From NCBI GenBank assembly GCA_011634665.1, contig WAEK01000007.1, positions 1,138,001 through 1,202,000 on the forward strand: DNA of 64,000 nt. The letters run 5' to 3'. Below the pieces are notes generated by a model. The model had not been told where the DNA came from and did no database searches. It saw nothing but the letters and a program-made list of their open reading frames with translations. The stretch is from Mortierella sp. BCC40632. Its lineage: Eukaryota > Mortierellomycota > Mortierellomycetes > Mortierellales > Mortierellaceae. Position 1 is the first letter of the stretch; each line of letters starts with the position of its first letter. The position numbers and the translations under genes are program-made. Below are positions 1 through 64,000 of the stretch, one piece after another.

Positions 1-456
1 AGACAGAAGTAGAGACTCTCCGTCAGTCAAGTCGGATTTGAAGCAAGTTGTTGAAAAATGGGAGAGATAGAGAGAAAGAAAGAGGAGACACATCCGGCGA
101 CCCTTCGGATGCTTCGTTGGGGGTGTTCTTCTGAAGGTTCCTCCATTACTTGGCTCTCACCGCTCGGAGTGTCCGAGACAGTAATGAGGTCCATGCGAAA
201 GACGAATCCACGAATCGAGTTCATGTTCCTATTACTGAAGCTAGCTGTGAGAATGGTTTTGTGCAGCCTAGGGAGACCTAGGGGGAAGACTATTGACAAC
301 TACAGCAACGAGTACTATTGCATGCATGGTCTCTTCTGTGGCTTCATGAGTCCGTCCGTTAGTCCCTTTTGGAGAGAGCGGAATGAGAAGGGACCAAGCA
401 AGAAATGACTAACGATGAGAGTTCATCCTCTTTGAAAAAAAAAAAAAAAAAAAGGA
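1..456. other. 5' flank without a supported gene
   Basis: No coding region here can be supported. A 116-codon open frame on the plus strand and a 90-codon one on the minus strand overlap each other and show no family resemblance. The stretch ends in a run of about 18 A (436-453) that stops three bases before the ATG of the next gene, so it probably holds that gene's promoter and leader. Confidence 0.5.
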
Positions 457-951
457 ATGAGCACGCTGCTCTTCTCCCCTCCTCTTCCCCTTTCCACTCC
501 CAGCTCTTCCTACAGATCTAGGCCTGACAGACCATTTCAAACGATGCATGGTTCAACAAACTGCAAAAAGGGCGAGGCGTGGGCCAAGCACTTATGCGGT
601 CACTCTGAGAGGGGTGCCGATGAGGTCGATGGCCACATGACAACAACCAGCTCTCACAACGGCAAGAATCAGAATTTGGAGACAGGGTCATGCTCGCTCG
701 AGATTCCATCCTCTTCTAAGGCTAGCCGACAGCAGAGAAGAGTCGGGCAGACCAAACAGGTTGCCCGCACCCTAGGCGTAATGGTGCTGTCGTCAGTGCT
801 CTGGGCAGGGCTCATGCACTGGGGCATTCTTTCCAAGGGAGGGTTGTCTGGGGAAGGAGGAGGAGGAGACCAGACAACCATCGGCCCGACCGAGTCGATT
901 GAATCTTCATCTCCATCTTTCCTGCACTTCACTCCTCCAACACTCGACCAG

Positions 952-983
<32 letters not shown>

Positions 984-3109
984 CCTCCCCAGCAGCCTCG
1001 AGAACAGTGCTCCTTCAACAGGACTCCGTTCTTCGCCGCTGCTTGTCTCTTCCGAGTCCCCTTCACGATTCTCAACCAATCGTCCTCATGCAACCAAGTC
1101 TCTTCCAACTGACACCAGTGACAACAACTCGAACAGCGATTACTGCAGAGATTGCATTAACAACTCTCAGGACAACAACCCCTTTGCCCCCTTTCTGCCT
1201 CGACAAACCCAACGCACACCGTCTCTCTCAGTCCACCCATCCACTCTCCAGAACGACTTTGCCCAGCGCCAGGAGGACGTGACAATGAACCCAGAACCGA
1301 TTGTGTATCAGTACACGATTTATTATCCCGGCAATATCCCCCTTGTCCTCACCGCAGGCCACGGAGGCAGTTGTGTCCCTGGGAGGACAGTCAACCTGTC
1401 AATGACCCACAACTTTACGCGAATACCCAATCTGGATGCCGTCTCGACCCCATTGACTGTAGCCGACTTCTCTACGCCTGTCCACCGTAAAGATAGTTCC
1501 GATCCCGATCTCTTTCCTCGGATGCCTCCCAGGGACAGGTCCCAAGGCGGCAGGTTCCTAAAAGACCTTAACACCCATTTGATGGCAGTCAATATCGCGA
1601 ACGCTGTCGCCTGCCTAGTCAACGTACCCGAGAATGCCAGCGCAGACATTACCCTGCCTGTCGATTCTAATAGTATCTTGAAGCACTGCATGAAGCAAGA
1701 ACCGTTGGGGGATGGGTATTTCGACGAAGAGTTCTTTCCTACACCTATCCCATCGCCGAACAGTCCTTCGGCCAAACAGAGTCGGCTAGCACCAACCCCC
1801 ACTGTGGTGCGAGATCCATCGATTGCTCCACAGAAGAAGAGACAGTCAGGACCCCCGCTCTATATTCCACATGTGGTTGTCTTTCAAGTCCGAAGGGAAT
1901 ATGTAGACGTGAATCGAAACCTTCAGGGTGAGAACGCAGTTGCCGAAGGAAGCCTTGAGGCGGAGGCTGCATGGAGAGAGTATCACGATGTGATCGACCA
2001 CGTCCAAAAATTGGCCATGCAACAGGGGTTGAATCAGCAGGAGTGTCTAGATCATTGTCCACAACAACAACAGTATCCTCAAGGCTTACTGCTAGATATC
2101 CATGGTGAGTCTTCGCAACGGATGCAGGAGTGGTGGCGCGTCGCTAAAATATGCAGTCGTCTTCTTTGTGCTAACTCCTACATGCTGAAAAGGTCATGCG
2201 CATAGTACGAACTTGATTGAAATTGGATACCTCTGGGATGAGAGCGTCTTGGGGCTGAATGCTAAAGAGGTGGATAAAGAAGCCTCCAGGCTGGCAGAAC
2301 AAAGTAGCATTCGATCCCTTATCCTACGAGAGACTTCACCACAAATGGCTGAGACTCCCAAAGACTCGACTGCGATGCCATTGCTTTCGATGCAGTCGTC
2401 CCCGTCCTCACCCTTGCCTACCAGCTACTTGAGAGACCGCCAGCTGCCCTCTATAGACGTCGATGCCACCACTAAGAATATGACTTTATCAACTCTTTTA
2501 TGGGGGAGAAACGAATCACTTGGGGGGATGCTTGGGTCGCAAGGGTTGGGGTGCGTCCCTAGTCCGGAACATCTTCGTCCTTGCGACCAGTGTACCTTTT
2601 ATTCTGGCGGATATACAATCCAAAGACATGGAAGCAGAGATACAATAGGCAAGAGTGTCTCAATGGATGCCATTCAGCTCGAGTTCCCAAGCACCCTCCG
2701 ACAAGTTGACAAGGTACAAGCACGCAAGATTTCTCTGAAAATTGGAAGAGCAGTTGTCAATTTTATGGGACGGTATTACAAAGGCATCTTTACTGGTGCG
2801 TCTACCACAGGAAACTTAGACTTGATCACGCAATTTCTGGAGGAAGGAAAGGATTCCCCGCAAAACAACTCCAGTCAGATGCCAATGAGGCCAGTGCGAG
2901 CACGAACAGCACACTCTCAGGAGCAATATTTGAATGAGCCTGTACCACGGCAACTGTCAGTCAAGTCATATGACTCTTCAGACGACTCCGATCACGATTC
3001 CCATGGTCTACCAGAGGGCTCAAGTGACATTAAAGATGGGGCAGAAATCAAGGGAGATAGGAATCTTGGCTGCCGACCTGAAATTTCACGCCATACAAGT
3101 CGTCTCTGA
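457..3109 (+). CDS. N-formylglutamate amidohydrolase-like protein, membrane-anchored
   Basis: Two exons, 457-2104 and 2193-3109, encode 854 aa. The intron has a GTGAGT donor and a CTAAC branch point and restores the motif DIHGHAHSTNLIE. Family marks in order: TAGHGG (about aa 299-304), RREYVDVNRN (479-488), WREYH, DIHGHAH (547-553), YSGGYTIQRHG (about 686-696) and DAIQLEFPSTLR (about 709-720). These match the FGase family (PF05013), zinc-dependent amidohydrolases related to M14 peptidases; His and Asp in the GHGG and DIHG motifs would be metal ligands by family knowledge. A hydrophobic segment (about 105-125) after a polar N-terminus suggests a type II signal anchor. A poly-Asn run (about 167-177) and Ser-rich linkers are low complexity. 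The start is the first ATG; one at 544 is an alternative. The real substrate is unknown. The C-terminal 100 residues are disordered and acidic. Confidence 0.85.
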
Positions 3110-3530
3110 AAACCGTAGCACTATGTGAACAAATGAACCAAGTCTTGGTGAATAATCTGAAGGATTCACCCGATTGGCTGGTGACGGGTGGGAAAGGAAG
3201 GGTGTAGATGATGACTAGCAGGTTTCAAACTTGTAGACTTTTACCACAGCCAACGATTCTTGAATAAATTTAAATACGCGAAAGATTTGGTTGTAATTTG
3301 GAAGGGGTCATCCAGCCACGAGTTTATCTGTGTTTTGTGCCTGAGGTTGAATCTGTTGAGTAAATGTTCCAGTTTTGAGGTTAAGAAAGGGCCACACTTG
3401 GGTCAATCAGTCAAAAGTCCCTAAAAAAGGGCATTCTCTAAGCGCCGAATTGGAAAGCAAATGACCATATACTACTATCTTGTCTAGTTGACCAGAACCA
3501 TAAGCAAAGAACATTTACAGTATATCAAAC
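3110..3530. other. Intergenic spacer
   Basis: About 420 bp between the amidohydrolase-like gene and the start of the large inverted repeat. No open frame of note and no repeat seen. It should hold the 3' end of the upstream gene (an AATAAA-like string lies near 3263). Confidence 0.5.
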
Positions 3531-3656
3531 ATATGCTGTACTTTGTAAAGATTATTTGAGGTGAGCTTGTCGGAAATTGCAGTCCTAGGAGACTCATGAA
3601 TCCTTGGCAGATGACTGTTGTCTGAGGTCGGTCTTGGTTGAACATCTTGGTGGTGT

Positions 3657-4043
3657 TTGCTCAGTGCCCACGGCGCTCATATCTGTCCAAGTTTGTATAC
3701 ATGTTTATGTCAATTTCTATGTTCATTTAGACTCAGAACCGTAGTCCAGACCGAGTACGAACTGTTTTTCACGGTCCTGATTACAATACAAATGGCTACA
3801 CATCCGGGAGCGGCTCGGCTCGAGAACAGGCTCGTGGTTTTTGCGAATGAAAAGGAGGAGAACAAAGCGGAAGGGACAAAAAAAGAGGAGAACAAGGTGG
3901 AAGGGACAAAAGAGGAGAACAAGGTGGAAGGGACAAAGGAGAAGAACAAGGCGAGAGGGATAAAGGAAGAGAGAGAGGAACAAAGACATAAAGAAGAGGA
4001 CAAGAATGACCGCGAGTCGGCCACAGAAGAAGGCATGACGTAG
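3657..4043 (+). other. Doubtful 128-codon open frame with Lys/Glu-rich tandem repeats
   Basis: The frame carries about three copies of a nine-residue unit like EENKVEGTK followed by a charged tail. Its counterpart in the other arm (11393-11091) is identical over the first 65 or so residues, then shifts frame where one A is missing. Low complexity and the broken partner argue against a gene; conservation of the first half simply follows the arm identity. Confidence 0.15.
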
Positions 4044-5226
4044 GAGTACTCGTTCCTAGGAACCTCGACCATAAAAGAAAAGAAAAGGAAAGGAAAAGCC
4101 TGGCTCTTTTGGAAGGTCTTCACGCAATCGTTGGATTTGATCCGCACGTTGTTGAGAGAAGGAGAGTCGCTTGTCTCGACTTTGACAAAGAGATGGAGTG
4201 ATTAAAGACTTGGATAAAGGATATGACGGTCAAGAGAGGATTTGTATGCGTGAGAGAGAGATAAAAGAGCACTGGCATAAAGAGGATCACCGCGTGTGGT
4301 CATGATACGGCGCTCTGTCCTGTCCAAGAGATGCCGAGATGGATTAGAAGAAAAGGATGACCATGAGGTGGTTCTTTGGACTGTAGAGTTGTCAAGATGT
4401 CAAAAGATATTATATATTATTATTACTATTGTTTATTGTTTATTACTTGGCATTAGTAAGACCCTGGTCCTGTTGTTCGTCTGCGCTGATGGGGCCCTTT
4501 GTCCGTTGGATCCTGCGTTGTCGACTTGGATCAGCTTGTGGACCACATCTTGAGGCCAGATCTACAAGAGTGGCCAAGGATAAGAGGAGACATTAGACAG
4601 CACCAAGTCCCAGGTGATCCCCTCCCCTCTCCCTCCTCCCCCCCTCCCCACGAGGCGTGTGTTCTCACACCTCGCCCGCATCCACCCACTCGCCTACCTA
4701 CCCACCTACCTACCTGTCTACCTCCCTCTTACCTCCCTCTTACCTTCACCTGTTCACCTTCCTCTTACCCCGCCCCACCCCCCACCTACCCGAGAGAGTA
4801 CGCCCGCTTGGTATCCTACCCTCCCTCCCATGGAGAGAGCATCTTAACTCCTTCCCAACCTCCAGCCCTGGTGAGAAGACACTCTCCCCATCTACCGTTT
4901 GCGGAGCATACCCTCTTATGCCCACATGGTAATCCTACCCGCCCACCCATGGGGAGCGCCTACCCCCTCCCAACCTCCGCCACGGGGGTACACGCCCACA
5001 CCATGTTTACCATTGTGGGGCATATTTCCGCTTTGCCATTCCCCCTCCTCCTCCCCCTCCTCCTCCCCCCTCCTCCTCCTCCTCCTCCTCCCTCCCACTC
5101 CCACTCCCACTCAATCCTATGCCTCCCCCTCTTCTTGCCACACGAGAGCACACTATCCAGCAGGGAAAGGGGATGGAATACACCCTTCCGGTGCTGGTAG
5201 GCTGCCTTCACAACCTACCTGAAAGA

Positions 5227-5320
5227 TCCTGATACCTAGTCCTGATACCTAGTCCTGATACCTAGTCCTGATGTCCACTCCTGATGTCCACTCCTGTACC
5301 CAGTCCTGTATCCAGTCTCG
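5227..5320. repeat. Short tandem repeat, left arm copy
   Basis: Imperfect units of 14-16 bp built on AGTCCTGATACCT (three copies), then CACTCCTGATGTC (two copies) and degenerate versions. The mirrored copy is at 9745-9840. Confidence 0.8.
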
Positions 5321-5398
5321 ATGGATGTATTGTGTCTATTGCTATTAGTCCAACAAAAGAGAAACGAAGCAAGAAAGGTTGGGTAGTACGTGTTCTCG

Positions 5399-6190
5399 AA
5401 CAAAGAGCATAAACGACAAAAGGAAAAGAAAAGAAGAGAAAAGAAAAGAAGAGAAAAGAAAAGAAGAGAAGAGAAAAGAAGAGAAGAGAAGAGAAAAGAA
5501 AAGAAGAGAAGAGAAAAGAGAGGATAAAGAACAGTCAGAGAAACAGCCAGACAAACAACAGACAAAAAGAACAACAACAGCAGCAGGAAGCAGGCAAAAG
5601 GCAAAAAGCAAAAAGCACAAGACAAAAGGTAAAAGAAAGAAAAAGAAAAAGAAAAAGAAAAGAAAGAATAGGGAGGAGAAAACAAACGCTAAGTCGCGCA
5701 CGGCACACAAGAGGAAAGACTTGGGCTCGGACTCGACGGTAGACCTTGGTACTCTCAAACTACCATGCAGGAAAGTTATTCTCACAGTCGTACTTACCTA
5801 TGACCAAGACTTCCTGGACGAGGCTGACCTGAACTGGTGGTGGTGGTGGCAAAACTAGTTGTGGTGAGGCGGCTGTGGTGGAGGTGGCTGTGGTGAAGTG
5901 GAGGAGGAGGAGGAAGAGGAGGAGGAGGAGGAGGAGGAGGAGGAGGAGGAGGAGGAGGAGGAGGAGGAGGAGGAGGAGGAGGAGGAGAGTGGTGGTGAAG
6001 AAGAAGAAGAAGAAGAAGAAGAAGAAGAAGAAGAAGAAGAAGAAGAAGAAGAAGAAGAAGAAGAAGAAGAAGAAGAAGAAGAAGAAGAAGAAGAAGAAGA
6101 AGAAGAAGAAGAAGAAGAAGAAGAAGAAGAAAGGGGAAAAAATAGTGGCGATGAGGAAAGATAGCGAGCGGGAAAAAGACTCGTGACTGG
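5399..6190. repeat. Polypurine block with GGA and GAA microsatellites
   Basis: Almost 800 bp are strongly purine-rich on the plus strand. AAAAGAAGAG-type repeats (about 5410-5525) are followed by a mixed A/G-rich stretch, a GGA array (about 5900-5987) and a GAA array of about 45 units (5997-6131). The open frames through it encode only runs of E, K, R or, on the other strand, F, L, S and P, so they are repeat shadows. Confidence 0.9.
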
Positions 6191-7216
6191 CAAGGAAAAG
6201 AGAGTGCGCAAGAACAGCAGATGACTCTGGCTCGGGACCCGTGTCGGCCAGGACCCAGCACAAGGTCCTCTGTCTGCCATCGCCGCTCTGCCTAGAAAGA
6301 GAGAGAAAGAGAGATAGAGATAGAGATATAGAGATATAGAGATATAGAGTGGGTGGGCAAGTGAGTGAATGAAAGAAGAAATCACTGAGCGTTGCATGAA
6401 AAAGAGAAGCAGAGGGCGACTATGGTCATCCATGAGAGGAAGGCCATCCCAAGAACGCTTTCACCATGATGGCATGCCAGATCTGGAGCCTGCACACCAT
6501 CCCACTCGAGCGAGGGAGACTCCACCAAGGGTACGGACCTTTGGCACATATCGAGAAGTGAACAGTGTTGATAACAACCATCGGTCGTTCAGCAGACACC
6601 CACCAGACTGAATCACCGCGGGAAGACAGAGGCAACCGACGGAAAGGAAGCAGACTGAGGGGAGCGGAAGAAAATGTAGTGAATAGCTGAATAGCTGATC
6701 GCCGTCCAGCGACCCTGTTCCCTTGTGCGTGACAATTGGTTCCTCATTCCTTTATTCTTTTGACATGGGTAAGAGGCAAGAGCTGATGACTAATCCTTCA
6801 CTCTTACTCTTCGTTTTTACCATCGAACTAAAAGACCCGGTCAAGGCTCTGACCCAGGCTTCTGGCCACTCTGACAGACAGAGTCGCTGTTCACAGATTG
6901 ATAGGTATGACGCATGAATAAAAAAAAAAAAAAAAAAAAAAGAGGGTGGGGAACTACTGACCAAAACTGGCTGACAATAGAAATTCTGGGCTGTGTTCAT
7001 GCGAGGTGGGCAGCATAAACGGAATAGACGAATCTGCACAGCAAGATCTGAGCGGAAAGAGTGGTAAGACGAGTGATAGGCAGCGAACCAGCCAAAACGA
7101 TTCATTCCCCTTTATCTCGCCCTATCTCATCCTTTCTCAAGCTCTCTCTCGCCCTCCCCCCCCACACTTACTCACCCTCTATCCTTCTCTCTCTACACTC
7201 TCTTACTCTCTTTTTT

Positions 7217-7253
<37 letters not shown>

Positions 7254-7343
7254 TTGCTGCTGCTACTGCCGATGCTATTGCCGTTATTGTCCGTTGGACG
7301 TGCTGGTGAATGCGGTTGGCTCACACATTCTGAGCCCTGCCTC

Positions 7344-7712
7344 GATGTCCCCTCTCAGTAGCAAACAAAATGTTCTGTTCAACAAAAGACCCATCCAGCC
7401 TCGGGATGGCTGGACGTTCTCTGTGTACTCTATGTTACTCATTGAGGTCAAGAGGGCATTATGCAAAATTATGAAGCCTTGGCAACCAAGCGGACCATGA
7501 AATGTAAGGGTCTGTGCCACGTAAAAAGAGACAAAACGCGAAAGAGAACCAACGGTGACGGCAGGGGACTGATCAGAGGGAAAATCATTTGAAGGCAACA
7601 AAAAAAATGCCTCACTCGCAAAGTTTCTTTTTACCTACCCTGAAATGGCTGTGCCTCTCGGCATAGACAAGGCGAAAAGAAGAATCTGCGAGGAGGGCAA
7701 TATCAGTGCACA
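7344..7712. other. Unique loop of the inverted repeat
   Basis: The 369 bp between the two arms is not palindromic. It contains a small hairpin with 7-bp stems (7394-7400 with 7408-7414) and two open frames of about 100 codons that run out of or into the arms and look like chance. No promoter or gene recognised. Confidence 0.8.
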
Positions 7713-7796
7713 GAGGCAGGGCTCAGAATGTGTGAGCCAACCGCATTCACCAGCACGTCCAACGGACAATAACGGCAATAGCATCGGCAGTAGCAG

Positions 7797-7828
<32 letters not shown>

Positions 7829-8879
7829 GAAAAGAAAATAAGAGAGTGTGTGTAGAGAGAGAAGGATAGAGGGTGAGTAAGTGTGTGGGGGGAGAGGGCG
7901 AGAGAGCGAGAAAGGATGAGATAGGGCGAGATAAAGGGGAATGAATCGTTTTGGCTGGTTCGCTGCCTATCACTCGTCTTACCACTCTTTCCGCTCAGAT
8001 CTTGCTGTGCAGATTCGTCTATTCCGTTTGTGCTGCCCACCTCGCATGAACACAGCCCAGAATTTCTATTGTCAGCCAGTTTTGGTCAGTAGTTCCCCAC
8101 CCTCTTTTTTTTTTTTTTTTTTTTTTTTATTCATGCGTCATACCTATCAATCTGTGAACAGCGACTCTGTCTGTCAGAGTGGCCAGAAGCCTGGGTCAGA
8201 GCCTTGACCGGGTCTTTTAGTTCGATGGTAAAAACGAAGAGTAAGAGTGAAGGATTAGTCATCAGCTCTTGCCTCTTACCCATGTCAAAAGAATAAAGGA
8301 ATGAGGAACCAATTGTCACGCACAAGGGAACAGGGTCGCTGGACGGCGATCAGCTATTCAGCTATTCACTACATTTTCTTCCGCTCCCCTCAGTCTGCTT
8401 CCTTTCCGTCGGTTGCCTCTGTCTTCCCGCGGTGATTCAGTCTGGTGGGTGTCTGCTGAACGACCGATGGTTGTTATCAACACTGTTCACTTCTCGATAT
8501 GTGCCAAAGGTCCGTACCCTTGGTGGAGTCTCCCTCGCTCGAGTGGGATGGTGTGCAGGCTCCAGATCTGGCATGCCATCATGGTGAAAGCGTTCTTGGG
8601 ATGGCCTTCCTCTCATGGATGACCATAGTCGCCTGCTTCTCTTTTTCATGCAACGCTCAGTGATTTCTTCTTTCATTCACTCACTTGCCCACCCACTCTA
8701 TATCTCTATATCTCTATATCTCTATCTCTATCTCTCTTTCTCTCTCTTTCTAGGCAGAGCGGCGATGGCAGACAGAGGACCTTGTGCTGGGTCCTGGCCG
8801 ACACGGGTCCCGAGCCAGAGTCATCTGCTGTTCTTGCGCACTCTCTTTTCCTTGCCAGTCACGAGTCTTTTTCCCGCTC

Positions 8880-9670
8880 GCTATCTTTCCTCATCGCCAC
8901 TATTTTTCCCCTTTTTCTTCTTCTTCTTCTTCTTCTTCTTCTTCTTCTTCTTCTTCTTCTTCTTCTTCTTCTTCTTCTTCTTCTTCTTCTTCTTCTTCTT
9001 CTTCTTCTTCTTCTTCTTCTTCTTCTTCTTCTTCTTCTTCTTCTTCTTCTTCTTCCACCACTCTCCTCCTCCTCCTCCTCCTCCTCCTCCTCCTCCTCCT
9101 CCTCCTCCTCCTCCTCCTCCTCCTCCTCCTCCTCTCCTCCCTCTTCCTCCTCCTCCTCCACTTCACCACAGCCACCCTCACCACAGCCGCCTCACCACCA
9201 CAACTAGTACACCACCGCCACCACCACCACCAGTTCAGGTCAGCCTCGTCCAGGAAGTCTTGGTCATAGGTAAGTACGACTGTGAGAATAACTTTCCTGC
9301 ATGGTAGTTTGAGTACCAAGGTCTACCGTCGAGGTTGCCAAGTCTTTCCTCTTGTGTGCCGTGCGCGACTCAGCGTTTGTTTTCTCCTCCCTATTCTTTC
9401 TTTTCTTTTTCTTTTTCTTTTTCTTTCTTTTACCTTTTGTCTTGTGCTTTTTGCTTTTTGCCTTTTGCCTGCTTCCTGCTGCTGTTGTTGTTCTTTTTGT
9501 CTGTTGTTTGTCTGGCTGTTTCTCTGACTGTTCTTTATCCTCTCTTTTCTCTTCTCTTCTTTTCTTTTCTCTTCTCTTCTCTTCTTTTCTCTTCTCTTCT
9601 TTTCTTTTCTCTTCTTTTCTTTTCTCTTCTTTTCTTTTCCTTTTGTCGTTTATGCTCTTTGTTCGAGAAC
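8880..9670. repeat. Mirrored polypyrimidine block with TTC and CTC microsatellites
   Basis: Inverted partner of the block at 5399-6190: a TTC array of about 47 units (8914-9055), a TCC/CTC array (about 9063-9160) and TTTTCTCTTC-type repeats (about 9540-9645). Unit counts differ slightly from the other arm. Confidence 0.9.
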
Positions 9671-9744
9671 ACGTACTACCCAACCTTTCTTGCTTCGTTT
9701 CTCTTTTGTTGGACTAATAGCAATAGACACAATACATCCATCGA

Positions 9745-9840
9745 GACTGGATACAGGACTGGGTACAGGAGTGGACATCAGGAGTGGACATCAGGACTAG
9801 GTATCAGGACTAGGTATCAGGACTAGGTATCAGGATCTTT
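9745..9840. repeat. Short tandem repeat, right arm copy
   Basis: Reverse complement of the repeat at 5227-5320: GGACTAGGTATCA units repeated three times next to two GAGTGGACATCAG units. Confidence 0.8.
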
Positions 9841-11520
9841 CAGGTAGGTTGTGAAGGCAGCCTACCAGCACCGGAAGGGTGTATTCCATCCCCTTTCCCT
9901 GCTGGATAGTGTTGCTCTCGTGTGGCAAGAAGGGGGGAGGCATAGGATTGAGTGGGAGTGGGAGTGGGGAGGGGAGGAGGAGGAGGAGGAGGAGGAGGGA
10001 GGAGGAGGAGGAGGGATCAAAAATGCAAAGGAAATATGCCCAACAACGGCAAAACATGGTGTGGGCGTGGCCCCGTGGCGGAGGTTGGGAGGGGGGTAGG
10101 GCTCCCCATGGGTGGGGGGCAGGATTACCATGTGGGCATAAGAGGGTATGCTCCGCAAACGGTAGATGGGGAGAGTGTCTTCTCACCAGGGCTGGAGGTT
10201 GGGAAGGAGTTAAGATGCTCTCTCCATGGGAGGGAGGGTAGGATACCAAGCGGGCGTACTCTCTCGGGTAGGTGGGGTGGGGGCGCAAAAAGAGGAAGGT
10301 GAACAGGTGAAGGTAAAGGGAGGAAAGAGGGAGGCAGACAGGTAGGTAGGTGGGTAGGTAGGCGAGTGGGTGGATGCGGGCGAGGTGTGAGAACACACGC
10401 CTCGTGGGGAGGGGGAAGGAGGGAGAGGGGAGGGGATCACCTGGGACTTGGTGCTGTCTAATGTCTCCTCTTATCCTTGGCCACTCTTGTAGATCTGGCC
10501 TCAAGATGTGGTCCACAAGCTGATCCAAGTCGACAACGCAGGATCCAACGGACAAAGGGCCCCATCAGCGCAGACGAACAACAGGACCAGGGTCTTACTA
10601 ATGCCAAGTAATAAACAATAAACAATAGTAATAATAATATATAATATCTTTTGACATCTTGACAACTCTACAGTCCAAAGAACCACCTCATGGTCATCCT
10701 TTTCTTCTAATCCATCTCGGCATCTCTTGGACAGGACAGAGCGCCGTATCATGACCACACGCGGTGATCCTCTTTATGCCAGTGCTCTTTTATCTCTCTC
10801 TCACGCATACAAATCCTCTCTTGACCGTCATATCCTTTATCCAAGTCTTTAATCACTCCATCTCTTTGTCAAAGTCGAGACAAGCGACTCTCCTTCTCTC
10901 AACAACGTGCGGATCAAATCCAACGATTGCGTGAAGACCTTCCAAAAGAGCCAGGCTTTTCCTTTCCTTTTCTTTTCTTTTATGGTCGAGGTTCCTAGGA
11001 ACGAGTACTCCTACGTCATGCCTTCTTCTGTGGCCGACTCGCGGTCATTCTTGTCCTCTTCTTTATGTCTTTGTTCCTCTCTCTCTTCCTTTATCCCTCT
11101 CGCCTTGTTCTTCTCCTTTGTCCCTTCCACCTTGTTCTCCTCTTTTGTCCCTTCCACCTTGTTCTCCTCTTTTGTCCCTTCCGCTTTGTTCTCCTCCTTT
11201 CATTCGCAAAAACCACGAGCCTGTTCTCGAGCCGAGCCGCTCCCGGATGTGTAGCCATTTGTATTGTAATCAGGACCGTGAAAAACAGTTCGTACTCGGT
11301 CTGGACTACGGTTCTGAGTCTAAATGAACATAGAAATTGACATAAACATGTATACAAACTTGGACAGATATGAGCGCCGTGGGCACTGAGCAAACACCAC
11401 CAAGATGTTCAACCAAGACCGACCTCAGACAACAGTCATCTGCCAAGGATTCATGAGTCTCCCTAGGACTGCAATTTCCGACAAGCTCACCTCAAATATT
11501 CTTTACAAAGCACAGCAAAT

Positions 11521-11826
11521 GCCATTTAACTGCCAATTTTTTTTTTTTTTTTTGCTTGCAATCCCACTGCTCTCTCATTGGACAAGGCTTATCCAATCGA
11601 CCGTTTCTCTTGGAAGTCTTGCTCCTATCTCATTGCTAAGACTCACTTACTGAATTGACAATTCGACTACATGCCAACTAAGGACTAAACGTGAGGCATT
11701 TGAGGCGGTTGATATAGGTTCCAACATGAAAGAAAACTTCTCGTTTAAAGCGCATCAGGAATATTTGATTCTATTCACGGAAGCTATATTATCTCTATTG
11801 TCAACACTCTAGACTAGGCTTTTATT
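11521..11826. other. Spacer between inverted repeat and UTP25
   Basis: About 300 bp with a T-tract at 11537-11553. No gene seen; it should contain the UTP25 3' end region. Confidence 0.5.
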
Positions 11827-14800
11827 TTACGTGAAGACAAAGAGATCACGACCCTCTTGTCGACACATGCTCTGGGCTCTCTCGTTACCTACGATCCGCT
11901 GGAGCTTCAAAAGGTCATACTTCGTGAACAGTGCTGTACAGGACATTGCTCTGTCCTCAAAACCTTGAGCTGCAAGATGCTTGGAACGCGACTTTTCGGA
12001 TCCCGCTGTGCCAGCAGGTAGGGCCAGGAGATTCAACAATTCTGGGTAGAACTGTGGATGCTCTGGTAGACCATAGAACGCCAAATGGAACGTACCACGG
12101 ATGTTGTACCGTCTAAAATAATGAAAACGCTCCGTGTACAGCAAAAATGAGACCTCGCCATGGAAAAAACTTGAACGAGCACGCGAGACATTGGCGTTGG
12201 ACGTGTACTCGCTGATTGCTGCAAACGAATACTTGTTCTCAGTAAAGAAATTTCGAAGTCGAACAAAATCGAAATAAGATGGGACAAAGATCATTGTGTG
12301 TGTCTGAGTAAGAGCCGATCGTCGGAGTTGAGGTAACGTTGTGCTGACAAAGTATTCAAATCGACTGTCATCTGCCTGTGCGAGCGTCTTTGCTTCGATA
12401 CGGTTGAAACTCTGTTGAACCATTGGGATCACATCAACGATTGATCCATGCTCATATGCCTGCGTGATTTTCAACTTGCCCGCCACGTTCCGCGAATATT
12501 TCTTGAAGAAAGCGTTGATCTCTGGAGTTTGGAAATTAGAAAAGACCATCGTCTGGCGGACATATTTCGAGCGTCCATCAAGGCACCAGTTACGGATACG
12601 TGAAAAGTCACATCCGTGGCCATCCTTGGGAATGATGTTCATAAAGTCAAAGACAGTCTAGTGATAGCAAGAGCACACATATTTTAGTCGAACCGCAACG
12701 GCACAATCAAGGTTATTCAAGATAAGGCGCTTCAATTTTTTTTGTTACCTCCAAATGATCCCAGTTTTGCATGAGCATGTCATCTGCTTGATCAACAATC
12801 ACAACCTCGACTGATGACAAAAAGTCAAAATCGCGCTTCTTGTCTCCCTCTGCTCCGATGACAGTCTTAAGACCCAAGGGTGAGGCAAGAATTATGTCCG
12901 CAGAATAAAAGTCCGAATACAACTTCATGGTCTTTCGTGTAAATTTAATACCGACTCGGAAGTGATCGTCAATGTTGCCTTTGAATGTCTCCTGGAAGTC
13001 AACTATTGTTTGAAAGAAGAGGAATTTAGAGTCTTGTAAGAACTTGTTTCAAATAGTTTATACATGGGATTTAAGAATATGTCGTGTTGTTCCAAAGATA
13101 TACCTGGGCGATCTTTGGTCCTTGCTGAGAGATCTTCATCTTCTTCGTGGTCAAACTCATCCATAAACCGCTTCTTGTTGTCCTGTTGTGTTGAACCGCT
13201 GAGTGTGATCATGGACTCTACAATATCCACAACTGTATTTTTATATGGCAGGATAATGAGAACTTTTGGACGAGTAAATCCTTGATCCCTATATTCCTTG
13301 ATTTCAACAGAAGGATCTGTGCTCTGCTGTTGGCGCTGAAGCTTTGAAGTGTTCTTCAGAATACGATCACGAGTTTTGTAGATATGATTCAGAGCATGTA
13401 GCACGTAAAGATTGCGAATCTCCTGAGCGTTCTGGACACTCCTGTTGGTGAAGAGGATATCCCGGTATTCGTTGACTGGTTCAACCAAAGCCTGCTGCAG
13501 AGGGGTAAAGAGTTTGGACTTTTTGGCATCTCCTGACTCTTGGATTGTTGGTTCATTGAAATCTTCCCAATGCAGTTGGAGGCGTTGTTTGATCTAGTCG
13601 ATGTTGAAGCAAAGTGTTGTTCATATAGTGTTAGATTCAGAGTTTATGCTTCTCCATGACCGCTCTCTAATCGAATCACAGACTCAAGCTGAAAATACAA
13701 CTTACAGAGAGAGACTCCAGATCCAGTGCCTTCTTTTTGGGCTTGTTATTTTTGGGCTTCCCTTCTACATTGTCAACGTCAAATTTCTCGACCCTCTTCA
13801 AGGCCGGGTCTTCATATGAATCGCACTTCCATTTGTTTCCAGGAAGCTCGACAACGGCCACTTTGGGAGCCAAGCCGGAAGTGATCTGATCGTTAAAGTG
13901 CCGCTCAAAGTTGTCATCTAATTCAGTCAAGCGGGTAGTATGTTAGCACAAAGCAATAGATATCAAAAAATGGATAACAACTTGAAAGAGGCCTTCTCAG
14001 CCAAAAAGCATACTTGTCTTTAAGAAGTGCTCCTCGTCATCAGAGTCTTCTTCAATATCTTCTTCCTCGGCAAGAGCTTTGATGTCCTCTTCCTCAGCAC
14101 TGTCCTCTCCTTCTTCAGTTTTTTCAGCAGAGTCATCATCTAACTCCTCAGTCATATCGACATTCTCCTCATCCTCTTCATCAAGACCATCATCTTCGTC
14201 ATCATCATCCATGCCGTCGAGTGCCTTCAAATATCCTTTGCCATGCTTTTTGATCAAAGCCTTCCTCTCAGCTTCTGTCAGAGTCACCACTATTTTGGAT
14301 GATTTAGCAAAGTCTCATGTCAGCAAGTATGGCCATGCTTCACTTTCCACCATAGAACAACACCCTGTTGCTTGGGAGTGAGTAAGAAAGCCTACCTTCT
14401 TCTTCAGCCTCTGGCTCCTCATCATCGTCCATATCCTCAAGACCTTCTTCCTCAATTTTCCTCTTCTTCCAGTCGTCCTGGCGCTTTGAGGACTTTCTCA
14501 GAGCACCAACAAGCTTACTGAATGCTGAACGCTTGTTAAGTTTATATTCATCCACATCGTTGTCTTCCTCGTCTCCTGACAATTCTCGATCTCGTTTCAG
14601 CTTTTCCTCATAGTCTAGATCGGACTCTTTGATAACCTTGCGGGTGGAGCTATTCCAGAGCATAGATTATAATACGTTGGGAAAAATTAATACCTAGGCC
14701 TAGGCTTTGATTCAAATAGAGATGCCAATCTCCCAGCCTAGTACGCAAAGGAGCCTTACCCAAATCGATCCGTGTCATCGTCATCGAAAGCCTGTGGCAC

Positions 14801-14950
14801 AAGCTCTCCGTACTCCTCCATCATCTCACGTTCCTTGCGACTCAGCTGTCCAAACTTCTTAGGTTTTTTGCTTTCCTCAGCTGTCGCCGTGGTGGTGCCT
14901 CGGCCTGAAACACGGCCTGCGGTCTTCTTTTTTGCCATCTTTTTTACCAT
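11827..14950 (-). CDS. UTP25: U3 snoRNA-associated protein 25 (SSU processome)
   Basis: Seven exons (14950-14760, 14649-14396, 14289-14014, 13917-13706, 13593-13104, 13002-12749, 12657-11827) encode 835 aa. Utp25 (Digestive-organ-expansion-factor family) is a nucleolar component of the small-subunit processome needed for early 18S pre-rRNA cleavage; it has a degenerate DEAD-box helicase fold. The N-terminal third is acidic and Lys-rich. The rest shows family marks: [61 protein letters not shown] (where helicases have DEAD), [13 protein letters not shown] and [11 protein letters not shown]. Slightly longer than the yeast protein (about 720 aa) because of the acidic region. Each join gives continuous family sequence. 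The start is the first ATG of a short basic N-terminus; a second ATG lies four codons on. Divergent from the rRNA methyltransferase gene. Confidence 0.93.
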
Positions 14951-15253
14951 TGTGTCGAAGAATGCGCTGTATAGAAGTTGGACCTTGAAAGTACTCTGAG
15001 CAGATGACCTGTCTTCTCTCTATGTGAATCTGCCTTTGGTGTAGACGAGGTGCTGAAGAGTCTCACAATGGGAGCAGGTTGACGAAAGAGAGTTCGCTTG
15101 AAATGCCAAAAAAGAAGCTGCCCTTGTTTGTTTTGTACAAGCCAAAGGTGGCGGCGGCGGTCGTGACTGACTTTTTTTTTTTTTTTTTTTTTTTTGTGGT
15201 TGAAGGGCCGAGAGGTCAGGATTGTTCATGTCTCCCAAAGGCGACTCTACTCA
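14951..15253. promoter_or_regulatory. Shared divergent promoter of UTP25 and the BMT6-like gene
   Basis: The 303 bp between the two start codons must serve both genes. A T-tract of about 25 (15171-15195) lies about 60-85 bp upstream of the methyltransferase ATG and 220-245 bp from that of UTP25. Long dA/dT tracts disfavour nucleosomes. I see no TATA box with confidence. Confidence 0.6.
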
Positions 15254-16555
15254 ATGGACAAGAAGGCAAACGCATATGACCCAAAGAAGGCGCTCAGGAC
15301 AGTCTTTGGCAACAGCCCTGACCAACGTAGGCCATAGACAATGAAATCAAGCAGGAGCAAATGTAGCCATCTTCATTCTCATGTCCTTTTGACTAACTCC
15401 CTCTCTCCCTCCCCATTTCTACCTGACTTTCCTTTCTATGCCACACTCGCTCTAGACATCCTGAACGTTGTCAGAGAGTCGTGCCAGGAGGCTTTCAGTC
15501 TTCCGTCATTCAACACAACCCTCCAGACTATCAAATCTCACTTCTTTGATCGAAACTATGACGCCGTGTTTCAGAACCCTGAACATTTACCTGTTTACTC
15601 GGCTCGCTACGCGCCCAGTCGAGCACTGTGCTACTATCACCTCTTTCTGGAGCATCCAGTTCTGATGAAAATCCTAGAGGGAGGGCCATCAAATATTCTT
15701 TGCATTGGATCAGGAGCCGGAAGCGAACTTGTTGGTATCACTGCTGCCATGGTACATGCTAACCCTGTTCCCAAGATCAAAAAGAAAAAGGCAGTCTCAA
15801 AGACTCAGGACAAAGTCGAATCCCAGGAGGAAGTGAGTAAACAGCAAGAGACCGATCAAAGCAAAGAGGTATTTGCCTCTGTAGAGCCCGTGAACGAGGC
15901 ACCCCAACCATCACAGGAGGCTGTCCCATCAGAAAAGGACCATGACACCAACACGCTCGGAATGGAGAAACTTTCTGTGGAGGAAGGAGCCGCAGACCCC
16001 ACTACAGCATCAGAAGCGACTGGCTCTCCGATCACAACTATCTCCAAGAAAAAAGGCAAGTCAAACAGGCACCGGGTCACCATTGTCATGCAGGATTATG
16101 TGGACTGGTCTCCCATCCTTACTCCAATGGAAGATGTCATTCGACGTCAGATGGCTCTGGGACCTGAGAGACTAAAGTGCGAGACCGAGGTTGGAAATGT
16201 CCTGGATCTGTCACCGTCGCTGCTGGAAAGAATTGCCAAGACAGATCTGATCACATTTATGTTTGTCCTCAACGAGCTCTTCCAGGACAAGAAAAGGACC
16301 ATGTTGCTTGTAGCCAAGATTGTTGCAGCTATGCCTTCAGGTGCTCATATGTTGGTCGTCGATAGCGCAGGATCGTTCTCGAATCTGAGGGTGGGCGAGC
16401 GGGTGTACATGGTCTATATGCTACTAGATCATCTCAGGGATCTTGAAATTGTCTATCAGGATGACTCGACTTGGTACCGGTGTCCACCTACAGTGACTTA
16501 TCCACTTAAGCTAGAGAACATGCGGCATTTCATTCGCATTTATAAGAAGCTATAG
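15254..16555 (+). CDS. BMT6: BMT6-like 25S rRNA (uridine-N3)-methyltransferase
   Basis: Two exons, 15254-15326 and 15456-16555, encode 390 aa. The family (PF11312, yeast Bmt6, which methylates U2843 of 25S rRNA) is a SAM-dependent Rossmann methyltransferase. Exon 1 gives the typical basic start with DPKKALRTVFG. After the join come HILNVVRES, ARYAPSRALCYY and the SAM-binding glycine motif NILCIGSGAGSEL at about aa 104-116, then a charged insert (about 140-220), VIMQDYVDW, LITFMFVLNELF and a C-terminal MRHFIRIYKKL. The long unspliced frame beginning at 15341 was not used because its first 38 residues are intron read-through with a good TCTAG acceptor. No in-frame ATG exists upstream of 15254 before a stop, though an extra 5' exon cannot be excluded. 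Size matches yeast Bmt6 (365 aa). Confidence 0.85.
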
Positions 16556-16594
16556 AGTCTGATCAACCAACAATACATACCCTTGTCTCAACTT

Positions 16595-16613
16595 TTGTGT
16601 GTGTGTGTGTGTG
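16595..16613. repeat. GT microsatellite
   Basis: About nine GT units in the 138-bp convergent spacer between the methyltransferase and MOD5. Confidence 0.8.
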
Positions 16614-16693
16614 CTGTCAATTCTATTTTATAGCCACAGATACGAATATTTATTTCTAATGGCTCTAAAAAGAATAGGTGTATAACTACTCCT

Positions 16694-19374
16694 TTACTGG
16701 CTAGAGCTTTTTGTGTCTGCTGGATCTAGTTTTTGGATTTTTGGAGGTTTAGGCCGGTCCACCTCATCCTCACTCTTATTCGACTCGCTATTGTCAGTGG
16801 CGCCGCTACTGGTACTTTTATGATTGGTCTCCTTTAGAAGCCCTTCCAGTCTCCTCTTTTTGTACTCCTGTGCCTTGAAGAACCACCAGTTGTCCCCATC
16901 TCGTTCCATTTCTGTCTTGGAGGTCTTCATCCTTCTATGGAGTTTTGACTTGAGATGTTGTTCCCAGCCAGTTGGACCATGGACTATCACGGGTGAGGGG
17001 AGAGGTTCTGTCGACCCTGGTGCCACCGATCTATTGTGCATGAGCTGCTGCATTTCTGTACAGAGTGTGCACTCTTTCTTTTCCCAAGCTTCGAGTGCTC
17101 CAATAGCACTATAGAATCGTAATAAAATCATTTGAGTTCAGGCGATAGGCTTTAATATTTCAAGAAGTCTTACGAGGCTGTAGATGGTTCACACTTACTC
17201 ATTACTCCGTTGTGGAACTAGCATCTCCTTTGCATATTGACAGACACTCTCAGGATCTGGTAATGGATTTCCAGCAAAAAAATCTAAGACAACGCCACGA
17301 CCAAAAGAATATTAACACGATATCTCGGCGACCGATTTCCAATCAAATTCAGTTTGTGGGAAGCCTTTGTGTCATTTACCTTTGGCGATGGTGATGGCAA
17401 CATCACTAACGTTTTGCTTCCATGTTTCCAGCGCTAACATATCAACATGGCAGAGTTAGTTGATTTGGTCATAATACAAGTAGGACATGATGGCAGTTCG
17501 AAAGCAGTCAAATGAATCCAAGGTTCGTACAGGTAGCATCGAGTATATAGATTTTTACGTCCTTTTCTCGACAGAGTGGAAGCAGCTTGTTTCGAATCCA
17601 CAGAACCTGTCTTTTGGCGTACTGTCGTGTCTTGATTTTCATTATTTCTGTACATTCTGCCTTTAGTGCCTCTAGTTCCTTGGAATCTGTACTCACTTAT
17701 TAGAATGACTGAATGCGCGCTAGAAAAAAAAAAACCGGCAACGACATTGGTTAAGCTTTATGGTAAATACCTGTCGCCTTGCCGTCTGCTATAGCATTCT
17801 CTAATGCTGTGAAGTAGGAGTCAAACTCTTTGTACCCTATAAGCAGCATTAAGAAAAGCATCTTATCTTTAGATAAAGGTCTAAAAAAGGTGTCAATAAA
17901 TGGTATGTTTTGAAGTTCATTAGGCTACCAATTGCTTGCCAGATTCCACGCTCGTAGTCAGTCTCTGGGCCAATGTTTTTCCTCATTCCTTGAATTTCGT
18001 CAAACAGACCACCCTGTCGGTACCGAAAGCAAGGAAGAAAATACAATGAGCATCCGTTAGTGTTTAAACAAGAATAGAATCAAAAGCCTCAACGCTGACA
18101 AGTGGATACGAACTTTGATCATCTTGTCCACTCTTGTATCAAGTCGAGCGTTCAGAACATCTGGTGCGGAGTAAACCCAAAAGATACATGCCGGCATCCT
18201 ATCCAACAATAACTATATTAGTCATGCCTGTTGCAACTATCTGCAACCATCTCAAGGCTGTTAAGCTTACCGCAGGCGATCGACCTCCTGTGTTGAGTGC
18301 TGCTTTCTGATTAAGTCACTCTGCTTATGCCCTGTCTCGAAATAGACCTGTTGGCGATGATTAGACTTTCTTGGTACATTGACATTTATCCGGTCCGAAT
18401 TCATTGCAGAGCTCTGCTTAGATAGAATCAGGTATTCATACTTGAAGAGATCGTGAAATCTTTCTGCGATCGTTCTCATGCCACTTATTGGCCATGATCG
18501 GATCAACTTCCTGGAGCTTCTTGTAGAGCGTAGGTGTATCTGAATCCCGCAAAAAGGCGTCGTGTGGCTTTTCAGTCTCCTTAGTGGACCCTACGTTTGT
18601 CTCCGCATCTCCTTCGTCGTCCGTGATAGTTCCAACATCTTTTTTGGTGTCCAAGAGTGTGTCCTTCCAGAGTAGTGACTGGATATAGTAATGGGTGCCC
18701 CCAACAACAACAGGTAGATGATCCCGATCATGGATTTCCTTAATCTGTAGTACAACGAAAGGACACTGGGTTATGCTCGGCCCAAATGTGCTTTATCTTG
18801 ATGGATCATTAATTTGCCATGAAAAATACATACAAGTTTCAAAGCATCCGCCTTAAAGTCGAGTACAGAATACTCTTTATCCATTGACATAAAGTCCATG
18901 AGATGGTGTACAACTCCTTCGCGCTCCTCGACAGGCATTTTGTTAGTGATAATGTCAAGCCCTTTGTAGACCTAGAGTGATGCCTCGGGTTAGAGTCTTT
19001 TTGTCGTCAGCATTGAGAGTCGGGGAAGGGGGAGAGGGAGTGTGAAAATATGTCAGAACGAATACCTGTAGGGCATCTGCATTAATGACCTCTCCTTGAA
19101 GTTCCTTTGAAAGCTGGATCGACAGATCGGATTTGCCAACCCCAGTCGTTCCTATGACAGCGATGACTCCAGGATCCATCCTTTGTATAAGAGTGGAGTA
19201 CAAGAGTGGTGCAAGCTTCGGCACTTTCGTGGTATGACGGAGCACTGAGGACTGACAAAAATATGAACACGGCTGGAATCGAGGTGTGTTCACGAATGAA
19301 AAGCGACTATTGGCCGAGAAGAATGTCCCCAGAGTGAATGATGTCCCGCGTGCAATTACTGACCCACAAAGCAT
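16694..19374 (-). CDS. MOD5: tRNA dimethylallyltransferase
   Basis: Eleven exons (19374-19066, 18971-18834, 18744-18442, 18347-18271, 18198-18114, 18013-17929, 17836-17771, 17686-17531, 17433-17380, 17283-17199, 17108-16694) encode 590 aa. The enzyme transfers dimethylallyl from DMAPP to A37 of tRNAs reading UNN codons. Seen: P-loop GTTGVGKS (aa 75-82), [99 protein letters not shown], and a C-terminal C2H2 finger starting at CTLC with a HLKSKLH helix. A 65-residue N-terminal extension, rich in Ser/Arg/Thr and without acidic residues, precedes a second ATG (19179) that sits right before the catalytic core. This fits a mitochondrial presequence with an internal cytosolic start, as known for yeast Mod5. 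Longer than yeast Mod5 (428 aa), partly through an acidic insert in exon 3. Confidence 0.93.
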
Positions 19375-19830
19375 GCTCTTGTCGATTGTTGTCACTATCC
19401 CTGTCCGTTCTAACTTTCCTGACTCCCTTAGCGCGCTGTGTGTGTGTCTCCCTTCTCTCTCTCTCTCTCTCTCTTTTTTTTTTTTACTATGGGCGACATA
19501 GTTTCTACGACTTTGAATCCGGTGACCATTCTTGTCACCTGATTTCATATCCTGTCCCCATGCAGAAAACTGAGAAGGAGCCCCATGACCACGGTTCATT
19601 ACGCGCACCCATCGACACACTCAAACGCCTCCACATTCCTCAAAAACAGCAACGAGGCAGGAGAAATCGTCGTTTACCTCTCCCTAGGGACCCATTTCGA
19701 CCCACCAGCATTTTGCCCTGAGTCGAAAATCAGCCATCCCTATCCAACATCTCTCCCTTCCAATTCATCCCCTTGTAATCAACCTTTACACCTGCGATCA
19801 TTCGACTATCAGTCGACCACTGTCAGCACC
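19375..19830. promoter_or_regulatory. Divergent promoter of MOD5 and VPH1
   Basis: 456 bp between the two start codons. It contains a CT-repeat/T-tract (about 19456-19485) and C-rich stretches near the VPH1 side. Open frames of 70-170 codons crossing it have no family resemblance. No TATA box recognised. Confidence 0.55.
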
Positions 19831-22333
19831 ATGGCCGAATCTACCCTCTTCCGATCGGAAGAGATGTCGCTGATTCAGCTGTATATCCCAGCTGAAGTTG
19901 CCCAGCAGACTGTTTCTGAGCTGGGTGAGCTTGGTCTCGTCCAATTTCGCGACGTATGTCTCTCTTCTGTCGTCCAATGGAGGGATTCGACTTTTATTTT
20001 TGCTCAACCCAGTCTCTACAGACGCAGACACCATCCAATTGCAGCTGCGGAAAATAAAAGCTCTAACAAGTGTTTGCTTTTTCAAATCTTCATGCCTTAG
20101 CTCAACCCCGATGTCAATGCATTTCAGCGCGCGTTCGTGGGCGATATTAGACGATTTGACGAAATGGAACGCCAGCTCCGTAAGGACATACTCATTCTGC
20201 CTCTTGGCCTTTAATTGTTAAGCGTGACAGCCAGCTGGTTTCCCCCCTTTTTTCGGTTCTGACAGTCTCTATCCTTTGTTTGGTCGACTTTGCATGATCG
20301 CGTGTACGCCGTACCTGAATATGATAGGCTTCTTCACGTCATTGATTGTCAAGGCAGAGATCCCTATCCGCCCCTCTGTCACCTCATCGTACCTCACGCG
20401 TGCCCGCTCGCGCCAGGAGCTGGACGACCTCGAGGAGCGCTTGTTGGAGCATGAGAATCGTCTACTGCAGATGAACAACTCGTACGAAAACATGCAGCGA
20501 CGCTACCTCGAGTTGACTGAGCTCAAGCATGTTCTTCGCGAGACTGAAGAGTTCTTCAGTGAGGTAACCACATTCTTTAGAATACTACTTGCCATGACTT
20601 GCTGATCTCTAAACCAATTGCTGATTATTCTATTATCCTATTTCCTTGAAAACACTACAGGCTGTATCGCACCAGGATGACATCCGTCACTCATTTGATG
20701 AGCCCACTGCGCCATTGTTGGAGGACCTGGAAGCAGGACCCCCACAAGAGACGCATAGTGGTAGCCCGAACCTCGGCAATGTCACCGGTGTCATTCCCCG
20801 CAACAAGATACAGACTTTTGAACGTATCCTCTGGCGCTCGCTCCGCGGCAACTTGTTCATGAACACAGCCGAAATCGAAGAGCCTATCATCGACCCTTCG
20901 ACCGACGTTGTCGTCGAAAAGAACGCGTTTATTATCTTTGCACATGGTCGTGAGATCCTCACCAAGATCCGAAAGATTGCAGAATCTCTTGGTGCGACTC
21001 TCTACCCCATCGACCCTTCTGCTGAGCGTCGCCAAGAGGCATTGGTGGATGTTATTCGCAGGATTGACGAGTTCAACTCAGTCCTGGTCAACACCACCCA
21101 GACTCGTCATCAGGAGCTGATGCGCATCTCGGAGAATCTGACTGCGTGGATGACCGTTGTGAAGAAGGAAAAGGCAACGTATCATACCTTGAACCATTTC
21201 AACTATGACACCAATCGCCGATGCCTGATTGCTGAGGGCTGGTGCCCCACCAATGAGATTAACAACATCCAGGCTGCCCTGCGAGGTGTGACAGAGCGAT
21301 CCGGCTCGATGGTCCCTTCGATCCTCAACGAACTGCGTACCCACCGAGAGCCCCCTACGTTCCACAAGACGAACAAGTTCACCTCTGGATTCCAGGCTAT
21401 TGTTGATGCCTATGGTATGGCCCGTTACCGTGAGGTCAACCCTGGTTTGTTCACCATCATCTCCTTCCCATTCCTTTTTGCCGTCATGTTCGGTGATGTT
21501 GGTCACGGTCTTTTGGTGCTTATCCTTGGTGCATATCTGGTGCTGAATGAGCGCAAGCTTGCAAGTGTCGAAGACGAGGTTAGTAAAAGGACTTGCGTTT
21601 ACGCTCATGTTCACTTTCTTTCTATTTCAACTAAATCAGCCTTCTCGGAGCAGAGCCCTATAATACTAATGTCTAATTTCTAATTTCTACACTGCAATAG
21701 ATGTTCGGGATGGTCTTTGGAGGACGTTACATCGTCCTGTTGATGGGTGCTTTCTCAATTTTCACCGGCATGATGTACAACGATATCTTCTCTCGATCCC
21801 TCCCTTGGTTCCAGACTGGATGGCACTTTACCATCCCCGATGACTACAAAGAAGGAACGCCTATTATTGCCGAACCCAATGGCCACACATATCCTTTCGG
21901 TATTGATTACGCATGGCACGGAACTGAGAACTACTTGCTCTTCACCAATTCTTACAAGATGAAGATGTCGGTCATTCTCGGAGTCATCCATATGTCATTT
22001 GGTATCTGCATGGTTTTCTACAATGCCAGATTTTTCCGCAAGCCTATCGATGTCTATGGTGGATTCATTCCTCAGATGCTTTTCATGCAGTGCCTTTTTG
22101 GTTACTTGGTGGTGATGATCGTGTACAAGTGGTCCGTGGATTGGTTCGCACGCGATGCTGCTGGTCACCTCATCCACAACGCCCCGCCCAGTTTGTTGAA
22201 CACGATGATCTACATGTTCCTGACTCCAGGTTCCGTCCAGCCAGCAGATAAACTCTATCCTGGACAGGTAGGGCAACATACGAGTTCTCCAAACGTTGAC
22301 TTGTTTGTGGTATTATTCAGAGGTTAACTTTTG

Positions 22334-22365
<32 letters not shown>

Positions 22366-23101
22366 TTTATCTCTCCTTCAAATTCGTCTAGGCTTTCATC
22401 CAAGGACTCCTTGTTTTGATTGCACTGATCTGTATCCCATGGATGTTGTTCTTGAAGCCATACTATCTCAAGTGGGAACATAATAAGGCCCGTGCCATGG
22501 GATACCATCAGCCATCGGAGCATAACGTCCGTATCAGTACCGACAGCACGCACTCTGACGATATTGGTGGAGCTGTTGTGGCGGAGGACGATGAACATGA
22601 GGAGGACTTTGACTTTGGTGAAGAACTTATCCACCAGGTGATTCATACGATTGATTTCTGTCTTGGTTGTATCTCAAACACGGCGTCGTATCTTCGTCTT
22701 TGGGCCTTGTCGTTGGCGCACGCACAGCTGTCGGAGGTTCTGTGGTCGATGACCATTGGCACTGCATGGAAGTACCCAGGAACCATTGGAGCCATTATGA
22801 CAATCTGCATGTTTGCGGTTTGGTTCTCGTTGACGATCTTTATCCTGTGCGGTATGGAGGGTCTCTCGGCTTTCTTGCATGCTCTTCGTCTGCACTGGGT
22901 TGAGTTCAACAACAAGTTCTACCAGGTAAGAGGCTGCTTTATTTATGGTTGTTTAATCTATCCCTAGGATGGAACATAGATTTTTAACAACTATTTGTTT
23001 TGTTTTTTTTTGTGCTCCCTTACTTTCATCTACCATAGGGTACTGGATATGCTTTCGAGCCATTCTCGTTTGCAACCGTTCTATCACAGAAGGAGGCCTA
23101 A
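19831..23101 (+). CDS. VPH1: V-type proton ATPase subunit a
   Basis: Seven exons (19831-19953, 20101-20179, 20328-20563, 20661-21578, 21701-22267, 22392-22925, 23039-23101) encode 839 aa, the usual length of the family (yeast Vph1 is 840). Subunit a is the membrane stator of the V-ATPase Vo sector that carries the proton half-channels and acidifies vacuoles or Golgi. The cytosolic N-terminal half starts with FRSEEMSLIQLYIP, has a coiled coil (RQELDDLEERLLEHENRL) and ends around YGMARYREVNPGLF. The C-terminal half holds about eight membrane segments, including FAVMFGDVGHG and ASYLRLWALSLAHAQL. The Arg in the latter (about R743) corresponds to the essential proton-pathway Arg735 of yeast. The final exon is only 21 codons. 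Only one isoform is seen here, so organelle specificity cannot be told. Confidence 0.97.
22334..22364. repeat. ATT microsatellite in VPH1 intron
   Basis: About ten ATT units within the intron between exons 5 and 6 of VPH1. Confidence 0.85.
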
Positions 23102-23340
23102 TGGAAAGGCTTAGATCGGATCGCATTAACGTTTCCCTCCTCCCCTCCCCCCACTCACTATTTCTTGATGACTATCCAGATGGATTCCTATCTTTTGTTC
23201 ATGAACAAAACGATATTCACGACAATAAAAAAAAAAAAAAACTTCTCGTTTAAATGATTCGGTGTTTATTAAGAGAGGGTATTGAAGAGTACAAAGGGTG
23301 GGTTTGAGGGTGGAAATAGCTGCTCTACTACTGAAGGATC

Positions 23341-25055
23341 TTATGTTGAGATCTCAGTCTTTTCACCCTCATGCTGCTGCATCCTAATTTCCTCAATGTC
23401 CTTCTCGAGATGTGAGGCAGGGAGAGCACGGGTCTTCCAGGCGGGGACGTCTGAGTTGAAGAGCTCATCCATCTCCTCAAGGGTCCGGCCTTTAGTCTCG
23501 GGGAACATGAAGAAGACGTGGATAGTCATGGCCACACAGAAAGCGCCAAAGATAAAATAGGTGCGGTACTGAATCTTCTCCAAGGCTGGAGGCACTGCAT
23601 AAGCAAGGATGAAGTTAAAGGCCCAGTTGGAAGCAGTTGAGAGCGAGACAGCCTTGGCACGGATACGGAGTGGGTAGATCTCGGCAGGATAAGTCCAGGA
23701 GACAGGACCCCAGGAGATGGCGAAAGAGCAGACAAAGAGGTAGGAGCAGGCAATGACAGCCTTGGAGGCGGAATCGTTATTGACAATGCCCCAAGTTGTT
23801 GTACCGTTGCCCTCAAAGGAAAGAGGAGAGCCATATCGACCCATGAGACCACCGATGAGGAAGAGCCAGATCGCCATCATAGTTGAACCGATCAAGAGGA
23901 CAGGGCGACGGCCCCACTTGTCGATGAACAAAATTGCAGGGATAGTCATGACGACGTTGAGGACATATTGGATTGAAGAGGCCTGCAAATTGACGTTCTG
24001 GCCAGTAAGACCGGCACCCTGGAAGATAAAGACGATATAGTACATAGCAACGTTCATGCCCGTGAGCTGCGACCATGACTGGAGAGCCATACCAAGGAAG
24101 ACACGACGAGCAGCAGGCTTGCGGAAGAGCTCAGCGTACGAACGCGCGGCCAAAGTCGCATCAAAGTTGACAGCATCCTCAATCTCCTTGTACTCGGCCA
24201 AGACTTCGGGATCGTTCTTGTTACCGCCGGCTCTCAAGTTTGCAAGCACCTCCAAAGCTTCCTCCCAGCGACCTTGATCTGCCAGCCAACGGGGAGAATA
24301 AGGGAAGAAAAGAGTTCCAAGGAAGAGAATGATGCCTGGCACGACCTGGATTCCCCAAGGGATACGGAAGGCAGCATCCGAGTCAATGAAGGAGCAACCA
24401 TATTGAATGAAATACTGGATGAGGATACCCCAGGTGATTGCCCACTGCTGCAAAGAGACAATACGACCACGGATGTTCTTGGGTGCAATCTCGGACTGGT
24501 AGACAGGGACGATCATGGAAGCCAAACCGACAGCAACACCGTTGATGATTCTGCCGACGATCAACATAGCCACATTCACAGCAGCACACTGGATGATCGA
24601 GCCGACACACCAGATTAGAGCAGCCACCATGATGGTTCGCTTACGGGAGATCTTATCCGCAAGCGTACCAGCGATCAGAGCGCCCAAGAAAGAACCAGCA
24701 GCCATCGACGCGACAATGCCTCCCTGGAGCGAGGACGAAGGGTGGTGAAAGTAATCCTGGTAGCGCTGAGTACCAACGACTCCGGACATGGACGAGATGT
24801 CAAAACCAAAGAGCATACTAGGTGAGGCATTGAATGAAATAAGAGCGGTTAATACGGGTCATGTTGGATGAAAAGTACACCTCTGGAGCTCTGAAATGCT
24901 CAAAGAGTGGTTGTGAACATAGTGCGGTGGTAGGAAGAGTTGGCCACTACTGGGTGTAGCAACTGTGGTTACAAGTCAGAAGAAACTTACCCGCCCATGG
25001 TCGCGAACCCGCCCAAGATGTAGACGTTGTTCATAAGAGAGTACTTGCCGGGCAT
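23341..25055 (-). CDS. MFS sugar transporter
   Basis: Two exons, 25055-24991 and 24817-23341, encode 513 aa of a sugar-porter major facilitator with twelve predicted membrane spans. Exon 1 supplies MPGKYSLMNNVYILGGFATM, and the join yields GGMLFGFDISSMSG, the standard first helix. Further marks: GRIINGVAVGLASMIVPVYQ, a variant PESPR motif (PYSPRWLADQGR), SQLTGMNVAMYYIVFIF at the place of the QQLTG motif, IDKWGRRPVLL and the terminal PETKGRTLEEMDELF. The family moves hexoses and related polyols by proton symport or facilitated diffusion across the plasma membrane; the substrate cannot be assigned from sequence. A TATA box lies about 75 bp upstream. The gene is convergent with VPH1 across a 239-bp spacer and has a very long empty region upstream. 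Confidence 0.93.
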
Positions 25056-25126
25056 GATGAAGAGCGGACAAACACAGTCTTTGTGAAGGGTGAGTTTATG
25101 AGGTTGAGCGAGCGCGAAAGTAGGAA

Positions 25127-25137
25127 GTTTTTATATA
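25127..25137 (-). promoter_or_regulatory. TATA box of the sugar transporter
   Basis: On the minus strand reads TATATAAAAAC, 72-82 bp upstream of the start codon. Confidence 0.6.
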
Positions 25138-26649
25138 CAAGCGAATGGGAGGGACGGGCTGTGTAGGTGAGAGATGCGGAAGAAGAAGAGGAGGAAAGGG
25201 GTTGGCTGCAAAGAACAGTAAGGAGCAATCGAGGAAAGGGGTCTTCCTTTTTATACACATCCGCAATGAGAGAGAGCCAAAAGGCCGTGAGGCTACGACA
25301 GACCGGTGGAACGGCCAAGTGTGGCGGTCCAGAGATACAGGACCAGACCACGAAGGGGCAAGGGTGGCCTGGATGGTCTTTTCTCTCTTTTTTTTTTTTC
25401 TTTTCATCCTCGTGCCATTTGGGGACATCTGCCCATCTGGTTCGGGCAGGGTACTTTACAAAGGTATATTCTCTATTTTGCCCTTGTTTCTTCCTGTTGT
25501 TCATTCTTTACTCTGGGGTAGCAAGACCCTGCCGCCAGGCCTTCGCATTGAGAGAACAACTGAATCCCAGTCGGCGCTTCAAATCCCATCGCGTCCTCTT
25601 AACCTGTCCACTGAACTTGTCCCCGTTAAGGTTTTCCTCTGTGGGGGACCAGGAGAGGTGCTCGTTCGAAGAGTACTTTGCCTCAAGCATCAAGGCACTG
25701 ATGCTGACTTGTTTCTGCCATGGGTCACTGCCGCATTGATGGCCCTTAAAACTGCTCCTGGGTTCATCATCGTGAGGACATGCGCTTGACGATGCCTGTT
25801 TTCGGTCTAGTGTGACCAAGGTCGCGCTTTCCCCAATCGAGCATGGACGCACAAGGATGGTCCGCTCCACACATCATTCTATCCAATTCAATAAAGCTTA
25901 ATCCCGGAGGGTCTCACGGATTTTGCACATACAAAGGTACGACAATTCTTACACCGAGCCCACTCCCTTCCCCTTGCTCGATCGTTTCCTCTTTTTTCTT
26001 TTTCTTTTTCTTTTTCAACTCACAGGGGAGAAGAGCAATACGATGAAAGGGAAAAGGCCAGCTCGTAAGCATGCATCGAGAGGAAAAGTAAGCATCGGCA
26101 CTATCTTGCTCTCTGCTGATTCTTCCCCTTCTACTTTCATTCCAGGCCTTTGAGATTTTGCCATGAGTTTATGCAGAGCAAGAAAGCTAGAACGAATCTT
26201 TGTGAAGAGTGTTCCTCCAGAAACGACAGAGCTGTTCTCCTTGCCACCTTCTCTGTCTTTCTCCGCCCCTTGTTCTCCATATTTTAAGCGTGCCTGCATT
26301 CGGGCCATCTTTCATGTCCCCTCCCTTTTTAGCTGAGCAACGAATGGCACGCGAGTGGGAATGTACTTCTGTTAGCGGGTTCGGAGCTGTTCGAGGGCAA
26401 AACTCAGACTCATCACACCTCACTCTTCCCTTCCCCACCCCCCGCCATCCTCCCATTTCGCTTCTTTCGAGGCTCTTACTCATGTTTCTGTCGGCTCTAC
26501 TGCCTTTGGATCCCTAGGTTCGGTAAGGTCCAGTTCAGAAGCTTGTCTAGTAAAGTATGGAGAAAATGTGAACAAGTCTTCCCTATTTAATTGGAACTAT
26601 AGCGCAAAGCCAGTACGCCTTATTCGCGTCCTGTAAAAAAAGAGGGATC

Positions 26650-26685
<36 letters not shown>

Positions 26686-28848
26686 TCTCGAATGACAAAC
26701 AATGCCGTTTCTCAAACTACATGGTTGGACGATAGGAACACATTGAAGGAAGCAAAAGGGCCGATTGGAGCGAGTGTATTTGTGGACACAACGAAGAAAG
26801 CAACTTCTTATCTCCCGCAACTGAACATTACTCCACCGAACTTTGTGCCACGGACTAGTTAGAGAAAGAAGCGCGAGATAGAGTTGTCATTGTTGTTGCT
26901 TTTGCTGATATGTGGGCGTGGGGAGAAAGAAGAAAAAATGAACGCGCCCGTGGAAACAGTTACCCTCCAGAGAATACGCCCGTGGAGAAGCCAACTCTCT
27001 CCTATTCTCTCTAGCCCTTCTTCTTATCTTGCAGAGTACCTTCCGAGCTTGATGTGGGGGTCATGCGACCCCATTTGAAGAAAACTCGGACAAACAGACA
27101 AAGGCTCAGCCAATGTGCATCAAGGTGAAGGCGGCACTAGGGCGAAAGGCTGACAAGGGCTTTGGGTGTCTGTGGAAAAATCCCGATTCAAGAGTACGGT
27201 CTGCGCCTGCGTCCTTGTACACAATGGTGGTCTTCACAGATACGGACATCAATCCTCAGAAGAGGCATCATCGGATTTCATTTGTCGCAGTAGCACGCGG
27301 CTGCAATGCTCGCATTGGGTGGGAGTTACATATTGTACTAAGGTACCAACTGATACCTGTGTTGTGGGGAAAGAAGAGTATGTGGGAGGGTGTGTGTGGG
27401 GGAAACTTGAAGACTGTGGTTAGGCTATCTTGTCGGGCAACAGGGGGTTCCTGTGTCTCTAATACGCTCTCCGAAAAAAAAAAGAGGGCCGCCGTCTTTT
27501 GCTTTCTTCACCCTCTTTCTATCACAGGAGAGACAAGGATGCGCAAGGGTAAGTACTATACTGTCATGCAAAAGAGTCACCTCGATTCTCGGTTACGATG
27601 TACTTGTGGATACTATCTTTTTAGGGTCAAAGGACAATCGAGTGAGGCTAGATCTTTTTGGAAACAAATGGCTCCACCCCAAACTCCCTGGTTGTTCATT
27701 GTTGTCACCGGTCTACTATTCCAACCGCTCATGTCATCTCTCTCCAATGGCTATGGTCACACCATATCAAAGAGTCTACCGCTTCTCAGCATCTTTAACA
27801 TTCTCGCAGTCTTTATGGACCGAAGATTCCCAATCAAGCGGATAAACATCTTCCGTCAGGTAGCCATTCTCCATAACAAAAAAAAAAAAAAACGCTAAAT
27901 CAATCTTTTTGGTCAAGAGTTTATTGTGTTTACACCAGCTCGTAGCGGTGGAGAACCCTTCAGTTGCAACGTTAGATATCAGCAATCTATGAACGAGTTT
28001 GGGAATGCACCCTGCATAGATCGGGCAAAGAGGTCTCTCTCATCTTAAAGCCTTTCTCATAATTCAGAGCGTTGGCCTTGGATAGAAATCTCAACCATCT
28101 TCAAACGGCTGACATCCTTGCCATATTTTTCCAAGGCAATCAGTCAAAACACACTCATAAACGAGGGGTTTTTATAAAGCTCCTCTCGTCGTAATGAGAT
28201 GTCAAAATGAGAAAGGGCGAGGGCGTGCCTCCTCCTTGTCACTGCTGGGTCTTTTGCCCCAAGCTTTTATGTTTGTCACCAAATCTTGCTATCTCTTTAC
28301 TGCAATGGGGCGCCCCAAACCTCTTTCTTCTAGAGGGTAGTGATATCCACGACTATGGTGAGTGGCCCCTGTTTCTCAGATATGCCCTGAGGATGGGGCG
28401 AGTATCTTATGGGGTCAAGGATATGTGCTCGCTCAAGAGGCTCCTTGTCCTGTCTCTTATCTGTTGTCGTTTCTTCCAGTCCACGGACGAGCAAATGGCA
28501 GAACAAGACCCACACGGACTTCTTCACCTCACCTATCCTTGGCCCAATCTGCTGCCTTGAACGCCTTCATTTTACAAAGGCACGGATTAGCCCTACCAGT
28601 CAGAGTCTGTGTAACGAGGCCCAAGGCCAAGGCACAGAGTGCCGATTGGTTGAATCGACTGACGATGATGCCGACCTTCGAATAAAGTTCACACTCACTC
28701 TTGCTTACTCGCTCGGAATTGTCCTGTCGTGTTCATGATGAAAAAAGTACATTTACGAAACAGTGAGATAGTCCTGGTGGACCAACTGGTAGAGTGCACG
28801 AGAGAAAAGACCGACAAGGTTTTTGCCCATGGACAAGCCCGCTACAAG

Positions 28849-28882
<34 letters not shown>

Positions 28883-31800
28883 TGCCGTGGCCTATCTGAG
28901 AGCATCGGCCATATTTGCCATATCGGTCATATCAGACGATACCTGAGGGTCCAGGAGACAAAGACAACAAACCTTCACTTGGTCGGCCAACTCTATTGTG
29001 CAAGATCAAAAGAGTAAAGCACTCAACAAAGGAAATGAAGAATAGTGAGGTGAGATGGTGGTAACGTTTGGGACAGCTGCCTGTGTAACGACCAACAGGA
29101 GACCCTCACACTTTCTCTCTTGGTATCGAGACCAAGAAAGTGTGGACTCTGTCTGATTTTCCTAGGAGAACAATTGCTCGTCCGCCATGTGAAGGGGGGG
29201 GGTAAAAAATAACCAACGGAGATAGACACCAGGCGGTCGTATCAGTTGCTTTATCAGCCCGCCAAAAGAAATAAAAAACCCGCTTTCCCCTTCCCCAACG
29301 GTCTATCAAGAGCGTAGGTCAAAAGGGAGAAGAAAGGGGTTTCAATATTGTATCTTTCATGTCCTCTAAACGAGGCCAGTCAACGATAAGGAGCCCCAGT
29401 CCATGGGAGGATAAGCCGACTTATCATTCAAGCAGAAATCTCCCATCGCACTGCCTTCACTGCACATCTGTGACAAACCCATCTGGCCCCCCCCCCCCGG
29501 CATCGTCGTAAAAGGAAGGCCTGCAAAAAAGTGTGAGAGAAAAAAAAGGATACATGTCACAACCAGACCTTTTGTGCCTCCTTCTTCCCTTCCTCGTGTC
29601 CAATAGCTTTGAAGCTCAGCTTAGGCAGACTGCCCATGCCGACCATTCGTACGCCACGCGTGCTAGGTTTCAAGGTGGATATCACTCTGTACTCTCGGGT
29701 AGTTTCCTTCCACGCATCTTGACAGTAACCATCCTATTAACCCATTCAGAGATGACTAAAGAAAATTATCCTGGGAGTAAAGGGCTGAAAGGAAGAACTT
29801 ACAACCTTGTTACCAACAGTTCATTGGGCGAGACCAGGGCCAATGGTTCTATTTGAACTACTAAAAAGTGGCCACGCCAGCTCATGCAAATGCAGGAAGA
29901 AAAAAGAGATCAGGAACAGGCATGTAGGTGAGTTGGGAAGAAGAGGGGGAGCATGTCAGCCCCTTACTCAGATCTCGGTCCCACTCACTCAGTGTCGGCA
30001 CCTAAAACGTCTACCTCCTCGACCAACAAGATAAAGGAGTATTTCGTGGTTATAAGATAAGCCCTTTGGCAACTGGCAACCGACGGCGTCTGCCTCTTTA
30101 AAAAGAAAAGCTGGAAGCTGATGCTCCCTGGGTCCTCAATTTTACTGAGAGACTGGTGCGGCCAAAATGAGTGTAGAGGGCACGAGGGGGCTATCCTGGC
30201 CTTGATGGTATGAGGATGAACAAGGGTTCGAGGAGTGGCATGGGCCTCGTGAGAGAAGGGAGATTATGCGAGTACTACGGCTGCACCACATTGCACAGAA
30301 AAAATGCAGGTTGATTAGCAAAACTTGCCCGTCCTGGCTGCAAATATGTTCAAAGGAGCATTTATGCTTGTCCAGCCTATCGAACAAAAGAAGGATGGCA
30401 ACACTCCCCAATGAAAACAGAGAGTCAAAGATGAGAAGAAGGAGATGGCCACAAACTTTTTTTTTTTTTTTTTTTTTTGTCTAACGACCGCTGTAATGAC
30501 TTGACCTCAGATGGTGGTCATTTTTCCTCAGCCCTTCAAGTGTTAGATCTCTTTGTGGTAGTTTGCAGTTGGCTGAATTGCCTGTCATTCCTTTTAAGAC
30601 TATTTTGTCTATCCCGCTCATGCTAGTTTTCCCTGCGGTGTCTATGCTGGCGCGGGTACCAATGAAAGCTCAAAAAAAAAAAAAAAAAAAAAAAACTATT
30701 CGAGCCCTTTCCGCCTCAAAGGATGAGTGGGATAGAGTGAACTCCTTCATGGCATGGTAATTCTCTCTCAACATATGCAGGATATGGGCATTTCTCAATC
30801 AACAAGGAGAGGGCAAGTAAACAAAGAAGCGTGATTAGAGAGTGTCCGTGTGTCAAATGAGAGGCATGAGAGGCGTGCGAAATCCGTGTTGGACGGACAA
30901 CTCAACGAACGTTCTAGTGAGCGATAGAGCTCGTCTCCATTTCGCCGTCTGGCCACACGAATGATATCGTACAACGTCCCTCTCAAGGCAACCCTCCATA
31001 ATTGTAAGAAGGTTTGTCCCTTGTCCCTCACCTCTGAGTGCTCTTTATCTGGATGCTGGACACTATTTCTTTTTTTTTTTTTTGGTGGTGGTTGTCTCGA
31101 TGGTTTTCAGGGCCTATCCAGCACGTTTTGTTGGTTCAAGGGGTTATACAAGTTCTAAGCCAACCTTTTTATGAGTGTACCAGAAACAGTTTAAAGTCCA
31201 GGTCTAGGGGGGGAAGTACTCTGGCATCACGGTAGACCAAGAAGAGCAATTCCTTCATGCTTAATCGCCCAGGTACTTTCATGATCTATCTGGTCAGGCA
31301 AGTCTGCTTATCAAACTCTTGTCACGTTAGTGTGTTCTTCTGAAGAGCGGAGCAAAGAATTTGCCTTGCTTGGGGCTGCACGGTAGAAGAAGGCAAAGAG
31401 AGATAAGGTAAATATGGCATGAAGGTTAGACGCGACTACTCTAGACTGATTATTGCCTTTCGCACTTCGCCCATCAACCCCAAAGGTCTCTTTTATATAA
31501 AGTACCTTGTTTGCAACAAAAACCCAACTCTTCTGCCTTTTGACTACTATCATGCCACACTCCATGCCCCTTCCTCTCCCCTCCCTTATTTCACTGCATG
31601 TGTAAGATTGGATCTGAATGATGATCCTGATGCCATTCATTCTCAGACCCCCTTCGTGAATCTTCAGTCCGAACATTGCCCTCGTCTTGCTTCTCTCTTC
31701 ACTTTGAATCTGGTGTGTCTTGACATGGGACCTCCATCCCTTTTTAATGTCAATCGTACTGGCTGCAACAGAGAGAGGAGAGTAGCTTGAGCGACAAACG

Positions 31801-32437
31801 TTTGAACTGCTTTGCTGTTGGCAATTGGCAAGGAAAGCCTGATATGCTAATGTAGCTCTGTTCTGAACATATCTGTCGTGGTGGGGTTGACGCATGAGCA
31901 ATTGCCCTTGAAGATGGCAGTTCTGCCAAGAGTAAATAGGCTAGGCGCCCGTTTCAGGGATGCCTGATTGGAATAAACTTATGTTGTCCGAGCAACAAGG
32001 AGAGACAGAGAGCGGGGAGATCAGCAGCGATGGGGACGGCAAGGGTTGGCTCAAGTGTATGTGTTGCGTGTTTGTTGATGTCAAGCCAAGCTTCGTGCTG
32101 TGGCTACAGCCCACAAAGCCAGAAGTAGCGACATTGCGCAGAGGCGGGCGGGGATCGATAGCACAGAGAAGAGAGAGAGTCTTGGCAAACGAATAAAAAT
32201 CACCGCAACACAAGCAACCGGGCCAGAGCCACACCACACCGCCACGGGTCTCCTCTTTCTCTTCATTCATAACCCTGCTGCGACATGAGCAGAAGAAGAG
32301 CCTTCTTTCATCTTCCCCATCCTCATGCTCTGATCACCTCTCGGATCTCTTGTCCTCTTTCTTCATCGCATTCCATCGCCCCTGTACCATACCACAAGTA
32401 ATCACTCTTCTCTTTCTCACCTCCTACTTCATACCTA
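25138..32437. other. About 7.3-kb region with no supportable gene
   Basis: Nothing in this stretch resembles a known protein on either strand. The longest frames (261 codons at 27113-27898 plus, 196 at 31311-31901 minus, 214 at 25145-25789 plus) have no family motifs and unsuitable composition, and they overlap other frames of similar quality. Long A or T homopolymers occur at about 26650-26673, 28852-28880, 30459-30478 and 30674-30694. I looked for tRNA B-box patterns and common snRNA strings and saw none. It may be an extended promoter region, host non-coding RNA, or be decayed DNA. Confidence 0.5.
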
Positions 32438-33401
32438 ATGGATCTTAAGCAAGACCTTGAACCGCCATCCTACTATGGCGAGGCCAATGGGCTCTCTACC
32501 GCTCCAATTGCACCTGGACCGAGCAGACGCGACACTACAGGAAGTTTCTCTTCCGCCAGCACGAGTTACAACCCGGCCATGGCTATCTCGTTACCACCCA
32601 CAACCGCTGATAGCATCCGGATCTGCACAGTTGCACTCACTAGCACAGACAAGATCCGACTTATTGGAACACCCCCTGAACTCACAGCACCTCTGCGCTC
32701 CGGCATTCTCGAGTCATGGGGTACTATCCAACGTGAATCTTGTTATGCAGGTTCACACGAGTTCAAGCTCAAGGGTAAGCCTTGGTATGTTGAGGGCCCT
32801 GACTCTGTTCGGGCAAGAAGACTCCTCGCAGCGATCCTCATGATCATGGCTCGCAATGGCTGGAATCTGTTACAGTCCACGGGCATGACGAGACGGGACC
32901 AGGATCGAGATACACTTTTTTTTGAGTACGGAAACCCAGACGCACAAGTCGAACTGTTCACAGTATCTTTTAATCGATCGGACAGAATCCGTGTTATCGG
33001 ACTAGCACCACTTGTTAGTCAAATGGTGGCACTTGTCAAACAAGCTATCCTTTCACAATGGAAATATGGGTAAAAAGAAAAAAGAAAAAAAGACACTTGT
33101 TCGCAAGACAGAAGGATGAGTTATATCTCTGGAGTTTTGCTAATACACAACTCTTTTTCCTGTGAATAGAATCCAACGAGAAAAGGACTACTGTGGAGCA
33201 TATGAATTAAAACTAGAGGGAAGACCATTTGTCGCGGGCGGGGACCAGTCGATCTTTACACGGATGATGCTTGCACAGATGCTTGCTAACTTTAGAGCCG
33301 CAGGATTCAAGCTCTACGGATCAGTCAACATTGGCGAGGGTCATAACGAGGATGAGGTTGAGAGCTGGGTTTTCCGACGGACCACACCCTGCTGGCAATA
33401 G
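32438..33401 (+). CDS. Unknown protein with two copies of one domain
   Basis: Two exons, 32438-33069 and 33170-33401, encode 287 aa. I do not recognise the family. After about 50 disordered Ser/Pro-rich residues there are two related units of roughly 110 aa. Unit 1 begins at RICTVALTSTDKIRLIG and unit 2 at VELFTVSFNRSDRIRVIG. Both then have a segment around ILESWGTIQRE / ILSQWKYGIQRE, a Y-A-G/C-G-A plus EFKLKGKPW / ELKLEGRPF strand, a helix ending in MARNGWNLL / NFRAAGFKL, and a final aromatic strand (TLFFEYG / SWVFRRT). The splice join recreates the YGIQRE motif expected from unit 1, which supports the model. No signal peptide or membrane segment. An alpha/beta fold is likely, with an intracellular location by default. 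Confidence 0.8.
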
Positions 33402-34419
33402 GACATGCTGTGGTAAATCACAGGGCCATGGCAATCGAAGCGCATCAGAAAACTAGTCCAGGCGCTTGGCCAAAGAGTTTGCACAAAGTAGAGGCAGTCC
33501 TATACAAATAAAGTAAAACGCTGATACCCTATGCCAGATCTCCTTCTCGACTAAAAAGAAACAAGGCTAGACGAAATGAAAGATGAGAAGATTATTATCT
33601 ACTACCATGTCCAGTTACTTGAAAAATGGTTGACACTCTATTCTTTTGTTATTTCCAAAGTTTAGAAGGAGACAGATCTGTCTTCGAGCGATGTCGTGTG
33701 CATTGAAACTGCAGCTAGTCTGAATTGATGTGATTGGGTTCCTGTGATAACTGGCTTCCCGAAAGTTTTCAGTTCTGTTGTGCCTACTCACCCCCTGATA
33801 GACGCGAAGCAATTGAACAGATGTAAAGTCTGATGATTATCGACCTGAACCCTCAACTCATATGCTAAATAAGGAGACATCTCGCCCAAAGCATATGGTA
33901 TTGGAACTCTTGTCTGAACTCTGGCAACTCTTATTCGTTCACCGAAAGGCTAGAAGAGCTCGTGCCTCCAGTCTAATCAGTTCTTGTGATATTCGCCATG
34001 AAAACATAACTCAGGCCACTACGAGATCTTAGCCATTACTTGACCAGACTTGCAAAAGATACTGCTCGAGGGATTGAAGTTGGGCAATAGCATTGGTAGC
34101 AAGAAGGGACTAGACGACCATTAACAAGGTGGCACTAGGGAATATGAAGCGTGCTATCAATACCATCACAGAATCGGTCTCCAAAGACGCATATCTGTCC
34201 TCGGGAAAGATGAGCGTCAGTTCGAATGCCATTGTCCACGTGAAACAAGCCACTGTCCGGAATTCGCCCCGAGGCCTTGCAGCCCTCGGACAGAATGTTT
34301 TTCGGAGATCCTAGCACAGAGGGATAGCGCGTTCGATTAAGACTATTGGATCATCTCCATTCATCGAACAACTTCCTCATCATCTCTCCGCTCTTCCTTT
34401 TTTTGATCCCACCGCCATA
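33402..34419. other. Intergenic spacer
   Basis: About 1 kb without a supportable gene. A 61-codon frame at 34129-34314 is open on both strands and looks like chance. Confidence 0.5.
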
Positions 34420-35295
34420 ATGATCGCCCTCAAGTCCATCAGAGCTCCCTTGGTTGCTCTTTCATCGCGCATGGCTGTTACCCGCGGCATCTCCTCGTCC
34501 GCGATCATGGCCAAGAACGACCTCAAGCAGGCTTCCAACAGAGAATCGACCTGGAGTGAGAATCAGATTGAGAAGCGCATTGCCTTCCAGGGACCCCGCT
34601 TCGAGAACACCGACATTGATGCCCAGGTATCGCCTTATTTCTATCAGGACCTGGATGCATGGCAGAAATCTGGATGAATGCAAAGACTCCTTTCTCGCGG
34701 ATGTCTAACTCGTTTTCTGTACTCGTCCATCTCTCCATCTCTTCGTGACCCATTAGCCTCAACCACCAGCTGCTATTGATCTCATTGCCGAGGAGCCAAT
34801 CCGCTTTGTTGAGGGTCGTCGCGCACGCTGCGACGGTGGCGGAGGATCCTTGGGTCACCCTGCTGTCTGGATCAACTTGGTAATATATCGTCAACATACT
34901 CTCAGGAGGGCTATCGCATGTCAGCAAAGAACTAGAGAACAGGACTCATGGAAGCACATACATCCAGATTAGGCCCTTTGTCTTCATTGAGCCGCCTGGA
35001 CGCTCTCTGAAATATGTGCACAGGATGGAGTTCGTTTACTCATGGATGATACTGCTTCTTCTATTTAATTTTAATAGGATGTCCCTGGAGCTCACTCTTG
35101 CGGATACTGTATGTTCCTACTTTTCAAAATTTTGAGATTATGGCGAATGGTTGTATGACTACCGTGGCCTGATATGGGCCCGATTGGGCGACGGATTGCT
35201 GACGCTTTTTGTGCATTCTATTCTATTTTATTTTATTTTATTTTTCACATATCCTAGGCGGCATTCGTTTTGAGCAGAAGCACCACCACCACTAA
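34420..35295 (+). CDS. NDUFS6: NADH:ubiquinone oxidoreductase zinc-finger subunit (NDUFS6/13 kDa)
   Basis: Four exons (34420-34626, 34757-34879, 35078-35108, 35258-35295) encode 132 aa. This accessory subunit of mitochondrial complex I binds one zinc and is needed for late assembly of the N-module. The first 30 or so residues are Arg/Ser-rich with no acidic residue, a mitochondrial presequence. The zinc site is visible as [10 protein letters not shown] followed by CGYC (C-x8-H-x14-C-x2-C), and the chain ends in RFEQKHHHH, the His-rich tail common in the family. Exon 3 is only 31 bp; the joins give [17 protein letters not shown] without a break. Confidence 0.95.
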
Positions 35296-36379
35296 ACGGA
35301 TAGAAATCTGATGGAGAGCGCACAGGAGATTCACGAACTCGTACTATACACCGTGGAATGACTGTCCTCCCCCTCCTCCCACGCCTGAGTAAGCTAAAAA
35401 AAAAAATAAGACAGATAACTGGGTAGAACATGCATCCGACAACCAACACTCTCTTTCTCAATACACAACTCTTTTTTTTTATCAGTCAATGTTGTTTTGA
35501 GGACGTCCTTTTTTTTTATATTTTATTTTTATGAAAGTCATTTCTGCTTCTCGGAAACTCACTGCGCCAGTGAATTATGTATAAAAAAAAAAAAACAGGA
35601 CCAGCCAAGGAATGGTGGTAATTTTATCATAGCTCTAACTATGCGCCAACTCAACAGATAGTTGCGTTAGGGTGCCTAGGGATTAGAAGTAGACTAGGCG
35701 CGCGTGGAATCATGAAGGCATAGATTTACTAGACGTTGCCCACAGGGGTTACTCCAGCGCTACCATCGACGGAACCAAAACCATAACTGAAGACGCTGGA
35801 TATACTTGGACAGCAGCACGGCAGCGGGACTCTGCTTCAACATTATGAAGACTCGATTTGGTATACAAACGGGGCGGTCTGCTGCTCTTCCAAAACCAAT
35901 ATCGATCTTGGTCGGGATGCTGGGAAAATGCAATTGCCTCGTATATGCATGACGCAGGAACCCTCGCCATTACTAGCTAGTCCCTATGCCCTAAATATTG
36001 CCCTCTATGTCTAATATGTGACCATTGAGGAAGTCTAGTGTTTTCCTGCTCTTCATCTGCCTGAGGAGATCTTACGATGCAAGAGCTATTCTCAGCTATT
36101 TGGCTCTGTTGCCCCAAAGAATCGACTCCCCAGCCAAGTGTTATGGTTTCACTTCGAGAAAATCAATGTACCTGTGCACGTATGAATATTACTTTTTCGT
36201 TCTTATGGGCCTGGGAAAAAGGGCTCAAAGACAGGAAAGTGTGTGGACAGAGATTGGGATGGACAGGAGCGAGAAAGGATGTTCCCTTCATCTTTCTTTC
36301 TCTCTTCCTCTTTTTTTTCATATCATGTAATGTCATATCATGTCATATCGATGTGGCGGGTTAATGATGGCTACAAGAC

Positions 36380-36413
<34 letters not shown>

Positions 36414-37989
36414 TGGGAGGGGATGCAGACGCGAGGGAAGCTGCAGTCGAGCTGTATGAACTGCATTATCCGTCAGTGGATAAAGCTTCCTCCTTTGTAG
36501 CTGGGATTGCAGTGTATTGCTCGACACTAATCCTAACTAAAAGCAGCAACGATGTTCAAAAAAGAGCACTCCTCACGAACCCCATTAGTCGAATACCGAG
36601 GAACATCCTAACTGCCTTCAGGTTCCCCCCCCCCCTTCTCCTCTCCCAATCCTGTACGATGTACACAGACAGAATGGTCGACCCTGTGCTACTTTCGCGT
36701 GTGATCACGCATTCCCAGGAGAGCCAATGGCGTGATGGGGGCTTACTGGCCTGGTGTGAATTTCAGGGGAGGCAGTGGACTAACGTGGGGTACATAAGCT
36801 GCTGGTGGCGAGATATAGGCTCATCTACCAGTGTGCACCCACTTTGGTTTGTTGTGTACTACGGGAAATGGAGGACCGATTATCAAGATCTCTAGATGGT
36901 TCGGGAATGTGTTATGCACTCGGGCGTTGCAAGGGCAAAGAGACGCCACGGGCACGCCCCTCTCCCAGGGTCGGATGCAAGGGACAAGGTTTGGGTAGTG
37001 AGCAGGGCCCATCACTCGACCTATGGAAGCAAACACGCATTCCACAGACTAGCACTGGGAATGGCTGCAGCATGTTTACTAGCCCTCCGTGCTGCCTGTA
37101 TTTCTTTAACTTTTTCCTGGTCTAGCCCATTTCCAGCCAAAACGGCGCAACACTCTTGACATAACAATGTTTTGTTGACCCGCCCTCCTCCATACAAACC
37201 CATTCTCCAAACATTGATGGTGCTCGGTAGCTGTTATGATTGTGTTCAAAGCTCTCGGTTTGGCATTCTCCCAGGAAACCCAAGCGTAAACACTTGATTG
37301 GGCCATGCTTTTGGTGATGGGCTTCATTCACACGGATAGCACAAGGGAATGCTTTGGACCGTCATCCATTACGCTTGAATGTTTGCAGTAAAATTATTCA
37401 AAACATGAGATTGCCAAAGTCGAGTCTTGAGCACAATGACCAAACAAAAGGCCCCTCTTGTCAGTCATACAATTGTCCAGTGCAATGCAGGGTGCGCCGT
37501 TTTGGCCTCATTTGTGCTGCATTGGAAGATGGGAAGAGTTTTGTTGTCACTTCGGTCAAAGCAAATGTTTTTCCAACTGCTAGGGGATGAGGACAGGTCT
37601 ATCAAGTGGTAGTACCTTGAGAGCCATATTGGCGTGTTTGTGAAGCTTGACTGATTGTGCAGCTTGTTGACTAGCCTACCATTGGGGTTGTTTGCAGACC
37701 CGGCAGGTCTGGACTTTCTTCCACGGTTTCCTGGTGCACCTCTACAGTAGTGCCCTGACTGCTCTCCTCTTCCTCTATGCGTTGCATATCGGAGGCAGGG
37801 CTCGCTCGAGGGTAATCATTTGACACGGTTGTCCTCTTACTCTTCAGCTTGCGTTACATTCAGCTTTCTCCAATCGGTTGGTGACCTAGCCATTCATTCG
37901 TGGGACATTGCTCTCTGCTAGGTGTCTACCGCGTAGAGGTAAGTGCGGCCTGGACCGCAGTATACTCCATGGCAATCGTCGCGAATTTG
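35296..37989. other. Intergenic region
   Basis: About 2.7 kb with no gene I can support. An A-tract of about 29 lies at 36382-36410. A 160-codon frame at 36413-36895 has no recognisable features and is probably chance. Confidence 0.5.
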
Positions 37990-37996
37990 TATAAAA
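37990..37996 (+). promoter_or_regulatory. TATA box of subtilisin gene 1
   Basis: TATAAAA about 130 bp upstream of the start codon, followed by a CT-rich leader. Confidence 0.6.
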
Positions 37997-38124
37997 CCAA
38001 GGTCAAGAAGCACCATGGCAACATTTCTCCTCACTCCTCTTCACTCCAGCTTTTCTCTTCCAACCTTCCCTCCACCAACTTCCTCCCCATCCCAAGCAAT
38101 CTCTTTCAAGCGATCTCTTCCAAA

Positions 38125-39407
38125 ATGAAGTACACCTGCTTTGTCATCGCCGCCTGCGTGGCCCTTTTCAGCTCCTCCTCGGCTGCTCCTTTGGTCCGTA
38201 GCAATGCCGGTAAACCCATCCCGGACTCCTACATCGTCGTCCTCAAGGAAGGAAACAAGGTCGAGGACTTTATCCCCAAGTTTGATGCCATTGCTCGCCG
38301 CACGAACGGTCGTGGTCGCAAGCCTACCATTGGCCAGCAGTACCGCGCCATCCAAGGTCTTTCCGTCACCGTCAACCAGGCTGCCTTGAAGGAGCTTCTC
38401 GCTTCTGATGAGGTCGAGTATGTTGAGGAGGATCAGATCGTGACTCTGAGTGGAGTCCAGAACAACCCTCCCTCCTGGGGTCTTCCTCGCGTCTCGCAGC
38501 GCAACCTCAACAACAACGCTCCCTTCTACTACCAAGACCAGGCCGGCTCTGGTGTCACCGCTTACGTGATTGACACTGGTATCAACACTGCCCACGTCGA
38601 CTTTGGTGGTCGTGCCACCATGGGTGCCAACTTCATTACTGGCTCCGCCAACACTGATGAGAACGGTCACGGTACTCACGTCGCTGGTACCATCGGAGGA
38701 AACAACTATGGTGTTGCCAAGAAGGTCAGATTGGTCGGTGTCAAGGTCTTGAACGCCCAGGGTCAGGGTGCCTTCTCGGGCATCATTGCCGGCATGGACT
38801 GGGTTGCCCAGCGCGCTCGCGGCACCAAGGCCGTTGTCAACATGTCTCTCGGTAAGTCACAGTTACTGTGCTCATTGTGCGCGTGCAATTTTAATAATCC
38901 AGGGCAAGAGGTAGAGTCTCGTGCTAAAATATCTATCCTCTAAACTCAACTCTAGGTGGTGGTAAGTCTCAGGCCGTCGACTCGGCTGCCACTCGTCTCT
39001 ACAACGCCGGTATTCCCTTGGTTGTTGCTGCCGGAAATGATGCCAATGCCGATGCTTGCAATGGTTCGCCTTCTGGTGCTTCTGGAACTCTCACTGTTGG
39101 TGCCTCGGACCGCTATGACAGAATCGCTACCTTCTCGTCCTGGGGTAGCTGTGTTGATATCTTTGGCCCCGGTGTTGACATTCTCTCGGCCTGGATTGGT
39201 TCTTCGACTGCAACCCGCTCCATCTCTGGTACCTCGATGGCCACTCCTCACGTCGCTGGTGTCGCAGCTTTGTTGTTGTCCACCGATGCTTCTTTGACCA
39301 GCCCAATGGCCGTCTACAACAAGCTCATCCAGACTGCCACCAACAATGTTGTTACTGGTAACCTTCGTGGTTCGGCCAACCGCTTGGTCTTCAACAGCGC
39401 TGTCTAA
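38125..39407 (+). CDS. Secreted subtilisin-like serine protease 1 (S8, proteinase K type)
   Basis: Two exons, 38125-38851 and 38956-39407, encode 392 aa. Signal peptide at aa 1 to about 20 (hydrophobic core, then SSSSAAP). An inhibitor I9 propeptide follows (SYIVVLKEGNKVEDF to VEYVEEDQIV), then the S8 domain from about aa 113. The catalytic triad is visible: Asp150 in VIDTG, His182 in NGHGTHVAG and Ser336 in GTSMATPHVAG. Extracellular protein degradation for nutrition or host contact is the family role. The intron (104 bp) splits the codon after MSL in the substrate-binding MSLGGG loop. A second, intronless paralogue lies 2 kb downstream in the same orientation. Confidence 0.96.
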
Positions 39408-40903
39408 GCGAATTCAACTCCTTGGATTTTGTTCCACTCATGAATAGGGCGACCGTTTCTTTTTTCTATGGTCATATCAATTTTACCTGCCCTCAACCAT
39501 TTTTTCTATTCAAAGTATTTTACTGTGCCTGGTGCGCATGCAGTTCATCCTGACTGGTCAGGATACAATAAAAAAAAGAAATTTTTTTTCTATATTTCAG
39601 CTTGCGATTTGTGAGGTTGTGTCGTCTGTCCCATAAAAATCGTAGACACCATTTGTCACCATAGTCATCGTAGTCACCGCGTCGCGTTGTCAAACATGAT
39701 GAAGCGGCCCGATACGGTCCATTATTGCCTGGCATGTTGGATCAGAGACAAGAAAGGAGAAACAAGAGGAGAGAGGAGGGGGAGAAAGGTTAGGAGAGAG
39801 AGGATGGGCGAGAAGAGAAATGAGGAAGATGGGGGGTTCAAAACATCATCTGACAAGTGAAGGGCGGGAGCCTAGTTCTAGCTCTTGAAGCACAAATGTT
39901 GGAGGGAAATGCAGAAATTACAAGAGGCAAGAGAGCTTGCATAAACATTGAGTTATCTGAGCATTAGTCATTCCTCGTGCAGAGACTGTTTATTCACGTA
40001 CTCGCTCTGTTTCAAGGAATGCCTAGGTTGGTATGGCCCAATAAGGGAAACGTGCTTCCTTTCCCCGGGAAGACGGGAAGAGGGCATTTCTGGTTTCTGG
40101 GGAACAAGAACCGAAAAAAAGGAGGAGAAGGGGCATTTGTGGCAGTGCAGAAAAGAGAACCTTTGATGCCAGGCTGACTGTCAGGAAATCAAACCACTTG
40201 CTAGGATGCCTAGCAAAAGACGTGAAAGGCATATCCTCCACCCATCTAGATCTCGTCGGGTTCCAAGCGCTTGCCGTTTTCCCATGATGTCTAGATAGTA
40301 CGTGTTGTACAAAAGGAATGAGGGTACATGCCTAACGCGTTTTTGGGCAACGGTGTGTATTACACTATACAGTCAGGGGATATGAGCCAATTACAAAGCA
40401 TCGATCGACCCACTCTCTAGCGTTTCCGGATGACACCGTAGGTGGGAACTGGCTCTAGTGGAGAATGCAAAAAAGGGTCTACAGTGATGGGAAAGTGAAG
40501 CGGGGAAGTCCGGTTACCTTGGGAAGCTATGTAATATCTGTTATGCATCCTTGTGTTATTAAGGTTATAGTGCTATATAGCCTTGATACTGTACCTAAAG
40601 CGCGGAAGATCCACATTGTGCGTCGAGGCGATTATGCGTTAGAGCTTCAACGAAGAATCGACTGATGGGAAACATGAGGGATGGACTGTAGATGCACCTC
40701 GAACAAAGTGTTGTTTTGCTCTAGAACCAAATGCAGGAGGCACGGATACACTATAACCAGGGGGGGGGGGAGGGTGCAGCGTTCGAGCCTTCTTTGCGAT
40801 ACGACACGGCCAGAGCTGATCGGTGCTCTCAAATTACATTTTCAACTGTCAAGTCCGCACCTCAAAATGAATGTACATTGGGCGAATTTGCTCTTAGAAG
40901 GGA
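39408..40903. other. Spacer between the subtilisin genes
   Basis: About 1.5 kb after subtilisin 1. It starts with the presumed 3' untranslated region of that gene and then shows only short frames on both strands. No gene recognised. Confidence 0.5.
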
Positions 40904-41015
40904 CAGAGTCGCACGGCACGGAGGAATAACCTTTACAACTAGGATAGCAGAGTTGTGCGGAGGAATAGTCCTTTGCTGTCTAGGGCAGAGAGTCATACGG
41001 AGGAATTGCCTCCGT
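40904..41015. repeat. Three degenerate units with about 40-bp period upstream of subtilisin 2
   Basis: The string CGGAGGAAT occurs at 40919, 40958 and 40998, each preceded by a CAGAG and a short variable stretch ending GYAC-like, and the first two followed by CCTTT. Spacings of 39 and 40 bp give nearly four helical turns. The block ends about 405 bp before the subtilisin 2 ATG and could be a set of activator sites. Confidence 0.6.
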
Positions 41016-41241
41016 TGCTTCTTGATCCCACTGGGTTAGTTGGGCAGTGCATGTACTTGAGTTGGCCTAGAGCCTGCTCAATTGCTCTTGAGATATGAGG
41101 GCGATGTTTACAGTGGCATCTTATGGCAATCTCATGCAAGGGCAATGGGGGAAAGGGACCCTGCCAGTAACACCCCTGCCGAACACTGTTTTTGCCCTGG
41201 AAAGTAACAGAGCCCCTGTTTGTTCGATGGCATTCTTTTGT

Positions 41242-41249
41242 TATAAAAA
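41242..41249 (+). promoter_or_regulatory. TATA box of subtilisin gene 2
   Basis: TATAAAAA about 175 bp upstream of the start codon; the leader in between is rich in CCAC and CT. Confidence 0.6.
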
Positions 41250-41419
41250 CCACGAGGCCAATCCACATTTTGCTCCTCAGAACCACCACTCCTCTCCCAC
41301 TCCACAGTAACCAACACCCACCACAGCTTTGACAAGCAACTAAAAGTGAAGTCCTCCTACGATCACGACCCACTCTCAACAAAACCCTTTCAACCCCTCT
41401 CAAAACCTCCACCATCACC

Positions 41420-42619
41420 ATGAAGTGCCTTTCCCTCCTCGTTGTTGCCTGCTTGGCCTGGTCCTCCGCCTCGACCGCCGATGCTGCCACCTTCATCAAC
41501 AATGGCGCTGGAACTACTGCTGTCCCTGGCTCGTTCATCGTTGTCCTCAAGGACTCCAAGAGTGTCAAGAGCTTTGAACCCAAGTGGAACAACATGTTGC
41601 GCCGTCACAACAACCGCAACGGCCGTCGCCCTAGAATGAACCACAAGTTCAAGGCCATTCCTGGTTTCACTGTCACTGGCTCGAACGCGACCTTGACTGA
41701 GCTCCTCAACATGGATGAAGTCGAATACATCGAACAGGATGCTATTGCTTCCATCCAGGCCACCCAGGCCAACCCCCCCTCCTGGGGTCTTCCTCGCGTC
41801 AGCCGCCGTGGCGCCCTGAGCGGCGGTGCCGCTGCCTATAGCTTCCCTGACTCGGCTGGTCAGGGTGTCACTGCCTATGTGATTGACACTGGTATCAACA
41901 CTGCCCATGTCGACTTTGGTGGTCGTGCCACCATGGGTGCCAACTTTATCCGCGGCTCCCCTAACACTGATCAGAACGGTCACGGTACTCACGTCGCTGG
42001 TACCATCGGAGGAAACACCTATGGTGTTGCCAAGAAGGTCAGATTGGTCGGTGTCAAGGTTTTGGATGCTCGTGGCCAGGGTGCCTTCTCGGGCATCATT
42101 GCTGGCATGGACTGGGTTGCCCAGCGCGCTCGCGGCACCAAGGCCGTTGTCAACATGTCTCTCGGTGGTGGTGCCTCTCGCGCTGTGAATGATGCTGTCT
42201 CCCGCATGGTTAGCGCCGGTGTCCCTGTGCTTGTTGCTGCTGGTAACGACCCCAATGTGAACGCCTGCAATGGTTCGCCTTCGGGCGCTAGTGCTGCTTT
42301 CACTGTCGGTGCCTCGGATATCCGTGATAACGTTGCCAGCTTCTCTTCTTACGGTAACTGTGTCGATATTTTTGGACCTGGTGTCCAGATCACCTCTGCT
42401 TGGATTGGTGGCTCCAACTCCCGCAACACCATCTCAGGCACTTCCATGGCCACTCCCCACGTCGCTGGTGTTGCCGCCTTGTACATGGGCGCCAACCCCA
42501 ACCTCCGCACTCCCCAGCAAGTTTACAGCGCCTTGGCAAGCAGTGCCATCAAGAACGTCATTCGCGGTAACACCCGTGGCGCTGCCAACCTTATGGTCAA
42601 CAACGGCGTCAACAACTAA
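41420..42619 (+). CDS. Secreted subtilisin-like serine protease 2 (S8, proteinase K type)
   Basis: A single exon encodes 399 aa. Signal peptide (hydrophobic core LLVVACLAWSSAST), I9 propeptide (SFIVVLKDSKSVKSF to VEYIEQDAIA) and S8 catalytic domain. Triad: Asp156 (VIDTG), His188 (NGHGTHVAG) and Ser342 (GTSMATPHVAG). Paralogue of the gene at 38125: the propeptides are clearly diverged, but about 290 bp around the Asp and His motifs are nearly the same at DNA level, and the intron of the first gene is absent at the matching position. A start after CACCATCACC fits a fungal initiation context. Confidence 0.96.
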   Translation: MKCLSLLVVACLAWSSASTADAATFINNGAGTTAVPGSFIVVLKDSKSVKSFEPKWNNMLRRHNNRNGRRPRMNHKFKAIPGFTVTGSNATLTELLNMDEVEYIEQDAIASIQATQANPPSWGLPRVSRRGALSGGAAAYSFPDSAGQGVTAYVIDTGINTAHVDFGGRATMGANFIRGSPNTDQNGHGTHVAGTIGGNTYGVAKKVRLVGVKVLDARGQGAFSGIIAGMDWVAQRARGTKAVVNMSLGGGASRAVNDAVSRMVSAGVPVLVAAGNDPNVNACNGSPSGASAAFTVGASDIRDNVASFSSYGNCVDIFGPGVQITSAWIGGSNSRNTISGTSMATPHVAGVAALYMGANPNLRTPQQVYSALASSAIKNVIRGNTRGAANLMVNNGVNN

Positions 42620-42896
42620 GCGAAGACCTCAATCAATAGTACATATATCACAAATCAACTCATCTTGAGATCTTGAAGGTCCTCAAGCAGCAAAGTGCCT
42701 GGAGCATTTTGTCCATAGAAAACAGAAAAGTCATCCGCATGTGAATAAACTACATTCATTCCAACTGTGAAGTACACGAGATAGTCTTTCTGAGTGTTGT
42801 ATTGGGGATGCAATCTTTAGAGAAGCGAGGACTTCTCCTCTTGGGTGCCATATTTTACACAGACAAATCAGAGCCTAGATACAACGAGTGTGCTTT

Positions 42897-43182
42897 TTAT
42901 CCACGGTATTTCTTAAAAGTGGAAGTAATGCTTTCGCCAGCCTTCAGGGCAGCCATACACTGGTCATCAACTGCAGTTGACTTTTTGCATCGATTCTCGA
43001 CCTCCTGCAGCAATGCTTGAGGAATCACAACGATTCCGTCGGCATCGGCAACGATATAGTCGCCGGGACGAATTTCAATAGAGGGATGGTTGGGGTTTGG
43101 CTTCATTGTGATTGGAACATTGAGAGCAGAGGCGCGTGTAAATGGTCCAGCGCCCATAATAGACGTTGCCTTGGCAAAAACC

Positions 43183-43215
<33 letters not shown>

Positions 43216-43921
43216 GGTCCAGGTGGTTCAGAATGAACCCAATCGGTCAGCCGTGTGAAGATCTACTGCTTCTCTCCTGTTGGTCTATGTCATGTCCCCT
43301 TCTCTGGCTTTCTCTTCCCCTTCCCATTTCACCTACGGGGAAACGAGCTTCGCGTTGTTCGTTCAAATCGCGGATACGACCGTCCACAATGACGCCGAGT
43401 GCGCCCTTGGCCTGGGCACGCGCTGTCATAAGGCCGCCCCACACAGCATTGACCATTTCTTCGGGCTGGGAGATACAGATGACATGGCCCTCTGGGGCAG
43501 CGTCGACAAAGTGCTGGTCAGGCTTGGGAGCAGAGGTGTTCGAGACAGAGACCATCTAAATGTAGCGTCCAAAGCATTCACAAACAGATTGATGTTGAGT
43601 GGACAAGTCATGAAATCATGATGATCGCTTTTGCATAGCCTAAGGAGGTAGCAGCACCTGAACAGTGTACGCTGGCCCGAACACTAGGTGATGGAGAATG
43701 GGGGGGAAAAAAAGCAGGCACAGTTAGACAGCGGAACCAGTATGAGGACAGTTCGGCTCATCGAAAGGACTGCCCGATACTATACCTCGAGTGTTGCCAG
43801 CCTTGTACTCTGGGCTCCAAAGATGAATGTCGGGGATGTAGCCACCGCCGGGCACGCCGAGAGCAAGGAGCGCGTCGGCGACATCGCAGCTAGCGTAGAA
43901 TGGGAGCTGAGAGGAGGACAT
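42897..43921 (-). CDS. RraA-like protein (HMG/CHA aldolase family)
   Basis: Four exons (43921-43786, 43683-43658, 43555-43337, 43181-42897) encode 221 aa; exon 2 is only 26 bp. The family includes bacterial RraA and class II 4-hydroxy-4-methyl-2-oxoglutarate / 4-carboxy-4-hydroxy-2-oxoadipate aldolases, and in fungi its members are mostly uncharacterised. Marks seen: SCDVADALLALGVPGGGYIP, RVFGPAYTVQMV, HFVDAAPEGHVICIS, the conserved WGGLMTARAQAKGALGVIVDG and RIRD (G94/G95, D112, R116, D117), and PGDYIVADADGIVVIP. The Arg and Asp of the GRIRD motif bind the carboxylate and the metal in aldolases, so an aldolase or decarboxylase activity is plausible. The last intron has about 28 T directly before its AG acceptor. 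Start at MSSSQLPFYASCDVADAL. Confidence 0.9.
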
Positions 43922-44282
43922 GGCGATGGTTATTTGGATGGGGAGTGAAAGTGATCTGTGTGTGTGGGGGGGGGGGAGGAGGAGGGCGTGGTACACGCGC
44001 AAACCGGCACACCCGGGGTCATGTTGGCCCTGTCTCTGTCTCTCTGCTCTGCGGCTTTGCTCAATCGCATTTGCATGCATCTCAGCCAGGCCATCAAGAC
44101 CCACCACCACGCGCCTCTCTTGCCTGTCTCCACGCCATCGGCCACCATCCTTCCTACCCCGCTGCCTCGCTGCCCCATCTCCCCATCCGTTTGCTGCATC
44201 CGGCCCCCTCTCCCCGCTCGCCTCCTCCGCCCCACCTCCTGATTGTCGGGTCCGCCGGTGCGCATGCGCATTCATCGACGAC
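43922..44282. promoter_or_regulatory. Divergent promoter of the RraA-like gene and MED12
   Basis: About 360 bp between start codons, with a G-run at about 43967-43976 and CT/CCCC-rich sequence towards MED12. No TATA box recognised. Confidence 0.5.
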
Positions 44283-47200
44283 ATGTCCAAATTTCCAGGT
44301 AGATGCTACCTCTTTGCCATCGTCCATGTGATCAATCTTTCGATGGAACGATGTCCTGCCTAATGTTCCTTCAGGATGCGATCACCTACCTTCCTTTTAC
44401 TAACATCTGCCTCCTTTACATCCTAGGCCATCACTCTACGAACCATACCCGGGGCAGCATGCCCCAGCTCAACAACCATGGCGGTAACTATCCATCAGGC
44501 GTCGGCATTGCCCCTGGAGGCGTCAACAATTCACCGGGAATATCAAACCAAGGCGTCGCAGGGAGGGTACCCTATCCCGCAGGACGGACAGCTATGCCTC
44601 CATTTGGGACATCAGGACTAGGCGCCGGTGCGGGCGCCGTCGGGCCTGGAGGGTTCGCTCCGACCGCAGGAATACCATATCCCAACAGCAATGCCAACAG
44701 CAACAATAGTGGTGGCGTGAGCAGTGGCTCGCAAACATCATATTCACATGTATCGCAACATACTACACCAGTTCATTCGCCATTCTCGTCCTCACCTTCA
44801 TCGACAGCCTACCCCAATTCAGCAAAGAGCCAGCTAACATCACCTTTGCGGCGGTATGTTTTGATGCCTCCAGCCAAAAAGAAAAAACTGCACAAGAATA
44901 GTGATCTTGGTATGTGCACCAGTTTCTTGTAACAGGATTATGTTTTTATCCGGATTGAGCAATCAGTATCCATAATGAAGGGGAACTCATAGCCTTGGCA
45001 CTTTACTGACAATGTGGATATTAGGCTACCCGGGGGTGTTTCCTCAGAAGCCAGGGCAGGATGAGGATCAGATGACTCCGAATAATGTCAAGACAGGATA
45101 TATCGACAAGGGCATCATACAGGTAGGAACGTAGGGCAGGCTTGGGGAAAAAAAATGGAGGACTAGAAAAAGCAATCAAACAAACAAACAAAAATACAAA
45201 AAGAGTGTGATTCTCTTGACGATCAGCAATATAATGTAGACTGACAAAAACTTGCCATTCCGGTCGAAAATTCTGGATACTGTTTCCCCAACAAAATCTC
45301 CTCAGAACGAAACAGTGTCTGCACAAGGTATCCTAGCAGACGGATTGCGCGATCCTAAGAAACTACAAGATCTAGGCACATTCATGGTTGAGGTGCTGAA
45401 GAAACGACAGGAATCTAGCAAAATTACAAGGTACTGCTCAATTGCACTCTAGCGTGGACTGATTGGATCCGAATGGTTAGACTAACAGGGATCTTGATTC
45501 GTGTTATGTTGCACTAGCCCCAGCACTTTCAGGCCACCCAGCCGTGCAACACTCAACGACCAGAAAAAGGAACAATGGATGTCAGACCTAGCAGGAACAA
45601 CACCACTTCGCCGGCTTTCTAAAAGTGTACCACATGGTTTCAAGGGCGAAAAGTTGCTCGAGGCCCTGGCGCAGCGTCAAGTGCCGATGCTACGAGCCAC
45701 GTGGTATATCAAAATTATTGCACTCAGCGAGATGCAGGCTCAGCGAAGTCGTCCTGCCATTCCACAACACTCATACTCTACGGAATGGACTATCACCGTG
45801 AACACATTTTTAAAGAAGCAATTGATGGAGATCAACCCCAATCCCGCCACCAAACCTGCAGTATCTGCTCTGAACTCGGCCAGTGGTACCCAAAATATCA
45901 AGCCTTGGGCTAGTGACGAGGCTAAGGAGAAATGGGAGACAAAGTGGCGATACAGCATTCTGTTAACAAAGTGGCAGTATAATGAGGGGCTTCTGGACCA
46001 CCGACAGTTCCTCAGATCAACTGTAGAGCAATTGACTGCATTTAGCTTTGAGCAAGTGGCGTTGCTTTTGAGTTTGATCTCGATTTTCTTACCAGAGTAT
46101 GCTCGGTCACGTCTGCTAATGAGACTGTTGATTGATGGACTCCTGGCCACTCTTCAAGCGGTAAGGTCGTTCATCCAATGAGGGGTTTTTGTTAGCCACT
46201 GCCCAAATATACGTGATACTCCTGATACATGGTTGACACTGAAACGCTTGCCCCTTTGAAAATAGGTCCAAAATTGCCTCACTCAAAACAAAGCGGCATT
46301 CCGGTACTCATACTTGGAATTGGAGCTCAAGAGGATGTTGCAGGTAATGACTATGTTTGATTGTTGATTAGAAGCAATGGTTGGCACATAAAGATCTTAA
46401 TGACTCATATACCTTTACCCCAACATTGCACCTAGTCAATCTTTTTATCCACACCAGACATGTTTGTAATACCTAAAGCGTGGGCGTCTCACAATAACCT
46501 GCTTGGTCAAGTTCTACTAAAGGATGTACAGGCGACGGTTCATCGACCCTCTGTTTTTCCAAGTGTTGGATCTGTTCTGGAGTCACATTACAAGATGATC
46601 CGCTCCAGAGTAAAGGTTTTTACTGATCTAACAGTTACAACGCCTGATTTGGAGAAACCACTCCTTCAAGAAGGCAGTAATATCGAGGTAGGTTTAGCAT
46701 CACAGCTTCTGATATTAAGCAAGTCAGACTGAGATAATGTCACTAACAAGATAGCTTGAACTGCTCTCCATCACTAGTACTTGGACAAGATGGACTGTTC
46801 GACGGATCTTGAGCAACTTTCGTTTGAATTTTTTGTAGAAGTGGATGATCAGGAAGCACTACCAACATCCTTGCCATCGCCACAAAACCCAACTGATGTT
46901 TCACCAACAGGGTCATCCCATCGACACAGCGACTCTTACTGGAGATTGCAAGTGGTAAATCTCTGCAAATGGGGAATTACAAATTCTCGTTATGGACGGC
47001 ATCGCGTTTACCTAGTTGGAAATTTACTGAAGCATTGGAGGGACGGGCCGCTCTCAGCTCAGCTTTCGCCTGGCGACAAATCTAAGGCTCTTCAATCGGC
47101 GCTTATGGACTTTCTAGACGAATATGCTGGAACCAATCATCATAGCTCGCAGCGCTCCAATAATACGCGCTATCATCTACACAAGAGCGAGGATACTCGA

Positions 47201-50200
47201 GAAGCGATTGTCAGACTTTTTGGCAATCTCATCTACGATCGACTTTTCTCTTATCAGCAGTACCTGCAGCGTCTGATTGCTAGAGGAGATCTTCACCCAA
47301 ATAACTTGGGTCAAGGATCTTCCATTCGGGAGCTACTCCAGGCATTCCCGCTGCGTCGAGATGCTCAGCCATACCAGCTGAATCAGAGGCGCGTAATCTT
47401 ATTTGGCGTCAATAGTGAAGATGAAGATAAGGTCTGCGTCGACAACATTGTCTGCCAAATTAGGACGAAGCTCCCTCATATGTTCTCCCCAGATGGTAAG
47501 TCAGTGTTGTTAATGATAAAATAGTGGTCACTGTATCACCCGTTCTTTTTACTGATCGCATGGCTGTATTCGCGTCTATTTATTTATGTATCATAGCGGA
47601 GGGAATGACTGCTCCCTTCAAGGACTCGCTTCAAGAAGAACAAGATTTGGCTGCGTTACTACCTTTGCAAATGATTGACTATATTTCGACCGCAAGTCGA
47701 TACTGTCAGCTAAAGGCCACGCAGTGGCTTCTAGAATCGGTGTATTCGTTCGTCGTCAAGGACATCCAGATTGGTGAAGACAACTGGAGGGTCATGACAT
47801 CTCCAGGCTCGTCGCTTTTGAATGGGCGTCAGTTTGCCACGATTGTGTGTATTATGGAGATCGCATTTGATTTCCACTCGCTCTATGAGGTTCGTATAAT
47901 TGAGTCGCGAAGTTTAGGGGATCTTATCTCAGTCTTTCCATAAGGTAGGACTAACCTGGGGGGTTTTTTTAAAAGATGTGTTTATGGCTACTAGATCACA
48001 CGTCCGACAAGCATCTGTTAGTATACATTGTAGATATCACGAAGAGACATCAATCGGTTTGGGCAGCGATGGGCGTTATTGACAAACTTTCCCAGGCCAT
48101 TCTCGCAAAGGTATGATTGACGGAGGAGAGAATTGAATACAGATCATTGTGCTTAAACTGAAGACCAGGCACTAACAAATCGATCTGATTTCGAATTATC
48201 ACAAGCATCACCAACTCCAAGGAAAAAACATACTGCTCAAGCCTTTGCCACGATATCTTGCTTTGGAGGCGCCTAATGTTCCTCAGGATATCCGAAAAGA
48301 GGTAAAATGGCACCCAGTTTACAATGACCGTTAGTAAAGCTCGGGAGAGACTCCTCTAACTCCCTTTTCTTACGATAAAATGACTTAGATGGAAAGCATC
48401 CTTGGGGCACGGAAAACGGCTATTATGTCAGATACCAAAATACCAAGCCAAGCCCCAGAATTACAGCTCTTACTTAAAGACTCTTCGCCGCTCTCCGTGT
48501 CCAATCTCTCGTCAACACTCCATTACAAGTACGGAGGGCTCTCGCATTGGCCTCTACATCTATTTGATGGGTGCATTGATGCACTACAAAAGTACGATGT
48601 CTCATTACGAACGAGCGAAAAGGAGGCAATGACTGCTAATCCAGCACAAGCAAATCTTCCGGTTGGCGGGATCCCTGGAAGCATTGCCGCAACCCAGGAG
48701 CTAACTCGTGCTGCAAAGATTTTCTCGGCTTTGCTCGTTGACATGGCGGAAAGGACAGGGACCGGATGTGCCAATGATGTAGTTCATGCTTGGCTGAGGC
48801 TACATGACTCAGAATGGATGACTAGTGAGCTGGCGAAATCAGGACTTTCCATGGATGAGACGGGCGAGTTCCAGGAAGGCCAGCATTTCTGGTTCATGGC
48901 GCTTATGGCACAGCTGGTCATTCAAGGCTTCTGTAACATTGAAATTCTTGTCCAAGATTTGTGTGGGTATATTTTGAATAGGGTTGCACGCTCTATACAG
49001 CCGTCTCCTCACAACCCAGAGCTTCTCGATCAGTACCATCACGATGAGCCCCTTTCATCAATGGCTATGCCAAAGAAGGCCAACCTCCGACTCTGTTTGA
49101 CCATGGTCGAGCTACTGCGTGTTCTTCTAGTTGATGAACCACCACCCTACATGAAAGCGAATGTTGGTCACAACATCTCGGCAGGACATCACCGACTTTT
49201 TGATGTTCAACTGACTACCTCAGAATATCATGCGTTGCAGACTCAGCGCTTCTCAAGACTTCAGTCCGAGGACCATGTCTTGAAACAATTCCAGATTTGT
49301 CGGGATCTTTCGTGGATCGAGGCGTGTTTACCTCTTAACCATCCGGTTCTTCATGCGATCTATGAGTACAGGAAAGACTGGGCGCTCTCAGCAGACTGGC
49401 TAAGAGAGAGATGCCTTGCAGATGTAGATGGGGCATACAAGATGTTCTTACAAACGATGCAGCAGAACCAACAATTGGTTGATCCTTCAATAGAAGGGGG
49501 CTTGAGCAATAGCAACCTCAAAGATACCCGAGCAATAGCATACAGGAAGCATATCGAGATGGTAGACCGGAGGATGATGGAAACCTTCTTGATGTTGGTA
49601 GCTGAGGTTCCGGAGAGCCCAACAATGATGGATTCATATGGACATCCATTAACATCTGATATGATCCACCAAAGAGCATTGCGTAGTATCTTTAGCCGAG
49701 TGGACAGCTGGATTTTCGATCGGTGCAAAGTGGAATTTTGGCTATTGCTGGACAATGTAATGCTTGAGCGTCGTGGACGGGATAAACACGATTTGGAGGT
49801 GGGGTCTGCTGGTACAGACATGAAAATGGACGCCTCAGCTTCGTCAACCTCTACAATCTCTTCCGCCGCTTCAGGGATGATGATGGATGGAATATCGATG
49901 ACATCACCTCACTCTGCATCCTCACTGACCCGATTACCTGACAATGCTATGGGGCTTGAAGATGGTATTGGTGAAGGAAGCAGGGATCCCTCGGGTCTGG
50001 GCGCAGATGGCTCGCATGGACTTGGTGACCGAGGCAACGACGACTCGATGCAGAAATTGATCCATGTGTTTTTCCAAGAATTTGTTCTGGTTGAGGACAT
50101 CGACAAGGAGCTCCTTGGGCGGATGTTGATTGGAATGCGACGAGATGTTATTGAGGAGGTAATCCAAAGTTCTTGCTTGCTTTGTCTAATGTTCAAAAAT

Positions 50201-51824
50201 TATGGTCGGTTTTTTTTTTTTTTTTTTACTGATCTGACTTTACTTCATTCTCCGTGTATAGTTCATCCGCTATGGTTACAACCTTTTAGCTGGCTCTCCT
50301 TCCTCAGAGTTCCCTTATAATATCATGATTGTTCAGCGGAGGGTTAGTAGCTCAGACTATACCAAGATTGTTGCCAACTTTCATTATGTAATGGAGACTC
50401 TACTCAAGGAAGGACAGCCCGCGGCAGCCCTGGTGCTTGCTTCAGAAGAAACGGTATTGCAAACACAGCCTGGCATGACTGCTGCTGCTACACCCTCTGC
50501 AATGACCCCCTCTGCCTCTCAGTCAGGGGCGTCGACCACAAACACCAGCGGTGGAATGCAGTCTTCGACATCGCATGGATTAAATCCAGCCCAGCTTGAA
50601 AACAGGATCAAGTTTGCAAAAAGTCTTTTGTGGCAGCTCAAATCATTCGAAGATAGAGTCCAGTTCTTTGATATTATGCATTCAATTGGCGCTTCCTACG
50701 AGGATGCAGAGCGAATTGTTCAAGAGAATATGTCAGGAAACAAGGATATGGAGGATCTGCTGCTGAACGCTTCCGTGCGAGGTCCACCGGCTACTCAGTC
50801 CGGAAATGGGTTTGGTGGACTGAATGATACACTATCGTCTTCGGCTTCCAATAGCATTCTTGCTGATCATGATATGTCCTACCTAGAACGCCAAGGAGCG
50901 CTGCCAGTGAGTTCTGCTTCGGCTACGCAGCATCCAATCAATTTAGTGGACCTTCGGACGAGTCTTTGCCTTCGACTACGTCTTTTGGTTCCACTGCTTC
51001 CTGTAGTTCTCCAACATCCGAGCTCGACAGCCTGTGATTTGACCTCCCTAGTGATTCGACTCACCAATCTCTTGGTTAGCTCTATTATCCATGGTCATGG
51101 GTCCGAAGAGAGGCTGTTTGAGTTTTGTCTAGATATGGTATCTTGTCTCATGGACGAGGTCCTGCTCTTGAGTGGAGGAGGTGCTGACTCGAAGGCAATG
51201 AGAAACGATATCTTGAACCAACTCCGAGCAGGCCTCCCCCAGATGACAATGTCGATACCAACAGTGTTTGCCAATCGGATCTTCCGAATCTTGCCTTTCC
51301 AACAGCACAATGTTTATTTCACCAATCTGAAAGTGGTGGAACAGGGCGGATTCAGTGCAGGCGACTCAGGATCAGGATTCAAGGGCCCGCTGACACATAA
51401 AGAGATTCAACCGCGGCCATGGGACTGGCTGGAGGACTGTGTGGGTGATGTGGAACAACAGGGACCAATACAACAGTCGCACCCATCACATTACTTCCAA
51501 CAGCCGAACTCACTCTCCAGCCCCGCACTGGTACATGGATTCGGAGGATTGGGAGGGAATAGCCATGAGTTGGCAGGTCTAAGTAACGGTAGTACCGGCT
51601 CCTCATCAAACCTCCCAAGTGGCGGCAGTGGATCTTCCTCCGGCTTGAGTCAGGTCAATGGTTATTTGCAGACACAGGAGAACTGGAACGACACATCCAT
51701 CTCACTGACTGTCTTTGGAGCTAAACATGTACGAAAAGCTGAAGGAACTACTTATCAGACACAGTTTCGGTTAGGACATGGTGGTGGAGATGATGAGCAA
51801 AACTTACTATTGGAGGGGAGGTAG
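44283..51824 (+). CDS. MED12: Mediator subunit 12 (CDK8 kinase module)
   Basis: Thirteen exons (44283-44298, 44427-44909, 45025-45122, 45306-45430, 45518-46160, 46266-46343, 46436-46687, 46778-47495, 47597-47889, 47976-48110, 48206-48301, 48389-50158, 50262-51824) encode 2089 aa. MED12/Srb8 activates the Cyc C-CDK8 pair and joins it to MED13 on Mediator. The Gly/Ser/Asn-rich N-terminus is followed by GYPGVFPQKPGQDEDQMTPNN (the Med12 domain), then FRPPSRATLNDQKKEQW and VPHGFKGEKLLEALAQRQVP from about aa 241. The LCEWAV-type region includes LVGNLLKHWRDG (about aa 640). In exon 13, FIRYGYNLLAG and SSSDYTKIVANFHYVMETLL match MED12 closely. The first coding exon is a 16-nt piece chosen because it joins in frame with a good donor; if wrong, translation starts at the ATG at 44459. 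No CDK8 or cyclin C gene is in the window. Confidence 0.95.
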
Positions 51825-52036
51825 AGACCTGAAGGATACAGAGACTCCAGTAATAACATATCCTCTTGGCCCTTTTTGAATGAGTAACCGTAACAAAGGC
51901 AGCATTCGCTGGCATTTAGAATGAGCAAGGATGTGGAGGGAAGTCTGGCCCCAGTATGCTGGGTCGAAAAGACGAAGGAGAGTTGGCCTGTCAGGAGATT
52001 TTTTACCAGGTTGACTGTCAGGCTAATACAGAGCGA

Positions 52037-52069
<33 letters not shown>

Positions 52070-52123
52070 AATGAAAAGAAAGAAAAAAAGAGTATATATT
52101 TGCTATTATCAATGTTGGGATTG
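51825..52123. other. Convergent spacer between MED12 and the UNC93-like gene
   Basis: About 300 bp with a CA microsatellite (52037-52065). No gene seen. Confidence 0.6.
52037..52065. repeat. CA microsatellite
   Basis: About 14 AC units in the convergent spacer. Confidence 0.85.
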
Positions 52124-53473
52124 CTATTGAGTCTGATCTGCGGTAGTGTTGACCTTGATCTCTTGAGCGGAAATATCATCAAAGTCGTGCACATCTTGGG
52201 AATGATCCTTGATCCGTAGAGCAAGGAAGAGAGCCCCTGGAATGGAAACCACCAGAAGGGCAAAGCAGATGATCAACTCTGTCATGAAGGCAGTTCCAAC
52301 AGCGTTGATACGCCAGGAAATGGCAGCACCGCTCGACTGAATACATTTGTAAAAACCAGCATAACGTGAGAGAACTGTGGCGTCGTTAGAGAGAGCACCC
52401 ATGAGCCAGTAGATAAAGGTTTGCCAGGCAGCATCGTTGAGGCCGTAAAACATGTAGAGGAAGAGAGGTCCGACATAGGAAGCGCCCTCACTGAAATCAT
52501 GGTTGAGTTTTGGATCGTTGATTGTGTAGGTGCGCTGGAAGAAGATTCCACCGATCCATGTAGCAATAAAGGCGACCGAGATGATGACAAGGCCCCAGAG
52601 AGCACGGGTGCGGCGGTTGGCGCCCTGATAATCGAGCACACGAGCAAACGAGTAGGAACCAATGATTTGTGAGCTCCAGTAAAGGATGTTGTTGAGGGAC
52701 TGAGTACGAGTCGAAAAGTAGCGGCCGTTGACAGTTGTGAACTGATAAGAGTAGAACCAGTTGGACGAGAGGAACATGGGGATGAGAACCACCATTCTCC
52801 AATCGAGGAAGAGTAGGAAAATAGCCTTGATTTCGCCAAGCCAGGTGGGAAACTTTTGGATAAGGATGTGATCTCCGTTCGAGTGCGTAACCTTGGACGG
52901 GGGTGCCAGCAGAAGCGCAATCAGGGTACCGAGGCCCATGATGGCAATGAAAACGGCATAGGTGGCATCGCCCAGAGACTTTGCCTCAGTAACATGAAAG
53001 TTAATGCCAAAGGCGATGATGGAGCCGAGGACTGCACCCATGTTGAAGATGGCCCAAAAGTAACCGATGTATTTGCCCTTATCCTTCTCATGCGGGTATG
53101 CCATCATCATAGCGCCCTGGGCCGTCCAGAGCATACCGGCACCAACACCAAGGATTCCTCCAGCGGCGATCGTAAAGGCACCAGCCTCCGTGTGATTGTA
53201 GCAGAGAAGAGAGCCTACATAGAGGACATAGGTCGAACAGCCGATGAAAATCGTCCACTTGGGGCCAAGTTTGTTGTGGATGGCACCGGAAAGAAGGCCA
53301 AAGACGGCAAAACAGGTATAGAGAGCAACGTTGGCATTCTGGCCAACCTTTGAGTCAACCTGGCCACCACCGCCGAGCGAATTCAAGGCGTTGAACATGC
53401 CCGGACAGCAGAAGCAGATGAGGCCGACTGCGATGACCTGAGCCAACGGTGAGGTCCAGCGAAATCGAGCCAT
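52124..53473 (-). CDS. UNC93-like MFS membrane protein
   Basis: A single exon encodes 449 aa with 11-12 hydrophobic helices. It matches the UNC-93/DUF895 branch of the major facilitator superfamily. Helix 1 reads VIAVGLICFCCPGMFNALNS, followed by LGGGGQVDSKVGQNANV, then HNKLGPKWTIFIGC, GILGVGAGMLWTAQGAMM and YPHEKDKGKYIGYFWAIFN. Late on it has YGLNDAAWQTFIYWLMGALS, typical for fungal members. Animal UNC93 proteins regulate channels or Toll-like receptor traffic; in fungi the role and substrate are unknown, though transport is likely. The C-terminal tail is acidic and cytosolic. It sits between MED12 and MED13 on the opposite strand, with no obvious functional tie. Confidence 0.92.
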   Translation of the reverse strand: MARFRWTSPLAQVIAVGLICFCCPGMFNALNSLGGGGQVDSKVGQNANVALYTCFAVFGLLSGAIHNKLGPKWTIFIGCSTYVLYVGSLLCYNHTEAGAFTIAAGGILGVGAGMLWTAQGAMMMAYPHEKDKGKYIGYFWAIFNMGAVLGSIIAFGINFHVTEAKSLGDATYAVFIAIMGLGTLIALLLAPPSKVTHSNGDHILIQKFPTWLGEIKAIFLLFLDWRMVVLIPMFLSSNWFYSYQFTTVNGRYFSTRTQSLNNILYWSSQIIGSYSFARVLDYQGANRRTRALWGLVIISVAFIATWIGGIFFQRTYTINDPKLNHDFSEGASYVGPLFLYMFYGLNDAAWQTFIYWLMGALSNDATVLSRYAGFYKCIQSSGAAISWRINAVGTAFMTELIICFALLVVSIPGALFLALRIKDHSQDVHDFDDISAQEIKVNTTADQTQ

Positions 53474-53686
53474 GGTATAGCAGTGGGTGTGGACAGGGGA
53501 GGAGAGGAGGAAAAAGAAGAAAGGGGGAGAGTGTGGCGGTCTCTTGTCTTCAGAGTTGAAGTAAGTGAGGGGTAAGGATGGAAAGGCGAATGGGCAGAGG
53601 AGTTTAACAAAGAAAAGAAAAAGAAAAGAAAAGAAAAAGGAAAAGGAGAGAGAAAAGAAAGAGAGGAGAAATAGAGAAGATGGAAA

Positions 53687-53741
<55 letters not shown>

Positions 53742-54500
53742 CAGAGCGTGCGAGGTGGGGGACCGGGGATAACGCAGGAGGATTACAGGTCAAGAACCAC
53801 GGGGACGACAAATGTCTACACAAACAGGAGAACAGGGCCGCACCACGGCAATGGCGGAGTGAAGGTAACAAGGGCCAGTGAAGTGAGTGAGTGAGATGTG
53901 GGAGAGCAAGAGAGGAAAGTGTACAAGAGTATGACTGTCTGCAGCCGGCAGATAAAGCGAGACAGGCAACAGCGGCCACTGGGCTGAATTGTAATTGTTG
54001 CAGCCTGTTGCCGTCGTGACTCCTTTCTGCGCGACACCCGGCCATGCATCCACACTCGTGCCTCCGACCGCTGCGTCCCTGCGAATCGTGTGCCGCTGGA
54101 TCCCATCGACGCGTTCCTCCATCTGTGTCTCATCATCATCCCCTCCAATCCGGTGTACCCTCTTGCTAAGCTGTCCTCACCCCCCAACGTACAGGTCTAT
54201 CAGGGCGAAATACTGGGGACCTTGATGTTTCTTGAGCAAAAAATGGCATTCCGTTCGTCCTTTTTCTAGCGTGCCTGCTGTGAATACACTTAGCAATATT
54301 ATGACTGCAACGAAGCCTGCCAAAATTCAGCTTGCAATCGAGGTCAAAATGAGGCTTCGCCCACCGTTGGGGCTTCCCCACAGCAGATTTCTCCATGGCT
54401 GTGCAACCGATGTGGTGGAGCTAAGCCTCGTTAGGACCTTCGTTAAAGTGTTCTTGATTCCTTGCTGCATGGCAAACTCGAGCCTAAAGTCTGGCTCCTG
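53474..54500. promoter_or_regulatory. Upstream region of the UNC93-like gene and MED13
   Basis: About 1 kb between divergent genes. Near the UNC93-like start it is purine-rich with a GA microsatellite of about 24 units (53691-53739). Several frames of about 110-220 codons cross the repeat, carry no motifs and are rejected as genes. Confidence 0.55.
53691..53739. repeat. GA microsatellite
   Basis: About 24 AG units upstream of the UNC93-like gene. Confidence 0.9.
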
Positions 54501-54501
54501 T

Positions 54502-54615
54502 AATATAAAAAGCAGTCATTGTCACATGACAATGTCTGGCAACGATGAAGGCAGCGATTGATGTTACCTTCATCGTTGCTCCCCCATTCCTCCCGCTTGA
54601 ACTGATTCGCCCACG
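54502..54615 (+). promoter_or_regulatory. MED13 core promoter and leader with palindrome, hairpin and short upstream frame
   Basis: A TATA-like AATATAAAAA lies near 54502. Then comes an 18-bp palindrome with 8-bp arms (54517-54534, centre TCACATGA). After it is a perfect inverted repeat with 13-bp arms (54539-54551 with 54567-54579, 15-nt loop). A nine-codon upstream frame (54532-54561) and a second, overlapping upstream ATG (54545) precede the MED13 ATG at 54616. Whether these are transcribed depends on the start site, which I cannot see. Confidence 0.6.
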
Positions 54616-57600
54616 ATGCTCAGTGGCAACAGCCCAACCAACATCATTTCCATTGTATGCTCCAAGGCTGGCGCGGATGAACTCCATTTGCAATAGCAAT
54701 AAAGCAGGAATGGCCCTAACTAATGCTTCATTACGTCCTTTCATCCTCGGTCCCTTCTAGTCGGAACTCTCAACTTTTAGATATACGCGATATACCTACA
54801 GTTGCCCAACGCGACAATTTACCCGCCAGCTCAGCGCAGCAACGAGACCAAGAGCTACACCCGCGAGATCTTTCCATCCAGGGTCAAATGTCGATGGTCA
54901 TCAGGATAATAACCCTCAAAGTCACGAACATAATGAATCAGCTACCGACCCATCTCGGCATCAGGAATCAGATCCACTGTTAGCAGCGTACATCAGCCTT
55001 TTGGAATCAAGGATACCATGCGAGTGGCGTTATTCGGAGAATATAAACTCATCCACCATCCCTGAGTCAGACCCTAAAAAGAGGCCAAAAGCCCTGGAGC
55101 GGGAACTCTGGGTGTTTTGGCTGAACGACCAGTCGAAACTGAAGAACCATGGACTGGAGCAGTTGACAGGTATGCATCGCAGAAACTCTATCTACCTGTC
55201 TCCTTGGGACGCGCTGGATACGAATGAATGGCTTTGGGCACGGCCAATGCTGACGCGATAGGCACATGTTAGAACATGAGTTGGCCTTTTCTAATACAGT
55301 GTCATCCCCTAACACCTCGCCTTTTTTTTTTTTTTTTTTTTTTTTTATGTGGGTCATAAAGAGTGTCAATCAGGGCTTTTGGTATGGGATACGCTATTAC
55401 AAAATAGCATTCCTATGCATCTAGGAGGAACACCAAGGCCAAACACTCCATCGACCCCGACAATGAATACACTCGACGTCAATGTGGAATATGAGATTTT
55501 TACATGCGCGCTCCGAAATGTCTTGGATCGGTAAGCGAGGTGCTTCCATTAATTTGACTGGATCTACTCAAAGTGTTTGTATGGCAAACTGGACTCAAAG
55601 AACTAACAAAGAGTCACCATATCATTTAATTCATAGGAGGATGGTCTCCAATGGAGGATATAGGCTTGGCGATTCATATGTCTTCCCGGCATCATTACAA
55701 CAGAGACTTGAAAACAGTGTTCTTCCTACTAATCCAAAGCCGCCGCCCATGTGAGTCACTTTGGACTGAGCATTGACAAGGAACTGTGCAGTTGCGATTC
55801 TAATTGACTTGCATGATTTCACTGACGTTGAGATCATCTGGATATCGGATAGGACAATGCTCTCATGTACTCTCTCCCTCTATCTGACGTCTTCCAACCT
55901 GGTTTTTCAGCCAATCTTTCAATACCACCGGCTTCGGACTTTGGAACTTGCGGATTTAGGCGTGCGGCACCCAACAGACACAGAGCTAAAAGGTACGAGT
56001 CAAAAAGAGAATTCACGAGGCTTTTTTTTTTTTTTTTTTTTTTTTTTGAGTTCAAGCAGATGCGAGACGTTAGATTAACATGGTCGGGCATTGTAACTCA
56101 AAACAACATAGTCATTCTTAGCCCACATGGCACCCCTGCGGTGTTGAAGACGGAAGCAACGACCAAATTTTCTGAAGAACAAATGCAGTTCTGCCTTGAA
56201 GAGTGGAAAGCTCTATTTGGAACCAATGATGACTTTTCAGGAACGGATTTGAAATCACTTCCGCCACTTGTTACTGTGTGTGTGAACCAAGGGGCGAACG
56301 AAATATTGCTCCAGTACCCAACAGAAAGAGTTTTTGTTCCTATCGCCTATAAGGATTCGCCAAGCGATGTAAGTCACTTGAACGGCATGGGATCAAGGAA
56401 CCTAGGCTTCATAGAAGACCTTGGCGCCAAATTCGCACTCTGGTCTTGGCAAGAGAAAACAAGAAACGCGATCGCTTCTCCCGCTGTTCCGAAACTAGTC
56501 CAACCTGTGGCAGATGTCACTCCGGTATTGGCAGAGCCAAGGAATCGATTTAAGGCAGGTTCATCTGCTTGGCAACAACACCAACAACAGCAACAGCAAC
56601 AGCTTCATCAACAGCAGCAGCAGCAACAGCAACAACTGCAACAGCAGACTGTGTTTCTGCAGCAGCAACAAGATGCACTCTTGCGGCGAGAATCAAACGA
56701 AGTCATGTATGACACCAATCGCATCGATTACTGGTCTTATACGGACCCTCACACCTATCTCACTTCCATTGTTCTAAATTCTTGCGCCAATGCGGATCCA
56801 AAGGGCATAGATTCGCCATCCTCTGGCGATAACCAACCAGCCCTAATTATACAACCATCTTCGACAAACACTTCAAGACAAAGGCCTGAAAGGATACCAA
56901 AGCGACCAGCAAAGGAAGATGACGGTTGGATGCGCGTCGCACCAAAGGCTGCCAATGTCGCGTCTCCAGTCGTCCCTGCTGCCCCTGTAGTGGACACTGC
57001 TGACGTCAATCAGGACTCTTGGAGTAATGAGCTTGGCTCGGGATCACTTCAAGCTATTGAGATTGAGTATGTTGTATCTAAGGATGTGCTAATCTCCGAT
57101 ATCTTTGAGTTCATATCCTTTGTTGATACATCAAATTTGGTCATTAACGCCTTTCCTCCTAATCTTTATTGGTTTGGGTCTTATCACTGCTTCATGCTTA
57201 ATTAGCACAAAAACTAGCGGACAAGCCGACGTCCAAAGTAGCAACTCGAACCTTAATAGTTCTACTTACCAGCTTCCGATTGATGATGGAGGTGATGTGA
57301 ATATGTCTACCGGCTTTATGGGAGTAGAGCAGATGATTGGAATCTTTGGCGCAGGAAACTCTGACCTAGAGGATTGGGAAGTTACCAAGGATGACTTTAG
57401 CTTCTTTGACCAGGTAGGTCTTTGTGCTCTTGGGTTAATGGGCAGGCGATACCCGAGTGTTTTCTTTACCTATGTCGAATGCAATTCTACACAATGCATC
57501 AGCACTAAAGCCTTTTATCGTTCCTTTAATAGGAACCAAGGAATCCTCCTTCTCGGTCAATACCAATGAACATCGCGGATGCTTTCGACTCACATCCTAT

Positions 57601-60600
57601 ACAAAGCAGTATACCAAACTCTGCAATTTCATTGGACCTGTCCTCAGCGAGCGAGCTTGTGGCTATTGGAGACCCCTTCTCCGGCATGATCGCTACGGCA
57701 AGCCCGATTAGTGACGAGAGTCTCTTTAATAGTGTGGATATCGGCTTGACAAGCTTTGCTCAACCCACTCCTCCTTCCAGCGCTATTATTTCTCTTGGAG
57801 GCGCCGAAAAGCTTGTTGTTACGCCTAACGCAAGCTTTGGCCAATCTCCGGCAGTTGACCCTTTCAGTAGTAGCCAACACCCACATGATACCAGTATGCT
57901 CACACCTGCGCCACAAGGAACTCTTACGGAAGTTGATACCAATGCGACGGAGAAGCAGCCTCATCCTTCTCAAATGTCTGAAGCGACTAGCACGGCACTT
58001 ATCAACAAGCACTCACCATCGATCCAAGTGGAGACAATTCATGTGCCCACCCACAGCTTTATACCCACGCTTTTCTCACCTCTGAAACTTCTTGGCGAGT
58101 ATTTTGTTGACGACTCCAAATATCAGGCAGGTGGTCGATTTGTGTATAAGAGACTGTACAAGCATCGCAAATCGGTAGGGCAGGATCTCTACCTGAAATT
58201 GACGAGGCGCGAATCAAGACTTCTTCCATTTTATCAACCAGGCAAGATTCAGGAGTGGGCAGAACCTGTTCGAAAGAACACAAAGAGTGACACTCGGAAA
58301 TACTCGCGAGCAGGAAGGAACCACAGCATGGCTGTGGGAATGCCAGGGTTCGCTCAAACAGACTCGATGATGGCGGAGAAGGAGAGACAGGATGCTAATG
58401 GTCAGACTGGAAGATCGCTTTCTAGTGCGTGGGGTATCTCCTCGCTTTCACTGCAGGAGGCAGGCAGGGATACAGGAACATGCAGCTCGGATAGTGACAG
58501 TGACTCTTCTATGGAATCCTCTACTTCCGATGATAGTGATGACCTCAGCAGTAATGACGACATGCGACCTATGTTTGGAAGGGTTTCTCGGATCCAAAAT
58601 AAGGCAGATGGCCGTCAATCGTGGAGAGTTAGTGGCATCAACTCTGCCAAGTTTGCTGATCTGGTCTTGACACAACCTGTGGAGGACGTTGCTAGGAGGA
58701 TATCAAGCATGGATGCCCTACCAAAATCGACTGTTTCTCGGCATGCAACTTCATTAATTTTAGGGCTTGATTCTTGTCGTGGCCAACGGAGATCATGGAA
58801 GTCATCGGAAACGTACCAAAGCGAGGTGGAATATGACACGCCATTTACACCAGCGATTCTTTCCGCCGCACCGCCTTCACTGGTGAAAGAGGCATCAACC
58901 ATGCTTGGGGGACTGGCGCATGAATATTTCATGGAAGCAGTCAGGACACTCTCTGAGCAAGCAGTGATGGGTGATTATCCATTTGGAGGGTTCAATGAAG
59001 TAACAGGACCCAGTGGTGAAATTACGGAGGGAGAAAGCTTTCATGTGATGCTTGCGCGCAGGAAAGCTATGATAAAGTCGCTTGAAGGAGGTATGAGAAT
59101 GCTGAAGCGATCGCTTGAGATACATTTCAATCGAATATTTGTCGAATGAACTAAATGAGATTATCATTTGTTTTCCGTCTTCCTTACAATAATTAGGTGT
59201 CTCCACGGTGCCTGCATTGACAGACGAATCTTTCAGGAACATTGTGGAAATGAGGTCGATTATATTTGACCTCTTTGATCATTTGAAGGGAGGGTCGCTA
59301 GAAGGTTCCATCCTACCGGTTCCCTCAGATGGATCTGCAGATATGACACTGGCGACATTTCTTGGCCATCACTCTGGTCAAGGCAACATTTCTTCCGCAG
59401 TAGTGATGAAGGGTCCATTGACGCTTTCTCAGTACTTTTCCATGGCAGAAGTGCAACAAATGCCATCAAAATATGGAAAGTACCAAGTCAAGAAGCGGAA
59501 ACCAGCAGAGCCCAATCTGTTTCAACTCCACCCGCCAGATATTATTGTCGGTCACAATGAAGAATGGCTTGAGGCCTCACCAGCCATCCTTCGATTCTGG
59601 GAAAAGCTGAGCCTAGAGCCATATTCTTGCAAGAAGAACATTGCCTACTATGTGGTTTTCCCGGAAGGTATAGATATGACCAACAGCGTCATCAAGTTTT
59701 GGAGGGAGCTAAGTGTTGTGTTTGAGGCCTCGCTGTTAGGCAAGCACCAGCCAGGAACGCACCCAGACTTTAAACAAGGATTGGTACCAATACCTCTGCT
59801 TCCTGCATTGCCAAACGAGTCGACCGAAGCGCGGCAAGTCCGTAGTTACTTGGATGGGTGTCAACGACTCGGATCAATCCTAGGAGGGAAAAGCGATCGC
59901 GACTATCAAACAGTTATCTACATGGTTAATCCATTCTCGCACAGCGCTGGCTACTTTGATCTCTGTCGATGCTTTGCAATCATGAAAGCGCAATTTACAA
60001 CAGCTGCCCTTGGATCACTGCTGACGCCAATAGAGCAGCAACGAGAACGGCTGGTGCTCCAGATGGTACCAATCCAGCATGTCATTTATCCATCTACCTT
60101 TGGAGGATATCTCCGGTTCGGTCTCCGGGACATGGCCTTTACGGTGTTCTCAAAGTGTAGAGTCTTTTTGGAGAGGCCCGCCTATTCGCCAGGAATGCTA
60201 GCCCAAATCAATTCCTTCGCACCACCATTTGCACTTGCAAAAACGACACCGACAGCGATTCAGTTTGATGTCCAGCAAAAACCGAATACCCTACCCAAGC
60301 CTCCAGCAACACTTCATGTGGGATACGGATTTAGTCTCGATGGGCGGTGGCTCGCATGTGTATGGACAGACCACCGTGGTGAGATGCTAGAGCATCTTGT
60401 GTTGGATATGATGGAAATGAGTGACAATCCCAAAGCCAAAGAGCAAGGACGGACAATGCCGAGCTGTCTACAGGAGATCTGGGCGAGGACCACAGTGTAT
60501 CAAAGACGTGGCTCATTCGCATGGAAAACAGTTATCTGCAAGATGGGCATGATCTCGAGGCCCGAACTTGCAGAGTGGATTCAACTTGTTCAAGGCTCAG

Positions 60601-62015
60601 ATCATACTTCAATTGTCGCCGTCAACATTGACTCACCGTTACGCATGTATCCTCACAGTCGAGGAACAGAATGTGCCACTGCTGCCTTGACTTCTTCAAC
60701 TAGTGCCGCCAATACTCCTAGCACGGCAGGTATTGGAAACACGGTCCTGGGCACGCCACTAGGACTCCAATCTTCTTCTGGCGCTGCTAGTGGCTCAGCA
60801 GCGACCTCAACACCGGATAGCTCATCTACTCTTGCGACCCCAACGAGTGCTGGAGGCTATGGAGGTGCTGGACTTGGCATAGGAATGGCAGGATCTACTG
60901 GTGGTGTAGGTGGAGCCAACATGAGTTCACAGAATGGAGGCAGTATGGCAGGTATTGGTGGTATTGGTGGGCATGAAACTCTGGAGAATAGTGCAGGACA
61001 GGTCTATGCCATGATCCTAAACCATAGAATGCCCCTCATCATGAACCGACAAGAGGCTGGCTTCTCATTTACAGAAGTTCCCGACGATGGAGAAGGCGCC
61101 GACGATGCCGGAGCGAAGTCTTCAAAGGATACCATGGAGGATGCTAAGATGATGACTCCTGTTGCAGACCAAGATCAGGAGATGGATATGAACGACCTGC
61201 CAGAAGAAGGCGAGCTGTTGATACTTGAGCCCAGTACGGCGTACCCCTCAGGGGCAGGCTCTGGCTCTTCACGAGCGCCTGTGAAGCCGGTAAACAAGCG
61301 GGAGCTCGTTGGAAAGGACGTAATTGTGCCTTTAGCAACAGGATATTTGATTCAAGCTCCGGCCCAGTCGAACACGGTCATTCGCGAAAGGCATTGCCTT
61401 GAATCACTCGGAGTTGAAGTACATTTGCTTCACCTGCAACGCGTTTCGAACAGACCTGCAAGTGAGGCAACAGCATCCTCCGAGGCAACCAAACTTGGTA
61501 GTGGCCATCCCAACTCTTCCAACACTACACCATCTACAGGGGCCCCCTCCCCTTTCCAACAGCATACATCATCTGCTTATCACCTCCATCGCCAGATGCC
61601 CCCGTCTCCCACGACTCCTTATTCAGGTGGAGGACTCAGGACCTATCAACCAGTGCAGCAGCAACCTACTACATCTCAACTGCTTGCTGGGGCATCTCCA
61701 TCTCTGTCAATGTCAATGTCACCTGCATCCTCGTCATCTCCAACACTCTTTATGGGTAGTCACCAACAAGGAGGCCAAATTAATGTTGTGAGTGGAAGCT
61801 CTGGTAGTATTGGCTACAATGGTGCCTTTGGTCCAACGGCCACACCCATTGTCAAGCCAACCGTTGCTTTGAACACCACAAGGGAGATTCTGAGACAGTT
61901 CCACGCATTGTCGTATCTCTCCATGTCGCCTGTTCAGACCAACTGTCTACCAAACCATTTGATTTTGCTGGAACGATTGTCAAGAGTACTGCTACTTGTC
62001 CAAGATACACACTAG
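54616..62015 (+). CDS. MED13: Mediator subunit 13 (CDK8 kinase module)
   Basis: Nine exons (54616-54654, 54761-55169, 55374-55530, 55637-55750, 55853-55992, 56112-57066, 57206-57413, 57533-59090, 59197-62015) encode 2132 aa. MED13/Ssn2 links the CDK8 module to core Mediator. The 13-codon first exon (ending PTNIISI) joins SELSTFRYTRYTYS, resembling the start of other fungal MED13 proteins. Next come ERELWVFWLNDQS, LSCTLSLYLTSSNLVFQP and KVILSPHGTPAVLKTE of the N-terminal domain. A Gln-rich stretch lies at about 441-470 and an acidic DWEVTKDDFSFFDQ precedes the long Ser/Thr-rich linker. Exon 9 holds the Argonaute-like MID/PIWI part, e.g. VIYMVNPFSHSAGYFDLCR (about 1432) and LHVGYGFSLDGRWLACVW (about 1565), with Ser/Gly-rich inserts. 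The acceptor of exon 3 could also be 12 bp earlier (in frame). The stop is in the last exon at LLLVQDTH. Confidence 0.93.
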
Positions 62016-62115
62016 ACCTAGAGATTAGTCTACCTCCTTCCTCCTCCACTCTTTTGATCATAAAAAAAGGCAAAAAAACCTATCCATTTTAATTCACTTT
62101 CATACGCTCTGTTCC
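62016..62115. other. Convergent spacer MED13 / GST
   Basis: Only 100 bp separate the MED13 and GST stop codons, so their 3' untranslated regions must be very short or overlap in antisense. Confidence 0.6.
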
Positions 62116-63008
62116 CTATGGGACAATCCCGCTTGTTGGATGGAAGCTGTTGTAATGACCTTTCCATTCGGGCAACTCGCTGATAACCTTTTCCAGTTTT
62201 CGGAGTGGATGTGGCTCCTCACCGTCTTGAATATTCTCCTTTGTCCAGCCTTTCAGATCAATCTTGTAGCCAAGGACATCGATCAATCGGATCCAGTGTA
62301 CCATGGCTAGATCAGCATAGGAAACCGTTTCACCAAAATAATGTCCATTGTTTCCATTCTTGATCAACCAACGTGTATGACTCTCCAAGAATCTGGGCAA
62401 AACTTTTTCTTCAAAGGTCTTGCGTTTCTCTGGACTTGAGTCGAAGCAATAAGGGTAATGTTCCAGGTAGATATTCAAAGCAACAGACTTGTTGAGGGCT
62501 GCTTCTTCGGGAGTGGATCCAAGAAATCCAAGTTTTTCAGCTAGGTATTGCTGGAGAAGGTCATTTCCCGTTTCGGAATTTGTTAGTTCTGGGTCTATAC
62601 CACTTGGAAGACGATTCTTTTTATTTTTATTATTATTGTTGCTGTTGTTATTATTCTTACCTCGATGGCCATCGCCTCGGCAAGCTCAAAAGTCGATCCA
62701 TCAGGACGTGTCTCGATCAAGACGGGAACGAGACCAAAAGGATAATCAGCTCTGTTATTGGCAATCTCTTCGTTCGTCACGAACAAGTTTGTGTATTGGG
62801 CACCTGAGAGATGGAGAAGACTGCGTACCAGAGCTATTAAAAAAAAAAAAAGACAGTAGTCCAGAAGTTAAGAGACCATGGACAAGGGAATTCGGTTAGA
62901 TGAGAGAGAGATGACCAGCAGATTGGACGCGTATTTACCGGCACGACCCTGGTAACCCATATACTTGACAACGTAGGTCGAAGAGTCTTTGGATTGAGGA
63001 AGCGTCAT
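62116..63008 (-). CDS. Glutathione S-transferase
   Basis: Three exons (63008-62939, 62833-62661, 62550-62116) encode 225 aa, a normal GST length. The thioredoxin-like N-domain reads STYVVKYMGYQGRAALVRSL, where the Tyr near the start of the first strand could activate glutathione, then FGLVPVLIE with the cis-Pro, and FELAEAMAIEQYLAEKLGFL with the Glu-Ala pair that contacts glutathione. The helical C-domain includes HYFGETVSYADLAMVHWI, the N-capping box with its Asp. Overall closest to sigma-like fungal GSTs; the role is conjugation of electrophiles or peroxides in the cytosol. The ATG at 63008 was chosen over an upstream in-frame ATG because MTLPQSKDSSTY gives the standard N-terminal length. 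The intron joins restore GRAALVRS and AIEQYLAEK. Confidence 0.93.
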
Positions 63009-64000
63009 TGTGCAGGAATGTAAGGATTGTGGAGGAGAGAGGTTGTGAAGATGTGGTTTTTCTTTTGGTGGTTGACCTGGTAAAGTGAGATTAATATGTA
63101 ACACCTTTAGGGAGGGGTTCTTTTATACTTTTCAGGGTTGGCCACAGACTGTCTAACCTTGTCATAGATGATTGGATATCGATCACGCCGCCTCGTCGAA
63201 TCCATGGAAAGAAGGGCACGCCGTGTTCCTCCCCTCCCTCCCAAACACATACACAAACACGCAAAGTGGGGAGAATTGAGTTGACAATGTTGCCACGAAA
63301 ACGTGATGACCATTTGTGGATGTGTCAATCGAAGAGCGTCAGGACAGGGTCAAGGCGCCCACGCCCGCGGGAGGTTTTTTTAAACCCTGTCCAGTTGTCC
63401 AGTTGGCTCAGCGCTCCCCTTGCATCAGCTAGAGCGAGAAGAAAAGGGGTTCTAAGACGCTGAGCAAGGCAGACGGGGGACATGATTGGTCGGAGAATGC
63501 AGGCTATGTAAAATGTCATTTTAACCTTCAGGTCCTGGACGTGTTTATCCGCGCCTTGTGTCTCTCTAAAATTACTTTGGCTGGAACCCAAGATGGTAAT
63601 GACTGTCCAACGGTCAGGGGTCTAGCTGGATAGAAAACGGCAGGCGTCCCATCCACACGACTGTGCTCTCTTTTTTTCTTCCTTCTTTACGCCCACTCTC
63701 TCATTCTCTTCCTCTTCCGCCTCTTCCTCCGTCTCTTCCTCCTCCTCCGTCTCCTCCTCCTCTTCCTCACTCTCGGTTACTCCATTCCTGCTGGCAGGCC
63801 TTCCCGAGACCAGGTACCGCCTCAATGGGATCTCTAATGCAACGAATGCCATTCACTGATGCTGACTCCATCCTTACAAAAGTGCTCATCACTAATCTCC
63901 TCCTCCTCGTCTTCCATGCTCAGTTTCCAGTTTCGTCTCCTCTCCTGACTTGCTCCTTTCCTCGCCCTTTTTCACTTTTCTTTGCTTTTTTTTTCTCCCG
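63009..64000. other. Upstream region of GST, no supported gene
   Basis: About 1 kb. A 76-codon frame at 63622-63852 (minus) is mostly Glu runs from a TCC/TTC-rich stretch and is not credible alone. The CT-rich end of the window may be the leader of a gene that starts beyond it. Confidence 0.5.

What the first reader, a model, noticed from the sequence alone, without database searches (positions are those of the whole stretch)
3531..11520. Eight-kilobase inverted repeat: two 3.8-kb arms around a 369-bp unique loop
The sequence shows 3531-7343 repeated in reverse complement at 7713-11520 with only small differences. No coding gene, transposase, terminal motif or target-site duplication is visible, so this is not a familiar transposon with short inverted ends. 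Such a structure can extrude as a giant cruciform or hairpin. If transcribed through, it would make a dsRNA stem of nearly 4 kb, an ideal Dicer substrate. It could be a programmed hairpin-RNA locus, a fold-back element, or the scar of an inverted duplication.
Basis: partly seen in the sequence, partly recalled or inferred. Interest (0 to 1): 0.9.

Follow-up and report, generated by a model that had tools for sequence, protein, structure and literature searches.

The report
Dispersed family of giant non-coding palindromes
A soil fungus carries an eight-kilobase mirror-image stretch of DNA that is one member of a scattered family of such gene-free loci, in most of which the two halves of a locus resemble each other more than their relatives elsewhere, which makes the question of what keeps such structures alive testable.

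Summary
The inverted repeat is real: arms 3530-7343 and 7713-11521, 97.2% identical, around 369 bp. The host is a Mortierellaceae fungus. The locus belongs to a dispersed family (E1). I found 15 palindromes with arms of about 1 kb or more, ten with E1 arms. E1 modules are mostly 59-77% identical between loci. All 16 adjacent module pairs, at 12 loci, are inverted; eight loci hold a single module. The 'unique' loop is a conserved spacer found in six other units at five loci, flanked by A/A arms here, A/C at two loci, C/C at three: the arms look homogenised around an old spacer. Trees group arms by locus for 9 of 9 E1 pairs tested but 3 of 6 pairs of a second family, E2. Best reading: an ancient non-coding palindromic repeat kept symmetrical by arm-to-arm gene conversion, spread partly by segmental duplication. 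Dicer, Argonaute and RdRP genes exist; hairpin RNA is possible but untested. Assembly error, a lone scar and a centromere are unlikely.

The parts
3530..7343 (+). left arm of the palindrome
   Evidence: BLAST self-comparison, 97.16% to right arm; alignment
7344..7712 (+). spacer (loop), 369 bp; conserved family element, not unique
   Evidence: HMM of five spacers hits C7, C15s, C17 twice, C15b, C15c, C15d; no hit in reversed controls
7713..11521 (-). right arm of the palindrome
4050..6801 (+). E1 module, A type, left copy (start set by the training segment; conserved sequence begins near 4110)
   Evidence: nhmmer 1527.9 and 586.8 bits; this locus is in the training set; conservation profile
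8247..11004 (-). E1 module, A type, right copy
   Evidence: nhmmer 1448.3 and 577.6 bits
4136..4147 (+). recurrent boundary motif TTTGATCCGCAC, left
   Evidence: extended motif with up to 3 mismatches 28 hits genome-wide versus 2 for the reversed control
10907..10918 (-). recurrent boundary motif TTTGATCCGCAC, right
5194..5225 (+). conserved box CTGGTAGGCTG..CAACCTACCTGAAAG, left
   Evidence: 23 genome hits with up to 3 mismatches, 0 in reversed control
9837..9868 (-). conserved box, right
5900..6131 (+). (GGA)n and (GAA)n tracts in the left arm; mirrored as (CTT)n and (CTC)n at 8911-9159
   Evidence: tandem repeat finder
3530..4109 (+). outer arm segment beyond the E1 module; found nowhere else in the genome by this search
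   Evidence: search of 3400-4000 gave only this locus

Best explanation
The locus is one copy of an ancient, dispersed, non-coding palindromic repeat (here called E1): an about 2.7-kb module, a conserved spacer of roughly 300-420 bp, and the module again in reverse. Shown by comparison: the family exists; wherever two modules are neighbours they are inverted; the same spacer is flanked by A/A, A/C or C/C arms at different loci. Inferred: the two arms of a locus pair during repair and overwrite one another (gene conversion, or fold-back copying that can run past the module into flanking DNA, as in the outer about 600 bp here), which keeps each palindrome symmetrical while loci drift apart. Spread was at least partly by segmental duplication (C15c/C15d). 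Effect on the cell: probably none is required; if transcribed through, it would feed dsRNA to the fungus's RNAi machinery.
For: Family and inverted pairs. Within-locus versus between-locus identity: C7 98 vs 59-70, C17 99 vs 64-77. Arms group by locus with support 96-100 for C7, C16, C17, C28, C29a and C3b and for C15b, C15c and C15d. C15c and C15d share both of two unlike flanks (79% over 296 columns, 74% over 429), so that palindrome predates their split, yet arms within each are 97% and 96% identical and 93-95% between them. One spacer with three arm arrangements. Patchy differences between the window's arms. Of 8 places known only from the terminal motif I looked at 3: C18 proved palindromic (95.4%), C5:1672394 is a lone fragment, C10 has no module.
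Against: Homogenisation is not universal. The arms of C15s and of each C17 unit stay unlike (A/C). In family E2, C22, C3x and the inner arms of C3b do not group by locus, and C3b's inner arms are 76% identical. C28's arms (91%) are no closer to each other than to C29 arms (92-94%), although the tree groups them. Eight loci hold one module only. Repeated de novo inverted duplication would also give like arms; it is needed for C5b, whose 99.35% identical 3.7-kb arms are flanking DNA with the module in the loop, and fits the outer 600 bp of the window's arms. One genome, no reads, no population data.
Confidence: 0.72

Rival explanations
1. A family of natural hairpin-RNA genes: the locus is transcribed through the spacer, the transcript folds into a stem of nearly 4 kb, Dicer cuts it, and the palindrome is kept by selection for silencing some target.
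For: Dicer-dimer domains at three places (two in open frames of 1534 and 1114 aa), Piwi domains at three loci, RdRP at one. In E1 the spacer is as conserved as or more conserved than the arms: C7-C15s 81% vs 67%, C15b-C15c about 100% vs 91-92%. C15c/C15d arms 93-95% although flanks are 74-79%.
Against: No transcript or small-RNA data. In E2 the spacers of C6x and C6y are less conserved than the arms (66-71% vs 74-83% against C22, C3x and C18). Searches with arm pieces (window 3400-4700, 6400-6920, 7100-7720 and the C17 arm; 4700-6400 only through its C17 homologue) found outside the family only short stretches, by my reading mostly in simple repeats, so no target is visible. The conserved box shows one compensatory pair only.
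Confidence: 0.25
2. A non-autonomous fold-back DNA transposon: the palindrome is the mobile unit, moved by a transposase encoded elsewhere.
For: Long inverted arms rich in tandem repeats, recurrent inverted boundary motif, dispersed copies; E2 shows ten further convergent inverted pairs besides C18, two of them (C21) with only about 0.25 kb matched per arm.
Against: No target-site duplication seen by eye at the ends that could be judged; arm ends differ between loci and several run past the motif; C15c and C15d share flanks and so arose by segmental duplication; no coding relative found.
Confidence: 0.22
3. A centromere of the homogenised inverted-repeat type.
For: Candida tropicalis centromere repeats show the same pattern, 93% identity within and 82% between centromeres, with tandem repeats in the arms (PMC4741521, passages).
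Against: Four loci with inverted module pairs on contig C15 and at least two on C3; no conserved-box hit on C1, C2, C4 or C8-C13, of which C2 and C4 exceed 3.2 Mb; the window locus lies between ordinary genes.
Confidence: 0.04
4. A one-off recent inverted duplication (scar) with no relation to other loci.
For: The outer 600 bp of the arms were found at this locus only.
Against: Homologous modules in inverted pairs at 11 other loci and the same spacer at five other loci.
Confidence: 0.04
5. Assembly or chimaeric-read artefact.
For: 38 indel events between the arms, 16 of them in low-complexity sequence; four family loci lie near contig ends.
Against: Arms differ by 28 substitutions; palindromes of different arm identity share homologous spacers and arms at several loci, which an artefact would not produce.
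Confidence: 0.02

Closest known systems
Homogenised inverted-repeat centromeres of Candida tropicalis (PMC4741521, passages; PMC7292649, abstract)
   Same: Non-coding inverted arms of a few kb at several loci, more alike within a locus than between loci, with tandem repeats inside the arms
   Different: Not one per contig; short conserved spacer; greater divergence between loci; no kinetochore evidence
Gene-conversion-maintained palindromes of sex chromosomes (willow, PMC7023750, abstract; human Y, PMC3723533, start of abstract in the listing)
   Same: Arm-to-arm homogenisation of large inverted repeats
   Different: No recognisable gene, small, dispersed over many contigs, built from one repeat family, fungal
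Fold-back transposable elements (recalled: FB and Galileo of Drosophila)
   Same: Long inverted arms with tandem subrepeats, short middle, no coding capacity
   Different: No target-site duplication seen; ends not fixed; segmental duplication shown for one pair
hpRNA loci of Drosophila simulans (PMC10317233, abstract) and fungal hairpin small-RNA loci (PMC9757828, passages)
   Same: Inverted arms able to give dsRNA; RNAi genes present
   Different: Arms far longer than a usual fungal hairpin (recalled); no expression data, no target
Fold-back inverted duplications near short inverted repeats in yeast (PMC10622511, abstract; ODIRA PMC4689423, start of abstract in the listing)
   Same: A route by which a short inverted repeat can seed a large palindrome
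   Different: Here old and recurrent in one repeat family

Membership tests
Gene-conversion-maintained palindrome | Arms of one locus closer to each other than to homologues elsewhere | tested here: met
   9 of 9 E1 arm pairs put in a tree group by locus; E2 only 3 of 6; the A/C pairs of C15s and C17 units stay unlike
Gene-conversion-maintained palindrome | Palindrome older than its arm identity suggests | tested here: met
   Shared spacer with A/A, A/C, C/C arms; shared unlike flanks of C15c/C15d
Fold-back transposon | Long inverted arms with tandem subrepeats and no coding gene | tested here: met
Fold-back transposon | Target-site duplication at the ends | tested here: not met
   By eye at 9 palindromes, three of them judged on one side only
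Fold-back transposon | Polymorphic insertion (empty sites) | not testable with these tools
   No sister strain held
Hairpin-RNA locus | RNAi machinery in the genome | tested here: met
Hairpin-RNA locus | Transcript and Dicer-sized small RNAs | not testable with these tools
   No RNA data
Hairpin-RNA locus | Complementary target outside the family | tested here: inconclusive
   None clear; short seeds and simple repeats are not searchable this way
Inverted-repeat centromere | One per chromosome | tested here: not met
   Four loci with inverted module pairs on C15, at least two on C3, no box hit on C1, C2, C4, C8-C13; caveat: contigs are not chromosomes
Inverted-repeat centromere | CENP-A chromatin | not testable with these tools
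   No ChIP data

The most novel reading that the evidence does not exclude
The palindromes are a selected genomic architecture: a family of spacer-plus-arms loci in early-diverging fungi whose symmetry is actively renewed because the hairpin transcript (or the extruded DNA structure) has a function, with the conserved spacer and boxes as its signals and A/C arms as the state before renewal.
Probability: 0.2. Interest if true: 0.88.

Novelty: new variant of a known kind. Interest (0 to 1): 0.68.

Why it matters
Long palindromes are normally unstable and rapidly lost (recalled). One fungal genome with at least 15 of them, seven units of which show different states (A/C, A/A, C/C) around one conserved spacer, offers a natural series for measuring how palindromes arise, are repaired and persist outside sex chromosomes and centromeres. 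The fungus has Dicer, Argonaute and RdRP genes, so whether kilobase natural hairpins feed RNAi in early-diverging fungi becomes testable. Searches of open PMC papers for Mortierella with centromere (12 papers, titles and abstract starts seen), Mortierellomycota with repeat and inverted repeats (none) and Lobosporangium with palindrom- (none) showed no description of such a family; subscription papers are not covered.

Tried and rejected
Telomere link: no exact run of four TTAGGG was found (the reversed control gave 9), so no subtelomeric test was possible. Coding: 7 ORFs chosen from the arms had no Pfam match above cut-off. Known RNA: no Rfam family at gathering level in the window; two chance-level matches with a lax threshold in 3400-7720. 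RNA structure of the conserved box: 95.4% of cells paired but one compensatory pair only, inconclusive. Spacer inversion by arm crossing-over: C6x and C6y spacers match (97%) only in opposite orientation, but C6x's left flank matches both C6y flanks (78% and 72%), so it stays suggestive; the reversed spacer of C15c goes with the reversal of that whole locus. Literature searches for fungal palindromes, hairpins and gene conversion gave analogues, not this family, in the listings seen. Weak HMM hits in C6 (two), C5a (one) and C10 (one), E 2.8e-6 to 1.3e-3, were dropped because reversed controls of the first 18 loci gave 11 hits down to E 2.7e-6. One comparison script printed nothing because of a doubled option and was repeated.
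Full report
Observation. The window contains an inverted repeat with arms 3530-7343 and 7713-11521 (97.16%) and a 369-bp loop. The arms differ by 28 substitutions and 38 indel events; 12 substitutions lie in 4720-5017. In the family alignment the two arms differ at 55 aligned columns; the other loci side with the left arm at 19, with the right at 4, with neither at 32. No other inverted repeat of 60 bp or more was found in window 1-3500 or 11600-64000. Seven ORFs that I chose from the arms have no Pfam match above cut-off and no Rfam family reaches its threshold in the window.

Host and setting. A neighbouring protein (window 15338-16555) is 84% identical over 90% to one of Lunasporangiospora selenospora; the first 53 hits listed, where a name is given, bear names of Mortierellaceae genera (the family is my reading). 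The window is C7:1138001-1202000 of an assembly of 49.9 Mb in 62 contigs. The palindrome lies between two convergent genes: an ORF on the + strand ending at 3109 and UTP25 on the - strand from about 11827. C16's palindrome also lies between convergent ORFs; next to C14's single module the right-hand ORF points away (whose output was partly cut). I did not test this at the other loci.

A dispersed family. Searches with arm pieces found diverged copies on many contigs; the outer 600 bp were found here only. I examined 18 loci, the window included, and 3 of 8 places known only from the terminal motif. Palindromes by BLAST: C7 3.8-kb arms, loop 369 bp, 97.2%; C28 4.2 kb, 1171, 92.5%; C29a at least 4.1 kb, 1157, 94.2%; C17 6.3 kb, 2517, 97.3%; C16 1.06 kb, 4261, 93.8%; C3b at least 2.6 kb, 4348, 97.1%; C15b at least 2.7 kb, 365, 96.5%; C15c 2.3 kb, 294, 94.4%; C15d 2.4 kb, 306, 93.9%; C5b 3.7 kb, 3740, 99.35%, whose arms are flanking DNA with the module in the loop; C18 2.1 kb, 239, 95.4%. 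Four more belong to a second family, E2: C22 81%, C6x 96%, C3x 95%, C6y 96%, arms 1.0-1.7 kb. That makes 15, a lower bound: the search tool scores only the best candidates. Between E1 loci the module is 59-77% identical, apart from the C6/C28/C29 group at 87-96%.

Modules are inverted. A profile of the module, trained on nine of these loci, hits all 18, and 2 of the 3 motif-only places; C10 has nothing above background. At 12 loci there are two or more modules, giving 16 adjacent pairs: all opposite in orientation, none direct. In C15s I count two same-strand pieces as one arm because they are collinear parts of one module. The pairs are not independent (C15b-d are homologous, C28 and C29a are homologous, C17 and C3b are nested). 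Eight loci hold a single module or fragment: C5a, C5b, C6, C29b, C29c (cut by the contig end), C3c, C14 and C5:1672394. The conserved box, with up to 3 mismatches, occurs 23 times in the genome, each time inside one of these loci, and not in the reversed control; C18 lacks it.

The loop is a conserved spacer. A profile from five spacers hits C7, C15s, both halves of C17, C15b, C15c and C15d and nothing in reversed controls, plus a fragment at C22:760787. In the stretches searched, the other palindromes (C16, C28, C29a, C3b, C18, E2) do not have this spacer. Two arm types exist: A, and a diverged type C recognised by the profile and shared by C17, C15s, C3b, C3s and C15b-d. The arms around the spacer are A/A in the window, A/C in C15s and C17, and C/C in C15b-d. 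The simplest history is an old palindrome with A and C arms that became A/A in the window and C/C in C15b-d. Spacer against arms: C7-C15s 81% vs 67%, C7-C17 74% vs 66-67%, C17-C15s 77% vs 77%, C15b-C15c about 100% vs 91-92%, C28-C29a (another spacer) 96% vs 92-94% (gaps ignored). E2 does not follow this: C6x and C6y spacers are 66-71% identical to those of C22, C3x and C18 while the arms are 74-83%.

Homogenisation. In trees, both arms of a locus group together for C7, C16, C17, C3b (100), C28 (99) and C29a (96) and for C15b, C15c and C15d: 9 of 9 pairs that I put in a tree. C18's E1 pieces and the A/C pairs of C15s and C17 units were not in those trees; the latter are unlike by nature. C15c and C15d share each of two unlike flanks (79% over 296 columns, 74% over 429) while the two flanks of one locus do not match, so the palindrome predates their split, yet arms are 97% and 96% identical within and 93-95% between. 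Against: in E2 only C6x, C6y and C18 group by locus.

How it works. Shown: family, inverted pairing, conserved spacer, like arms within most palindromes. Inferred: arms pair during repair and one copies the other. The outer 600 bp of the window's arms lie beyond the module and were found nowhere else, so copying ran into flanking DNA, or the last event was a fold-back duplication of the kind described in yeast (PMC10622511, abstract). Long GAA and GGA tracts in the arms may provoke breaks (recalled). Transcription is unknown; Dicer, Argonaute and RdRP genes are present.

Verdict. Real, unlikely to be an artefact, not a one-off; a new variant of palindromes kept alike by gene conversion, overlapping in shape with fold-back elements and with inverted-repeat centromeres. 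Function is open.

Noticed in passing
L035, L037-L040, L021 (E2 loci on C18, C22, C6, C3): A second family of palindromes (E2), arms about 1.2 kb and gaps about 0.3-0.6 kb: ten convergent inverted pairs besides C18 in one search, two of them short; it also sits at the centre of the palindromes on C18 and C3b.
   Followed up: partly
G000 C3:186822-203933: E1 and E2 modules alternate and mirror each other over about 17 kb by coordinates, suggesting one very large nested palindrome.
   Followed up: partly
L024 and L016, C5:1699788-1710934: 3.7-kb arms, 99.35% identical, bearing an ORF of 425 aa, flank a single E1 module: a recent inverted duplication of flanking DNA around the repeat.
   Followed up: partly
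L038 and L040: Spacers of two E2 palindromes on C6 match at 97% only in opposite orientation, suggesting spacer inversion by recombination between arms.
   Followed up: partly
L009, L013, L019, L029: Four E1 loci lie within about 10 kb of a contig end, as expected if palindromes break the assembly.
   Followed up: no
window 37885-42619: Two neighbouring subtilase (peptidase S8) ORFs account for the 300-nt direct repeat, 88% identical.
   Followed up: yes
window 59193-62015: An ORF matches Mediator subunit 13 (Med13_C and MID_MedPIWI).
   Followed up: no
C1, C2, C8, C9, C19: A dispersed repeat of about 90 bp, 89-93% identical, shared with the C18 palindrome, could be a solo end.
   Followed up: no
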